A stretch of DNA of 64,000 bases from the NCBI GenBank assembly GCA_949316235.1, contig OX438743.1, forward strand, positions 32,519,242 through 32,583,241. Direction: 5' to 3'. Source of the stretch: Oegoconia quadripuncta. Taxonomy: Eukaryota > Arthropoda > Insecta > Lepidoptera > Autostichidae. The position numbers and the translations under genes were made by a program. Below are positions 1 to 64,000 of the stretch, piece by piece (position 1 is the first letter of the stretch; every line of letters starts with the position of its first letter). The notes below the pieces were generated by a model. It worked only from the letters and a program-made list of their open reading frames with translations. It ran no database searches and had not been told where the DNA came from.

Positions 1-250
1 CTCTTACTGGGAGAAGGTACATACGTGCCTTAATCCACGCGAGCCCGGTGCGAATTAGTGGGTTGTGTCAAACTAGTGACCACCGGACAGTCTTGTAAAC
101 CACATCTGTAGGCCATCATCTTGGCTTAACAACTGGATAATTGAAAACGAATAGCGAATGCAACTACGGTACGAGTGGGTGACTATTTAGGTCTATCTCT
201 CGTACCTTAAAGCATTGCGGATCTACAACAAAAGTTATTTCAAAAGAAAA
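1..250 (-). repeat. Divergent copy of GATGAT-tailed dispersed repeat
   Basis: The segment around 100-170 (GGCTTAACAACTGG, then AATTGAAAACGAAT and CGAATGCAAC) aligns by eye with the minus-orientation copy at 47345-47975. The tail end is cut by the window edge, so only part of the element is present. The match is diverged and boundaries are approximate. Confidence 0.4.
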
Positions 251-1048
251 TGAGCCTTCATACATATTTCAAAGTGCACAACAACTTACGCTCCAGACTG
301 TATAATTTCTTGATTTGCTCAAGGAAAAAGTAAGTTTAAGTGCCTTTGGAGTAATCGCTTTGAAGTAGAAAGCCACTATTAAGAGTCTAATTTGTAGGAT
401 AAGATTTCTCCTAGGCAGCGTGCAATCTACGTGGTTGACGTTTTATGTGAAAACCACCGGAAAATCGTCTGAATCAGATTACAACTTTCTACTGACTTGA
501 AATGTATTTATTTTATTTCTCTAACTGCTTAACTTGGAGTATGGCCAGCATATTATGTGTGAATAGCAGGGTTCCACCATAACTCAACAAGCAAGCTTTC
601 TTTCTCTATAGTTAGTCAACTCTTGAATTTGGAGGGGTAAGCTTATGGGGTGAGAGGGATGCCTAAGTGGGCCCCATCGGGCCTCAAGGGTAACCCACCA
701 TCTCTCCGTCAAGGTGTACCTCTCACCTACTCGTATGCTACGTTACGCAGCTGCTCTTACAGTAGTTTAGTAAAGTGCAATTTGACAACCCTAGACTATC
801 TGACAGCTGCCATCGATCCGAAGCTTGTCTTTGAAGTCTTTCCACTGTATAAGGATAATTGTGGTAAGTGTTTTAAATTCTTCTCCAGTCAAAAATACTA
901 CATAAGATTAGTAGGTAATCGATGGGTGTTCGACGGAATCTAAATGGAAACCTTGGAATGCATATGGACTTATTAACCAGATTGTAGGTACATATGATTT
1001 ATTCCTATTCATGCTATTCCAAATGCAGTTCTCTAAAATCATCCTCTT
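250..1048. other. Stretch without a recognised gene
   Basis: There is an open frame at 650-943, but it has no recognisable motif and no clear splice context. A GC-richer patch at 640-720 could be an old repeat fragment. I see nothing that I can name. Confidence 0.4.
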
Positions 1049-1056
1049 GTCTAGAC

Positions 1057-1205
1057 CAGCGGTTTCCAAATGGTGGTCCGCGGAACTTTGGGGTTCAATC
1101 CGAAAATTAACGGCAACGTTTATAGTAAACAGTCATCATACTCGTAACATAACCGCTACTTATACAGACCTTTACACTTACAAACAAACAGACTGGATGC
1201 AGCTG

Positions 1206-1257
<52 letters not shown>

Positions 1258-1481
1258 TCTGATATTCGCGTTCATTTGTCAGACAACCCCTAATTTTAGT
1301 GCTTTTATAAAAAAAGAAAAAAAATCATTGGTCACATTAAATACGCGGTTACGGTATAAATTATTTGTATTATCATGTCAAAAATGAAAAGATTCAAACT
1401 ACAAGGTACTCGTACAATCACTCCTATTATTTTCAATTTGGGGAATTAGGGTTCCGTGGCCTAAAAAATTGAGAACCACTG
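1057..1481. mobile_element. hAT-type non-autonomous element (MITE) with 8-bp target duplication
   Basis: The left end reads CAGCGGTTTCC and the right end, read inward, CAGTGGTTCTC, which is the hAT-type consensus CAGNGGTTCTC. The element is flanked by identical 8-bp copies of GTCTAGAC at 1049-1056 and 1482-1489, and 8 bp is the hAT duplication length. The 425-bp interior has no coding capacity and contains a TA microsatellite at about 1206-1258. It would have been mobilised in trans by a hAT transposase that is not in this window. Confidence 0.85.
1206..1258. repeat. (TA)n microsatellite inside the hAT MITE
   Basis: An almost uninterrupted TA dinucleotide run. The open frame that crosses it and encodes alternating Ile-Tyr is an artefact of the repeat. 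Confidence 0.9.
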
Positions 1482-1489
1482 GTCTAGAC

Positions 1490-2380
1490 TATCGTTTTAG
1501 AGAATTTCTGGTGGCACAGTTTAAACAGGTGTTTTAAATGGCTCCAAAACCCTCTGGTACCCGCCATCGACACGAAAAGAAGAAGAATAGCCAGCATGTT
1601 ACCACTGATAATGTAAAATTATTTTGTGTGGTTATTTATAGAGCTGACTGTACTATAGGAGTGTTTGCAACTATAAACCAACAATTTTTCAAATACCAAT
1701 TTCTGCAAAAAATTAGAACACTTGTGTGATTTTATAAAAAACCTAACACATTTTAGAATTGCTCACATCACCATAAATCTGTTTAGATAACATAATTAAT
1801 ATTATTTAGAACGTAGTTCAAATGTGTAATTCAAGTTAGTGTCATTAGAAGGCGTTATTTAGAATTGTTTGAATAAAACATAATTAGAAAGAAAGAAAGA
1901 AAATATTTATTTGCCAGAATACAGTTTACAAGGCTGATAAGAAATTTAGGAATCATGTATTCAATCTGCATGCAGATGTGCAAAATATGATTTGTGACAC
2001 TTTACATAGCATTCTGATAATTTAAATATTCCTTAATATCATAGAAACACTTTGCCTGAAGCCATTGTACTAACCGAATTTTAAACATTTTGTCATTAAC
2101 TAATTTTACGAGAAGAAGACAGTATTAAATGTAACGACTAGGTGGGTATAGTAAACTAAGGATTAATTTATTAATTTCATTACATTTTACACAGACTTAA
2201 AATAATTTTTGTATAAATAATCCTAAACAACGCCATCTGGTGACATTAATTTGAATTACATCTGTATTAAATCACCTTAAAGTGACTAAGGTATATCTAC
2301 CTTCGACTCGTTAACCACAATTTTTGCCTGTTTATTACACATTAGGTATATTAAAGGACATTAATGTAATGTAATGTAAA
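1490..2380. other. AT-rich spacer, no gene seen
   Basis: No supported coding sequence. Short homopolymer and AAAG runs occur around 1888-1905. I see no RNA gene or clear repeat boundary. Confidence 0.45.
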
Positions 2381-2383
2381 AGT

Positions 2384-2560
2384 ATGTACCCGAGTTATGG
2401 ATGTTTTTCATTTATATATGTATTTAATTACAAAAAAAAAATTGTATTTGTGTAGTGTACCAACCATCTGGTATCCACAACACAAGCCTAGTTGCTTAAA
2501 GTGGAACTAGATGGCGCTGTCTGTATATGTCCAAGGATTTTTTTTTATTAGATTAGTTTA
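2384..2560 (+). repeat. SINE family B, 5'-truncated copy
   Basis: The body matches the complete copy at 41350-41640: CCCGAGTTATGGATGTTTTTC, then CATCTGGTATCCAC, then TGGAACTAGATGGCG, then TGTCCAAGGA and an AT-rich tail. The tRNA-like head is missing, as usual for a copy truncated at its 5' end. Confidence 0.8.
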
Positions 2561-3282
2561 GAAGTCTATGTTTCAAAGTTTATAGCATAACCACTGTGTA
2601 ACAATTTTGTTAGTGAAACGAAGTGAATGGGCGAATATATAACCCATTCAACGACTCTTTACTGGATTTATTATCACCCAATAGCGTAGCGTTGGAGAAA
2701 TAAATAAAAAAAAACGTCAACAGCCGTTGTTATTGGTTCATAAATTAATAGTGCGTTGCAAAATGCATTATAGTGTAGGTTTATCTGCCTGCACCGATAT
2801 TTACCTGCGCGCTTTATGAGGCAGCGAAATGGTTTGTAAATGTATCGATAATTCACCGTTTATATTTATCTGTGGAAACAATTTGGTATATGATCTATCT
2901 GTAGCTACTTTACTATAATTTCTTACAATGTAGAGTAAGTTTCCCAAACAAAAAAAAAATCATATCAGTTTAATAAGCAATGACAACTCCATTAGTTGAC
3001 AACTGCGTAACTAACACTCTACGTGAATACGAATGCTACCAATGTTGATATTTTGTGGTTTAGAAAGCAAAAAAATATAATGTTTCTTGATTGGTTAATG
3101 TTTCTTCGTTAGTTCACTATGATTTATATTAATCGTTTTCCGTAAATAATTATTGTGATTTTGCATTTCCGAAATGAATTCGTATCGTCTATAGGTACTA
3201 TGATTTATTAAAATAATAAAAGCAAATTGTCACCGGCCATTAATTATTGCACAGCTCTAAAACAAATAAAATTAATTTGCAG
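2561..3282. other. AT-rich spacer, no gene seen
   Basis: Only short open frames without motifs occur, for example on the minus strand at 2674-2856. I see nothing I can name. Confidence 0.4.
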
Positions 3283-3427
3283 CAATTCGCGGTATTCGAA
3301 CACGACAATTACATGGCGAAAACGCGACGATCTCCGCGGAAAATTAATTTCGAAATCGGCTACAATGATAACCCTGGCTATGAATCATACGCTACAATAG
3401 CCTTCCCGGCACCTGCCGGCAGCCAAG
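3283..3427 (+). CDS. Candidate internal host exon, unknown gene
   Basis: I do not recognise this protein. The frame runs from an acceptor-like TTAATTTGCAG (AG at 3281-3282) to a donor-like CCAAG/GTGTTA at 3428 and is open throughout (about 48 codons, phase 0 in, phase 1 out). Its base composition is clearly more GC-rich and less repetitive than the surroundings. The encoded stretch is mixed hydrophilic and includes YNDNPGYESYATIAFPAPAG, which looks protein-like. The donor is weak and no partner exon is visible in the window. It could also be a stray piece of a decayed element. Confidence is low because it rests on composition and splice-like ends only. Confidence 0.3.
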
Positions 3428-3997
3428 GTGTTAAATTTAAGGCACACAATAGCTCCGCGCCGCATTTCCAAATAGCTCGCCACCTCAAATATGTTGCTCT
3501 GGATTTATGTGGAAAGTTAGATTGCAATTAGATTCTTCAGTGTGGAGTGTGCGTGGGAACTAGAAAGGTTTCACAAGTGTCATTAGTCGAAATGAATGTA
3601 GGTATGTGGTTACAATATGATACTGCATGAACAATGTAATGAGGTAATATTTGGGAGATGTAATGGCAATGTGGTTACTGTTAATAGCTTAAGCTAAATA
3701 AATGGGGTTTCCACCACTAATATTGCTTTTTACAATGAGCTGGTAGGAAGATTTGTCGAAGCCACAGGTAACTCAAAATGTCACTGTCCAGGGTCTAATT
3801 TAATGTCACTATCCAGGGCCCTAATTCCGCTAAAATTTTAGTCTGTGTCGATCTCAATACAATAACACGAGTTGCGTTTATGACGACTCACTTAATCCCA
3901 GTAGGATTGTCCTAAGCATATGTATTGGTTTTATAAATCCAAATCGTATATCATTTATTTCGATTATTTTTCTACATGTTTCTCGTTAAGTTAATAA
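3428..3997. other. Spacer, no gene seen
   Basis: A short internal duplication of AATGTCACT(A/G)TCCAGG occurs near 3776-3820. Nothing else that I can assign. Confidence 0.4.
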
Positions 3998-4175
3998 CCG
4001 CCTCCGTGGCTCAATGTAAACAACATTGGGTTTACGATTCGGAGGTCGCGGGTTCGATTCCTAGCGGGGTACATGTTTAAATACTCGGTTTGGTTGGTGG
4101 TAGGGAATTTTAAATGTCCGCCTGGCTAGCTACCACCATCTTATCTAAATCTGCCGCCAAGCAGCAATGTTAATA
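3998..4175 (+). repeat. SINE family A, left half of the copy split by the 20-kb transposon
   Basis: This is a tRNA-derived SINE. The head has a box-A-like GTGGCTCAATG and a box-B-like GGTTCGATTCC, followed by the family body TTGGTTGGTGGTAGGG, then CCTGGCTAGCTACCACC, then TCTGCCGCCAA. It stops abruptly at CAATGTTAATA. In intact family members, for example 38485-38830 read on the minus strand, the next bases are GCATTGTT. Here those bases reappear at 24213. The two halves therefore belong to one insertion that was later interrupted. Confidence 0.92.
4174..4175. other. Target-site duplication TA, left
   Basis: The TA is immediately outside the left CACTGGG end. The uninterrupted SINE has a single TA at this point (AATAGC), whereas here TA is found on both sides of the insertion. 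Confidence 0.85.
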
Positions 4176-4187
4176 CACTGGGAAAAA
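4176..4187 (+). repeat. Terminal inverted repeat, left
   Basis: Reads CACTGGGAAAAA inward. It is identical over 12 bp to the reverse complement of the right end, after which the two ends diverge. Confidence 0.88.
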
Positions 4188-4194
4188 AAGAGGC

Positions 4195-4640
4195 TCATTT
4201 ATCGGCTACGTACAACTGTGTAAACCCGGTACTGCAGTTGCAGCCGTGTAGACACGGTTATTATTGCCGTATCACGCTGAAATGGCTAGGATGCACACAC
4301 GGTTAAGTTTTGGTAGCAGATATGCACACGGTACTGCAGTAGCAACCGTGTAAACATGGTTAAAATTGCACACGTCTAGGATGCACACGGTACTGCAGTA
4401 GCAACCGTGTAAACATGGTTAAAATTGCACACGTCTAGGATGCACACGGTACTGCAGTAGCAACCGTGTAAACATGGTTAAAATTGCACACGTCTAGGAT
4501 GCACACGGTTCTGCAGTAGCAGCCGTGTAAATACGGCTAAAATTACACACGGTACAGCAGTAGTAGCTGTGTAAGTACGATTAGGATTACACACGGCTAG
4601 GATGCACACGGTACTGACACTGACTGTCATACACAGGTAG
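4195..4640. repeat. Left subterminal array, about 59-bp units with ACACGG cores
   Basis: Units beginning TGCACACGGTACTGCAGTAG recur at about 4323, 4382, 4441 and 4500, a 59-bp spacing. More diverged units lie on each side. Each unit carries both ACACGG and its complement CCGTGT, forming short dyads. In CACTA elements such subterminal motifs bind an element-encoded protein, so that role is inferred here. Confidence 0.85.
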
Positions 4641-4699
4641 CGATGCCGTGTGACACTGTCGCTCCAGTTGCGTTCATACGACTGCGTCAACCATCTATC

Positions 4700-5625
4700 T
4701 AAGACCCAACACAGATTGCGTTGCCGTGTAACCCGGTCGTCCCAACTGCATTCACACGACTACCTAGAATCATACACAGGTGGTGTTGCCGTGTGACACG
4801 GTCGTTTCAGCTGCGTTCACCCTACTATCCCAGCCATCTACATCGGCTCCTACGCAGGTGGCGTTACCATGTGACACTGTCGTTCCAGTTGCGTTCACAC
4901 GGCTTCCTCAGCCGTCTACCCTAGAATTCTACACAGGTAGTGTTGCCGTGTGACACGTCTTTTCAGCTGCGTTCACCCGACTACCTCAACCATCTACCTA
5001 GGATCCTATACAGGTGGCGTTGCCGTGTGACACGGTTATCCCAGTTGTGTTCATACGACTACCTCAGCTGTCTACATAGAATCCTAAACAGGTGGCGTTG
5101 CCATGTGACACGGTCGCCCCAACTGCATTCACACGGCTTCCTCAGCCGTCTACCCTAGAATTCTACACAGGTAGTGTTGCCGTGTGACACGTCTTTTCAG
5201 CTGCGTTCACCCGACTACCTCAACCATCTACCCAGGATCCTCCACAGGTCGCGTTGCCGTGTGACACGGTCATCCCAGTTGCGTTCACACGTTATCTCAG
5301 CCGTCTATCCTAGGATACTATACAGGTGGCGTTACCGTGTGACATGGTCTTTTCAGCTGCGTTCACCCGACTACCCCAGCCATCTACCCTAGTATCCTAC
5401 ACAGGTGGCGTTGCCGTGTGACACGGTCATCCCAGTTGCGTTCACACGACTACCTCAGCCGTCTACCCTAAGATCCTAGCCAGGTGGCGTTGCTGTGTGA
5501 CACGGTCATCCCATTTGTGTTCACACGACTGCCTCACCCGTCTACCTAGGACCCTACACAGCCAGCGTTGCAGTGTGATACGGTCACCCCAACTGCATTC
5601 ACACGACTACTTAGACACAGGTGAG
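4700..5625. repeat. Left subterminal minisatellite, about 78-bp units
   Basis: The motif CAGGTGGCGTTGCCGTGTGA recurs at about 4777, 4855, 4934, 5011, 5089, 5168, 5245, 5323, 5402, 5481 and 5559, with spacing 77-79 bp. Every third unit is most alike (4934 and 5168), so there is a 234-bp higher-order period. Most units contain the dyad CCGTGTGACACGG. The short open frames here that encode Leu-Arg-Ser-rich repeats are by-products of the repeat and not genes. Confidence 0.9.
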
Positions 5626-6180
5626 GTGGCAGTATGAAGAGCTTTAGCAATCGCATCACAATGCTTCACCAAGTTGCTTAGGGCCCCAAGAACGCCGAGG
5701 TGGCTCTATGATAAATCTGAGGCAACCGCAGCACATGGCTTCACCAGACTGCTAGGGTCCTAAGAAGGGCTAAGGAGAAAGTATGAAGAGCTGAGGCAAT
5801 TGCATCACAGTGCATCACCACTTGCTAGGGATCCCAAGAACGCTGAGGTGGCAGTATGAAGAGCTGAAGCAATCGCATCAAAGGATTTAAGCATGCTGCT
5901 AAATGTGAAGAACAAGTACCCCTACTTAAGTAGTGTCAGTATGAAGAGGTAAGACAATAGCATCACAGGGCAACAAGCTGCTAGAGATCACAGGAACGGC
6001 TGAGGTGGCACTAGGAAAAGCTGAGGCAAGAGCATCACAGGGCTTCACCAAGCTGCTAGAGGTCCCAGGAACGGCTGAGATGGCAGTATGAAACACTAAG
6101 GCAAGCGCATTACTGTACTTCACTAGGCCACAGATTACCAATAAGTTATGACTAGGCTGCTAAAACGGTTTCAAGACAGT
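5626..6180. repeat. Second left tandem array, about 75-bp units
   Basis: Units of the form GAGGTGGCAGTATGAAGAGC, then GAGGCAA, then CATCACA, then GCTTCACCAAGCTGCTAG, then a CCCA(A/G)GAA(C/G)G segment. About seven diverged copies occur. The sequence is unrelated to the neighbouring 78-bp array and lacks the ACACGG core. Confidence 0.82.
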
Positions 6181-6215
6181 TGTGGCGGCAGTAAGAAGAG
6201 ACACAGACTGTATAG

Positions 6216-6530
6216 TATCACCTGAAAACAATCTGCCTAGAGAGTAGTAAAGAAAAGCAAATCAATTTGTTATACAAAATTGTAAAGCATTTCTCATCAA
6301 AAATGAAAGTTGTCCACGAAAACTAGCACTTCTTTTATTTAATATCACCTGAAAGCATGTGAGCTTTACCGGTTCAAGATATTTACATAGGTACCTACAA
6401 TCTGCCTAGAGAGTAGAAAATAAAAGAAAAACAAATAAATTTTTCATACAAAATTGTAAATCAAATATCTACAAGCATTTTACAACAAAAATGAAAGTTG
6501 AAACCAGCACTTCTTTTATTGGCTACTTTT
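6216..6530. repeat. Direct duplication of about 180 bp
   Basis: Two diverged copies share TATCACCTGAAA, ACAATCTGCCTAGAGAGTAG, ATACAAAATTGTAAA, CAAAAATGAAAGTTG and CAGCACTTCTTTTATT. It lies between the tandem arrays and the transposase 3' flank. Confidence 0.75.
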
Positions 6531-6947
6531 TAGACAAAGTGTAGCTGCGGTATAAATAATGCGATTTATCAAGAAATAATAAATTTATTACAAAACATCA
6601 CTGACATTTTATTTTTATATTTAATAGTAAGTATTTGTAATTAACATTTGTAGTTCTGTTAAATAATAAAATCACTTATAATAATATGGTAGTCACATTA
6701 GCATTATTAAATTATTGTTACTTTTATTTATTTTATTTTATTTTATTTATTTACACATATCTAAGATGACTTACTTATAAAAGAATAAGCACTAGGACCT
6801 ATTTGTATTATTTTTTTCTTATTTTAGGTTTCTATCCTACTATCGATATGGTAAACCTATTTATTGCGTCCATTTTGATAAACAGAACTAGCAATTGTAA
6901 AATTTATTACGTAACATTACACACGTTGCATTTTTATAATGCTTATA
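6531..6947. other. Transposon interior, AT-rich, no gene seen
   Basis: Includes a TTTTATTTTA run near 6722-6748. A segment at about 6785-6850 (GCACTAGGAC, then TTCTTATTTTAGG, then TATCCTA) is repeated with changes at 7805-7870, so part of this flank has been duplicated on both sides of the MITE at 6948. Confidence 0.5.
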
Positions 6948-7432
6948 CAGGGCGTCCCAAGACTATGCGACATGAAGGGACAATACCTTAAATATTGTAG
7001 ATAGGATATTTTGCTGAAAGGAGACTTTATTTTATTTTTAAAAGTTAGTTATACTGCTTTTTAAGATTTTCTAATAATTATTTGCTTCGTCTGGGAATCG
7101 CACCGACTCAAATGTGAAAAAAGAACATCCCATATGATGCCAACGAAAAGAATGAACAAAAAATTCTAATTCCTCTGAAGTAACATAGTATCTAAAAAGA
7201 AAGGAATAACGTATAATTAATCTTTACACAAATTAAAAACATACTTGAAACTGCCGGCCGAAGCCATTTCCTTCCCCCAAAAATCCCAGACAGTGCAAAT
7301 TATTTTTAGAAAATCTTAGAATGCAGTATTACTAACTATTAAAAATAAAATAAAGTCTCCTTTCAGCAAAATATCCTATTTACAATATTTAAGGTACTTT
7401 CCCTACATGTCACATAGTCTTGGGACGCCCTG
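6948..7432. mobile_element. 485-bp inverted-repeat element (MITE, mariner/Tc1-like ends)
   Basis: The left end CAGGGCGTCCCAAGACTATG and the right end CATAGTCTTGGGACGCCCTG are inverted copies. The inverted match continues imperfectly for about 95 bp through a segment with AATATTGTAGATAGGATATT and CTGAAAGGAGACTTTATTTT. The interior is non-coding. CAGGG ends suggest the Tc1/mariner group. TA is present on the left, but the right flank reads AATA, so the duplication is not clean. It is nested within the 20-kb transposon, downstream of the transposase gene. Confidence 0.8.
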
Positions 7433-7559
7433 AATATTTGTAATTAAAATTGATAATTTTGTTAATAAAATACCTATCATTGTAGATACAAAGTCATGAT
7501 AGCATATCAGCGTTAAATACGCCTAATATACGGGCTACATGCATTGGTTATGCGCGTCA

Positions 7560-7710
7560 GTAAGGTCTCCATAGCTCAATGGGGCGGGCGGGGGTAAATA
7601 TCGCCAAGGTGTGAGTGACGCTCTTGGGTGTTGCGAGCTTTATAGGCTACGGCAGGCTGCTTACCACTAGGCAGCCCGTACGCTTGTTTTCCGACTATCA
7701 CATAAAAAAA
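7560..7710 (+). repeat. SINE or non-LTR 3'-end fragment
   Basis: A box-A-like CATAGCTCAATGG near 7570, then GGCAGGCTGCTTACCACTAGG and CAGCCCGTACGCTTGTTTTC, and an A-rich tail. This type of tail is widespread in Lepidoptera. The family assignment is from memory and the boundaries are approximate. Confidence 0.55.
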
Positions 7711-7921
7711 AATTGTAGACAAGAAAGTCATTATAGCACATGTGCTATAATGACGTTGAGCTAATGTTACATACGCCCAACATGGCGACTATCAAATAAC
7801 AGAGTATGCACTAGGACATACATTTGTATTTATTTCCTTATTTTAGGGATTTTTATCCTAGTATGGAAATTCCAACCCCACTGTCTCCTTTCTGATATTA
7901 AATACACGGATTGAGACTCCA

Positions 7922-7927
7922 TTTATT
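7922..7927 (-). terminator. Poly(A) signal for the transposase transcript
   Basis: AATAAA on the minus strand, 63 bases beyond the transposase stop codon. It is the first canonical signal after the transposase gene. None lies in the 72 bp between the two element genes, which suggests that they share this 3' end. Confidence 0.55.
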
Positions 7928-7990
7928 AAATACAGGAATAATAATAACAAGATCCAAGTTAATTCGAATTTGACTAAAAAAAAAACTATT

Positions 7991-10573
7991 CTAATCTATG
8001 GCATTGCGAATCGTCACGAATAAAGTATCATCGATAAGAGATGGAGTTAATGTGTTTGGGAAGGGAAATTGCAGGGTGTCTAAGGCAACATATTTAATGT
8101 CCCGAGTTCTCACTACTTTGTATGCATGAAAGTGACTATCGAAGTACAGTGTTTCAAAGAGGAAACCTTTAGCGTAAACCTTACCCAGAGAGCTATCATA
8201 ATAGATATTAGAAATTGACATTAATAAAGGAGCAAATAAATCCTCGGCCACTAACTGAAGAAGTAAAATATCGCCAACACGATATGTAACGTTATAAGCC
8301 GAAATGGTTACATAAGGAACTGAATAAATCGACGCATTGTAAGACAAGGACAGAATATTGATTAATGCATGCTTTTCTTCTAGTGACAAGGAAGTGAAGG
8401 AGCCAGGCACATTGACAGCAGCAACCACATTTGTAAGCAATAAATGGTTTAATTGCAATTGCAGTTTTTTTGCAGCACTTTTGCAAACATTTACTGTCCC
8501 CGCTCCTGCACGGACAGCAGCTTTACAAACTCTATGTTTAGACTCAAACCGCATACTGGAAACATGGCTAATGGGTCCTACTCTTAACATTAGGCGAGGG
8601 TAATGAATCAAATGATGAAATTTTGGCTTTAGATTAGACTCTGATAATTTCAAGTACAATCGATTGAAATCTCGTATGTAAGTAGCAAATACTTCCATTA
8701 ACTCTGGGTAAACTTGTTCAGTAACAACGATGTCCATCACTTTACGTAGTAAAAGGTATAATTCATAAAACTCATAATATTTTATTGACGATGGAACTTT
8801 TCTGTGACGACCCGTTCTCAATGTAATGTCTACTTCTTTTACCCGATGTCCAATCATCAAGCCAAAATATCTTACAAATCGGTAGCATTCTGCTGATGAC
8901 ATTTTGATTTGAATGGAGTTAAAGCCTACACATTTTAAGGTGGGAGGTTTGTTACCAGAATCAGGACCATAATCAAACTCTACTATTCGTGAATTCAGAT
9001 AACTTAATGTGAAAAGCCGTTTATCAATTAATCCTTCTATAACAACTTTCATGGTATATATGCAAACACCTTCCAACATGTCATGCATATAATCAACAGC
9101 TACACGCGAGAAAAGGTCAAAATGTTCTATATCCAACCAAACTGATCGCTCCCTAATACCAGTCTCCGAGACATTATTCCGTCCCACATCCTGAAAATAA
9201 GTCTCCATATTTCTCAACAAAGAGTAGTCTTCAACACATTGGGATGCAGCTATTTCTTTTGTGGCTTTACAAATTCTACAACAGTAGTTTGCGCTGAAAC
9301 TCTGCGTAAAACCCAAAATAGTGTGCAGACCGAGATTGTCCCCAATAATAAGACCAACGACAAACCTTACATTTCCTTTGAACCCTTCGACTTCGACATG
9401 AACGCCTTCTCTAGCGAGAAAATTTATTTCATCAATTACAGGTTTAAAAATTTTATTGCCAAATTTGACACGATCGTCAGAGTGAAACAGATAAAACAAA
9501 AAAATGTACTTCAACTGAGAAGCCAAACGGGGAGGCAAAGATGGGAGAGATATATACATCCCACCTAGTTTGTGAATTCCTGCATGAGATCCGAGAGGAT
9601 TTCCTGTTTCGAAATCATCAAAATATAGGTGATAAGGGTACACTTTACTGCCAGTATTTAAGGAGAGCTGAGACTGCGTTTCTATCCAAACAGGAGACTG
9701 AGTAAAGTGCTGAATACAAGGTGACTCGTGGCAAGTTTGGACATAATCATCCATTTCCGCCATCAATGCAGGAGTTGACAGTAGCCGTTGAAGAACTCTA
9801 CGGATAGGAATGAATTGTCCAACAACTGGAACATCGCGAGGTGGAAGTTGACGCCCCACTACCTCTTCTCGAACCCCTAAAAATATACTTTGCGGAGGTA
9901 TGTATGAACCTAAGCTTGCGAAATAATTCTCCCGCTTATGAGTTGTTTCAAAAGGTTCTAATGCGTCTCCTAATGTTTTACGTAACACTTCTGTATAAGA
10001 CGTGATATGCTCACAGGCTGCTTCGCCTATGGACGCAGATAGTTCGTTACCTACTAACTCAAAGGCTACGTCAACGAGATCTTTATTGAAACAGCGAAAA
10101 GCCTCTACAATAGATTGGACGGTTTTGAAGGTAATATTAGTGTTAGTGTGAAAAGAACTGATTAACAAGCCTAACTGTTGCTGCAAAAACGTTGATGCAG
10201 ATTGTGGTAATATAAGTGGTTTTAGAACTGGTTGCACCAGTTGTTCAGAGGTTTCACAAATTAGAGAAGTTTTCTCGGGAGTTTTTAATATGGCCCTACG
10301 CATCATTTTGCTAGGACCAGGTAAAGTTATACTTTTGTCAGGAGTGGATAGAGGGGAAGGAATTGATTTACATGGAGAAACAACATGTAATGGAGCGTGA
10401 CGATAAGAAACATGGCGCTTCCAGGTATAAATCTCAGAAAACCATCGTGAACACATTCCACATCTGTAACCTCCCCATCCAACATCACTGTACTTCGAAC
10501 AACCCATTGTTACATGAGAAAAAAGCGATGATAGTTCACGGAAACGTTTCTTACAGTAGTAACAAATGAGCAT
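7991..10573 (-). CDS. CACTA/EnSpm-like transposase with N-terminal C2H2 zinc fingers
   Basis: A single open exon of 860 codons that would catalyse cut-and-paste of the element in the nucleus. Residues 4-25 form a finger-like CX2C...H...C and residues 36-59 a canonical CX2C-X12-H-X4-H finger, probably for DNA binding. The core has YFDDFETGNPLGSHAG (317-332), GLIIGDNLGLHTILGF (407-422), a CCRICK knuckle (431-436), VDYMHDMLEG (493-502), FHHLIHYPRL (652-661) and MRFESKHR (674-681). By analogy with plant TNP2-type CACTA transposases, I propose D319 or D320, D494 and E677 as the catalytic triad. That is inference. An acceptor-like TGTCCTTTTAG ends 5 nt before the ATG, so an upstream exon may splice here. 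The SAM-domain gene stops 72 bp upstream on the same strand. A plain uncharacterised C2H2 protein is the alternative annotation. Confidence 0.88.
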   Translation of the reverse strand: MLICYYCKKRFRELSSLFSHVTMGCSKYSDVGWGGYRCGMCSRWFSEIYTWKRHVSYRHAPLHVVSPCKSIPSPLSTPDKSITLPGPSKMMRRAILKTPEKTSLICETSEQLVQPVLKPLILPQSASTFLQQQLGLLISSFHTNTNITFKTVQSIVEAFRCFNKDLVDVAFELVGNELSASIGEAACEHITSYTEVLRKTLGDALEPFETTHKRENYFASLGSYIPPQSIFLGVREEVVGRQLPPRDVPVVGQFIPIRRVLQRLLSTPALMAEMDDYVQTCHESPCIQHFTQSPVWIETQSQLSLNTGSKVYPYHLYFDDFETGNPLGSHAGIHKLGGMYISLPSLPPRLASQLKYIFLFYLFHSDDRVKFGNKIFKPVIDEINFLAREGVHVEVEGFKGNVRFVVGLIIGDNLGLHTILGFTQSFSANYCCRICKATKEIAASQCVEDYSLLRNMETYFQDVGRNNVSETGIRERSVWLDIEHFDLFSRVAVDYMHDMLEGVCIYTMKVVIEGLIDKRLFTLSYLNSRIVEFDYGPDSGNKPPTLKCVGFNSIQIKMSSAECYRFVRYFGLMIGHRVKEVDITLRTGRHRKVPSSIKYYEFYELYLLLRKVMDIVVTEQVYPELMEVFATYIRDFNRLYLKLSESNLKPKFHHLIHYPRLMLRVGPISHVSSMRFESKHRVCKAAVRAGAGTVNVCKSAAKKLQLQLNHLLLTNVVAAVNVPGSFTSLSLEEKHALINILSLSYNASIYSVPYVTISAYNVTYRVGDILLLQLVAEDLFAPLLMSISNIYYDSSLGKVYAKGFLFETLYFDSHFHAYKVVRTRDIKYVALDTLQFPFPNTLTPSLIDDTLFVTIRNAID

Positions 10574-10645
10574 CTTTTCTAAAAGGACAGATTCTGGGCA
10601 GAAATAGTTCTCTCCTATATACGCATTTAGGCTATCTTGAATATA
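10574..10645 (-). promoter_or_regulatory. Short intergenic segment with splice acceptor before the transposase
   Basis: The gap between the two element genes is only 72 bp. It holds no AATAAA and no obvious promoter. It ends with TGTCCTTTTAG/AAAAGATG (AG at 10580-10579). An exon that starts at 10578 would be in phase with upstream exons ending in phase 1. This supports expression of the transposase by splicing from an upstream promoter. Confidence 0.55.
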
Positions 10646-13600
10646 TCAGATGTCTAACATGGATGGTGACTCAGGTGCACTAATGATCGTGTCTAATTCT
10701 TGTGATGAGGATATTACTCTTTCGTGAGAGCAAGAATTTCCCGTCTCTTGAGAGGAACTATTCCTATCTATCTCATTCACAAAACGGTTCACATCAATTA
10801 TATACTTATCGACTTTAACATCCTTTATACCATAGCAAATGAACTGAAGAACTTGCCAGATATGCTCACATTCGGGAGGGTATTTCAAGTTAAAAACATA
10901 AAAACATTTAAAACATAGGTCTACGGCTTCAATAACATTATTACAGTAAAACCACACATTATCAACAACAGAGAATGCACAGGAGACATTTGTGATATCC
11001 TCACCTACAACAATAATAAGTGGCTGAACTCCATTTGTTTTAGAAACTTCCTGCCGAAGTTCCTGTAAATAAGATTCTCCCTCGCTGCGTGTTTTGGCCA
11101 AAAATATGAAGCGGGAGGCTGCGTCGAATCGAGAGGCTTTAGTACGAAGACCCGTCTTACCTCCAACAACCGCAAACGGCAATAGAAAAAGCGTCGCGAT
11201 TACCTTCTGCAACTCGTTCTCTAAAAAGAAAGAGATTTTATTAATATTTTTAAATAGTCTCAACTTTTACACTCTACTCTTTCCCGATGCTAGTTTTAGG
11301 TATATTTGCTTGCTTTATTACCTTTAGGCAGATCATGAATTTTTTGTTGTTGAGCCCTGGAAGTCTTAGATAATGATCGCAGTTTTGATGTAGCTCTCAG
11401 TTCAATAAAGTTGGCATTTTTGCGAAGTCCATTGTAAAGCGATGATGGACTAACTTGTGGATAAAGACTTAAGAAATCTATTCTTATCTGAAAAGTAAAT
11501 AAATATAATGAAGAAACTAGATACGTCGAATGTTTCAATAAAAAAAAAACTTGCAAACACTTTACCAGGTGTGGCCCAATGTTAGGTACACGAAGCACAG
11601 CAAATCTTTCCAAGTATTGTGCAATTGATGGAACAGATAACAAGTAACGTTTTCGAAGTAGCCATGTCGCATTCCAAGCGGTTTCCAATATGGATGACAA
11701 TTGCAGTTCCTGATATTGTGATATAGTAGTAATATCGTCGTTATTCTTTAACTCTTCTGTAGAACAAATTCGCAAATTAGGTAATTGCAATATAACAAAA
11801 AAATCTGTGTAATATGTTTAAGAAAACTACAAATCAGCTCTAATACTCGGGCTAACCCAACATGACGTGTAATATCCAAATTAAGGCAATAATTATAATC
11901 CCATAGTTACTAGTTATCGCAATGTAGTCGCGACATTGGGATGAGCCAACATGTTACTACTCGTCTCTACATTGCGGTGCATTTTCTACCTTCTACAAGG
12001 ATGTGATCGAAGTCTTCGAGATCTTCATCCGATGGCAATTGGGGTCCCCTTTTGCGCCGAGGTTGCACTAGACTTCCGTCACTTGGATCCTCCTCAATAC
12101 TAGAAGAGGCTGTGCCAATGATCCTCTTCTTTACTAGGCCTTTGCTCTCACGCCAGACTGCCTGCCTCTTGCCGTATCTTTACAAAAAAATATTGACTTA
12201 CTATACCTCTCAAAACATTTTAAAATAATTAGTTGTTCCGTAAATTACACGATTGTAAAGTATAAATACTTTTATTATACGCCCTACGAGAACGCGATTG
12301 GCCTTGATCTCACCTGATGGTAAGTGACGATAAGGTGAAAGCGCGATTCATCCGGAATTCTCAACCACTGAGCAACTGGCTATTTCATCTCTAACTGCCA
12401 GAGCATAGCAACGCTACTAACATTATTGTTATGGCGGCAGACTTAGATAAGACGTTATAGCTAGCCAGGCCGACTTAGAAAAAGCCCTACCACCAACCAA
12501 ACCGAGTACCAATTAGTACCCCGCTGGAAATCGAACCCGCGACCTCAGGGTCTCGATCGGTGATCTAAACCACTAGACCACACAGGCAGTTAAAGTTAGC
12601 CCATATCCAGCCACTGCTAGCCATATGCTTCTAGATAAATATAATTTTAGCTGTAAATTTATAGGGTTAAATGAACTTGCTGCGTTTCATTATTAATATA
12701 AAAAAACAATAGTACCAACCTGTCATATAGTTTTCCATGAGGTCGTGCAGAAGCGCTTACCGGTGCTTTGGCACCTGGTGATAATTCACTTGTATCTTTT
12801 TTTATGGCAGGAGTGATGCTAAACCATATAGCCTCTGGTTCATTTGGGAACAAATTATGAATATAACTTGCCCACTGCCAGAAGATGGGATATGCAAGTT
12901 TTGGTTTTTGATCATCAATGTCCTTAAGGAGATAGTCAAGAATGATGTTGCACAGGTCACTTTGTTCACTCCTTTTTAATTCCCTCTGCTGTCCAGACCT
13001 AAGAATGTGTTTGCCAACAAGAGATTTCCCAAGCAAGTTTTTTAAAGGATTACAGTGGCCTGTTGACGAGCTTGGGGTAGGCTGAGTCTGTGAAGGCTGC
13101 TCAACGGTCGAAAGGCTAAAATATTTTTTACAGAATTTACATAGGACCAAATTAAAAAAATGTACCATGAATGGTGTCGCATTTGTGGCATAATAATAAT
13201 CATGTGATTTTCCTATACTTCATAAAAATGACCTGACCTATGAAATTATTATAAAATCGATTATTATAAAACGATTTAGCCACTCGATTTCTAGCCATAT
13301 AAAAATCATTTAAATTAGCCGGGATAACGACATCCACTGACGAGATGGACAGGTGAGCTAGTAAGGTTCGCTGGGAATCGCTGGACGCAGGAGGCTTCCA
13401 CCCAGTCTAGACGGAGGAATATGGGGGAGGCCTATGTTCAGTAGTGGACGTCCTATGACTGAAAAAATAACCAGAACAATGCCACAAACTGTCCCACAAA
13501 CAACTCTATAATAATTACCTCAGTGCTTCCTTTCTATGCCCTTCAACCTCACTTTCGGACGAGTACTCTCTGACAAGATCAAGTTGGTTGTAGGGAGTAT

Positions 13601-16600
13601 TATTTTCATTTACCAACTGTTTTGGCAATTGTTGAACCTTGAAATTTTAAAAGAAACATAGTTATTATCTTGAACATACAGAAAGAACTTATATATAACA
13701 TAACATAGTTATCTGATTGAGGTGAAAGACATATTTATGTACGTTCTGTGACAATGCATATTATGGTACTATCGAACTGATCTGATGATGGAGCCAGAAA
13801 ATTGCCACTGGAACTCCTCGATGGACATTATATTACTTGTCATTGTACTAGAACAATATGTGATAATCATGCATGATAGAGCATTATAAGGTTTTTAAGT
13901 CTTTTTATTGTAGAACTTATTAACGCTATCTTAGATTCGCCATTTTAGAAATGTAAATATTCAACCTTAATTTCGGTATTATGATCACAAAAATCCCCTG
14001 GATATCGATTGTAAGCCGGATCGTGCAAATTCATTATTTACCGCAATCTTAAATTGTCCGTTTCTAAAATTTTCATATTTTGAGCCGGATCGCGGGCAAG
14101 TTTCATTTTGTAGTCCAGTAAAGATACGCAATTTTTGTGCTGCAACTTCATGTAACTTTAAAGTTCCTGATTTTTTGTAGAAGGATAAGAAAGTAGAAGT
14201 ATGAAATAAAAATGTTTTCTAACAATTCTGTAGCTTGCTTTAGGTATAGTATAAGTATAAATTCATTTAATTTTATATATATTAAATTTATACAATGGCT
14301 ACTTTATATTTTCTAAAAATTGTTTATTGAGTCATTTGCCCTTCTACATTTTTGAAAATCTAATATATGTCAAAAAAAATATAGCATCATTTAGGAAAAA
14401 TAGTGATAAACATGATGTCAATACAAGAAATAAAGATAAACTTGTAGGTCACATAAGTCGCCTCCACAAAGTCAGTAATTCATTCAAAGGGTTATGTATA
14501 CGCTTTTTCAATAAAGTTCCTGTTGATATACAAAATCTTCCTTTCAATAAATTTAAAGATACTATAAAACAGAAACTTATTAAGAAAGCATATTATAAAA
14601 TATCAGATTATTTAGATGATAAACAATCATGGACATAACCAGCCCGTTCGCATAACCAGGCTATTTCACAATTAATAATGAAATATTATAATATAAAATA
14701 ATAATTTTGTAATATAAAAACCTTTTTTTAAAAGAGCGACCTCTCGAGTTTCTTGCTTGTTCTTCTCAGGGGAAAATTGCCTTTTTAACAAGCAGTAGCT
14801 TTAAAAATGTAAAATCTGACTATTTTAAGTGTACCCTGTGTACCTACAAAATAAAGCATTTTTTGATTTTGATTTTGATTTTGCCCTCGGTGAAATTTTT
14901 CATAAATGTAAAGAAGTTATTGATCGATTTTTTTTGAAAATAGAAGGGTTCTAAGTATATTTTCCGACGCAATGAAATTCACAGTGGTAATTTTAATCAT
15001 ATAGTCTATGTTTTATTATTAAACATTTATATTACATCTAAAGCAAGGTACCGATTTGTTAGGTTTTTTTTTATTCTATCACTGACAGGTACTCTATCCA
15101 TGTGCAAAAAATCACGGCCTTTAAGATTATAGAAAGTTAAAAGTTGTATCCTTACTGGACTATTTGGCCGCCATATTGGATTCACCATCTCCGCACCCCA
15201 AATAACCGCCAGATATAAAATTCATGTTATTTTATATTTTTCTTATTCAAATTTTTGTTACCTTGGATTACAATATTGCAATTTTCTAGGTATCTCAAAT
15301 TTTTTTTTAATAAAATATAGCCTGTTACTCGCTGATAATGTAGCTTTCTATAGGTCAAAAATTTTTTTTAATCAGTTAAAACAGTTTATGCATCACAAAC
15401 AACGAATACAAAAAATCAAAGCTCTTTATAATATTAGTTCAGATACTTGGATTAAGTCTACCAAATTAATAAGAGAAATGTAATAAAAATCTTTTACAGA
15501 TTCAGATAGAAAAGGTCAGATTCAAATAGAAGAAGTCAAAGATAGATAAGGTCGTCAATACTTTCTACCTTTACATTTAAGGCAACATACAAGTACGATT
15601 TTACCTACAAGGACTATCTTTACTAAACTATTTTAACTATAAGTACTACCATTACGCCCAACACTACTTTTACTACAAACACTACAAGCCGACCTTAGAC
15701 ATAACAAAGTCCCTCTCTCGTATAGGTCAGACTAGATATAGGTATTCCATAGTATTTCTACAGGTCATGCATATTTTACATCACGGAAAGTATCATAATA
15801 TAGTGTAAAACAGGACTTGAGACCTCTCGGCATTCCTCTGACCATTTATTCCACTTCATACGATACATGGTCTGATCGGGCATAGTTGGAAGACCCAATA
15901 TTGCAAAATTATCAGGAGTTGGTTCAAGGGATTGTAACAAGTCTATAGATGTGTAACCTTTATCTGAAAGATAAATCCGAGGGATATTGATTAGAAAAAA
16001 GGAAGAAAACCTATACCAAACACCAGCTGACATTTTAATTTTATTAGGAAAGAAAGAATTTATTTGGATTTCTGTTATAAAAGTATTTTCTACAAAAGTT
16101 TACAATGTAAAATCCAAAAACCACCACGACGCTGGTATTATGTAGAACCGAAAGGCAGAGTGGTGCCACTGTACTACTTAATGTTAACACAACTCTCCAT
16201 GCAATCTACACATAAAACATCAATTATCATTAGGCATATAGTATGTTTCATCAGCCACAGATAATTTGAGTTTGTTAAAGACTTCAACATTTTTTTTATT
16301 ATAAATCTTTTTATCTATCCACATTAATATTTATTATAAATGAGAAAGTAACTATTTATGTCTGTCAGTCTGTGTATTACCTTTTCATGACTAAACCGGA
16401 ACTAAGGGTGCGAGGAATATATCCATTCCATCTATCCATTTTTGAGTTGCAGAACTTGACCTATTTCATAATATTAATTCATTTTTTTTTGTATACCAGT
16501 TCAGCAAGGAAACATAATTTTATATAATTTTAAATAGAACTGTGTTCCGGTCGGTTCTCGGGCAGCGAGTTGCTCTCGAGATTATTTTCGCCTTTAGTAT

Positions 16601-19524
16601 TTATTATAAAAGAAATCTAGCAAATATAATTATTTCAATTCAGACAAATTTCAATTTTTTAAGTTACAAATTTTATTGTGCGTTTGAATTTTTGTTTTTT
16701 GGATTTTTAGGGAGTTCTATATTATTGAATTTCTAAATGTTCGAATTTTCGAATTCAAAGACTAGCTAAGATTTTTCAAAATCGGTGGACAAGCAACAAA
16801 CTTATGGCAAGTCCCAACTGAAGTGTCCATGGCTAGACAATGATGCAAGTCACTCTACTTCAAATCGTTTCCAACATTTACCAAAGCCCATCCAAGAAAA
16901 AGTTATCAAAATTTATACACAAACAAAAATATTATAGTAAGCCCAAACGGAGAAGTCCACGGCTGGACAATGGCGCAAGTCACCCCACTTCAAATCGTTT
17001 CCTACATTACGTAAGCCTATGACAGAAAAAAAATATCAAAAATTGGTACACAAACAAAAAAGTTATAGTATGCCCAAACTGAGAAGTCCACAGCTGGACA
17101 ATGGTGCAAATTATCCCATTTCGAAACTCCTTTCATCCATTACTAAAGGCCATCCAAAATAAAATTATCGAAATCGATGCAAAGTTATAGCAAATTTTTT
17201 TTGATAAGCTCTCCTTACATTCAACTGAGGGATACAACACAAATATTTCAGTTCACATTATGCATGTTGGGTACTAATAGATGGTCTTTAAAAATTAAAT
17301 TGCTATTCCTAAATGAGTTTTTAAATTAAGCCAATAATTATTGAGATATCTATGGGCTCCCAAATTTCTAAAAATTGTGTCCCCGGCCCCTCTTATTTCA
17401 TAATTTCATGGTTAAGTTCATCTTAACTATGGAACCCTTCACTGGGTTTGGTCCATCTATGTAACGAAGAGGCAAACAAGCACACAATACACCTGACGTT
17501 AAGTGTCTATTTTACCCATAACAACAGTTCAATTCAATTCATTTATTGCATAACTATCAGCATAAATTACAGTGATCTTTAAATTTACAGTCCAAGAGTG
17601 AGGGCTCACTGATGTGTTGCCTGTAATTTCACTGGCTGCCTCAGCCTCCAAACCGGAGCACAACAATGCAAGCATTGATGCTTGGTAGCAGGAAAAGTAA
17701 GGTGGTGGTACCACCACGACGAGTAAATACCCAGATGAGCTTGCACAAAACTATGTACTATGAGCAGTTAGGTATAAAATAATTAATTCAAATATTATGA
17801 TCTCAATAATTAAATAATTTAAACTGAGTGAAGAGTGATCAATAATAAAGCTGTAATTCTTTATTAAACGACTTCAAAAAAGGAGGAGGTTCTGTATTCG
17901 GGGCGTATTTTTTTTAGTACCTATATGTTATAAGTAGCAACATTTATTTTTTATTGGGATCGAGCAAGGTTGATTAGTATCACTTGTTTTTGTTTTAAGT
18001 TAATGGAACCGTATTTATTTGAGTTGTTTTGAGTCAAAGATTGTTTTATATACCTTTTCTGACCTTTACTTGGTTGTAATTTTATTGTTCCTTTTCTTGA
18101 AAAAAGCCAGTAATTCTAGTTCATACCGTTGCTACCTATTTTCAAGAAGTAGAAGAAATGTTTAAAAAAAATTATAAATTGAATTGGCTGTGATATTTGC
18201 TGTTGAGGAGATCCCTTATTCGTAGATAATCTTGGTTGTATCATCAGTTAGTTCGAGATAAAAAGTATGTTAAGTCCATCTCCAGGTCCTAGGCTACCCT
18301 CTTTGTCAAATATCTTACAATAGGTTGTGGCTTAATTGTGAAAACTAACAAACAATCACAATGACAGACAGACATGAAACACTTTCATTTGATAATTAGA
18401 ATATATACTAAATAATAATATGAAAATAAACTGTGAATTTTGTCAGCCATTGGACGGCATAAAATAAATAAATATCCTTAAACATGCACACAGTGCCATT
18501 TAGTTCCACAGTGAGCAACTATAGAATTGTGTTGTGGATACCAGTTATACTACATAAATACATTTATTTTTGTAAATAAATACTTATTATAAATGAAAAC
18601 ATCCATGACTCGGGTACACATGTCCGTATTCATCACACAAACATATGCCCCTAGCGGGATTCGAACCCGCAACCTTTTGGTATAGTGGTCAGAGTTTCTA
18701 ACCACTACACCAAACAAGTCACCATAAATATTCCACCAAAAGATGTTTTATTTTATATCTCCTCTCCTTATTTTAAATTGATTAATAAACATTAAAGGCA
18801 ACACTGCAACCCATTATTCAATAGAACTATGACAGCAAGCAAGCTAAATGATTTGTCTGTAACACTGATAAAAATCTGTAAACGATTGACTAATTACTAA
18901 TAATAATATGTCATAAAATGCTAAGTCTCAAAAACTGTTTATATATATATATAATTATATATTTGGCATCCAAGTGCATTATTGTAAAGGAAATAAATAT
19001 ATTTAAGTATCTTATTTTTTAAATTGGAAAAATATTGTTTGGAAATGACAAGGTGCGGGTTCCATCACCTGCTAGAACAAGGGATCTGCATTGCCCATTC
19101 AGAAATTATTTTTAGTAGGTAAGCGACACTTAGTGCATTATAGAAAGGAAGTTAAGCTGGCAGACAAATAACATTCTGAGTGGTGCATGGGCATGAGTGG
19201 TGCGAACATGCATAATAAAGTTGACTTGCTACACTACCCTTGCTCACATTCCTCACTCATATTGTTGCACACATCTCTCACTTCTTTTGTATCTACAAAT
19301 ACCTCGCTACCCCTTACCCCTTTCCCACCAAAGCTGCGACGAGCAAGGCTAAGAAAATGAAATGATCCTGTTAGTGGATATAATAGACATTGTATCCATC
19401 CTAGAGCTACACGGCTATTGTAAAGTGAAAGTTTGTAAGGGAATACTAGTCACTTACCAATAATGATATCCACTGCCGGTTGGCTTAATTTCCATGACTG
19501 TAGTAGTGCTTTAACTTCTTCCAT
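10646..19524 (-). CDS. SAM-domain accessory protein of the transposon, 8 coding exons
   Basis: Joined from minus-strand exons 19524-19458, 15963-15824, 13637-13519, 13115-12720, 12177-11990, 11756-11566, 11487-11322 and 11220-10646. These total 1842 nt and encode 613 residues. Every coding intron has GT/AG ends and all phases agree. Residues 1-65 resemble a SAM fold (MEEVKALLQSWKLSQPAVDI, then SIDLLQSLEPTPDNFAILGL), a protein-interaction domain. The middle has GKSLVGKHILR, NLFPNEP and GKLYDRYGKRQ. The C-terminal exon has ATLFLLPFAV, RFDAASRFIFLAKT and VFNLKYPPECEHIWQVLQF. The layout resembles SAMD3-like uncharacterised proteins, a comparison made from memory. The start is preceded by AAA and followed by G. 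It may bind the subterminal arrays or assist the transposase, by analogy with plant TnpA. That role is inferred. Exon 13637-13519 and the 15824 donor (GAG/GTCTCA) are the weakest parts. Confidence 0.8.
12280..12592 (-). repeat. SINE family A, diverged copy within an intron
   Basis: Read on the minus strand it has the tRNA-like head with GTGGTCTAGTGGTTTAGATC and GGTTCGATTTCC, then TTGGTTGGTGGTAGGG, GGCCTGGCTAGC and TCTGCCGCCAT. It is more diverged than the other copies. It lies in the intron 12178-12719 of the SAM-protein gene. Confidence 0.8.
13320..13470 (+). repeat. Non-LTR retrotransposon 3' end
   Basis: The sequence GAGGCCTATGTTCAGTAGTG, then GACGTCCTATGACTGA, is the widespread lepidopteran LINE 3' end and matches the copy at 61505-61698. 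It is strongly 5'-truncated and lies in the intron 13116-13518. Confidence 0.75.
14320..14881 (+). pseudogene. Non-LTR retrotransposon 3' end with reverse-transcriptase ORF tail
   Basis: The open frame to 14638 encodes DVNTRNKDKLVGHISRLHKV, KGLCIRFFNKVP and the end IKQKLIKKAYYKISDYL. This matches the usual C-terminus of the reverse-transcriptase polyprotein in insect LINEs. After the stop comes a 3' UTR ending in a (GATTTT)n tail at about 14854-14881. The 5' part is missing, so this is a dead, truncated copy. It lies in the large intron 13638-15823 of the SAM-protein gene. Family assignment beyond non-LTR is not attempted. Confidence 0.78.
16765..17200. repeat. Three tandem copies of about 130 bp
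   Basis: The segment with GAAGTCCA, GCTGGACAATGG, CACTTCAAATCGTTTCC and ACACAAACAAAAA recurs with anchors at about 16835, 16965 and 17096. It lies in the 3.5-kb first coding intron of the SAM-protein gene and has no coding capacity. Confidence 0.8.
17201..18515. other. Intron sequence with small repeat fragment
   Basis: Part of intron 15964-19457. At 17870-17905 is CGACTTCAAAAAAGGAGGAG, a motif widespread in lepidopteran repeats and also present three times at 43020-43600. No exon is apparent. Confidence 0.5.
18516..18722 (-). repeat. SINE family B copy within an intron
   Basis: On the minus strand it starts TTGTTTGGTGTAGTGGTTAG (box A-like) with TTGCGGGTTCGAATCCCGC (box B-like), then CATATGTTTGTGTGATGAAT and the family body. 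It is not a functional tRNA gene, because the sequence between the boxes does not fold as a tRNA and the SINE body follows. Confidence 0.85.
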
Positions 19525-19534
19525 TTTACATGAC

Positions 19535-19655
19535 CTGAAAGAGTTTATATAAAGAAATGTAAAGAAAGAATAAAGAAATGGATGGATATATGACCTCACT
19601 TGAAGCCCTAAGTGTCTATTGAAATTGTGGAAGTAGTCGGTACCAAGGTACTCAC
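19535..19655 (-). other. Probable 5'-UTR intron of the SAM-protein gene
   Basis: A strong donor (GATG/GTGAGT, exon end 19656) and acceptor (TTTCAG/GTCATG, exon start 19534) lie just upstream of the proposed start codon. The 5' end of the leader exon is not visible. If used, the leader contains a very short upstream ORF (ATG GTC ATG TAA) before the main start. Confidence 0.5.
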
Positions 19656-20071
19656 CATCAGCGTATCGCTCACAACACCGAAATCACTACAAACACAATT
19701 TTTTATCAAACACAAAGATATTTAAAGTGTTGAGATTTAAAATAACTTTTATCGGAGTGTATGTCCTAAAAATTTGAATAACTGTAACGTACAATGACAA
19801 CGGAACGACGACACGACCAACAGAGTCGTTCGCGGTAAAAAGCAGTGTTGCCAACTCTATACTTCCAAATAGCGCTACGAAGAAATAAAAAGGCAAAAGA
19901 GCTTTATAATCAGAAGAAAGTAAATAAAATAGTGCATATTTTATATAATATATCTACACAATTTAACATTATTATTACCTAGAAATCGTCACCAAGACGT
20001 TATTTTCATTAGATAATTACAAACTGTTGTTCCTCGTTCCGATACAAGGATTATTTCGGAAATTAGTTATT

Positions 20072-20113
20072 TTTGAAACTTTTTACTAACTAGGATTAGT
20101 AAAAAGTTTCAAA
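20072..20113. repeat. Inverted repeat, 18-bp perfect arms
   Basis: TTTGAAACTTTTTACTAA at 20072-20089 pairs with 20096-20113 around a 6-base loop. Confidence 0.85.
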
Positions 20114-20279
20114 TATAAACAAAGACGAAATTGAAGAACTGCTGTTCACATAATCTCCGGACTTTGCGATCATAGCTCTGTCCATTCCTAACTCAAATGC
20201 CGATTGTGAGAGGGAAAAATGCTCAAAAAGAAATAATGTGTAATCCGAAATGTTTTATTAACGCCAACTGCGAATGGAG

Positions 20280-20337
20280 TTCTATTAGCAGATTGGCTGT
20301 TTGAACAATTTTTCAAACAGCCAATCTGCCAATAGAA
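20280..20337. repeat. Inverted repeat, 26-bp arms
   Basis: Left arm 20280-20305 starts TTCTATTAGCAGATTGGCTG. The right arm at 20312-20337 is its reverse complement with one mismatch, and the loop is 6 bases. It may be a small foldback or a regulatory hairpin upstream of the element genes. Confidence 0.85.
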
Positions 20338-21544
20338 TGATGACGCTGATGCAAAAATTTCAAAGCTTCTCAAAACATGTTGTCAAAAATGACTGCCACA
20401 CTTTACTTGCCAAAACTTTCCAAAAGCGGAGGTCAGAGAATCTTTGCTGAGGATGTGTTTTCCTTCAAATGATGCTATCAAAATATAATTCGAAAAATAA
20501 CACACCTTTGAAGGAAAAGAAAGACATTATTAAAGCTTAATTACTGACATATTGTGTTTTTATTATTATATTTATAAATTTTCTTGTCCTTGTACGAATA
20601 AACAGTTAAAAATACGAAGTGATAAACCGATGTAAATGTCAAAACAAGAAATTCCGCTTTTTTTTGTCGAAAATCCGCGTTTTTCTGGCTACACTGTTTT
20701 GTAATAAGTTTCACAGCCCAGCCGTCTTCCTACACAACACGGCTAAAGGACTCTTTGGCTAAAGGTAAGTAGGTAGCGTAGACAGTAGGTTTATCTGTCT
20801 ACGGTAGGTAGGTATCCTTTATTGCTGACGACTGCTGATATCCTAGAGCAATGTTTCCATAAAAGTATCTGTCAAAGTTCCGTAAAAAATCAGTAGGCAT
20901 TGTTATTTTGAAATAATATTTCGTGGATTCAGGTACAGTCAACAGTCAAAGTTTTAGGTACAGTCAAGGTCCAAGATATGTATACACCACAAAGTGCCAC
21001 AAAAGTCACCTTCAAAATTACTACAGATATGGCAACACGTAAAAGTTCAAGAAGTTCAGAAGCCTAATGCAGCGTAATAGAGTCCAAACTCCAAAGACCA
21101 ATGTTCACACGTTTCTTATGACGTTTTACAACACACTTGCGACGAAAAATAAATAAGTCTTTCGGAGAACGACTTTGCTTTTTGACTATTTTTCCATTGC
21201 AGCAAATTTCAGTATGCTGGCATGTATTCTTCTTTAGCTTTAGATGGCAACAATATGTGCCTCACCTATTTGACGCGGCGTGTCAGTATTTTAAAATATC
21301 TTTATTACATGAACTCGATTTTTTTAAAATAATTGAGTACAAAACATAGTTAATATTAATTAATCTATCTGTGAAAAAGAAGGCAAAGATTTTTTCGCGA
21401 GTGGTAGTTCTGGCTCCTAGCTGGCTGGCCAGCGAAAGCGCGACTTGAAAAAGCGCGGTAAATTAAAAAAATGTTCTTCTTTTGCTTACTACAGCAGGAG
21501 AAAAAAGTTTTGATATTTGAATATTTTTTTTTTAACGACAATCA

Positions 21545-23850
21545 ATTTGTTATTTCATCAAGCTATATAACACACGACTCGCTAACCGTGTAGTAAACAG
21601 CATCCGTAATATTAAATTCGGATAATGTAGCCGGTTTTTCTTTAACACAAGACTTGTGGAACGAGCGTGATACAGTTTAGGTAGTCGGGTTTGTACCATT
21701 TCACATAACATAACTAACAAGGCCAATATTTGTATAATACACTGTTCGTCAAGTCGTATAAACACACGACTCGTGAGCTGTGTAGTGAACAGAGCCGGCG
21801 GTCGTGTTTGTACCATTTCACATAACATGGCCAACAAGGCCAGGATTTGTATAATACACTGTTCGTCAAGTCGTATAACATACGACTTGCGAGCCGTGTA
21901 GTAAATTGCTCCGGCAGTGGTGTTTGTGACGATGTTTTCAATTCGGATAAGGTAGCCGGTTTTTATATAATACAAGACTTGTGTAACCGTACGTGATATG
22001 GCTCAGTTAGTCGTGTTTGTGATGTTTCACATGACATGGCTTACAAGGCCAGGTTTTGTATAATACACGGTTCGTCAAGTCGTATAAACACACGACTCGC
22101 GAGCTGTGTAGTAAACAGCGCCGGCAGTCGTGTTTGTGATGATGTTTTAACTTCAGATAATGTAGCCAGTTTTTCTTTAACACACGACTTGTTAAACCGT
22201 GCGTGATACTGCTTTGATAGTCGTGTTTGTACCATTTCACATAACATGGCTTACAAGGCCAGGATTTGTATAATACACGGTTCGTCAAGTCGTATAAACA
22301 CACGACTCGCGAGCTGTGTAGTATAAACAGCGCCGGCAGTCGTGTTTGTGATGATGTTTTAACTTCAGATAATGAAGCCAGTTTTTCTTTAACACACGAC
22401 TTGTTAAACCGTGCGTGATACTGCTTTGATAGTCGTGTTTGTACCATTTCACATAACATGGCTTACAAGGCCAGGATTTGTATAATACACGGTTCGTCAA
22501 GTCGTATAAACACACGACTCGCGAGCTGTGTAGTAAACAGCGCCGGCAGTCGTGTTTGTGATGATGATTTAACTTCAGATAATGTAGCCAGTTTTTCTTT
22601 AACACACGACTTGTTAAACCGTGCGTGATACTGCTTTGATAGTCGTGTTTGTACCATTTCACATAACATGGCTTACAAGGCCAGGATTTGTATAATACAC
22701 GGTTCGTCAAGTCGTATAAACACACGACTCGCGAGCTGTGTAGTAAACAGCGCCGGCAGTCGTGTTTGTACCATTTCACATAACATGGCTAACAAGGTCA
22801 GGATTTGTATAATACACTGTTCGTCAAGTCGTATAACATACGACTTGCGAGCCGTGTAGTAAATTGCTCCGGCAGTGGTGTTTGTGACGATGTTTTCAAT
22901 TCGGATAAGGTAGCCGGTTTTTATTTAATACAAGACTTGTGTAACCGTACGTGATACGGCTCAGTTAGTCGTGTTTGTGACTTTTCACATGACATGGCTT
23001 ACAAGGCCAGGATTTGTATATTACACGGTTCGTCAAGTCGTATAAACACACGACTCGCGAGCTGTGTAGTAAACAGCGCCGGCAGTCGTGTTTGTGATGA
23101 TGTTTTAACTTCAGATAATGTAGCCGGTTTTTCTTTAACACACGACTTGTTAAACCGTGCGTGATACTGCTCTGGTAGTCGTGTTTGTACCATTTCACAT
23201 AACATGGCTTACAAGGCCAGGATTTGTATAATACACGGTTCGTCAAGTCGTATAAACACACGACTCGCGAGCTGTGTAGTAAACAGCGCCGGCAGTCGTG
23301 TTTGTACCATTTCACACAACACGGCTAACAAGGTCAGGATTTGTATAATACACTGTTCGTCAAGTCGTATAACATACGACTTGCGAGCCGTGTAGTACAT
23401 TGCTCCGGCAGTGGTGTTTGTGACGATGTTTTCAATTCGGATAAGGTAGCCGGTTTTTATTTAATACAAGACTTGTGTAACCGTACGTGATACGGCTCAG
23501 TTAGTCGTGTTTGTGACTTTTCACATGACATGGCTTACAAGGCCAGGATTTGTATAATACACGGTTCGTCAAGTCGTATAAACACACGACTCGCGAGCTG
23601 TGTAGTAAACAGCGCCGGCAGTCGTGCTTGTACCATTTCACATAACATGGCTTACAAGGCCAGGATTTGTATAATACACGGTTCGTCAAGTCGTATAAAC
23701 AACCCTAGTGAACCGTGTAGTTAACAGCTCCGCAGCCATGTTTGTGACGGTGATTTAAACATGGCCAGAGTAGGGGATTTTTCTTTGATACACGGCTCAT
23801 CAAACCAAAAACGGTAGCCGTGTAATAGTGACATAAGCAGTCAGCTCCTT
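21545..23850. repeat. Right subterminal array, 210/118-bp units in a 536-bp higher-order repeat
   Basis: The motif TTACAAGGCCAGGATTTGTA recurs (as AACAAGGTCAGG in some units) at about 22041, 22251, 22463, 22673, 22791, 22999, 23209, 23327, 23535 and 23652. Spacings are about 210 or 118 bp. The pairs 22673/23209, 22791/23327 and 22999/23535 are each 536 bp apart, so a three-unit block has been duplicated. Units contain CACACGACTCGCGAG, CACGGTTCGTCAAG and CCGTG cores. Long repetitive open frames on both strands here are repeat artefacts. Confidence 0.92.
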
Positions 23851-24198
23851 TACTTGGCTACGTTTTACGTTTAAACAACACAGCGACAATTTTGACGCGG
23901 TTGGTGTAACCTCCTAAGACACGTTGTCTAGCCATGTATGTTCTCATACACGGTCATATGTAGCTGTGTCAAAAATGTAACCGTTTAAAAATACACGGCA
24001 ATACTTTTGACACGGCTAAAGTATCTGCTTTACTTGTCCCTCTAGCAGGATCTAACGACTGGAGTAGCCACTTATATGACTAACGTGGATATGTAAAATC
24101 GATAGCCGTGTACACGGTTTTTAACACGGCTACCAAACCCGACTACGCCAGCCGACAGCACGGCACCGTGCAGTATAGCCGTGTAGAAAAGCCGTGTA
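23851..24198. repeat. Outer right subterminal region with scattered ACACGG motifs
   Basis: No regular period, but many ACACGG, CACGGC and CCGTGT cores occur in both orientations, for example TACACGGTTTTTAACACGGC near 24110. They resemble those of the left end. Probably protein-binding sites for mobilisation, by analogy with plant CACTA subterminal repeats. Confidence 0.7.
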
Positions 24199-24210
24199 TT
24201 TTTCCCAGTG
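24199..24210 (-). repeat. Terminal inverted repeat, right
   Basis: TTTTTCCCAGTG, the exact reverse complement of the first 12 bases of the element at 4176-4187. Confidence 0.88.
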
Positions 24211-24363
24211 TAGCATTGTTGTGTTCCGGTTGTCAGAGATAAGATACCCAGTCCCCCAAATGTTTTGGGGTTTCCGGATCAGTACGCTTTGACCTTCGAC
24301 CTCATCTTCACTTAACATCAAGTGTGATTGCGGTCAAGTACGAACACGTCGTGCAAAAAAAAA
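24211..24363 (+). repeat. SINE family A, right half of the copy split by the 20-kb transposon
   Basis: Begins TAGCATTGTTGTGTTCCGGT and continues TTGTCAGAGATAAGATACCC, CTTCGACCTCATCTTC and ACTTAACATCA to a poly(A) tail at about 24354-24363. It continues the left half at 3998-4175 exactly after one TA is removed, in the order found in the intact copies. The first TA (24211-24212) is the right target-site duplication. Confidence 0.92.
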
Positions 24364-24958
24364 GGGAATGCCACTGGTCTTCATCACTCGCACATTCTCC
24401 TGAAACGAAATAGGACTAAAAATGATACGCATCATTGGTTGGTTCCACATTAACTAAAATAACTTATTGTGTTCGTAGGTCACATAATAATGGTAAGGTT
24501 ATGTTATCCGTGATGTCTCATGATGCCGACATGAAAGAAGTTTTAAGAGTCGATGTTATGGAGGTGAAAATGGGAGAGCGACAGATGATGTCATTTAGGA
24601 GTGTCATAAAATCTACCCGCACGAGGTGCACGGTTAGATAGACCAATCTAGAGTCGTATTGTTTTTTATTAAAAACATACCTACCCAGTCTTTAGCCAGC
24701 AATCTCTTAAGAAGAAAGGAACTCATAAAAATATACAAGTTGTCTTTTCACTTTATATCGTGTAGCAGTTCACTTTTACAGGAGTTCGGAACAAAGTGCG
24801 AAGCGGTCGCACGTGCTGGTTTCTTGTAAATGGGTGTAACGTTTTAGCGACGAGAATAGACCACCTGTGACTTTTGACGGAGTTAAGAATTGGGAACTTT
24901 TGATAAGGTCAAACATCTTCGTGTTCACACGGGGTTTCTATGGTCATACTATAAATAA
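24364..24958. other. Spacer, no gene seen
   Basis: An open frame at 24435-24641 has no recognisable motif. Nothing else assigned. Confidence 0.4.
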
Positions 24959-25012
24959 TAAACAGATTTTGTATATCTAAGCAAATTTGCTTAGATATAC
25001 AAAATCTGTTTA
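24959..25012. repeat. Perfect 54-bp palindrome
   Basis: The arm TAAACAGATTTTGTATATCT continues to AAGCAAA and is followed by its exact reverse complement without a spacer. It could extrude as a cruciform or be a collapsed foldback. It abuts a second palindrome at 25012-25073. Confidence 0.9.
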
Positions 25013-25073
25013 CCTAAATACTACTTACAGTAATTACTGTAAGTACAGTAATTACTGTAAGTAGTATTTAGGT
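25012..25073. repeat. 62-bp palindrome, nearly perfect
   Basis: The arm ACCTAAATACTACTTACAGT (continued by AATTACTGTAA) pairs with the right half, with mismatch only at the centre. TTACAGTAATTACTGTAA is itself palindromic and occurs twice. Confidence 0.9.
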
Positions 25074-25269
25074 ACACACGGCTACGCCTATTTGGAATTT
25101 GTTTATATCTATAATATGTTTATCTCGCGAGAATTTTATAGGGATTCTATGTCCTAAATTACTTAAATCCTTCAAAAAGAAGGCTGCCGGGGAAGCACTG
25201 GCATTTAGTAGGAACAATCTCGCAAGGGCACTCACGGGGCAATGCTGTCTGAGCAAACCATGCTCAACA

Positions 25270-25600
25270 TAGGGCTTTGGGTAACGGGGATGTGCAGACT
25301 TTACCTCCTTAAAGAGGAAATACCATTTACATCTGCTGTGTGAATGTGGTCCGCTGATGCGTAAACGCAATATCCATTTATGTGGCCACTTACTGCACCC
25401 GGATGAGATAAAAACAATAGGGCGCAAGGAAAATAATCCAATTCCTCAAAGAGGAAAACCTGAGCAACGAACTGTAGGTTAGTGGCGATCACAATAGATC
25501 GCCAACGGTCGCAGTGATACAGGCCCCGACGACCGGCAACAGCCACATATACAACCAATACCAATCCTATATCCTATTCCAGAGTACATTCTACGTCTCA
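25270..25600 (-). repeat. Dispersed repeat, second copy at 54430-54720
   Basis: On the minus strand it shares with the other copy the segments around CACTG(C/T)GACCGTTG, GTTTTATCTCATCCGGGTGC and CACTTACTGCACCC-like blocks. Open frames across it encode nothing that I recognise. It is probably a diverged LINE 3' region. Boundaries are uncertain. Confidence 0.5.
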
Positions 25601-26045
25601 CACAGACAGACAGGACAACGAAGTGATCGTATAAGGATTCCCTTTTCCTTTTGAGGTGTGGAAACTTAAAAAAGGACTATGCTTTGTTATTATTACGTTC
25701 AAAACTGTTTAATATTTGGTGTACATCAGTCAAGGAAGGGATATTTTAATTCCATCACAAAAAGTATGAGTGTATACTCATTACCAATAATAACATAACG
25801 TGAGCAGTAATGAATATTTCATCTAACTTTTGGTAACAAGAATAGATGATTTATTGTTGTTGTCAATAGATATTGTAATACGAGTTTGATATCGTCAAGC
25901 ATTTGGATAAGATCTTACCAACACATAATTATTTGATTAGATCATGCTAGATCATGCAGCTAGCATTTTGGGCACTCTTCCACACGGGCCAAACCTGTGC
26001 CACCTACTAAATGATGAATAAACTAAATAAACGAAATGATACAGA
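25601..26045. other. Spacer, no gene seen
   Basis: AT-rich sequence with no supported feature. Confidence 0.4.
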
Positions 26046-26049
26046 TTCT

Positions 26050-26293
26050 TTTTTTATACACTTTTTAGAACTTGACCTCAATCACTCTTGATGTTAAATG
26101 AAGATGACGTCGAATGAGGAAGCGTGCTCACCCGGTACCCCAATTTTATTTGGAGGAATGGGTTTCTTATCTCTAACAATAGGAACAAAACAATGCTATC
26201 AACATTGCTGTTTGGCGGCAGACTTAGATAAGATGGTGGTAGCTAGCCAGGCGGACATTTAAAACGCTCTTCTATCACCAACCAAATTCTTTA
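26050..26293 (-). repeat. SINE family A, 5'-truncated copy
   Basis: On the plus strand it reads from the tail: GATGTTAAATGAAGATGACG, then GCTATCAACATTGCTGTTTG, GGCGGCAGACTTAGATAAGA and GCTAGCCAGGCGGACATTTA, ending at ACCAACCAAAT. The tRNA-like head is absent. It shows an uninterrupted SINE at the site homologous to the 20-kb insertion. Confidence 0.85.
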
Positions 26294-26790
26294 AATTTGT
26301 TGATTTAATTAGCTTTTTAATTACGTCTGCTATCGATCACAATTAGTATTTGTATTGGTTAGTTATTATATGTATATAAATTGATTTTGTGATTATCACA
26401 CTATTCATTATATTTTGATGTAGTATGTAATAATATGTGTAAAAGTGAGAAGAGGCTGTGTCTCAATATAAGCATGTGGGCATGTTGACGTGATGAGTCC
26501 TATACATCCAGTTATCAAATATGATGTCAAAGAGGGAATTGAGAAAGTTTTACATAAATATTTTCTATTTCCTATAACTCAGTCCACTTACAAATCCCCT
26601 TAAAAACTCTACATTCGAATGGTAGCGACAAACTTTTAACGAGTTCAAACTCGACATGGAAATATGGCCGCCAAATAAAACAGTTATTACTTCGCAAACT
26701 AACTCGGCGACCCTTTAGTTTTCTTCAAGTTCAATCAAAGAGAGCAAACACCGTTTGTGGTCCAGGCAGGCCCGGGAGGCTGAGGGGGAG
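26294..26790. other. Spacer with a GC-richer patch, no gene seen
   Basis: 26640-26790 is less AT-rich than its surroundings but has no convincing open frame. Confidence 0.4.
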
Positions 26791-26799
26791 GGTGGCAAA

Positions 26800-26895
26800 T
26801 GCAACGGCAGATGACTCACCCGGGGTGGTTAAAAATCAATAAGCCTTGTCGAGTACGGGGCGCGCGGTTCGAATTCCAAGAGGTTTTTTTTTGAT
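26800..26895 (+). repeat. tRNA-like SINE head fragment
   Basis: A box-B-like GCGCGGTTCGAATTCC is followed by a T run at 26884. Upstream GGTGGTTAAAAATCAATAAG could be a degenerate box A. It does not fold as a tRNA, so I treat it as a SINE fragment. Confidence 0.35.
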
Positions 26896-27970
26896 ATCGT
26901 TTAATTATTAATCGGTCTTGTTTAATAATATGTTAAATAAACTTAATTAACTAGACGTATGTCTATAGTAGTTAAGTCTAACACATTTCCGGAAAGCATT
27001 ACCTACCGGATTCCGCCCAACACGCTACGCTTTCCTGTAGGTACATGGACGCCAATTGAGGAATCCCGTAGATACGACGTTGCAGGGTCCTCCAATGAGT
27101 GACCTAATGGTTTGGAAACGGCCTCGGGAACTGATGGGTACAAAGGGCTCAGTATCGCTTTAGGTGGTAGTCTTAAGGAGACCTATATTAGCATTGGAAT
27201 ATGACTAAGAGGCGGAGATAAAATTTAGATTACAGTACCTACTCATCAATGGTATAAATGTTGCCAGCCTTAAATATAACTTAGTTCCGGTTTACGCTTG
27301 TGATGGGCAAGATATTTTAAGTTATAGAATTACTGTATAGATAAGTGGTCAGTTCTAACTTCTAATGTAATTGGTAATTAATATTGGTACTTTATTTATA
27401 AATAACTAAATTAAAAATTTCATATAAATCAGCACATAATAATCAAGTTCTATTCATTGTGTTAGAGTAGGCAGTTTCTTTCCAATATTGTCTCAATTTC
27501 AAATTTAATATAACCTACGATAGACAAAGTCATAAACAATGATACACATAATTGAATAGAAAATTCTTAAATTAATGTATTTCCGTTGGTTTTGAAATCA
27601 CCCTACGGCGGAACTGTTGTGTATTTAAATCACCATAATGGGCGCAAGGTAATCTCAATCTTGAGATCGCTTGATTAGTACGAGCTGAAGTTCTCGCCAT
27701 CACTATTTATTAATTCTCCGTACTTTTTTACACATTGATGGATTGGATCCTACCTACCTATAACTTAATCGTAGTTACGCCTCTCCAACAACCCTTCAAG
27801 CACGGGATTCCACGCTCGGCTGAACGTCAACTTGACTCTCTAATTGAGTAATTACGATGACTTGACTTTATCTTTCTGGTTAACTTACCAATTAGATATT
27901 CACTTTATCAATTAAATTGAGACTGATTGAAATATAACGGATCGTCAAAATATTATTAGTGCATGTCTTG
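26896..27970. other. Spacer, no gene seen
   Basis: 27648-27690 contains AATCTCAATCTTGAGATCGC, which matches the end of the small MITE found at 55921 and 63444, but no full copy is recognisable. Otherwise nothing. Confidence 0.4.
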
Positions 27971-27971
27971 T

Positions 27972-28016
27972 GTGGTTTCGGCATGTAAAACTATTCTTTT
28001 TACGTGCCGAAACCAC
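27972..28016. repeat. Hairpin, 19-bp arms
   Basis: GTGGTTTCGGCATGTAAAA at 27972-27990 pairs with 27998-28016. The loop is 7 bases and there is one mismatch that can form G-U in RNA. Confidence 0.85.
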
Positions 28017-28253
28017 CTCTTCCCGTTTGCACCAACTCATCTATTCTCGTGGGTATCGTGACTAAAGGACTTTTCACCAAAAAACATCCATAGATTTGCA
28101 CTGTAACACTGTGTATTACTGTATATTTCAAAAGGTGAACCGTGGATGTTATTTCAAGCATTAAACATTTAATATTTGGAACACCCAAAGGCTAATGTTT
28201 GAGATAAGATATTATGTATATATGACGTCTTATTTTAAAGATTTTTTATTTTT

Positions 28254-28672
28254 TTATTTGACATGTGCATTCTCCCGATTCTCACCTATGGCAGTCAAAC
28301 TTGGTCTTTGACAGAAACCCACATGTCCAACCTCAAGTGTACTGAATGTAAAACTGAACGACCGCGTCCGAAACACTACACTGCGCTCTAAGACCCTTGT
28401 TGCTGACGTAGCCACAACGGCCGCGAAGCCGAAGTGCCACTGGGCGGGCCATGTTTGTCGCAAGCCAGATGACATGTGGGCCAAAATCGGCACCACCTGG
28501 AGCCCATCGTTAGAAAGAAGGCGTCGCGGAACACCGAAAAGAGATGGTGGGATGAGTTGGATAAGTGCCTAACCAACTGGTCGGAGGAGGCCCGGGACAG
28601 AGAGCCGTGGAGAGGAGGGAGGCCTTTCCCCAGCAGTGGGACAGTATGGGCTCCTACTAAAAAAAAAAAAAT
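28254..28672 (+). pseudogene. LINE ORF2 C-terminal remnant, frameshifted
   Basis: Across shifting frames the plus strand encodes the typical lepidopteran LINE tail: LPILTYGSQTWSLTE-like at 28270, then WHWAGHVCRKPDDMWA-like, then RWWDELDKCLTNWSEEARD at 28545-28600, ending near CCCCAGCAGTGGGACAGTATG and a poly(A) tail at about 28660. The 5' part of the element is missing and the frame is broken, so it is inactive. It corresponds to the region after the reverse transcriptase. Confidence 0.8.
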
Positions 28673-28918
28673 ATTTTTAAAAAAACGGCTCTTTTACAAA
28701 TAGAATCAATAATAATTGGTTTACCTTAACATTAGCCAATTAGAGATTTTCCTAAATAATATAACATAGTATAGGTTGTTTGTGTGTGTATGTGTTAATG
28801 TATAGGGTTAGAGATGATTTCAAATAAGCTACGTCAGGTCATTCACCACTGATGGATGATCATCAGTAAATAAAACTGAAGTACTCTTAGGCGAAGAATC
28901 CGACTTACGCCCTGGTAT
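28673..28918. other. Spacer, no gene seen
   Basis: A short GT-rich run occurs near 28765-28790. Nothing else. Confidence 0.4.
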
Positions 28919-29129
28919 CATTTAAATACATGTCAGTATAGTTCTAAATACAAATATATAAGGTATTTACAAGTGTTTATCAACTGCAGTTTTAAATTGC
29001 TTTCATTATTCATGACACGATTCATTTAAATACATGTCAGTATAGTTCTAAATACAAATATATATAAGGTATCTACAAGTGTTTATCAACTGCAGTTTTA
29101 AATTGCTTTCATTATTCACGACACGATTC
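28919..29129. repeat. Recent tandem duplication, about 104-bp unit
   Basis: ATTTAAATACATGTCAGTAT through CATTATTC(A/G)(T/C)GACACGATTC occurs twice in direct order, starting at about 28919 and 29023. The copies are nearly identical, so the duplication is recent. Confidence 0.9.
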
Positions 29130-29516
29130 GTGATCCAGACTAAAAGCGTACACAAACAGAAATCACGAATAAAACAAAAAAGAATAGACTAGGAGCCATC
29201 CCACTATTATTGGACTAAATCGATTGCGTGGTCGCATCTGCATCGGATGGATGCAAAATTAAAATAGAGTTGGCACTTTTTAATCGGTGAATAATTATCC
29301 CGCCCCATGGGCCGTAGGGCTAGCGGAAACGGAAGTGACTTCCAGTCGCAGTCGCCCGATAATCGCTTCACGTTGACAATGGAAGAAATTAGTGGTCCGG
29401 GGCAGGTACTGGTGGAAAAAAACGAATGGGTGGGTAAAATTGGGGAGGTTTGTTAAAGTTAAAATTATTTGCACGAGTTATCAAATACTATGTCAGATCA
29501 GTGATAGATACATTTT
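29130..29516. other. Spacer with a GC-rich patch
   Basis: 29298-29375 is GC-rich (CCCGCCCCATGGGCCGTAGG and following) but has no open frame that I trust. Confidence 0.4.
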
Positions 29517-29755
29517 TACACTAGCTTTCCGCCCGCGGCTTCGCCTGCATAGAATAACTTTATCGCGGACATATTTAATTTGTTTATACCACGGGAACTA
29601 CTCATTTTATCGGGATATAAAATATCCTATGTCTTAATCCAGGGTATTCTAGCTGTATATCAAATTTCATCCATATCCGTTCATCTGTTTAGCCGTGATT
29701 GAGCAACAAACAAACATCCAACTTTTGCATTTATCATATTAGTTAGATATACTGG
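29517..29755 (+). repeat. Non-LTR (RTE-like) 3'-end fragment
   Basis: Reads ACTAGCTTTCCGCCCGCGGC, TTCGCCTGCATAGAATAACT, CAAATTTCATCCATATCCGT, GTGATTGAGCAACAAACAAA and ends ATTTATCATATTAGTTAG. This is a very common lepidopteran 3' end, and copies lie at 51572 and 62318. RTE assignment is from memory and tentative. Confidence 0.75.
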
Positions 29756-29984
29756 GTCAATATGGAGAATGCCAACTTTAAGGCCAAGAAAACTTCTTTT
29801 AAGTGACAGTGGGAGTTTGACCCCTATTACTGACCCTATCGATTGGTGCCTAAATATAACAGTTTTGGTGGCTGCGCCTATTTCTGTCTGCGTGAACCTC
29901 TCTCTTACAACTTTAGCACCCAATCTAAAAAAATAAAAATATTATCGCCCTAAAATAAATCGGGTACAACATTTATTTCCCTTC

Positions 29985-30042
29985 ATAAAAAAGGTAAACA
30001 AACAAACATCCAAACCTTCGCATTTTTAATATTAGTTAGAAA
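29985..30042 (+). repeat. Short RTE-like 3'-end fragment
   Basis: AAACAAACAAACATCCAAAC, then TTCGCATTTTTAATATTAGT, matches the terminal part of the repeats at 29517 and 62318. Confidence 0.65.
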
Positions 30043-30104
30043 CGAACTAACCAATGCAAAAACTAACAATATAATGATAATAGTAAAGAGAAAATTTGGA
30101 ATAC

Positions 30105-30275
30105 CCCCGACAATGTTGATGAATCAAAGGCGTATATCGTCCAGGTAGATTAGATCAGAAGATAGTGTTAAAAGCTAAATATCTTCGAAACGGCTTAACC
30201 GATTTTCATCAAACATGGCTAAGAACCTGTCCTCTAAAGCGTTTCATACAAAAAACACGCATACAACGCCGTCAA
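30105..30275 (-). repeat. Dispersed repeat fragment
   Basis: The segment AGCTAAATATCTTCGAAACG, then GCTTAACCGATTTTCATCAA, matches the inverse of 55080-55160. It is a diverged piece of a common lepidopteran repeat. Confidence 0.6.
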
Positions 30276-32814
30276 ACACATAACACCTGTCGTTTAATAA
30301 ATAATTAGTGTAACTAAAAAGCTAATTTAAGCAACTAATTTAAAAACCCTGTGTCAACATTTAGTTTAGAGGGTGTTAGCACAGGTTCGGCCAGTATGGG
30401 AGAGTGCCCAAGATGTTCGCTGCATTCATTAGCTGACTGGTAATGCTTGAACAAGTGCCGGCTCTTGGGCTACCTGAGACTTTCAGACATACTTTAACGC
30501 GATAGTAAAAATAAATTCGCAGCAATACTCGCACTTCGCACACACACAGGGTGTTAGGAAGGGCGATGCAAAGTCTTATAATGATCGTAAAAATTATTAG
30601 AGCTAAACTGTAGTAAAATCATATTACTTAAAAACGTAAAATCTATACTTAATCATATTAGTAAATAATACAAAAATTAATAGAGATTTCTTTCACAAAG
30701 TACAAACTCACAAGCTAGTGGAAGGTAAAATCTCAGAAAATGCAAGCAATGTACTGTACTGCATTGTGCACTCCACATTAACAGGGTCTGTTAATATTTT
30801 GATATACCTATAGTTTTTCAATAAACGGAAACCTGAATAAGTCTATCGGAGTAAAGTAGTAAGACTTTGTACTGAAATAAGGGATATTATCATAAATGGA
30901 CCAAACTTAAAATGACTACCACAAGAATTGCCAAATCATCAACAAATCCATTACGCCTCGTTAAAGTGACCATAGCATTTTCTATTCAAAGTTCTAGATC
31001 GTTCGCACATGCCATTTATGTCCCCCGAAAGGCAGTTAACTACGGTCCAGGGACTCTAATTTGAGGGTTAATCGTCAGTCCGATGGACCAGTAAGTGCGT
31101 TGTAATGAATATTATGCTTTGGGGCCATCCCGACCAACCCTTAACAATCCCTTTACTTTTTGGCACCCTACTTGCGGTCCTGAAGGCAGGGTATCTCTAA
31201 TGTTTAACAGATATTACATTGCTAGGATTATAATTAGTTGCAAGTAGGTCGTCAAGTTTAAATATGAATATTTCAATAGAAAACTTGTATAGTGTTAGAT
31301 GGAGTAAGCTATACGTAATAGACGGTTTTTAACTCCCGACGATAAACGACAGGTGTTATTGGTTTGACAGCGTCGTGAATGTCTGTGTGTGTGTCCACTT
31401 ATTGTCCGAATGTGCCTCAGTATTCGGATTTCAGTTCGGTTTTTTATATTAGGTCCTTACCTATCAAATTGGCGTTTCGTATGAAGTCTTACTGTTTTCT
31501 CTATACAAACATTTTTGATTTTTTTTGGGAACGGCAAATCCAATTTTAGCTAGTGTGTATTATCGGATAACATTAAGTTAAGTATAGGCAGCGTTAATTT
31601 TTAAAAGTAACCGCTTTATAAAAGTTAAGAAATTAAAAAATATTTCATGTGAAACCTTGAAATAATATTCCATTTTCCAAATAAAATACAAATTTGTATA
31701 TAGCTTTGAAAATCGCAGGAGTTGGTACATATGATTAACGAAGAAAAAAATCTCCAATTTCATCGGTAATTTCATTTAAAGACTAAACTAAACGAAGATA
31801 TTTAGTTTTAACTAATGGAGAGAATTGTTCAACTAGTATAGAGTACGTTTAAGCATGAATACCAAATGAAACTTATTCCAAAAATGTAATCATATTATAT
31901 TTTCTAACATGATTTCATTATTTTATTTACCCACGGACGATTATTTTTTATTTTTTTTGGAATAGGTACGAGTTTATTTCATTTGCGATTGGCGCTTCCC
32001 GGCAAACTCCGTTTCAGATATAATAAGATTGTTTTTAAATATTCTGAGTTACTTATCTATCTGCTTTGTATTTCTAAATAAATATATACATATAAACTAC
32101 CATAACCAAAGCTTAGTCTTTATGTTGCCGCTACAGCAATAACTCAAGTTTTATTGCATAGTTATTAGGTAAGTGTACTAACAACGTTAATCTACTTTGT
32201 GTTGTAACATAAATCTCAATTATTTCGAATGAAATCAACAGTAAGTTTAAATTAATCTTCTCGCTGAATCCTCCTCGAGCTCGTAAAACCCTTTCAGAGA
32301 TAAAATGAAATCAAACAAGTACTTTGATCGTGTTTGACTTAGAAACTTTTATTATAGAAAAGGTCAACGACCTATTTGTAGACTTAGAACAATAATAATA
32401 AGCAAGGGGATCTATTTTTGAGTTTCTACACTCGCATATTTCGCGCACAAATCAGATTTTTTTTAAATCTATTTATTTGTAGAGGGTTTTATCTGTAACA
32501 AACTATGCCACCCTCATAGGTAATCTAGACATGGAACATCCTATCTTCTACTTACCTACCTTAACAATTTTATATAAGATTCTGGCGTCCCTGGAATTAG
32601 GGAGAGACAAGATGCGATTGCACCAACCGGCATTGCCAACATGACTGTTTCGGCTTCGGTTGGGATACACTCCACCATAATATGGTATATATCCAATACG
32701 ATTCCACACTCTAGTCACACATTAGTCAGGGGATGGTACTTTTTCCAGACGCTATCCAAAACTATTCAATGGAATGTGTCCAGATCGAAGCAGAAAATTT
32801 TTTGAGTAGTATTT
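30276..32814. other. Non-coding stretch with minor repeat pieces
   Basis: 31325-31450 (TTTTTAACTCCCGACGATAA, GACAGGTGTTATTGG, then GTGTGTGTGTCC) resembles 54940-55010. 30380-30560 and 32570-32760 are unassigned. No open frame here has recognisable content. Confidence 0.45.
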
Positions 32815-33095
32815 TTTTTATGCACAATTATTTAGCACTAGTAGTAGTACTGACCCGGCAATCATCTTATTTGGGGGACTGGCTATCTTATCTCTGACAA
32901 CCGGAACACAACATACATAATGTTAATACATTGCTGTTTGGCGGTAGACTATAAATGGTGGTGCTAGCCAGGCGGTCATTTAAAATGCCCTACCACCAAC
33001 CAAACAGAGTACTAAAACATATCCCACTGGGGTTCGAACCCGCGACCTGCGATTCGTAAATCCTATGTTGTTTACATTGAGCCAAGGAGGCGTTT
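32815..33095 (-). repeat. SINE family A copy with head
   Basis: From the plus strand: T-rich tail, GACTGGCTATCTTATCTCTG, GGAACACAACATACATAATG, TGTTTGGCGGTAGACT, GCCAGGCGGTCATTTAAAAT, CACTGGGGTTCGAACCCGCG and the tRNA-like head ending TTGAGCCAAGGAGGCG. The GGTTCGAACCC box B and the head confirm a tRNA-derived SINE and not a tRNA gene. Confidence 0.87.
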
Positions 33096-34794
33096 AAAAG
33101 TAAAAGTATTGTAATTATTCTAAAAATAAGAAACAGAAACTAAACCTCAAACGTATTAAATTACCATCAATTATCGACCAAACATCCAAGAAATTAGGAA
33201 AAAATATTAAACACTTTTTTCGGTAGTGTTATTCTAAGTGAAGAGCGGATAAATATTGGGGCACGCCTGTATCTCTGTCCTTTATGAAAATGCTAGTGAG
33301 CCAAAAAGAGATGCAAATAATAGGACGCGTCGCTAATTAGCGCAGTATTCTTACGGAGGTCTCGGCTCCTAAAGCAAAGAAATTTATCCTCTTACTCACC
33401 CAACGAGATCGTTAATATTATATGGAATATAGTATATAATCTTTCAGAAACACTCAGATATCAGTGATTATAATCATCACAAAAAAAATTGCCATAAAGA
33501 GAATCGTTTCGAAGGCAATATCATGGTATATTGGAATAATATACTTTGTAATGTGACAATTTTAAAAAATATGAATAACGATAGAATATTATTCATCATC
33601 ATACAACAGTGATTCATATCTGTCCTCGAATATAAGCCCATCACATTATTATAATAATAGTACGTATGTAGGTACTTCGTACTTCGGTACTTTGACCTCG
33701 GAGGTTACATGATCTGCCTTCCGTAATGATGTTTGTATAAAATATAATCTTTCTTTTCATCTATTTTTTTCCACTTATAAATTCGCCTACTTACGCTGTC
33801 TCGGTACCTTTGAAAATCATTTTATGAAATATCCGCATTAACTTTTGAGTTCAAAATGTTTTATCCTCAAAATGACACATCCAACAACAAGTTAGTTGTG
33901 TTCAGTTACGTTTCAAGCACTAGTCCTTAAATATTTTACGTATAATTTGTGTGTACGATAAAGTGAATAAATCTATAATTAGCAGCATTCCCGAAATGTC
34001 TGTTTAGCTATAAAAAAATATAATGTTTTAAGAGTAAAGAAAAATATTTGTTGGTATACTTGCTATAAACTTTGATTGGACAACAATAAGAATTTTATCA
34101 TTCCTTGTATTTAATTTACTTGACGTTGCTTTCTCCATGTGTTTATCGTCTTTATTTCATTTATTTTATGTAATGGACATTTCTGAAGTATCCATTTTGG
34201 GAAATAGTCACTATAGAAAAAAGAAAATATTTTGGAAGTGGTAATTTTGGCAAATGAACTGAAATATTCTGTGTAGGTATTTTTTCTGTGTATTTACTAA
34301 TGTACAGATTAAGATTAGATACTAATATGACCAACTTATAATCTAGTTTTACTCTGCCAACCCTTAACACTGATGTTAAGCCCTCTGCCTTACCTTTTCG
34401 ATATTGATAGATATGTACACCTGAAATTCCATTTTATAGTTCACTTTATTTAAATTATTCGCCAGTTGCATTCAACAAACAGGAGTGGGCGGAGCAGTAG
34501 TGTTTCAAGTATTCACAAAGCCCGCAATTGACTGTGAATGACACCTCGAGTGTACTTTTGTCACCGTCTGCGAGTGTTTTGAGGGCGCCGCAACATCTGT
34601 TTACTTTGTGGTTCGTAACAAAGATCAATCGGAACTAGGTACCAGACAAAACTTACAATAATGTCACGTTCCTTAACGACCAGTATCGTAAACGATGGTT
34701 TAGAAGCCGTTTATTTGGTGCAGCAGACAGATTTTATAGCAAGCAATAATGATTCGTAATAACTATTTAAGTAATCAATAAAAACCATAAAACC
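33096..34794. other. AT-rich non-coding stretch
   Basis: No supported coding sequence. 34480-34625 is a GC-richer patch without a convincing frame. Confidence 0.4.
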
Positions 34795-35342
34795 CGACAG
34801 CATATTTGGTATTTCGCGGATGCCATGTTGGATTTTTTACCATGGTATCAAGACGAATCTAACGACACCATGCACTTCGAAATCGGATAAGCCGTTTAGG
34901 CTACAGAGTACGCCAAAGGAACGGACATGCATACATACATACCTACACCCGAAAAACATCACCCTCCTTTCTAGGGCAGTCGGGTAAAAATCACTTGTGG
35001 CGCAGTCGCATTCGATAGCGAATAGTCGACTAGTCGTTTTTAAGTTTAGTATTCTATTCAATGTCTGGTGGTCTCCTAAAATGGGTGATTTCCGTACTTC
35101 GGATGGCACATTAAATAGTCGCGATTGTTTTCAATTGAAGGCAACCGTTAAGCCAAGCCGGTGGCTTACAGGAGCAGTTTAAAACCACCGACTGTCAGGT
35201 GGCTGCTAGTCTGACACAAAACCAGCTATATCCCGCTGCCACTGGACCCGCATGGTGGGCCATGCCCCATAACATCTCCCAGTGAGAGCAGGCTGTATCC
35301 CAACAGTGGGGACGTGTGAGGTTGATGATGATGATAATTAAT
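34795..35342 (+). mobile_element. GATGAT-tailed non-LTR-type repeat, near-complete copy
   Basis: Starts CCCGACAGCATATTTGGTAT, contains TCAAGACGAATCTAACGACA, CTTGTGGCGCAGTCGCATTC and CATTAAATAGTCGCGATTG, and ends CAGTGGGGACGTGTGAGGTT followed by GATGATGATGAT. The copy at 47345-47975 is collinear in reverse orientation, and a third at 63180-63605 shares the 3' two-thirds. The open frames inside have no known domain, so it is probably non-autonomous. Confidence 0.8.
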
Positions 35343-36151
35343 TGTATAATTGAAAAAAGTGGTTGTGATGATAATGAAAATTCTATCTCAGTTGAGTGAG
35401 CGACTGTAAATTTTACTTCAACTACTGAAATTAATAAATAGTGTATTATTGGTTACTAATGTATTTTTCCCGTAAGCATCCGACCGGGTTCGATCTCAAA
35501 CGTGATTCAGTTTACCTACCAGTACCTATAACAATCTCCGCATCAACAATATAGGTTACCTAAGCATTTAGTTTTCCAATATTGAATTTTGTTACTGTTT
35601 TATTGCTTTACATTCAATGAATAGAAGATTCCACTTTCCCGCAAAGACTACTTTCGTGCAAACGTACAAGTATCTCCAAAGCCCGTCCCGCTTCCAGTTC
35701 AAAACGCCCATTGACATACCGCAAATTTAATTCCGCTTCGAGAATTGAAAAATATTGCGCTCGTGTAACGTTACTCCATAGCATTCAGATGGTAATGGAA
35801 GGGAAATAGAAAGGAAGCGGCACATTTTGTCAGCCGACAAGTATAACACATCCGCTTTAAGGTAATGCTACATGCTACATAAATACGAGTAAATGGCAAA
35901 TGTGATTTCAATTCCGTGTCTCTATGGAAAACGTACGCTTCCTTAAGGTAATCCGGCATGCAAATTGCGAACGGCTAACTGTATAAAACTCGTCGGGAGG
36001 ATGGTTAAAGAGTCTGCGAAACTAGAAACTAAACATGAACGTAGTAAGGTTCATTAGTCAGACCGGAACGATTCGACATTCGTGCTTTAAAAGTTTCAAA
36101 ACTATCCCGAACTTTATCTCCGTTTTAATAAATACATCGGCAAGCACTTAC
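35343..36151. other. Non-coding stretch, probably host intron
   Basis: Lies downstream (minus sense) of the donor at 36151. Nothing recognisable. Confidence 0.4.
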
Positions 36152-36482
36152 TTGACTCAGACTATCTCCTAGGCTGCCTTCTGCGTCGACTGGCCTGAAG
36201 AGTTGATTGGATTCTTTCAATGGTAGGTCTCTTGGTCTTTTCCGTACTTGTGCTTCCCTCATAGCTTGGCTCTGGAGTCTTTCGAAGAATTCTCTAGGTT
36301 TCAGCGGGGGTGGTTCGTCGTCCGGAGGCGGCGGTGGGGGAGGGGGTAGCCTCGTACGGGGGGAGTTTCGTAGGAGTGACCGCTCGTCGTCTTCCGTGGA
36401 ACGTTCATCGTGGTCGGAGTCTGAACTTCGGCTATCGCGTCGTCTCACTCCTTGGAGATGTGGTTCGAGAAACGTCGCATTT
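36152..36482 (-). CDS. Host gene internal exon with proline-rich tract, gene not recognised
   Basis: Acceptor TTTCCTTGTTACAG ends at 36483 and donor AGTCAA/GTAAGT begins at 36151. The 331-bp exon is open (phase 1 in, phase 0 out, 110 full codons). It encodes NATFLEPHLQG, then a charged Arg/Asp/Ser stretch (RRRDSRSSDSDHDERSTEDD), eight prolines in a row, then PLKPREFFERLQSQAMREAQ and DAEGSLGDSLSQ. The composition is GC-rich and acidic/basic with low complexity, as in intracellular tails or scaffold linkers. There is no membrane segment or catalytic motif. Both splice sites are strong and the sequence is unlike the surrounding repeats, so a single-copy host gene is likely. I cannot name it. Confidence 0.7.
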
Positions 36483-38484
36483 CTGTAACAAGGAAATTAT
36501 ATATAACATATATAATAATATATACACCTTTATGAACTAGAATAATAAAATTATGGACGTTGAACTCGTCTAAGGCGGTTATTGTTACAGAAAGACATCT
36601 CAAGGGGTCTGTTCTTATTCAAATTTGTTTTAATTCGTAAGTTATAAAAAACATCTGAAATACAATTGACACTCATTCACTAAGCTGACTCCCTAGAAAA
36701 GAAAGATAAAGAAACTCATGGGTTGCTCTTTTTAAACACAGCTGTACTCCGACCGCGATATGCAAATATCGATAGGCTATAGCTTTCGCTTTGGAATACG
36801 ATTGTGATAATAATAACTTAAAATTGACATCCCAATATAAAATGGGTTTGTTTTCATTGCATTCGCTAAGAAAAACCAATGGAAAGAATATGTTTCTTTC
36901 GTATACTAATACTAGTCGCCAGATTTTGTAAATAACAGAGTGAAGGCAAAAGAGTATTCGCGATCATCCTATTAAACAGTGGCGTGCCCTCCATATAGGC
37001 AGAAAAGCAGTGCCTACCCTAGTAAATTATAAGCTTTCCTCGAAATGCATTATGTCAAGACAGCTGATTCATACTGCTATGAACAGAAAATATCCCAAAC
37101 AGTTGCGAAGATTTTGAAAAGAGATATGTTTTTATTTTGTAGTTGTATGTTTGTCATTTATTAGCAAATTTCATCATTCTTTGACAAAACCTTATGAACG
37201 CCACTGCTATTAAACTACCTTTTAGCGATTGAACGCAAAAATTTTTATGTGGTACGGCTGGCTGGTCTTACAGCATTTACGTTTTTGTATAGCGTCTCGC
37301 TGTCAACTGATTCCTACTGGAAATATTACGGTAGTTCTTTGATGGTAAATTTTGTTAAATTTCTGTTTTGACAAAACAAAGAAAAGTAATAATAATTCGA
37401 CTGAATTATTGAGCGGTTCATGTCCATGTTTATGCTGTAGAATTCTCTAATTTCTATCTTTCATTTCATCCAGAAGAGCGATTGAAGGCGAGTTTTAATC
37501 AGTCAATCATTTTGTACATTGTACAACTATTACGCAATTCATCAATACCTAATTGCCATATCTATGTAGCCGAATCACCTTGGAATTGGTATTTGCATCC
37601 GTCTGCATGCCGACACGCAATCGATTTCCGTATATCAAGTAACGAGCCACCAACGCACATGGGGCCCTGACCAGACTGTGGGGACATTAACTAAGATTTA
37701 TTCCCAGAGTCGGTGACCGTCGCGTATTAATTAAAAAGCTCCACACGGCCGTGTTTGCGAATGCCGCAAGTGTGGAGTGCGGGCGGTCTCTTTCGTGGTT
37801 GTGCGTGCAATCGTCCGTAAAACTTTTTGGTCAAACTCTCACAACAGCGATACCTATAACATTATAGGTATGTATAGTCTTTGTGTATCCAATTCCCGGT
37901 GGCTAATATATAATATTCCTATACGAATTTTGAAGTACAACAATTCTAAATTGTAACAATGACTCACGGATTTGTTTTATAATGTTGACGAATTTTAAAT
38001 GGGTATTATTGTTAAATTTTATTTTATTATATTTGCATGCTACTGTATTTTAGCTAAATAGAAGAAACTTATTTATGTAAAAGAATTGTACCTATTCATA
38101 GCAAATAAATTCTATTCTATAGATACAACATTCCATACAAGTCGAATATGTTGTTATATAAAGTCGGTTATAAAGGACCACTTTTCGTCACTTTTTTAAC
38201 TTCGTAGAATTAAGTAACTATATAAATATGTAACTGCATTTTATCTGCAATTAATTTACTTGCTATCAGACTAGGTATTAGCCATATGGATTAAAATTTA
38301 CACAGGACACCAGAATGTTCATTTAAAACATTGAGTAACTCTAAACTACAGTGGTACAATGTTTTTCCTTTGGCCACTATTTGGCACTATTTCAGCACAG
38401 TTTTTTGACATTGTCAAAATAGCTGAATTCCGCTGTGTGTATTCCAGTATGACGCACGTATAAATCCCCACTGCTGAGGCACAG
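36483..38484. other. Non-coding stretch, probably host intron
   Basis: 37640-37830 is a GC-richer segment containing the inverted pair CTCCACAC (37739-37746) and GTGTGGAG, without an open frame. It could be a conserved non-coding element. Nothing else is assigned. Confidence 0.4.
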
Positions 38485-38830
38485 CCTTCTTTTTTGTTTT
38501 TTTTTATGCACATCGGGTTGGTAATTGACCTTAATCACAACTGATGTTAAAAAAAGACGAGGTCGAAGGTGGAAGCGTACTGACCTGGAAACCCTAACAC
38601 ATTTGGGGGACTGGGTATCTTATCTCTGACAACCGGAACATAACAATGCTATTAACATTGTTGTTTGGCGGCAGATTTAGATAAGATGGTGGTAGCTAGC
38701 CAGGCGGACATTTAAAATTCCCTACCACCAACCAAACAGAGTACTTAAACATGTACCCCGCTGGGGATCGAACCCGCGACCTCCGAATCGTAAACCCAAC
38801 GTTGTGTACATTGAGCCACGGAGGCAGTTA
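38485..38830 (-). repeat. SINE family A, full-length reference copy
   Basis: This is the most complete copy. It runs from a T-rich tail (plus strand) through ACATTTGGGGGACTGGGTAT, AACAATGCTATTAACATTGT, TTGGCGGCAGATTTAGATAA, GCTAGCCAGGCGGACATTTA and the tRNA-like head CTGGGGATCGAACCCGCGAC, ending TTGAGCCACGGAGGCAG. It shows that TATTAACATTG is continuous where the 20-kb transposon interrupts the copy at 4175/24211. Confidence 0.92.
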
Positions 38831-39504
38831 AAAATTCTCTCATCAGATAGGGTATATAGGTTATATCCATCACGAACCAGTGCGGCTTGATGTATTTGTG
38901 TTAGACTAGTCTCTTGACAATGATTTCAAACTGCTAGTGTAGGCCACCGACTTGCCTTAACGAGTACATAAAGTGATATCTAAATATTTTATATCAACTT
39001 GTATTATGTGCACCACGCTGTCAGCTTTTCCGATTTTACAGAACACAGTTAACTTCGTTGAAAAATTTATCATGTCTCGAGCGGTTTTCATCAAAGTGCT
39101 GTAATAACATTGTCCCCACCCGTGACACGGAGGTGACACCCAATTTGTCCATGCCTGTGACACTGGCGACGGCGGACATTTCCGGATAACGAGAATATCG
39201 TGTGACACGATAGTTAATCGTAACATAAAGGGTTAGAGTCTTTAATGAGTTTCTCAGGATTAGAAATATTAATTTATTATTATCTCAAACATTAGTTTTT
39301 TTGGGAGTTTAATAGTTTACTTTACGAAATATTCAGAAATGCACACGTGACAGCGGCTGAGCCCGTCGCACAAAAATCTAAGACAAACTCAACGTAAGCT
39401 TTACCTACCTATCCTTTATATCGGTTATAAGGACTTATCTACCATTTTATTCTAATTTTATTGTTACAAAATACAGAAATTGTAAAGTTTACAGATGTTA
39501 ATAG
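38831..39504. other. Non-coding stretch
   Basis: The open frame at 38957-39226 (minus) has no recognisable motif. A short GTAGGCCACCGACTTGCCTT near 38939 matches a fragment of the GATGAT-tailed repeat. Confidence 0.4.
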
Positions 39505-39612
39505 TATTGTTATGTTCCGGCTGTTTGAGAATAGCCAGTCCTTCAAATAAGTTGCTTGTACTGGGTAAGCGCGATGCCACACAGCCTCATGTCCACTTAA
39601 CATCGTTTGTTT
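39505..39612 (+). repeat. SINE family A 3' fragment, diverged
   Basis: TATTGTTATGTTCCGGCTG, GAGAATAGCCAGTCCTTC and CATGTCCACTTAACATCG follow the family order but are strongly diverged. Confidence 0.55.
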
Positions 39613-40510
39613 AAGCTTAAGCGCTGACCGTCGTGTCTAAAATATACCTATGTAGGCGGTTCCTACTACTTTTATCTTTAAAAGTTATCTCCTCATCATT
39701 TTTAAATTTGCAATTGTACTAAAAAAAACAAGGAAAAATATATTTAGAGCTAGTTGAGCCATAAAAACCTTTCATTGTACTAAAATCTACTATGTTTGTG
39801 AACATGCAGGCTATTTTTAAAGTGTACCTATGTGCACCAAGATTTTCATATATGACTGCACGGTCCACGGGTGTGTAACAAATCAGCATCACCTCACATG
39901 TCACCGCCATGGTCATTACGAGGGATTGACGCCCCGCCGCGTCCTATCCCGACGCCCGACGCTATTAATTAAAATGTCATAATCTGATGCCAACTTTGTC
40001 ACAGGTGCCATGCAAACCATCATTAATTTAAATTTGGTTCATGTAAAATTCTACTCATGTACCTACCTAATGCTTCATTTAATAAAACTATGAAAGTGCG
40101 AAATTGCAAAAACCTGTTAAATGCACCGGATCGCAGAGGTGAACGGATTATATCCTCATTGACTAAATCTAAATGAACATGACGCTATAACAAATATAAA
40201 GCTGGCTGGCGAATGCTTCCAAACTCCAGAAGTTTCGCAACTGATCCCAAATTGCAGCAGACCAAAAAAACTAACCAAAATATTAAGTTCTGTTACAGTC
40301 TAATGTTTATTTGAAGGCATAAAAACCCTTCTGGCATCACAGTCTATCCGAAATCTACAATCCTGTGACATTGAACAGCAGGATAAGTAGTGAATATTTA
40401 CTGAGATCGCTGGCTTCAGTTTCGAACACATCCTCCTTTCCTGCAGGCGAGATTTGTGATCAAACGCGTATAGAATCTATCATAAAAATAATGTGATTTC
40501 ATAGTGATAG
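39613..40510. other. Non-coding stretch
   Basis: No supported feature. Confidence 0.4.
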
Positions 40511-40605
40511 CAGCCTAGTTTAAGGACAGGTCTAGAGTTAGCTCATATTACGTGTAAATATGGATATAGATGAGCGAACTCTATACTTGTCCTTAAACTA
40601 GGCTG
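40511..40605. repeat. Inverted repeat, 36-bp arms
   Basis: Arm 40511-40546 (CAGCCTAGTTTAAGGACAGG and following) pairs with 40570-40605 with about three mismatches and a 23-base loop. It looks like a tiny foldback element or a small-RNA hairpin. Confidence 0.8.
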
Positions 40606-41349
40606 AATGTGGTGGACACATTCACTCGCATCGTAAATTCTTTACTTCTCTTCAATATTGGAAGTTTTCTGGCCCCATCACCAAATTCCTTAAGTTGTCT
40701 GCTTTCATTATTTTGACATTCTACGTAGAACGGAATTTCATATTGCCAACAAAAGTAGCAGGCAGCTGGCAACTAATTCATTTCACTAAAAACAAAGATA
40801 AGAGAACAAGGCAGTATCCACAAGCAACAGATTATTTACACACACCGGTCGGAAGCCACGAGATTAATTGCAAATGCCGTATTAAAGCGTAGGAAAAAAG
40901 AAATTTCCTATGAACAGGGTTACCACAATTCATATCCAAAATTGAGACACAATATACTTATTTAGATAATGCCTATTAAAAAAAATAATAACGTGTCTCC
41001 ATACACAGCGGTCCGTGAATTTGAATAGATATAAAAAAAACATTAAATGTTTATTTCAAGTACAGTAACTCCCAATAAAATTGTTAGTAATGACAATATA
41101 TACATAAAAACTATATTAGTTAATTATAAAATACTGATAGTAACATGAACCACATAAACGTCGTTCATGTACCAGAGAAGTGCCTTATTTCATTAATATT
41201 ATTGTTACATGTTTTCCCTCACAGTGTTCTTAGGCATGTACGCTTTCCTTCAAAAACCTAGTGAAAAGTCCGTCATAGTGAGCGGCCCAGGCACCAACCA
41301 ACCCATAAACACTTCTTCACCCCGATTTGTGTTGTTTGATGACGACCCT
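40606..41349. other. Non-coding stretch
   Basis: No supported feature. The open frame at 40695-40892 has no known motif. Confidence 0.4.
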
Positions 41350-41642
41350 TGACGACCTGTTTGGTGTAGTGGTCAGAAACTCTGACTGTTATACCAAAAG
41401 GTTGCGGGTTCAAATCCCGCTAGGGGCATATGTTTGTATGATGAATACAGACATGTGTTCCCGAGTTATGGATGTTTTTCATTTATATGTATATATATTT
41501 ATTTACGAAAAAAAAAATGTATTTGTGTAGTATATCAACCATCTGGTATCCACTACACAAGCCTATAGTTGCTTAATGTGGAACTAGATGGCGTTGTGTG
41601 TATGTCCAAGGATATTTATTTATTTATTTATTTATTTGTTGT
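41350..41642 (+). repeat. SINE family B, full-length copy
   Basis: tRNA-like head CCTGTTTGGTGTAGTGGTCA with box B GGTTGCGGGTTCAAATCCCG, then GGGGCATATGTTTGTATGAT, CCCGAGTTATGGATGTTTTT, CATCTGGTATCCACTACACA, GGAACTAGATGGCG and a (TTTA)n tail at about 41615-41640. It is the reference copy for family B here. Confidence 0.9.
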
Positions 41643-42594
41643 TGGATCAATCTATGGAGTTGGCAGTCTATATTTCAGTCCGTTTTTTAAAAAAGTGTTA
41701 TTTTGCTTTTATTTATTTTGCTTTAGTAAGGAATATTATATTTTCCAATGAATATTTTAGTAAGCAGTTATTTAATCTTGTGACTTTCTCATATGTATCC
41801 GTCCATTATACAAATAAGATCTGTTTTCGGTTCTGCTAGTCAAGGCAGCACAAATGTCTCTTTATACATTCCATAGGCGAATAAATTGATTTTCACTTAC
41901 GCCTGCGAAATCAGGCGCCTATAATGACTATTTTTTTTTATATAACGTTTGGTAATACTACACTGGTCCAGCGTAGAGAGGTTATATGTTTGTCATACAT
42001 AGACCCGCGGCTACCCTAATGGTTGGCTTTTGTTTTTCTTCATTTAGCCTGCCCCAAGGGGTGCTCTGTTATTTTGCAGTATAAAAGGAATTCCCAGTTC
42101 GCCCCAGAAATAGCTTTGGGTTAACTTTGGTGTATTATTTCGGACATAATATTTTAATAATATATCTAGGCTATTTTCTGTGATAAAACAAAGGTAATCT
42201 TAACAATGTAATATGAAACTACAAAATGTACGGTCGTCGGCATGTTCACCGTAACACTTTGATGTAGTGGGGCTAGTCTGTTTGGTTTTAAGGCGCTGAA
42301 TAGAGCCAATGACCTTGAGCAATGGATACGCCCACTTAATGTTCGATAAAGCAGCGCTGCGTCTGCGACACGGTCAATATGCGTACCGTCAGACGAGTCG
42401 ACCTTACGGGAAACCTTCTTGCGAACTGAACTTTGAGTTAGAGCTCTCCTAAATGCAACAGGTGGCGCTGTTCGCGAAATAAAAAACAACACAAATTAAT
42501 AATATAACAAGGATGATTTATTGAAATATAAATGTATAGGTATTCATAGAATGTTTTCAAAAATAAGTTTGGGACCAGAATGTTTCAGACACGG
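41643..42594. other. Non-coding stretch
   Basis: The minus-strand open frame at 42166-42492 has no recognised domain, although part (AVAFRRALTQSS-like) might be repeat-derived. Nothing I can support. Confidence 0.4.
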
Positions 42595-42599
42595 CGAAA

Positions 42600-42800
42600 T
42601 AAATAAATAAAAAGTGTTATTTTTAAACGACTTCAAAAAAGGAGTATGTACACCGATATCTCCGAGACTTGGCGGTTGATTCACATGGTTCTTTTTGTAA
42701 ATGAAAGGGGATACCGTCGAGTTGGTCCCATTGTAATTTCAGCGCAATCGGTCCAGTAGTTTTTGTGTAATCATGGTAAATATCAGAATGGCATTACATA
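42600..42800 (+). repeat. Dispersed repeat fragment (CGACTTCAAAAAAGGAG family)
   Basis: Starts ACGACTTCAAAAAAGGAGTA and continues AAATGAAAGGGGATACC and TCGGTCCAGTAGTTTTTGTG, typical of a common lepidopteran repeat with this head. The copies at 17870 and 43030-43550 share the head. Confidence 0.6.
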
Positions 42801-42874
42801 TTTAGACGATTGCGTAGTTTTTACACAGGGAAACTAAGTAGATACAGTTTGGGTTTGTATGGAAAAAGTGTAGA

Positions 42875-43605
42875 CTAGATCGGTGTGATTATCAGCAATA
42901 AATATGACAAATCGAAGATCATCAGGTCGAGCTGGTACACCCGAACTGCCCATTTAACCTGTAGGAGCGAGAAGGTCGCCATCGCACAAAAATTATCATG
43001 GAGATTAGCAACCACGGATAATACTAATAACTTTTTTTAACCGACTTCAAAAAAGGAGGAGGTTCTGTATTATTTATGTATGTACATCGATTAGTCCGAG
43101 ATTTTTAAGCCGATTTACGTCGGTGTGATTATCAACAATAAATATGACAAATCGAAGATCATCAGGTCGAGCTGGTATACCCCAAGTGCCCACCTAACCT
43201 GTAGGAGCGAGAAGGTTCGCCATCGCACAAAAATTATCATGGAGATTAGCAACCACGGATAATACTAATAACTTTTTTTAACCGACTTCAAAAAAGGAGG
43301 AGGTTCTGTATTATTTATGTATGTACATCGATTAATCCGAGATTTTTAAGCCGATTTACGTCGGTGTGATTATCATCAATAAATATGACAAATCGAAGAT
43401 CATCAGGTCGAGCTGGTATACCCCAAGTGCCCACCTAACCTGTAGGAGCGAGAAGGTTCGCCATCGCACAAAAATTATCATGGAGATTAGCAACCACGGA
43501 TAAATACTAATAACTTTTTTTAACCGACTTCAAAAAAGGAGGAGGTTCTGTAATCTTTATGTATGTACATCGATTAGTCCGACATTTTTAGGCCGATTTA
43601 CGTGA
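42875..43605 (+). repeat. Three-copy tandem repeat, 240-bp unit
   Basis: A unit with CGGTGTGATTATCA, AAATCGAAGATCATCAGGTC, GTAGGAGCGAGAAGG, ATTATCATGGAGATTAGCAA and ACCGACTTCAAAAAAGGAGG repeats at about 240-241 bp. Anchors of the last motif lie near 43040, 43281 and 43522. The units are nearly identical, so the array is recent. It adjoins the Mutator-like fragment at 43598. Confidence 0.9.
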
Positions 43606-44257
43606 TTATAAGGCCGTGCCTGTCACGCTGCTCAGCGGACTCCTCGGCAAGCCGATCGTGTATAAAACCGAGTCTATGCTCGTTCTGTTCTGGAGTTTCC
43701 TGGCGAATACGTGATTTAACGTAATCTTTCATAGCTACTAGACGTACTCGGCGAGCTTCGGGCGTCTCCTGGGAACGCGAAATTGCGTTCCGTGAGGCAT
43801 TTTTTTCAAGCTGTAGTACCCTTTCAGTTTCGGTTCCATCCATTCGGTATCCATCAGCAATCACATCAATTATCGGTATACCGTTTTTCCTAAGGCTTCC
43901 TTCTGCTATCGCAAAATTTCTTTCTTTTTCCCCTGCTTTCTTCATAGTTTCTTGAGCAACCCTTTGCCAATTTCTGGACAGAACGTCATGTTGGGTTTGG
44001 TATTTTTTATTTGAAATAAGAGGTAGATTTATTGCCGTAGAAAACTCTTTCAAATGTGAATGACCACCACCAATAGATATTATGCCTGCTATGGCACAAC
44101 TATTGACATCTAAGTAATCATCCTCCGGATAATCATTTTCTATATGAAACTTTAAATTGCACATTCTACACACGAAAGTAAATTTAGAGATGAGCCCATC
44201 TTGTTTTTCGTTTATTAAATCGATAGTATTCAGATTACAGCCAAGAGGTCCGTTCAA
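43598..44257 (-). pseudogene. Mutator-like transposase fragment with R-x-ETPEQ repeats
   Basis: The open frame of about 219 codons contains FVCRMCNLKFHIE (zinc-knuckle CX2C), IAGIISIGGGHSHLKEFSTA, INLPLISNKKYQTQHDVL and DVIADGYRMDG. The order matches the first half of the Mutator-like transposase domain seen in many arthropod transposons. The C-terminal part has ETPEARR, ETPEQNEHR and ESAEQRD, a repeated Arg-Glu motif often found in helicase-bearing and Mutator-like elements. Upstream (44258-44400) the likely continuation has stop codons, and the downstream end runs into the 240-bp tandem repeat. The copy is therefore broken at both ends. Start and frame outside the stated range are uncertain. 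Confidence 0.65.
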
Positions 44258-45329
44258 ATTTCTTGCAATTTTTTATAAAAATGCGAGTTGGCTACAAACC
44301 GCCGACAGATGCAGATTTCTTATTCCGTATTCTGATCACTTGTAATCTGATAAGTCTGAAACAGAAAACTTTCGTTATTATTTTATTAGTTAATATTATT
44401 TTTACCGACTACGGCCCATTATTATTATTATTTCGTCTTTGGCCTAAGTGTTTCTCAAAAAACAAGACAATAAGGCGGTCATCACGAACAAAATACTTTT
44501 TAGTCATATTTTCCGTAGTCAGGAATTAGTTTTTGTCTTTTATTTCATATATTATATAGCGCATTTGACGTTAGTTTGACATTTAGTTGACCATTCAGGT
44601 TACTAAGCCATTAGTTAGTACATACCTCTTCATCTTTTTTTTTTCTGAACACCTTGTGCCTCAATGTCGTACCTGTCATTAAAAGATAATATTATTGAAA
44701 CACTTCAGGAAAACTTTTTGAATAAAATCTGTTAACTTTAATGTTTTATTTTTTATTTTTTTCGTAATAGGTACATCCTATACATACACTCTGCAACGTT
44801 TGTCGGGTTAATTTTGTTAGACCTTATATAGTATGATGGCCGAATCTGTGATTTTCGTAAGTCTATGGTAATTCTCAATAGATTATTTTAGCGGTTGAAA
44901 GGAATTTATTTGTTTTTTTTTATATAATTTTTATTATATGTCCCATTGGCAATCATTTTATAAAAATCTCAAAGTTATGCTTTTGTTTTATGATGACCTT
45001 TACATATTTCTTTCGACAAGGTTTGTTTTTGGTCAAAAATAACAATATTGCCTATTATCTATTTCAGAAATCCTAGATACTGGTAAAAATAATAATTTTA
45101 CTCACTCTTGCAAAACAAGTCCGGTTGATGACTCTTCAGGGCCCAAATGATTTTTAGAACTGAAAATCAAAGAATTGTAGTACGTCAGCACCTAGGAATA
45201 TATAATGAGTACACAGCCATGCACAAAAATGAAATTTTTGATAAATATCACTTAGACATGTAAAAAAAGATTACAGGATTTATTTAGACATACAATAAAT
45301 AAAAGCAAATAAAATAAAAAAGACAAGAA
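44258..45329. other. Non-coding stretch
   Basis: 44258-44410 is probably decayed upstream sequence of the Mutator-like fragment, with an acceptor-like TTTTCTGTTTCAG on the minus strand near 44361. The rest is unassigned. Confidence 0.4.
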
Positions 45330-45400
45330 AAGTACTGGGATCGATCCAGCACGACGAAATTCAAGCGACAAGCCCAAGTCGACTGAGCCAAACGTCTTAC
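45330..45400 (-). repeat. tRNA-like SINE head fragment
   Basis: On the minus strand a box-A-like TTTGGCTCAGTCGACTTGGG and a box-B-like GGATCGATCCC are spaced as in a tRNA-derived SINE head. There is no acceptor-stem pairing, so it is not called a tRNA gene. Confidence 0.45.
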
Positions 45401-46335
45401 ATAAGCGGTGACGAAAAAAGGTACCTATACATCCCGTATCAGTAGACGCAACTACAAAATAGTGAAAACATAATTATGGTTGCGTTTTATAAATTTGGTG
45501 TTTCATGTACATACTTAATTAATTAAAAAGAGATATAATATTTTATTATACTTACTTTACAACCTCCATCATGTGTTTCTGATTTCTTTTATATTGCCGT
45601 TTCTTCGGTTTTGTTTTTTTTTCGAGTCCATTTTCTATTATTAACTTTACCAACTTATTTATTTACAACTGTGATTACCTACCTAATAAATAAAATTATT
45701 TACACACATACAAAATTTTACCCTAATTAAATAAACAAAACAAGAAAAAGAAAGTCCTGAATATGAATATGAAAAAAAGTTCGAATATTTGGGAGAGCGT
45801 CTCAGCGCACAACACAGGTCCATCCAGCAACGCGCCTAAGCGATCACTGTCGCATTGAGTACGAGTAACAGAGAAAGCGTTACTTAGAATTATAGGGCGT
45901 AAGTGCAAATCACAAAATTAATTATTTCAATTAAAATAGACGCATTATTGAAAATCTAAAACATGAATTTGTTTTAGTAACATATACGACACAATATTGT
46001 ACAAAATATCATTTATGTTAGTGAATGCATATCTGAGAAAAATAAGATGTCATGCATTTTTAGATGCTACTTTGCAATTAAATTCTATCGAGAGAAGATT
46101 GTGTAATTATGTTTTGAAAACATGAATCATGTCAGAAATATGATCAATTTTACCTATAACTTTTTTTATAATGATACGAGCTATATGCTTTACAAAAAAT
46201 GATAATCTTTCAACGCAATTGGCTGCTGTCAGCCTCTTAAACTGTATCTATACATTTACTTTCAGACAGAATGAATGGAAATGAGTGAGCACACGCTCGC
46301 TATCTACCTTAATATAGATTATATTATACAAATAT
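45401..46335. other. Non-coding stretch
   Basis: No supported feature. Confidence 0.4.
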
Positions 46336-46500
46336 TGGTGTCGATTCGGATGTATTCGAAGATTGGTGTCAACTAAACTAAACTATAACCAGTTTTGAAG
46401 TGGTGCCGTCGCATCGTACTGTTCTAGGGAGGAAGAGACAGTACTACCTTTAAACGTGGTTTTAGTATAGTTTAGTTGGTGTACATTTGAATCGACACCA
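46336..46500. mobile_element. 165-bp MITE with long terminal inverted repeats
   Basis: Left TGGTGTCGATTCGGATGTAT and inner TGGTGTCAACTAAACTAAAC are mirrored by the right GTTTAGTTGGTGTACATTTG and AATCGACACCA. The flanks do not show a convincing duplication, so the superfamily is unassigned. Confidence 0.75.
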
Positions 46501-47344
46501 TTGTCAACTTAATATTTTTATTGAATATGTATATACAGTTTGAAATAGAGAAACCTATACAGGCCTGCATAATTCATGCAAAGGACGTATGAACGTTTTT
46601 GGATATTTTTTCATTTAGTTACAGCAATTACTGAGTCTAACAACTAAAAGTATTGAAAAGTATTCATAATTTCCTGAGAAAAGTTAGATTGCCGGGCGGT
46701 TTCAAATCGTACCTACTCATTCGAAGAGAATATTTCCTTGGAAGACGTTCCAACCTAGTTTCAATATTATTATAGTTTTCTAAATATCTTCTAAAAATCA
46801 GAAAATAATTACCTGACCCCATTTATCGTTAAAAATAGTCGTTTCCTAGATAATACTTTTGTGAATTTCGGCATTAGACTGCCGGGAATTCGGTTTCCTT
46901 TGGCTCATTATATTTTTCCTTAGAAATAAAACGAATACTTATGTCAGGATTAGGGAAGTTTGTGTTTTTATTTTCGATATTTGAACACATTTAAGTGTTA
47001 ATATATATCGAGTATTATTTGTAGTCGCTCAGATCGGAATAATAAATAACATTCAAATACGTAACTATAAATAGCCCTAGGAATGGAATACGTATGTCGA
47101 TTTATGAGAATTGTGGCACTTTCCTATTGTAGGTAGGTGAAAATTGTCGCAATCAGTGGAGCGTGAAAGGCATCGCATCTGTCACAAAGTACCGCACAGG
47201 GCCGTGAGTGCACAAGAATTGTGAAAAGGAATCCTTACTAAAAATTCTCGCATCGGTTTTGTAGTGAAATCCACGACCGAGGAATTTTCTGTTATAGACC
47301 ACAGACGTGTAAATACAGCAGGACCATGCAAAAGACCACGCGTG
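46501..47344. other. Non-coding stretch
   Basis: The minus open frame at 47182-47379 partly overlaps the following repeat and is not supported. Confidence 0.4.
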
Positions 47345-47975
47345 TCTGAGTCAGCTGTTGGGATACAACCTGCTCTCACTGGATGATGTTATGGGGCATG
47401 GCCCACCATGCGGGTCCAGTGGAAGCGGAATATAGCTGGTTTTTGTGTCAGACTTGCAGCCACCTGACAGTTAGTGTTTTTAAACTGCTCCTGTAAGCCA
47501 CCGACTTGGCTTAACAGCTGCCTTCAATTGAAAACAATCGCGACTACTTCATGTGCCATCCGAAGTACGGAAATCACCCATCTTAGGAGACCACAAGACA
47601 TTGAATAGAATACTTACCATAAAAACGACTATTCTACTATTCGCTATCGAATGCGACTGCGCCACAAGTGATTTTTACCCGACTGCCCAAGGAAGGAGGG
47701 TAATGTTTTTCGAGTGTATGCATGTATGTATGGGTAATAATGTATGTAATGTACGTAATGTAAAAACGAGTAAAATTTATATAATGTAATCCTTTCAGCA
47801 AGGAGTGGAGAGATTTATATGTTACCTCCTGTAGTCTAAACGGCTTGGCCGATTGCGAAGTACATGGTGTCGTTGGATTCGTCTTGATCCCTGGATTGTC
47901 ATAGGATGCATTTTATGGTGAAAAATCCAACATGGCGCCCGCGTAATACAAATGCTGTCGGGTTTTTTGGTTTAT
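47345..47975 (-). mobile_element. GATGAT-tail repeat family, reverse copy without the tail
   Basis: It is collinear in reverse with 34795-35342, sharing CAGGTTGTATCCCAACAGCT-side sequence, CCACTGGACCCGCATGGTGG, GTGGCGCAGTCGCATTCGAT and ATGCTGTCGGGTTTTT at the 5' end. It lacks the terminal GGGGACGTGTGAGG and GATGAT run. Confidence 0.8.
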
Positions 47976-48986
47976 AAACGCATATTGTTAGTAATAAATA
48001 ATACTTGTTTCCAAACAAAATATAAACGAATTATTAGATTAAGTAATTAACACATTTGTAATATGTTAAGCTAGAAAATTGTACAGATTTCTTGAAGTCT
48101 CGACATACGTCAAAGCCTAAACACGGCTAATATTTTTCTAAGGATCGCTCTTTAGTGCATATGTACGGTCTGCTACTATTTGTACGTCTATGGTACGGAC
48201 ACATTCGACTGAAAGACACTTTCAATGTCAAAATCCTTTGGCTTTTTTGTCATCTATAAACTTTTATTACAAAATTTCAACAACAGAGGAATTACTGAAA
48301 ATATCATCAACTCTTTCGAGGATTAGATTAGTAGTGGTACCTCTATTTCTCTTTGATATCTGATATAGTGAGTGTGAACCAGAGCCGTAGGGCAGCTGAA
48401 GTTTACGGCTTCGTGGCCTTTTGGCCTGGCCAGTAATAGGTAATCATAACTGCGAAATAAGACAGTAAGTAGAGCTAGGAATTAGCTTCCTAATGGCAGA
48501 GAAAAGTCCTTTTTAGTCGAGTGGTCAATGAATAGGAAAACTTGCCGTTAATACAGTTGCAGCTGGCAATGTAAATTTTAAATATCTAATATCAACACAA
48601 TTACCACTCTACACAAATTACTGTCGGCCTAACAGCAGTAGACTATTTCGAAAAAAAAATGCAATGATGAAAAATTCTAAAATCTAGAATATTCATTGTA
48701 TTTGGGGGATTTTACTGTATAAAAAGGACTAATATCGTAAAGAATAATTGTGTAACCAATCAAAAGCAGTTATACAAAACGGCCACCAAAATTCAAAATT
48801 CGATTTCATTATCGAGAATATCCGTGGTAGTGAAACGAACGTGTCGCGGGAGTGACTTGAAGGGTACTTGTGCCCTGAACCGATAACTGGCACTCCGACA
48901 CTTTGCGCCCAACTAAACCGTCATAGTAACATAGCAAGCAGTAATAGAGCTTCCATCGTTTCAGTTGTCGCATCGTTCACAAAGAT
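47976..48986. other. Non-coding stretch
   Basis: No supported feature. 48830-48960 is a GC-richer patch without an open frame. Confidence 0.4.
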
Positions 48987-49022
48987 AAAATATTTTATTA
49001 GCTTTGGCTAATAAAATATTTT
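48987..49022. repeat. Hairpin, 16-bp perfect arms
   Basis: AAAATATTTTATTAGC pairs with GCTAATAAAATATTTT around TTTG. A second short pair CAGCGTG/CACGCTG follows at 49031-49049. Confidence 0.85.
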
Positions 49023-50225
49023 TTCTTTTTCAGCGTGTTTTGACACGCTGTCGATACTAAATGGGTGTTAGCGACACTCTCAATACTAAACGTTTGATTG
49101 TTAATTGCAATAAGAGGGTCTTTCTTTATATTTTATCTATTACCCTTAAGACGATGTAAATCGGGCTGCGAGTCCGCAACTAATTACTACAACCCCCGCG
49201 CCCGATCTTTGTAAATTTTGCAATTTCTTTGGATTTAACATTAAATTCATGGCAGTGTCGGTTTGCGTTTCCTTTTGGGAACCTCTTCACATATTACAAT
49301 GAGTATAGCCCATTGACGCCTAATCTTTGACTTTTTGTACCGAACTGATTCTATTAACTTACAAGGTATGAGAGCCTACAAATGTTTGTTTATAATTTTT
49401 GTTTATAAAATTCTTAATAATGCTAACAGTATGAACTAATTATGCAGAAGTGAATGATAAGCGTAATATTATGAAATTGCCGAAGTAAGGAAATGCACGT
49501 TTGTAATATTTATATGACAAAAATTGGAAAATGGATAAATTTAAAACAAAAATTATTAAAGCAGTCAATACTTTTGACTGCTTTAATAATACTATACACA
49601 TGATATTATATATACTATACTATACATGATACTATACACTTGGCGTAAAACGGGCTTAGCATTATACACTAACTATACATAACTTTCACACATAGGTATA
49701 AGTAATAATATTTCAGTGGTGCGGTACATCTTCAAACCCGCAGCTTTGCACGCTTCCGTAATTTGATATTCAGACTAAATTCCAACAGTGTTACCTACAT
49801 GGGAGATACACGGGATAATAAAATGTTGCCCAAATAAGAGTAATTCCTTAATACGATTTTAGAAACATTTAATTGAGTTACTGTTAAAAGATAAATGTGC
49901 TGTGACACAACGTCTGTCGCATTTCTTATTCTATCAACACTTGGAGACACTTAAGTAGGTATCTATTACCGCGGCATTTTGACATAGATGCGACTGCTGA
50001 TAGCAATACTCTTTATGGTTATTAATTGGAGACGAATGTAGACTAAACAGAGCTTGTAGACAGACATAGACATATAAACTTTTTAACCAGTGCCATAATA
50101 CATTATGTGTGTGTAATAATACACAGGGATAAATCTTAGAATAATGCACAATATAATTGTAGCAGTGAAAGGGCTTGCTGGCTCAGCTAATGCTGCAAAC
50201 GCTAAATGTTACGACTGAATGAGAT
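49023..50225. other. Non-coding stretch
   Basis: A 17-bp-arm hairpin at 49552-49590 (ATTATTAAAGCAGTCAA) and a degenerate ACTATACA-type short repeat at 49590-49675. No gene. Confidence 0.45.
49552..49590. repeat. Hairpin, 17-bp perfect arms
   Basis: ATTATTAAAGCAGTCAA at 49552-49568 pairs with 49574-49590 around a 5-base loop. Confidence 0.85.
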
Positions 50226-50456
50226 GACCGGTTGGTGTAGTGGATAGTGCTGTCAGCGAAACCAACGGTTGCGGGTTCGAATCCCGCGAGGGGTACATGT
50301 TTGTGTAATGAATACGAACATTTATTCCCGAGTCATTGATGTTTATATAAATATTTATGTATGTTTATCTAGTATCCATAGTACAAGCTTGCTTAGTTTG
50401 GGACTAGATGATTGGTCTAAGTGTCCGAAATAAAAAATAAAATAAAAAAAAACTAC
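50226..50456 (+). repeat. SINE family B, variant copy
   Basis: Head CCGGTTGGTGTAGTGGATAG, box B GGTTGCGGGTTCGAATCCCG, GGGGTACATGTTTGTGTAAT, then a shortened body with CTAGTATCCATAGTACAAGC and an A-rich tail. It is a sub-family of the copy at 41350. It pairs best with 51150-51362. Confidence 0.87.
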
Positions 50457-51149
50457 TACAAACTGATAATTCTGCCAGTAGTGCCTCAAGTTTAAGAGAT
50501 GTAGAAACACTTTCTGTTGTATCTTTCATACGCAAGCCCACAAATGTGTAGTACTTACTATTAAAAGAGACGGCATTTCTATTATCCTATAAATTCCTAT
50601 TCACAGGTTCCCTTATTAGAAAGTACAGGTGGACCTGAAAAAGAACCCGAGGATCTCGAAAATTGTGTCTTGGAAGAGGGTTGTGAATAGCGGTAGATTT
50701 GATCGATGGATGGATGGATCGATCGTGACTTGATATGGTATATTACCAACAACATCCTTTTTCGTCCTCATCTAATAAACATTGTATTGAATTATGCATC
50801 CTTCAAACGTCAATTTACCAAAGAGGTGGGTAGGTACAATAATTATGAGCGTTAACCAGATTTCACCGGAAAGCTTTATATAATGTCTCGGCAGGACGCC
50901 GACGCCTTTGCTAATGCGATTATGACTGCAACTACTCGCAGGCAGCTTAGGACACGGTTACATTAAAGCCCAGTGGCAAACGCTAACGCTTCATTTCTAC
51001 CAACTGTTCACGACTTATTGACATCTAAACAGGCTGCGAGAGATAAAGCGATACCGTTTGTCGTGATAGAAACGTTCATCTCTTATTCTTGGCCATGTCT
51101 ATAACAAAAGTTTGGTAATCGCTTCAGGTTAATAAATCAATAAATATTT
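50457..51149. other. Non-coding stretch
   Basis: A GGATGGATGGATCGATCG run at about 50704-50728 may be the tail of a LINE fragment (CTCGAAAATTGTGTCTTGGA upstream). No gene. Confidence 0.4.
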
Positions 51150-51362
51150 CGGACACTTACACCAATTATCTAGCCCCAAACGAAGCAAAGCTTGTGCTAT
51201 GGATACTAAATAACGGATAGACATAAATAAATATTTAAATAAACATCCATGCCTCGGGAATAAAATGTTCGTAATCATCACACAAACATTTACTACTCGC
51301 GGCATTCCACCCCGCAATCGTTGGTTTCGCTGACAGGGTCACTATCCACTACACCAATCGTC
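51150..51362 (-). repeat. SINE family B, variant copy, reverse
   Basis: On the minus strand the head is GATTGGTGTAGTGGATAGTG with AACCAACGATTGCGGGGTGG, then GTTTGTGTGATGATTACGAA, CCCGAGGCATGGATGTTTAT and AGTATCCATAGCACAAGC. Box B is mutated. Confidence 0.85.
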
Positions 51363-51571
51363 GTCAATCAACCTGAAATACCACATGATTAACCGCGCGA
51401 TTAGGCGACATTCGTTCCTCGTTACGAATTCGCTCCACTTGGTACCGCATAAAATATTCGGCAGGATAATTATCGCTACCGGAGATGTCGAATATAATAT
51501 CTGTACAGCTAGTATCTAGTTCGTAACTTGCAGTAGTAAGACAAGTTAAAACCCGAAAATTACATTCAGAT
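51363..51571. other. Spacer
   Basis: Nothing recognised. Confidence 0.4.
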
Positions 51572-51778
51572 ACTAGCTTACCGCCCGCGACTTCGTCCGC
51601 GTGAACGATTTCATCAAAATCGGTTCAGTAAAAAAATATGCCTATGTGTCACTCCAGATCCTAATCTGTCTATCAACCAAATTTCATCCAAATCCATCCA
51701 GCTGTATAGGCGTGAAGAGGTAACAAATATATAGACATACACACACATAAACTTACGCATTTATAATATTAGTTGGGA
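51572..51778 (+). repeat. Non-LTR (RTE-like) 3'-end fragment
   Basis: Reads CTAGCTTACCGCCCGCGACT, TCGTCCGCGTGAACGATTTC, CAAATTTCATCCAAATCCAT and CGCATTTATAATATTAGTTG. Same family as 29517 and 62318. Confidence 0.75.
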
Positions 51779-52886
51779 GTTGGGATAACTAACGAAAACA
51801 TACAGCCGTTATCTCAACCATAACTTACGCCAAAATGTTGGAATCTCTCTGTAACTTTTAAAAACGCCAATTATGTCACTCAGCAACAATATGTTTATCT
51901 TGGTCCCTTTTCAAACGTTTTGTTAGGATATACCAATATGTAAACAAGCGAACGCGCACGAGAGGCGATGTTAACCCTATTAACTTAGTCAACGCGCGCT
52001 GACCGGAAATATCCGACCGCGCTTTAAGGCTTTCAGTAAATTTCGGGAGGGTACATTTACATTAGAAGTGTATAATTACTACGTGTACACTTCTCTAGAC
52101 ACAGATAAAATAAATTAGGTACATTTTACGTACATTAATATATGGATGTGTATGTATTTTTATTAACCGTCTCCCAAAAAGAGGAGTTACTACATATTTT
52201 CGTCAATTGTGAACTGATTTTGATGATTGCTTTTTGTTTGATGGAATTTAATCTTTTAAATTGAATATTGAAAATCCCCCGAGTCTATCGAAATCAATAT
52301 GTTCCAAATGGCTAAACCGATTTCCATCAAACAAAAAATCAAAAAACACAACCGCTTCACAAAAAATAAAAGAAAGACAGACACACAGACAGACATAAGT
52401 TTCAAACTTATAATATCCTTCTTTACGTTGGGGCTTAAGAACTACCATACTAATATGGAAAATTAGACAAAGTGATGTCACGACCAAACAGAGTTGTACT
52501 GTTCAAATAATGGACATCGAGAAACAGAATTACTTATCATGACACGTACCATTGCAACTGTAATAGCTGCAAGAAGTAGTAATTCCCTCTTTCCGGCGAG
52601 ACGTGAATAATGGTTTTAGCAACGCCTACGCAGTGAAAGGTGTTGACTGCAGGAACGCGTAGGTAAATGAGACATACGTGGCATCGAAAATTATGTAATC
52701 ATCATTGTTCGTACTTCGTAGTCGTAGGTAATCTCTTATTAATAAAGAAGGAGAGTTAAAGACTAGCCTAACTGAAATTCAGTTAGATTGAGTTCAAAAA
52801 AATATAGAAACATGTTATGGTAATTAACATCCAAATGAAATACAAAAAAGATGGATATGGTTCAATTCAGGTTTTTAGTTACTGTT
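51779..52886. other. Non-coding stretch
   Basis: 52290-52400 has CGATTTCCATCAAAC-type and AGACAGACACACAGACAGAC sequence, probably another retroelement 3' fragment. No gene. Confidence 0.4.
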
Positions 52887-53135
52887 GTTTTTTTTATGCA
52901 CAACGGGTTGGTAATTGGCCTCAATCATACCTGATGTTAAGTGAAGATGAGGTCGAAGGTGGAAGCGTACTGACCCGGAAACCCCAACACATTTGGCTAT
53001 CTATCTCTGACAACCGGAACACAACAATGCTATTAACATTGCTGTTTGGCGGCAGATTTAGATAAGATGGTGGTAGCTAGCCAGGCGGACATTTAAAATG
53101 CCCTACCACTAACCAAACCGAGTACTTAAACTTAA
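52887..53135 (-). repeat. SINE family A, head-truncated copy
   Basis: Plus-strand reading: T-rich tail, CACAACGGGTTGGTAATTGG, ACAACAATGCTATTAACATT, GCTGTTTGGCGGCAGATTTA, GCCAGGCGGACATTTAAAAT and CAAACCGAGTACTTAAAC. No tRNA-like head. It is another copy that is uninterrupted at the site homologous to the 20-kb insertion. Confidence 0.87.
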
Positions 53136-54299
53136 ACTTTGTCTTATAAAATAAGTAGTATAGACTAGAATTTTATTTCATTATATTTAATATTTCTAGT
53201 TTATTTGTTTCTGGATATACAACGGAGTAAAATCAATTTTCGCTAAAAAATGTTACAGAATTAATAAACTTCGTTTAATAAGTAGATCCTTCGAATAATG
53301 ATATTTTCTACGAAAGTCAACGATGCACCAACAATCCATTTGATACGAAAATTTTTGATACGATTGATAAGAAAAATTCAACAGATTATCTTAGGCGCGT
53401 GTGTAGTACATGCTAATGGAAAGGAAAATTTCGCTTTCCGCAGGAAATATGGTGTAGTTATATGACAGGTTATATGCCTTACCTAGTTTCATATAAAAAC
53501 CAGTATAGTATATTCATATTATATCAGAAAGGAAATTTGGCTTTCTATCTTCGATATCAATTCTCATCTACCATACAAGTCTATTTCTAGACTCAAGCCT
53601 TTTCCAAAGGGGAAACGATTTTCGTAGTAATTTATGAGAGATTTTGCCTTTATACTTACCTACGCTGGTTATGATGAAATCTATATTTATACAGTTAATT
53701 TTTATGACACACACAAGGAACCTGCCTCGGGTTAGTTTAATCAAGTGACAAGAATTCTTTTGCTTTACTGGCAAAACCAATTATTATTATTTATTATTTT
53801 ATAATTTATTGCACACGAGTACACATAAAAGTCAAATACATACTAGATACAGGATGTACAAAAGGCCTGACCTGCGAATGTGAAGGAAAACAGGTTCGAT
53901 AGGATAGATACATACGTACATACGTACCAATATGTACCGATCTCGTCCATTTTATCACAATTTAAAATAACGTTGTTCGTCCTAATTTAAATAACAAGAT
54001 CTCTACTAAGCAAGCACAAATAGATTTTTTTCTAGCTGATAAAGCGAATAATTATGCAAAAGTGAGGCATCGGTAGAGCGTTTTAATCCTTAGGATTAGA
54101 GGAGGGTCGATCAAAGAGAGGCAAGACGGAACATCCCTCCTTTGGTTAATATGTAATGAGAGAGGGCTTTAAACTCCTGTTTACATTAAATTAGTAAATA
54201 AATGTTCTAAGAAGTTTAATTCATTTGATATTCCTTTAAAAAAGAAAAGAATATGTTCGGGAGTGTTACATGCGTTAAAATAGATAGATAAAATACAAA
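53136..54299. other. Non-coding stretch
   Basis: No supported feature. Open frames here are short and without motifs. Confidence 0.4.
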
Positions 54300-54720
54300 G
54301 AGAGAGTGTATGCCGCAGTAGCACAAATGGGTCATAACTCAGTGTGGCACATCACTCAAAGAGCGAAACACTGGTTTTCAGTTACAACCCCTACGTTACA
54401 TATACCCCTGGTCCATTTCACCACCACTACCACCATTGGTATACGTGGAGGTCAAATCAGAACCCGATATCACTGTGACCGTTGCCGATCTTTTGTAATC
54501 GTCACTAACACACAGTTAGCTGCTTAGGTTTGCTAATTTGAGAAATTGCAGTGGGTACTTCCTGACGACCATAGGTTTAATCCCATCCGGATGCAATAAG
54601 AGACAGGATATATTACGTTTATATGTATCAGCGGGTCATATTCACAAAACAGATGTATAGGTGTTTCTTCTGCAAGGAGGTAGAATCTGCACTTGATTCT
54701 TTTATATACTCCATGTATTA
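54300..54720 (+). repeat. Dispersed repeat, second copy at 25270-25600
   Basis: Shares with the reverse of 25270-25600 the blocks around CACTGTGACCGTTGCCGATC, TTTAATCCCATCCGGATGCA and GCAAGGAGGTAGAATCTGC. Probably an old LINE fragment. Confidence 0.5.
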
Positions 54721-54939
54721 TTTAATAAATAATTTCAGAACGTCACTTATTTCGTTCTAACGCGATTCACAACAATTGGTCACGTGACTGGGTGAGATTG
54801 CTGCAATAATGCATCTGACTTTCTATGTCCAATTACGTCTCGGAAGATTTCCCAGTAGGATATAGTGGTCACAATGAGATGCCAACGATTTTAAGAGCTA
54901 TAGCAAAAATAAGACAGCAGAAGTGTTTGACAATAACAA

Positions 54940-55165
54940 TTTTAACTCCCGGCAAAAAACGACGGGTGTTATATGTTTGACAGCGATGTTGGTATGTGTC
55001 CATGTCTAGTTTTTGTCCGAAGGTTTTTCAGTTAACATTAAAGACTAAACGAAGGGACAGATGCCTTGCTTGCCATGTTTGATGAAAATCGGTTAAGCTG
55101 TTTCGAAGATATTTAGCTTTTACCACAGTTGATTGGATGATAGATCTTCGGGGGTTTTCCAAATT
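54940..55165 (+). repeat. Dispersed repeat fragment
   Basis: TTTTAACTCCCGGCAAAAAA, CGACGGGTGTTATATGTTTG and GATGAAAATCGGTTAAGCTG. Related to 31325-31450 and to the reverse of 30105-30275. Confidence 0.65.
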
Positions 55166-55490
55166 TAAAATTAATAGCTATTAGATTATTTTGGGCAATT
55201 ATTTAGTATCATCGGAAACCTCCCTATTTTTAATTAACTTTAATATCTAAAGCATTGGCTATGGATTTTATGTAAGTTTATTATTTATTTATATTTCTTA
55301 ATATCTTTATTGTATACATTCAACTGTTATAGAAATATGCATTGTATAGAAAATGTATAAATGAGAGCTTAAGTCCGATAGAGCTTTTTAACAGAATATT
55401 TATTATTCCTTGTAGTAATATGTTTTCTTTTGCACACAATTTAACTCCGAAGTTACTTTGTTGCCTACTTCAATGCTTACGTTGGCCGAA

Positions 55491-55532
55491 AGACATCTCC
55501 ACCTTTGTACATGTACAAAGGTGGAGATGTCT
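55491..55532. repeat. Perfect 42-bp palindrome
   Basis: AGACATCTCCACCTTTGTACA followed immediately by its exact reverse complement. There is no spacer. Confidence 0.92.
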
Positions 55533-55544
55533 GTCGTTTGTACT

Positions 55545-56105
55545 CTGTAATCTGTAATGTTCTGGTACAATAAGAAATGCCATGCGGTTTGTGCAGAGCA
55601 GACGGCAAAGGCCAGACGGAGCGAGTTTGGTGCCATGGTCACTAGGACGGACATTGATTTGGGATGCCGCATGCGTCGACATTGTGGCATCTTATCACAT
55701 CCCCAAAACCGTCACGAGAGTTAGGGCCGCGCCTGAGAAAGCCCAGCTACTCAAGCGTAAATACCCATCGTTACTTGGTAACCATGAGATTGTCAGGCTT
55801 GCTGTAGAGACTATGGGCCTGTGGTTATCGGACACGCAGAAGCTCATCCACGATCTCACAACCAAATTGGATCTGGCCTCATGTGATCTACGGGCTGGCG
55901 CGTACCTCTCTCAACATCTTAAATAAACCGTTCTCAAGATTGAGATGCTTGCATATTAAAGTATTACCAAAAAAATTGGATTGAGACTGAGATGCGATCT
56001 CAATCTCAAGATCGATTTATTAATACCGCCCTATGTGTAGCTGTTCAGCGAGGTAACGCGGCAAGTGTGTTAGGCTCCATACTCCAAACGGGAAGTCTGG
56101 ATGAC
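55545..56105 (+). pseudogene. LINE ORF C-terminal remnant interrupted by a MITE
   Basis: The open frame 55582-55926 encodes RRQRPDGASLVPWSLGRTLI, WDAACVDIVASYHIP, and RAGAYLSQHL, the conserved C-terminal tail of insect LINE polyproteins. After an inserted MITE (55921-56036) the same protein tail resumes as VAVQRGNAASVLGS at about 56037-56078. The copy is inactive. This frame is a retroelement remnant and not a host gene. Confidence 0.78.
55921..56036. mobile_element. Small MITE (copy 1) within the LINE remnant
   Basis: Ends AAATAAACCGTTCTCAAGAT and CAAGATCGATTTATTAATAC are inverted repeats carrying TCTCAAGATTGAGA and TCTCAATCTCAAGA. The interior is about 50 bp. It interrupts the LINE frame between SQHL and VAVQRGN. 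The same element lies at 63444-63568. Confidence 0.75.
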
Positions 56106-59100
56106 ATTCTCGTCCTTTAGTATTCATTTAAAAAATATTTAGTAATTCCAACCGAAAAAATACTTGATGAAACAAACAGTAAACAGCAATTTGTCTATAC
56201 ACAGTTAAGTAACAGTCCACGGTGGGCAGAGGCGAGGTAGCTTGATTACAGCAATTTATCTGTCCCGCCCGCTCACCGCCGACTAAGTTCCTGGGCCAAG
56301 CCACGTAGTACCGTCGGTTGACTCATGCGCCTGCGCCGATGCAAATATTATAAATAAATTGAAAATTTAGAAAACTCCCGAGAAAACAGGCGATTATCGA
56401 TCATTGACCATCCAATTAAAGGCGAGGTTCGAATGATTAACTTGGCACGTTTTTCATTTAATAAAAAAGAAGTTAAATACATTTGAGAGTAAAATAAATA
56501 GGTACCTATGACTTTTCCGACACTATACAACTTATTTAAAACAGTCCTAAAATACTGTTTTGCGAGCAAGTGTATTGAAGATATCTCTAATTAAACCATA
56601 AAACTCAAATTTGAATAGCCGGTAACTGTGTACAAAACAGGATGAGCCCCTTCTTCCACAAGTAAACTCTATTACATAAATAGCTGACAATAGGCTTGAA
56701 GCAATTGATCCCTTGTTTCATAGTGGCTCAAAAAGGAAATCGTAAGTATAAAGAATTTGTCTATTCCGTGAAAAGTTTAAAATTTGATGTTAAATTGAAA
56801 TATCGTGTTCAAGTTAGTTACAATGCTTGCGACTTTACATAATCTACATAAATATTTTATAATGTCTGAAAACTTTAAAGAAATAAGCTACCTATCTCAC
56901 GAAGAGTTTAAAACTTCTAGTACATGAAATTTAATTTTCTTCTAGATTAACATTGCAAGCAGACTGGCTTTCCTATGAATTTGAAATGAAACCAAACTAT
57001 GCTAAGAGGGTTTATCCGCATCAGCTACCTCTTAAATTTGCAATACATTTAAATCTATTCAAACATCACACCTCCTGGGGTACAATTTTTTAGTCACTCG
57101 CATTTGATTCCGCATTCAAAAATTACAGATTCACGTTCGCATTTCAATCATGAGCATTTCCGACGAGTATATAGGTTTACCCGTTCGTTATCGGATCATA
57201 ACAATGGTAAGTTTGATAGTAGTGAGTTGGTAGGCATTGTTTAGTAAATTGAGTATCGTTCTGTTTTAGTTGTATCTTTCAAATATACCGCTTTTTGATG
57301 TTAGTCAAGTTTTTGTACAAAATAATTTAGCGTGTAATAATATTTTAATTTTTGATGAGTTTAGCAAGACAGCTTCGGGATTTTTCTAAAATGTGGAAAA
57401 TCAAAACCAATTGAATATAAATTCGTCAGTGGAATTGTTTTCGATAGTGATTTTGTGACACTTCAAAAATAGCACCCCTGGAGTTAAAACTAATACTTAA
57501 CTTAGTAGTTTCTGAAAAACTCATATACTTAGAGTTTATTAGTTTTTCTAGTCATTATGCAGTTGAAGTAGTAGACTTGGTAGGAATTTACGTATATATA
57601 ATTAGTTGACCATTAGAGATAGGTATGTAAGTAGTTAACAAGGTCATTTGTCTCTCGGGTGTTTTTGATCAGATAAGCGGGGTCGTTCATATTTACTTAA
57701 CGGAATATTGAATAATATTGCACAAAAATAAATCTATATTTAAAACAACAAAAATCCCGTGCAGAGCCAATGTTAGGTACGTCACCCTGTAAACTGACGT
57801 AATCTTTGAAGACAAAAGCAGTGTTCAGATAGAAAATTAATATGTAGGTATATAGATAGGTTAGGTATGAAATTTATTTATTTATTAGGTAGACCATAGT
57901 TTAGCTATTTACTAAAATACTAATACTTAAGTACAGTCAGCTGCAGACAAACCAGACCACCCGTTACTTACAGTCTTAAGTGAAAAGGGCGTCATATTTC
58001 TCTGCAGCTCACTGAACTTGTTCACTTTTAAGGGTGTAAAATTAAATGACTGGAATAACCATTAAGTATACCTTCTTACTAGCGTAATACAAATGTAACT
58101 ATCCTCAACAATATGCTGCACCGAAACAAACAACCGTGAAGTAAAATATTAAAAATCAAAATGTAGATCCAAGAAGCATTCTTCCTTCGCCATCGTATAT
58201 TAAAAATTCCCTCAAGAACTTCCCCGTGGCGCACTCAAGACAGGCCGAAACCGTCCACTGCATCCATTTTGCATCTTAACGGCTTTCCTACGGTCACAAG
58301 CGGAGCGTCCAGCGATTATAATTCCTGTTAAAATGATGGCAGCACCTAAATTAGCTAAGCGAATTCAAAATAGCATGAAACGATATTGCAATGAAGTTGA
58401 AATCTTCCATGATGGCTGTTATGTTAAATGCTTGTGGGCGGAAACATGAAAAAGTGATATAATTGAACAGCCAAAAACTAACAAAACAACCGACTTCACT
58501 AAGGTTCCGTGCTCTATCTATAACAAAATACGTTCAAATTGAAAACCTCCTTTTTTAAAAATCGCCTAAAAAGTAAAGATTGCAATGAAACGTCGTAGAT
58601 TTAAAAAAGAACAGCGAATTTTTAAACAATCGTTCAAAGAATGTCAGTCAAATTTGGAAGCAATTGAAGTGTAAATAATTCATATTTTTTAATTTAAAAT
58701 AAGTAGTTTAGAAGAGTTATATTTGCGGTTATTTTCTATCGAATTTCTTGAAACTTACAATGTAAAAAAAGTTTGCAAGCAGCGATTGCCTCTAGATAAC
58801 TTGTATATTGACAGATACTACCTCATTTATGCAATGTCTAATGACGTAGGTAAAGTTTTCGGGATTTCGATTTTAAATATCTTAGAACCAAATGTAGTAA
58901 CGTGCATTATGTAACAGAAAGTGGTGGCGCGCATTAGTGAAGGTCCAAGTTCGTCCAGGTAGATGAATGAAAGATGATAAACAAATTTGAAATTGGCTTG
59001 AGTAAAATGTGAGATTAAAAGAAAACACATTGCAAATATGTTAAAATGTTAGGTACAAAACAAAATATTAATTCAAATACAAATGCAGTTCACGCATCAG

Positions 59101-61258
59101 CTTAAAGTTTATTACTAAAATTAATAATAATTAATCTAACTTATTAATAATAATCGGATATACTCCGCTTATTTCCCGTTCCGCTACATTTCGTATTTGA
59201 GCCTAACACACTTGGGTTGCCTCTTACGCCATTATCCTTTATTAAAACGAGCGAGCAGATTTTTATTCTAATTTAAAATAATATTATACGTAACGTTCGT
59301 TGTAATTCTGAGCACGTTGTGTGCTTTATCCTTTCTCGTGATTAGGAGGCCTTTTTGTAATACCAAGCACGTGATACATTTAATTAAAATTCGTACATAT
59401 TTAACTTTCCGTTTTCTTATTTCTATTGAGGTGTTATTTAATCGTTCAATACCCAATGATTCAATTCACAAGGTGAACTGGCAACAGGGGGTGCCAGCGG
59501 GTTTTCAAAGGTTAAGAGCCTAGTTAATTGCTAACGGAAACACCTATTTTCTATTATTATTTACTATTAAAATACGTTTCTTTTCTAACTTATAAAAGAT
59601 GGTAAATGGTGACTAAACGCTACACAGCCTTTCAATGGGTCCAACATATAACAAATTACACAAAAACACATCTACGCAATTTAGGTGTCGTCTCTAGTTA
59701 TTGTTAATAAATATGTATTTTACGTTATTACATTTTTCTCAAACATGCTTGGAAATTCGAGCTAAATCGAAAATGCTGTACTGGCCAAGTATTTGCTGGC
59801 AGCGGGCGGCATAGTTGCCTAGAAATCCTTATCTGTCGTGTTTAGCCGTCGAATATCTGCCGTGTAATTTAAAAATGGAACTATTCTTTTACTCCGAACA
59901 CGGCAAGCACGGAGGTAACATAACGAACGTTTTATTTAAATTTCGAATTGACTTGCGAACAGAAAGCTGTTTGATAAAAAAAAACAAATGACTATTTTAC
60001 CGCGTGAATTTGTTTGGAATTTAATAATTGTATTGACAATCTGACTAGATAAATACAAGCGAAGAAAGTGAGTGTGACGAACATACTTTGACGCCACTTG
60101 AAATTCATAAGGCGGCATGAGCCGTAATAGATAACTTATTGCCGCCAAATTAATAAGAACATATTATGTTTGAAAACCTATGAATATTTTTTACGATGGA
60201 AGAATTCGTTCGAAAAATTCGAAAAACGTTCTGTCTAGGCACTACATTCATAGTTTGAATTTCCACGCATTATTCCAGAAAAGTACTATACAAGCCTTGG
60301 CATAGATCCGTAACTATAACTCCGGACTGAATTAAGCTACTTAAAATTTTGAAGTTTTCTTTAGTTAGTTTCAAAAAATATTCTCCAAAAACGTTCACAG
60401 TTCGTATAACACAATGCTGACATACAAATTGACTATTACGCTATAATACCATATTTTAATGGGAACATCATGATTGCTACAGAAATGGTTTCCGTCGGGC
60501 ATTAATACATAATAATATATGGTTATTATCATGGAGGAATAGAGGAAACATATGAAAGTTAATGTATGTAATATGAATAAATTTACAAAAAGTTAAACGA
60601 TATTGCCAAGTTGATAATATTTAGGTACTTAGGATGAATTTGAATTCGTGTAATTCCTATACTAATGATGCCAGTCTAGATTACGAACAACTTTCCCCAA
60701 GAGACCACAGTCAAATTCGATCAGAGAATTTTCGATTACTTGTACAAAGTAAACCATTCTGAAACCATCTTTAGTATGAAAGTCCAACAATTTTCGGCTG
60801 AACTCGTCTACAGTTCCTAGTGGAAAGTGATTCGTAATCAGAGTGGAGTTACCAGTAACCAGGAATTACACAAATTCAAATTTACCCTGAATATGTAAAG
60901 TCAGGTTCAAAATTGCAGCGGTAGTCTAAGTTCAAACGGTTAGATTTTTTTAATCACTACACCTGGACGCACTTGAAATAAAAGCAAAGACTAAGTAATG
61001 ATAAAGAGATAGCTCAAGTTATTAAACTCTATCGAAGGAGTGGAGGACGACTTTAGAAAGACCGTTATTACAGAGGCAATATTCTCCTGCCTGCACCGCA
61101 GGGAATCGCGAGAAGCGTAATTTAGTGACGTCATATAAATCATACACTAGACCCAAGCCGGAGGCTAGCCGGAGAAAAGTTCAGTAAAACTAATAATAAG
61201 TACTTTGTTACGTCATTGCTAGCTCATGAAGCGATTCATTAGTGAAGCTAGTCTAAGC
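56106..61258. other. Long non-coding stretch
   Basis: More than 5 kb without a supported gene or clear repeat. It includes 58190-58330, a GC-richer patch with no frame, and AT-rich sequence elsewhere. The open frames listed by length (58723-58914, 59268-59523, 59936-60148) have no recognisable motif. Confidence 0.45.
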
Positions 61259-61470
61259 TTTTTTGTTGCACAACGGATTAGTTGCAATCACATCTGATGT
61301 TAAGTGAAGATGATAACCGGAATAAGATAACCGGAACACAATAGTGCTATCAACCTTGCTGTTTGGCGGCAGATTTAGATAAGATTGAAATAGAATTGAT
61401 TGGGAATTGAACCCGCGACCTCTGGTATGTAAACCTTTATGTTGCTTACATTGAACCACAGAGGCGGTTT
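61259..61470 (-). repeat. SINE family A copy with internal deletion
   Basis: Plus-strand reading: TTTTGTTGCACAACGGATTA, CATCTGATGTTAAGTGAAGA, TTGCTGTTTGGCGGCAGATT, then a deletion, then GGGAATTGAACCCGCGACCT and head TTGAACCACAGAGGCGG. The body between the body repeat and the head is missing. Confidence 0.85.
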
Positions 61471-61504
61471 CAAAATGTATATATATATTATAATTGATCC
61501 CTGG

Positions 61505-61700
61505 CGCATTAAAGTTCTCAAGTAGAGTTCACGCACCCACAAGCGAAGAGTAGGACATCCACTCCCAAGGTGGACAGACGACCTGATAAAGGGCGCGAAG
61601 TCGCTGGATGCAGGCCGCTTCCAACCGGTTCCCCTGGAATTCTAAGAGGGAAACCTATGTTCAGCAGGGACGTCCTATGGCTGATATGATGATGATGAAT
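61505..61700 (+). repeat. Non-LTR retrotransposon 3' end, GAT tail
   Basis: Encodes the LINE end with WTDDL-like sequence and ends ACCTATGTTCAGCAGGGACG, TCCTATGGCTGATATGATGA. The simple-sequence tail is GATGATGATG. Same family as the fragment at 13320-13470. Confidence 0.8.
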
Positions 61701-62317
61701 TGATCCCTGCACCCGATATCCATACTTGCCAGGTTTGACTGAACAAACCCCCGAACTGTAATCACATAGCTATGGCCATGTTATAGTAAGCTTCTGTTTT
61801 ATAGTATCTTTAAATTTAAATCTTCTTATTAATCTATTAACTCTGCCTTTAAACTTCAAGCATTTATTTCACTGCAAGATAAATCATTTAGTGAATGTGA
61901 ATTTAAATTATCCAAATAATATTAAAAACGCGAGAGTTTGGATGTTTATCAGTTGCACAATCATGGGCAATCGAATGTCGATTTTGGTACACAGGTTCGT
62001 TAGTACTATATTAATTCTGTGACACAGGTATGAACCTGCAATGTGACAGTTTTATTTATTATCTTTATTGTTAGTTTCACACAACAAAACACACATATTT
62101 AACAAATGCCAATGCAAATATGGATACAAATAGGATATTTTTAACCCGACACAATTAGGAGTTCCAGTGGGATAGCGGATAAATATATAAATGAATATGG
62201 TACTAGTTGAAAATAATTATTGAGATTTGTTCGTCAGTCAGTATGTCTAATCTCTATTGTCTGTGGGAAATACACCACCTACTATATTATTATATAATTC
62301 TGTGCCTATATAGTTAT
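61701..62317. other. Spacer, no gene seen
   Basis: AT-rich sequence without a supported feature. Confidence 0.4.
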
Positions 62318-62546
62318 ACTAACATTCCGCCCGCGGCTTCGCCTGTGTGGAATAACTTTATCGCGGAAATTTGTTTATCCCGTGGGAACTACTCAGTTTA
62401 CCGGGATAAAAATTGTCCTATATGTTTTATTCCAGGTTATATCTATATACAAAATTTCATTCAAATCCGCTCATCCGTTTCGCCGTGATTGAGCAACAAA
62501 CAAACAAACAAACATCCAAACTTTCGTATTTATAATATTAGTTGGA
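62318..62546 (+). repeat. Non-LTR (RTE-like) 3'-end fragment
   Basis: CTAACATTCCGCCCGCGGCT, TCGCCTGTGTGGAATAACTT, CAAAATTTCATTCAAATCCG, GTGATTGAGCAACAAACAAA and CGTATTTATAATATTAGTTG. It is closely related to 29517-29755. The open frame across it is a by-product. Confidence 0.78.
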
Positions 62547-63179
62547 GTAGATGAGATTAGATAGAGGATAATGTGTGGGAAAAGAGCGTGCCATAAGTAG
62601 CAAACCGATCTATTAGTTTTAAAAAGTCACAAAATAAATCGGAAACAAAAAGTGAAATCCGCATAAGAAATCACACTCCCCATCAATATTTTTTATTTAC
62701 CCCTATTAAAATCTGCTCGTCCCCACTGAAAGGCAGCGTTCCTTCAGGAAGCGAAGACATTTGGGGGGTGCAATGGTGCACAACGGTTTATGTTGTGTGA
62801 ACCTTGACAGGGGTTGGGACGCCCCTTCAATCTTCATCCTGGCAGATGCCTTGAAGCAGACATCAATCTTTATCTTTTCAGACCTTAAAGGAAAGCATTA
62901 TTCCCCCATGAATGTTGCTATAAGTTACTGTGCGGAAATTATGATGATACATTACATAAGGCTATGTTTTAGCACTAAAAAGAAGCTGTTATATAAGTGT
63001 GATCGCTATGTGTTTGTGTGTATTGTCTGTGGCACCTTAACCGGTTTGGATGTGGTTTTTTATTATTTCAAAGCAGCTTTTCTAGCGGTGTTCTTAGACA
63101 TGTAATATCAAAATCGGTTCAGCCGTTTTCTTTAGGGATGATTTTCATTTTATAGTTATCATTTTCGATTAGCGATATT
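62547..63179. other. Spacer with repeat-like sequence
   Basis: The plus-strand frame at 62761-63105 has no conserved domain. 62985-63120 (AAGTGTGATCGCTATGTGTT and TCAAAATCGGTTCAGCCGTT) looks like a common retroelement tail. No gene is supported. Confidence 0.45.
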
Positions 63180-63605
63180 AAGCAATGTCTGGTGCGGTCA
63201 CTATTGGTATGGGTGACCATTTAATAGCAGTTTAGGAGAATTTCCCGGAACACGTTAAATAGTCGGTCCTGGTTGTTTTCCATTGAAGGCAGTCGTTAAA
63301 CCAAGTTGTTGGCCTATAGGCGGCACGGCCTAAAACACACTCTGCGAAGTGACCACTATAGTCTAGCACAAATCACGGAGGACTAGGCCCGCGAAGTGGA
63401 TTATGACCCATAGCCTCTCCCAATGATAGAAAACTATGAGCAGGTATTAATAAATCGATCTTGAGATTGACCATTTTTTGGTTACTGTTTTAATATGCAA
63501 CAGATTCTCAAGCGTCAACTTAAGATCATCTCAATCTTGAGGACGGTTTATTAATACGGGCCTATATATCAATACGTGGGGACGTGTGAGGCTGATGATG
63601 ACGAT
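63180..63605 (+). mobile_element. GATGAT-tailed repeat interrupted by a MITE
   Basis: AGCAATGTCTGGTGCGGTCA, AACACGTTAAATAGTCGGTC, CATTGAAGGCAGTCGTTAAA and the tail CGTGGGGACGTGTGAGGCTG with GATGATGACGATG match 34795-35342. The family's TATCCCAACA between GAGCAGG and GTGGGGACG is replaced by a MITE copy (63444-63568). Confidence 0.78.
63444..63568. mobile_element. Small MITE (copy 2)
   Basis: Starts GTATTAATAAATCGATCTTG and ends CTTGAGGACGGTTTATTAAT, then ACGGGCC. It is the reverse of copy 1 at 55921. The inverted ends share TATTAATAAA and the TCTTGAGATTGA/TCAATCTTGAGG blocks. Confidence 0.75.
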
Positions 63606-63924
63606 GTTTTTAGGACGGGTTCCATAGCTAAATTGTAAAAGCAGACCCATATTTTACCTTATTTTCCAGACGATTCTTTTCACAATTTTTGAAACTTGTT
63701 TTAGATATTGGGTTTTCGAAAAAGTGTTTTAAAATCACCCATCGTCCACTAGGATATACAGACTAACTCCACAGGTGGACCCGTAGTGTAGTACAATATA
63801 ATATATAATTTTATTGTTGTGCTTTAATAAAATGGTTTATATCTCACACGACACTTTGATATTTTTTAATAATTGTATTTAGCCCTCTAAAACTTAATCT
63901 AAACTAAGTGTAAGACTGTATTTC
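63606..63924. other. Spacer, no gene seen
   Basis: AT-rich sequence, nothing recognised. Confidence 0.4.
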
Positions 63925-64000
63925 GACAACCTGTTTGGTTAAGTGATTAACTTCGTTGAGTGAGTAACTTCGATTGCACACTGAAAGGTCGCGGATTTGT
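63925..64000 (+). repeat. SINE family B head, cut by the window end
   Basis: GACAACCTGTTTGGTTAAGT, then GAAAGGTCGCGGATTTGT, resembles the head of the copy at 41350. The body would lie beyond the window. Confidence 0.65.

Follow-up and report, generated by a model that had tools for sequence, protein, structure and literature searches.

A 20-kb CACTA-like transposon with two intact genes and long subterminal arrays in Oegoconia quadripuncta

Borders and subterminal arrays

The window, by which we mean the whole 64,000-nucleotide stretch of the Oegoconia quadripuncta genome that was analyzed, contains a transposon that interrupts a host tRNA-like SINE, carries repeat arrays near both ends and encodes two genes on the minus strand. 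Its borders and arrays are as follows.

3995..4175, plus strand: left part of the interrupted SINE (SINE comparison)
4174..4175, no strand: TA target-site duplication (TSD), left copy (SINE comparison)
4176..24210, no strand: complete transposon, 20,035 bp (terminal inverted repeats, SINE empty site, three further genomic copies)
4176..4187, plus strand: left terminal inverted repeat, CACTGGGAAAAA (inverted-repeat match)
4176..5610, no strand: left subterminal array, 31 ACACGG/CCGTGT motifs (mean 1.62, maximum 6 over 100 shuffles)
5622..6110, no strand: second left array of 74-75-bp units, motif absent (repeat and motif scan)
21551..24210, no strand: right subterminal array, 24 ACACGG/CCGTGT motifs (mean 2.69, maximum 7 over 100 shuffles)
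24199..24210, minus strand: right terminal inverted repeat, matching CACTGGGAAAAA (inverted-repeat match)
24211..24212, no strand: TA target-site duplication, right copy (SINE comparison)
24211..24363, plus strand: right part of the interrupted SINE (SINE comparison)

The 12-bp inverted ends match without mismatches, and the junctions read GTTAATA/CACTGGG...CCCAGTG/TAGCATT. By itself the 12-mer pair is indecisive, as 9 of 100 shuffles gave at least two matches when one mismatch was allowed. The borders and the TA duplication are fixed by uninterrupted copies of the SINE elsewhere in the window: the flanks at 3995-4175 and 24211-24363 match adjoining parts of one unbroken SINE (38830-38499, minus strand), with the TA common to both. 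Within the window, six SINE copies were aligned to the joined flanks; five, near 38.6, 53.0, 26.2, 61.4 and 12.4 kb, are ungapped at the site, and the sixth, near 33.0 kb, shows small indels there. This empty-site evidence rules out a chance origin of the matching ends.

On the left the repeats run in the order 59-bp (3.9 units), 78-bp (10.8 units) and then the 74-75-bp units, while on the right periods of 117, 210 and 326 bp extend across 21683-23759. Against the 31 and 24 motifs at the ends, ACACGG/CCGTGT occurs only 3 times in the 15,350 internal bases, and the element has the subterminal repeats at both ends that are typical of plant-type EnSpm/CACTA. The matching ends, TA duplication and long structured arrays proposed in the first-pass annotation are borne out by the perfect terminal repeats, the SINE empty site, the repeat periods and the motif counts; its caveat that the block might run on into unrelated host sequence falls away, the SINE being split exactly at the borders.

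The two genes and their products

The transposase gene and the eight exons of the second gene, the latter based on a spliced model and the family profile, are located as follows.

7991-10573, minus strand: transposase, 860 aa, with two C2H2 fingers, a predicted RAG1-like DDE core and a predicted C-terminal BAH-like domain
10574..10585, minus strand: candidate 3′ splice site CTTTTAG/AAAAG, 5 nt before the transposase ATG
19458..19524, minus strand: SAM gene, exon 1
15824..15963, minus strand: SAM gene, exon 2
13519..13637, minus strand: SAM gene, exon 3
12720..13115, minus strand: SAM gene, exon 4
11990..12177, minus strand: SAM gene, exon 5
11566..11756, minus strand: SAM gene, exon 6
11322..11487, minus strand: SAM gene, exon 7
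10646..11220, minus strand: SAM gene, exon 8, including the stop codon

The zinc-finger transposase that had been noticed as an open frame holds up, with its 860 residues and two C2H2 fingers, and the catalytic pattern D319 D412 C432xxC435 H653xxxH657 E677 is kept in all 41 family rows. In Pfam the window protein matched no transposase family, and its zinc-finger hits were below the cut-off. Transposase_21 was matched at E≤1 by 8 of the 41 family members, with scores of 20.1 and 14.9 bits among the matches listed versus a curated cut-off of 28.6, and the Plavaka profile was matched at E≤1 by 4 of the 41. Searching PDB sequences with the single transposase gave three matches, all at E 0.25 or worse, and with the family alignment the best 60 of 160 matches cover only the N-terminal finger region. 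The core is predicted to fold like RAG1/Transib and the C-terminal region is predicted to form a BAH-like domain. The BAH assignment comes from the fold, sequence searches of the BAH-like segment having found no BAH domain, and no BAH-bearing transposase was evident from the titles and abstract openings that a literature search covering few subscription papers brought up. No relatives turned up in IMG/VR (protein and alignment searches), GTDB genomes (alignment search) or phage records, which is expected of an animal element and is no sign of rarity.

The second gene, with eight exons, GT/AG introns and a 613-aa product, agrees with the separate spliced SAM-domain gene of the first-pass annotation, its model being backed nearly end to end by the family profile. 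The protein family is predicted to start with a SAM domain. The window protein itself had no Pfam match, retrieved no homologue at E 1e-3 as a lone query, and in a phmmer search matched none of 120 transposase relatives; the N-terminal part of P0067 as query retrieved 12 relatives, every one at E 8.9e-17 or better. A Foldseek search with the SAM-family model gave no PDB match at E≤0.001, the best (E 0.41) being a SAM chain. That the SAM call is an over-reading was rejected, since the family is supported as SAM by both profile and fold. Outside the SAM domain the model is mostly of low confidence and no DNA-binding fold was identified. Fusions of the SAM family with transposase relatives recur (at least one relative has the SAM partner fused to its transposase), although the SAM-family profile missed P0069, the fusion from Apolygus. 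A SAM domain associated with a DNA transposon or EnSpm was not found described in the literature searched, which comprised few subscription papers and no Repbase. A plus-strand frame at 14261-14635 had no Pfam match. One SAM-gene intron of the element contains a nested SINE, so the noncoding part is not pristine.

Genomic copies and classification

A search of the genome from which the window comes gave four occurrences of the left end, all at 100% identity. The first-pass annotation would have fallen had no further copy with these ends turned up; there are at least three more in the same genome. Altogether the four copies differ at only five positions, their flanks are all different, and the transposase and SAM proteins are each identical in all four. 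TA lies at both sides of three copies; the fourth has no TA at its left flank, ends in A through a change of its last base, and has a doubtful right junction that adjoins an assembly gap.

Copies as alike as these might also stem from a single old insertion, not recently mobile, that was multiplied by segmental duplication, by gene conversion or by duplication in the assembly. The nested SINE would fit such an origin, and so would the 200-N gaps near two of the three other copies, at distances of 503 and 103 bp. It is contradicted by the different flanks, by the TA at both sides of three copies, by shared sequence that stops exactly at the CAC/GTG ends, and by two copies whose joined flanks (320 bp) match, among the window and the retrieved loci, nothing but their own places; we regard it as very improbable. 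Recent competence, as suggested from the intact frames, is supported by the four near-identical copies with both genes intact in each. The element is very probably a complete, CACTA-like DDE cut-and-paste transposon from the broad CMC/'CMCT' group that was mobile very recently in this lineage.

In the available text of PMC12730594, CMC/CMCT transposases are marked by a D, D, E triad whose second D is followed, ahead of the E, by the motifs C(2)C and H(3-4)H, and the elements mostly have 5′-CA..TG-3′ ends and 2-5-bp TSDs. The transposase family carries this catalytic mark in all 41 rows, and the element has CACTGGG..CCCAGTG ends with TA in three of four copies. The 3-bp TSD of plant EnSpm/CACTA was not seen, the SINE empty site giving 2 bp (TA), nor did Transposase_21 (tnp2) exceed the curated cut-off. 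The 2-bp duplication of TRC elements is present and their CCC core is absent from the CACTGGG ends; of the two marks of ESTA, a TA duplication and transposases that group in one clade, the TA duplication is present. Membership in Plavaka (ends TGT..ACA or CATCA..TGATG) was rejected on the ends, and in KDZ (Zisupton; 8-bp TSD) on the TSD of only 2 bp (both as given in the available text of PMC12730594). That the element is CACTA-like and complete and has two open genes, as the first-pass annotation described it, is upheld by ends, TA, arrays and intact genes, the ends being CACTGGG and not those of plant CACTA.

Could the element instead belong with Transib/RAG, its CACTA likeness being convergent? 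The predicted structure does show a RAG1-like core fold; RAG1 may, however, come out nearest simply for want of a solved CMC structure, as to our knowledge the PDB holds none. Transib has a 5-bp TSD, against the 2-bp TA found here, and the weak Transposase_21 and Plavaka matches of family members, together with the CACTA traits of subterminal arrays and a second gene, further make this placement unlikely.

Proposed mechanism and comparison with known systems

Our best reading is a CMC/CACTA-like element with a TnpD/TnpA-style division of labour. The transposase would cut at the CAC-type ends and insert at TA, and the SAM protein would take the role that TnpA has in En/Spm, pairing both ends by binding to the ACACGG arrays or polymerising along them; array DNA would be contacted by the SAM protein or by the transposase zinc fingers. 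Both proteins may come from one upstream transcription unit by alternative splicing, given the candidate acceptor 5 nt ahead of the transposase start. Through the predicted BAH-like domain the complex may be anchored to nucleosomes.

The same transposon could work differently, with the two zinc fingers alone reading the ACACGG arrays and the SAM protein, instead of pairing the ends, oligomerising as a regulator or counteracting silencing. DNA reading is a common role of C2H2 fingers, the sole domain type of this kind found in the element, and in the SAM protein, whose model is mostly of low confidence outside the SAM domain, no DNA-binding fold was identified. Conversely, all four copies have an intact SAM gene, fusions of its family with transposase relatives are recurrent, and in Spm/En the accessory TNPA recognises subterminal repeats and is needed together with TNPD (available text of PMC2613891). 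We give this zinc-finger alternative appreciable weight, short of an even chance.

The element may, though less probably than not, represent an insect-wide, undescribed two-component lineage on the CACTA side, combining long arrays, a RAG1-like transposase with its own BAH reader and a polymerising SAM partner. Such a lineage would be a very recently active counterpart of the RAG1-plus-accessory-protein transposon. Intact, very young autonomous CMC-like animal elements would allow direct tests of how ends are recognised, whether a partner is needed and how chromatin is targeted, and this one is promising for testing how large two-gene transposons move. Its predicted RAG1-like core, SAM partner and TA target make it a good model for the divergence of CACTA-like and RAG-like recombinases, and the four near-identical 20-kb copies imply very recent genome change by large DNA elements in this species.

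RAG1/RAG2 and Transib resemble the element in the predicted catalytic-core fold and in CAC-type ends, and differ in their 5-bp TSD and in the partner, here a SAM protein. RAG2 carries a PHD finger, whereas the reader-like domain here is BAH-like and in cis to the transposase.

The remaining comparisons follow the available parts of the published descriptions. Plant En/Spm elements share CAC..GTG ends, a transposase with a second product, a size of about 20 kb and structured subterminal repeats at both ends in unequal arrays, but have a 3-bp TSD and CACTA ends in place of TA and CACTGGG. Soybean Tgmt*, an En/Spm-type CACTA element, is a size twin (20.5 kb versus 20,035 bp; PMC2613891), yet its proteins have tnp2/TNP1 domains, unlike the C2H2 fingers, predicted RAG1-like core, BAH-like domain and SAM partner found here. 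CACTA-related elements of insects were already published in 2006 (PMC1636069), so that an insect host alone does not make a CACTA element new; one with subterminal repeats was not found described in the literature searched (few subscription papers, no Repbase). Animal TRC elements share a CACTA-related transposase, in insects among others, and a 2-bp duplication, and SmTRC1 has several spliced products and tandem repeats; they differ in their CCC ends and shorter length (Tribolium about 5.2 kb, Aedes 9.2 kb), and a SAM protein is not among the features described (PMC1636069). Spongebob/EnSpm-4N1_HM, a Hydra element of which Bombyx and other insects carry short copies, likewise belongs to the CACTA superfamily and has a 2-bp TSD, but has CCC ends, measures 5.8 kb in Hydra and has a transposase broken by stops or frameshifts (PMC4298943). 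The EnSpm-like ESTA elements, compared by description only, are described from fungi with a TET/JBP gene, and share with our element TA TSDs, CMCT motifs and a likeness to RAG1, which for ESTA was noted by HHpred (PMC12730594).

Element borders and target site

The 12-bp ends of the element (CACTGGGAAAAA, at 4176 and 24210) are inverted and without mismatch, yet such 12-mers are weak alone, with at least two matches at no more than one mismatch in 9 of 100 shuffles. The borders are settled instead by a tRNA-like SINE that the element splits. This SINE resembles lepidopteran repeats, which, like the named relatives, suggests an insect host. The two flanks (3995-4175 and 24211-24363) match adjoining parts of a continuous copy of this SINE at 38830-38499 (-), and both matches share the dinucleotide TA. 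When window SINE copies were aligned to the joined flanks, five of six (near 38.6, 53.0, 26.2, 61.4 and 12.4 kb) showed no gap at the insertion site and the sixth (33.0 kb) showed small indels. The element thus went into the SINE at a precise point and duplicated a TA there, in agreement with the matching ends and TA duplication reported in the first-pass annotation.

Copies in the genome and nested repeats

The left 301 bp of the element were searched against the 622.6-Mb assembly (45 contigs; the window is G000:C2:32519242-32583241), yielding 12 matches. Four were at 100% identity, four at 82-86% lay in one C10 array near 21.67 Mb, and four (68%) were internal to the same four copies. Copy number is thus at least four, a lower bound from this left-end search. 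Besides the window copy these are:

Copies of the element elsewhere in the genome
C12:5843410-5863444, -, copy 2, 20,035 bp
C10:8143021-8163055, +, copy 3 (first on C10), 20,035 bp
C10:9434321-9454355, -, copy 4 (second on C10), 20,035 bp including a mismatched final base

The four copies vary at only five positions (window 10988, 21423, 23317, 23322 and 24210), and the single coding variant (10988) is silent. Both the transposase and the SAM protein are identical in all four, which upholds the earlier claim of intact frames. Their flanks differ from one another; for two copies the flanks were joined (320 bp), and in the window and the fetched loci these sequences matched nowhere but at their own sites. 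The further copies with the same ends that the first-pass annotation named as support were found. Of all four copies, three have TA on both sides: the window copy, the C12 copy and the first C10 copy. The second C10 copy has TT on the left, TA on the right and A replacing the last G; this odd junction is doubtful because the assembly has a 200-N gap (C10:9434018-9434217) 103 bp beyond the right end. Another 200-N gap (C12:5842707-5842906) lies 503 bp beyond the right end of the C12 copy, and the assembly may break beside identical 20-kb copies. If about 3e-9 mutations per site and generation are taken as an insect rate, the one to four bases by which pairs of copies differ correspond to roughly 8,000 to 33,000 generations.

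Between SAM exons 4 and 5 the element carries a nested SINE (about 12295-12546) of the type that it also split on insertion. All four copies have this nested SINE, so the element had acquired part of its length before it was recently amplified. Also within the element, downstream of the transposase, is a 167-nt inverted repeat (6930-7450) whose arms are 87% complementary and separated by 187 nt; it may be a MITE or a nested element. One intron of the SAM gene contains an open frame of 125 codons (14261-14635, +), which had no Pfam match and gives the impression of a retrotransposon fragment. Elsewhere in the window, inverted repeats at 34779-35306 and 47355-47976, about 12 kb apart, match over 378 columns at 92.6% (outer part 73.5%). 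Between them lie a Mutator-like transposase fragment (PF20700, E 4.4e-29) and STPR repeats at 43598-44257 (-), and three 241-bp tandem copies at 96% (42880-43603) adjoin the fragment. This arrangement may represent another large DNA transposon (MULE).

Subterminal arrays and a proposed mechanism

The units of the left and right arrays differ, yet the motif ACACGG/CCGTGT is common to both. The left 1,435 bp contain 31 instances (shuffle mean 1.62, maximum 6) and the right 2,660 bp contain 24 (mean 2.69, maximum 7; 100 shuffles each), counts in which tandem copies are not independent; nine and eight of these lie in the outer 300 bp on the left and right, respectively. Elsewhere the motif is found three times in 15,350 internal bases (shuffle mean 2.93) and 14 times in 39,790 bases on the right side of the element (mean 10.75), while the 4,175 bases on its left side lack it. 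The C10 array near 21.67 Mb (about 5189-5683 of the fetched locus L025) holds 16 such motifs and is 82-86% like the left array; neither CACTGGG nor CCCAGTG occurs in the 20 kb of retrieved sequence that surrounds it. It is a relic of a related element.

We infer that the DDE enzyme would cut and paste the element at its CAC-type ends, while the SAM protein would pair both ends over the arrays. The latter is proposed by analogy with Spm/En, whose subterminal repeats are recognised by TNPA, a protein needed along with TNPD (PMC2613891). Both proteins might arise by alternative splicing of one unit, as reported for Spm and SmTRC1 (PMC1636069). This would fit a candidate 3′ splice acceptor (CTTTTAG|AAAAG) 5 nt before the transposase ATG, to which SAM exons 1, 5 and 7 would join in frame and exons 2, 3, 4 and 6 out of frame. 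Since one junction in three is expected in frame by chance, the frame is only a hint of alternative splicing.

Relatives of the transposase and known elements

When a tree was built from the window transposase and 48 relatives, it grouped the transposase with two metagenome proteins (100/100), then with an Apolygus group (98/95); the tree covers these relatives without reference CMC, Transib or Plavaka proteins and says nothing about the family's place within CMC. Among the 120 listed transposase relatives, a SAM part is clear in P0067, and the SAM-family profile found P0077 (E 8.7e-6). A SAM-only profile found P0077, P0074 (3.2e-5) and, as a borderline match, P0075 (0.0037); its seed included the window protein, P0067 and P0069, so that the score of P0069 is no test. 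P0069 (Apolygus lucorum) starts with 79 aa resembling the window SAM part (BLAST E 0.067 among the 120, 2e-4 alone), with no match to the SAM-family profile or Pfam, and P0026, with a near-identical transposase, begins with zinc fingers instead. The arrangement of a SAM gene followed on one strand by the transposase thus has good support in a butterfly, and in a plant bug it is probable but not proven.

A 2006 paper reported CACTA-related elements with 2-bp duplications and CCC ends from insects, of 9.2 kb in Aedes and about 5.2 kb in Tribolium (PMC1636069). A soybean CACTA element reaches 20.5 kb (PMC2613891), and the CMCT group and the fungal ESTA elements, with TA duplications, are described in PMC12730594. 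Neither a SAM partner nor a BAH-like domain was found for such transposons in the literature searched, which was covered in part. Compared with the known elements, the present one has both CAC..GTG ends and a TA duplication, to which it adds the SAM partner and a predicted BAH-like domain.
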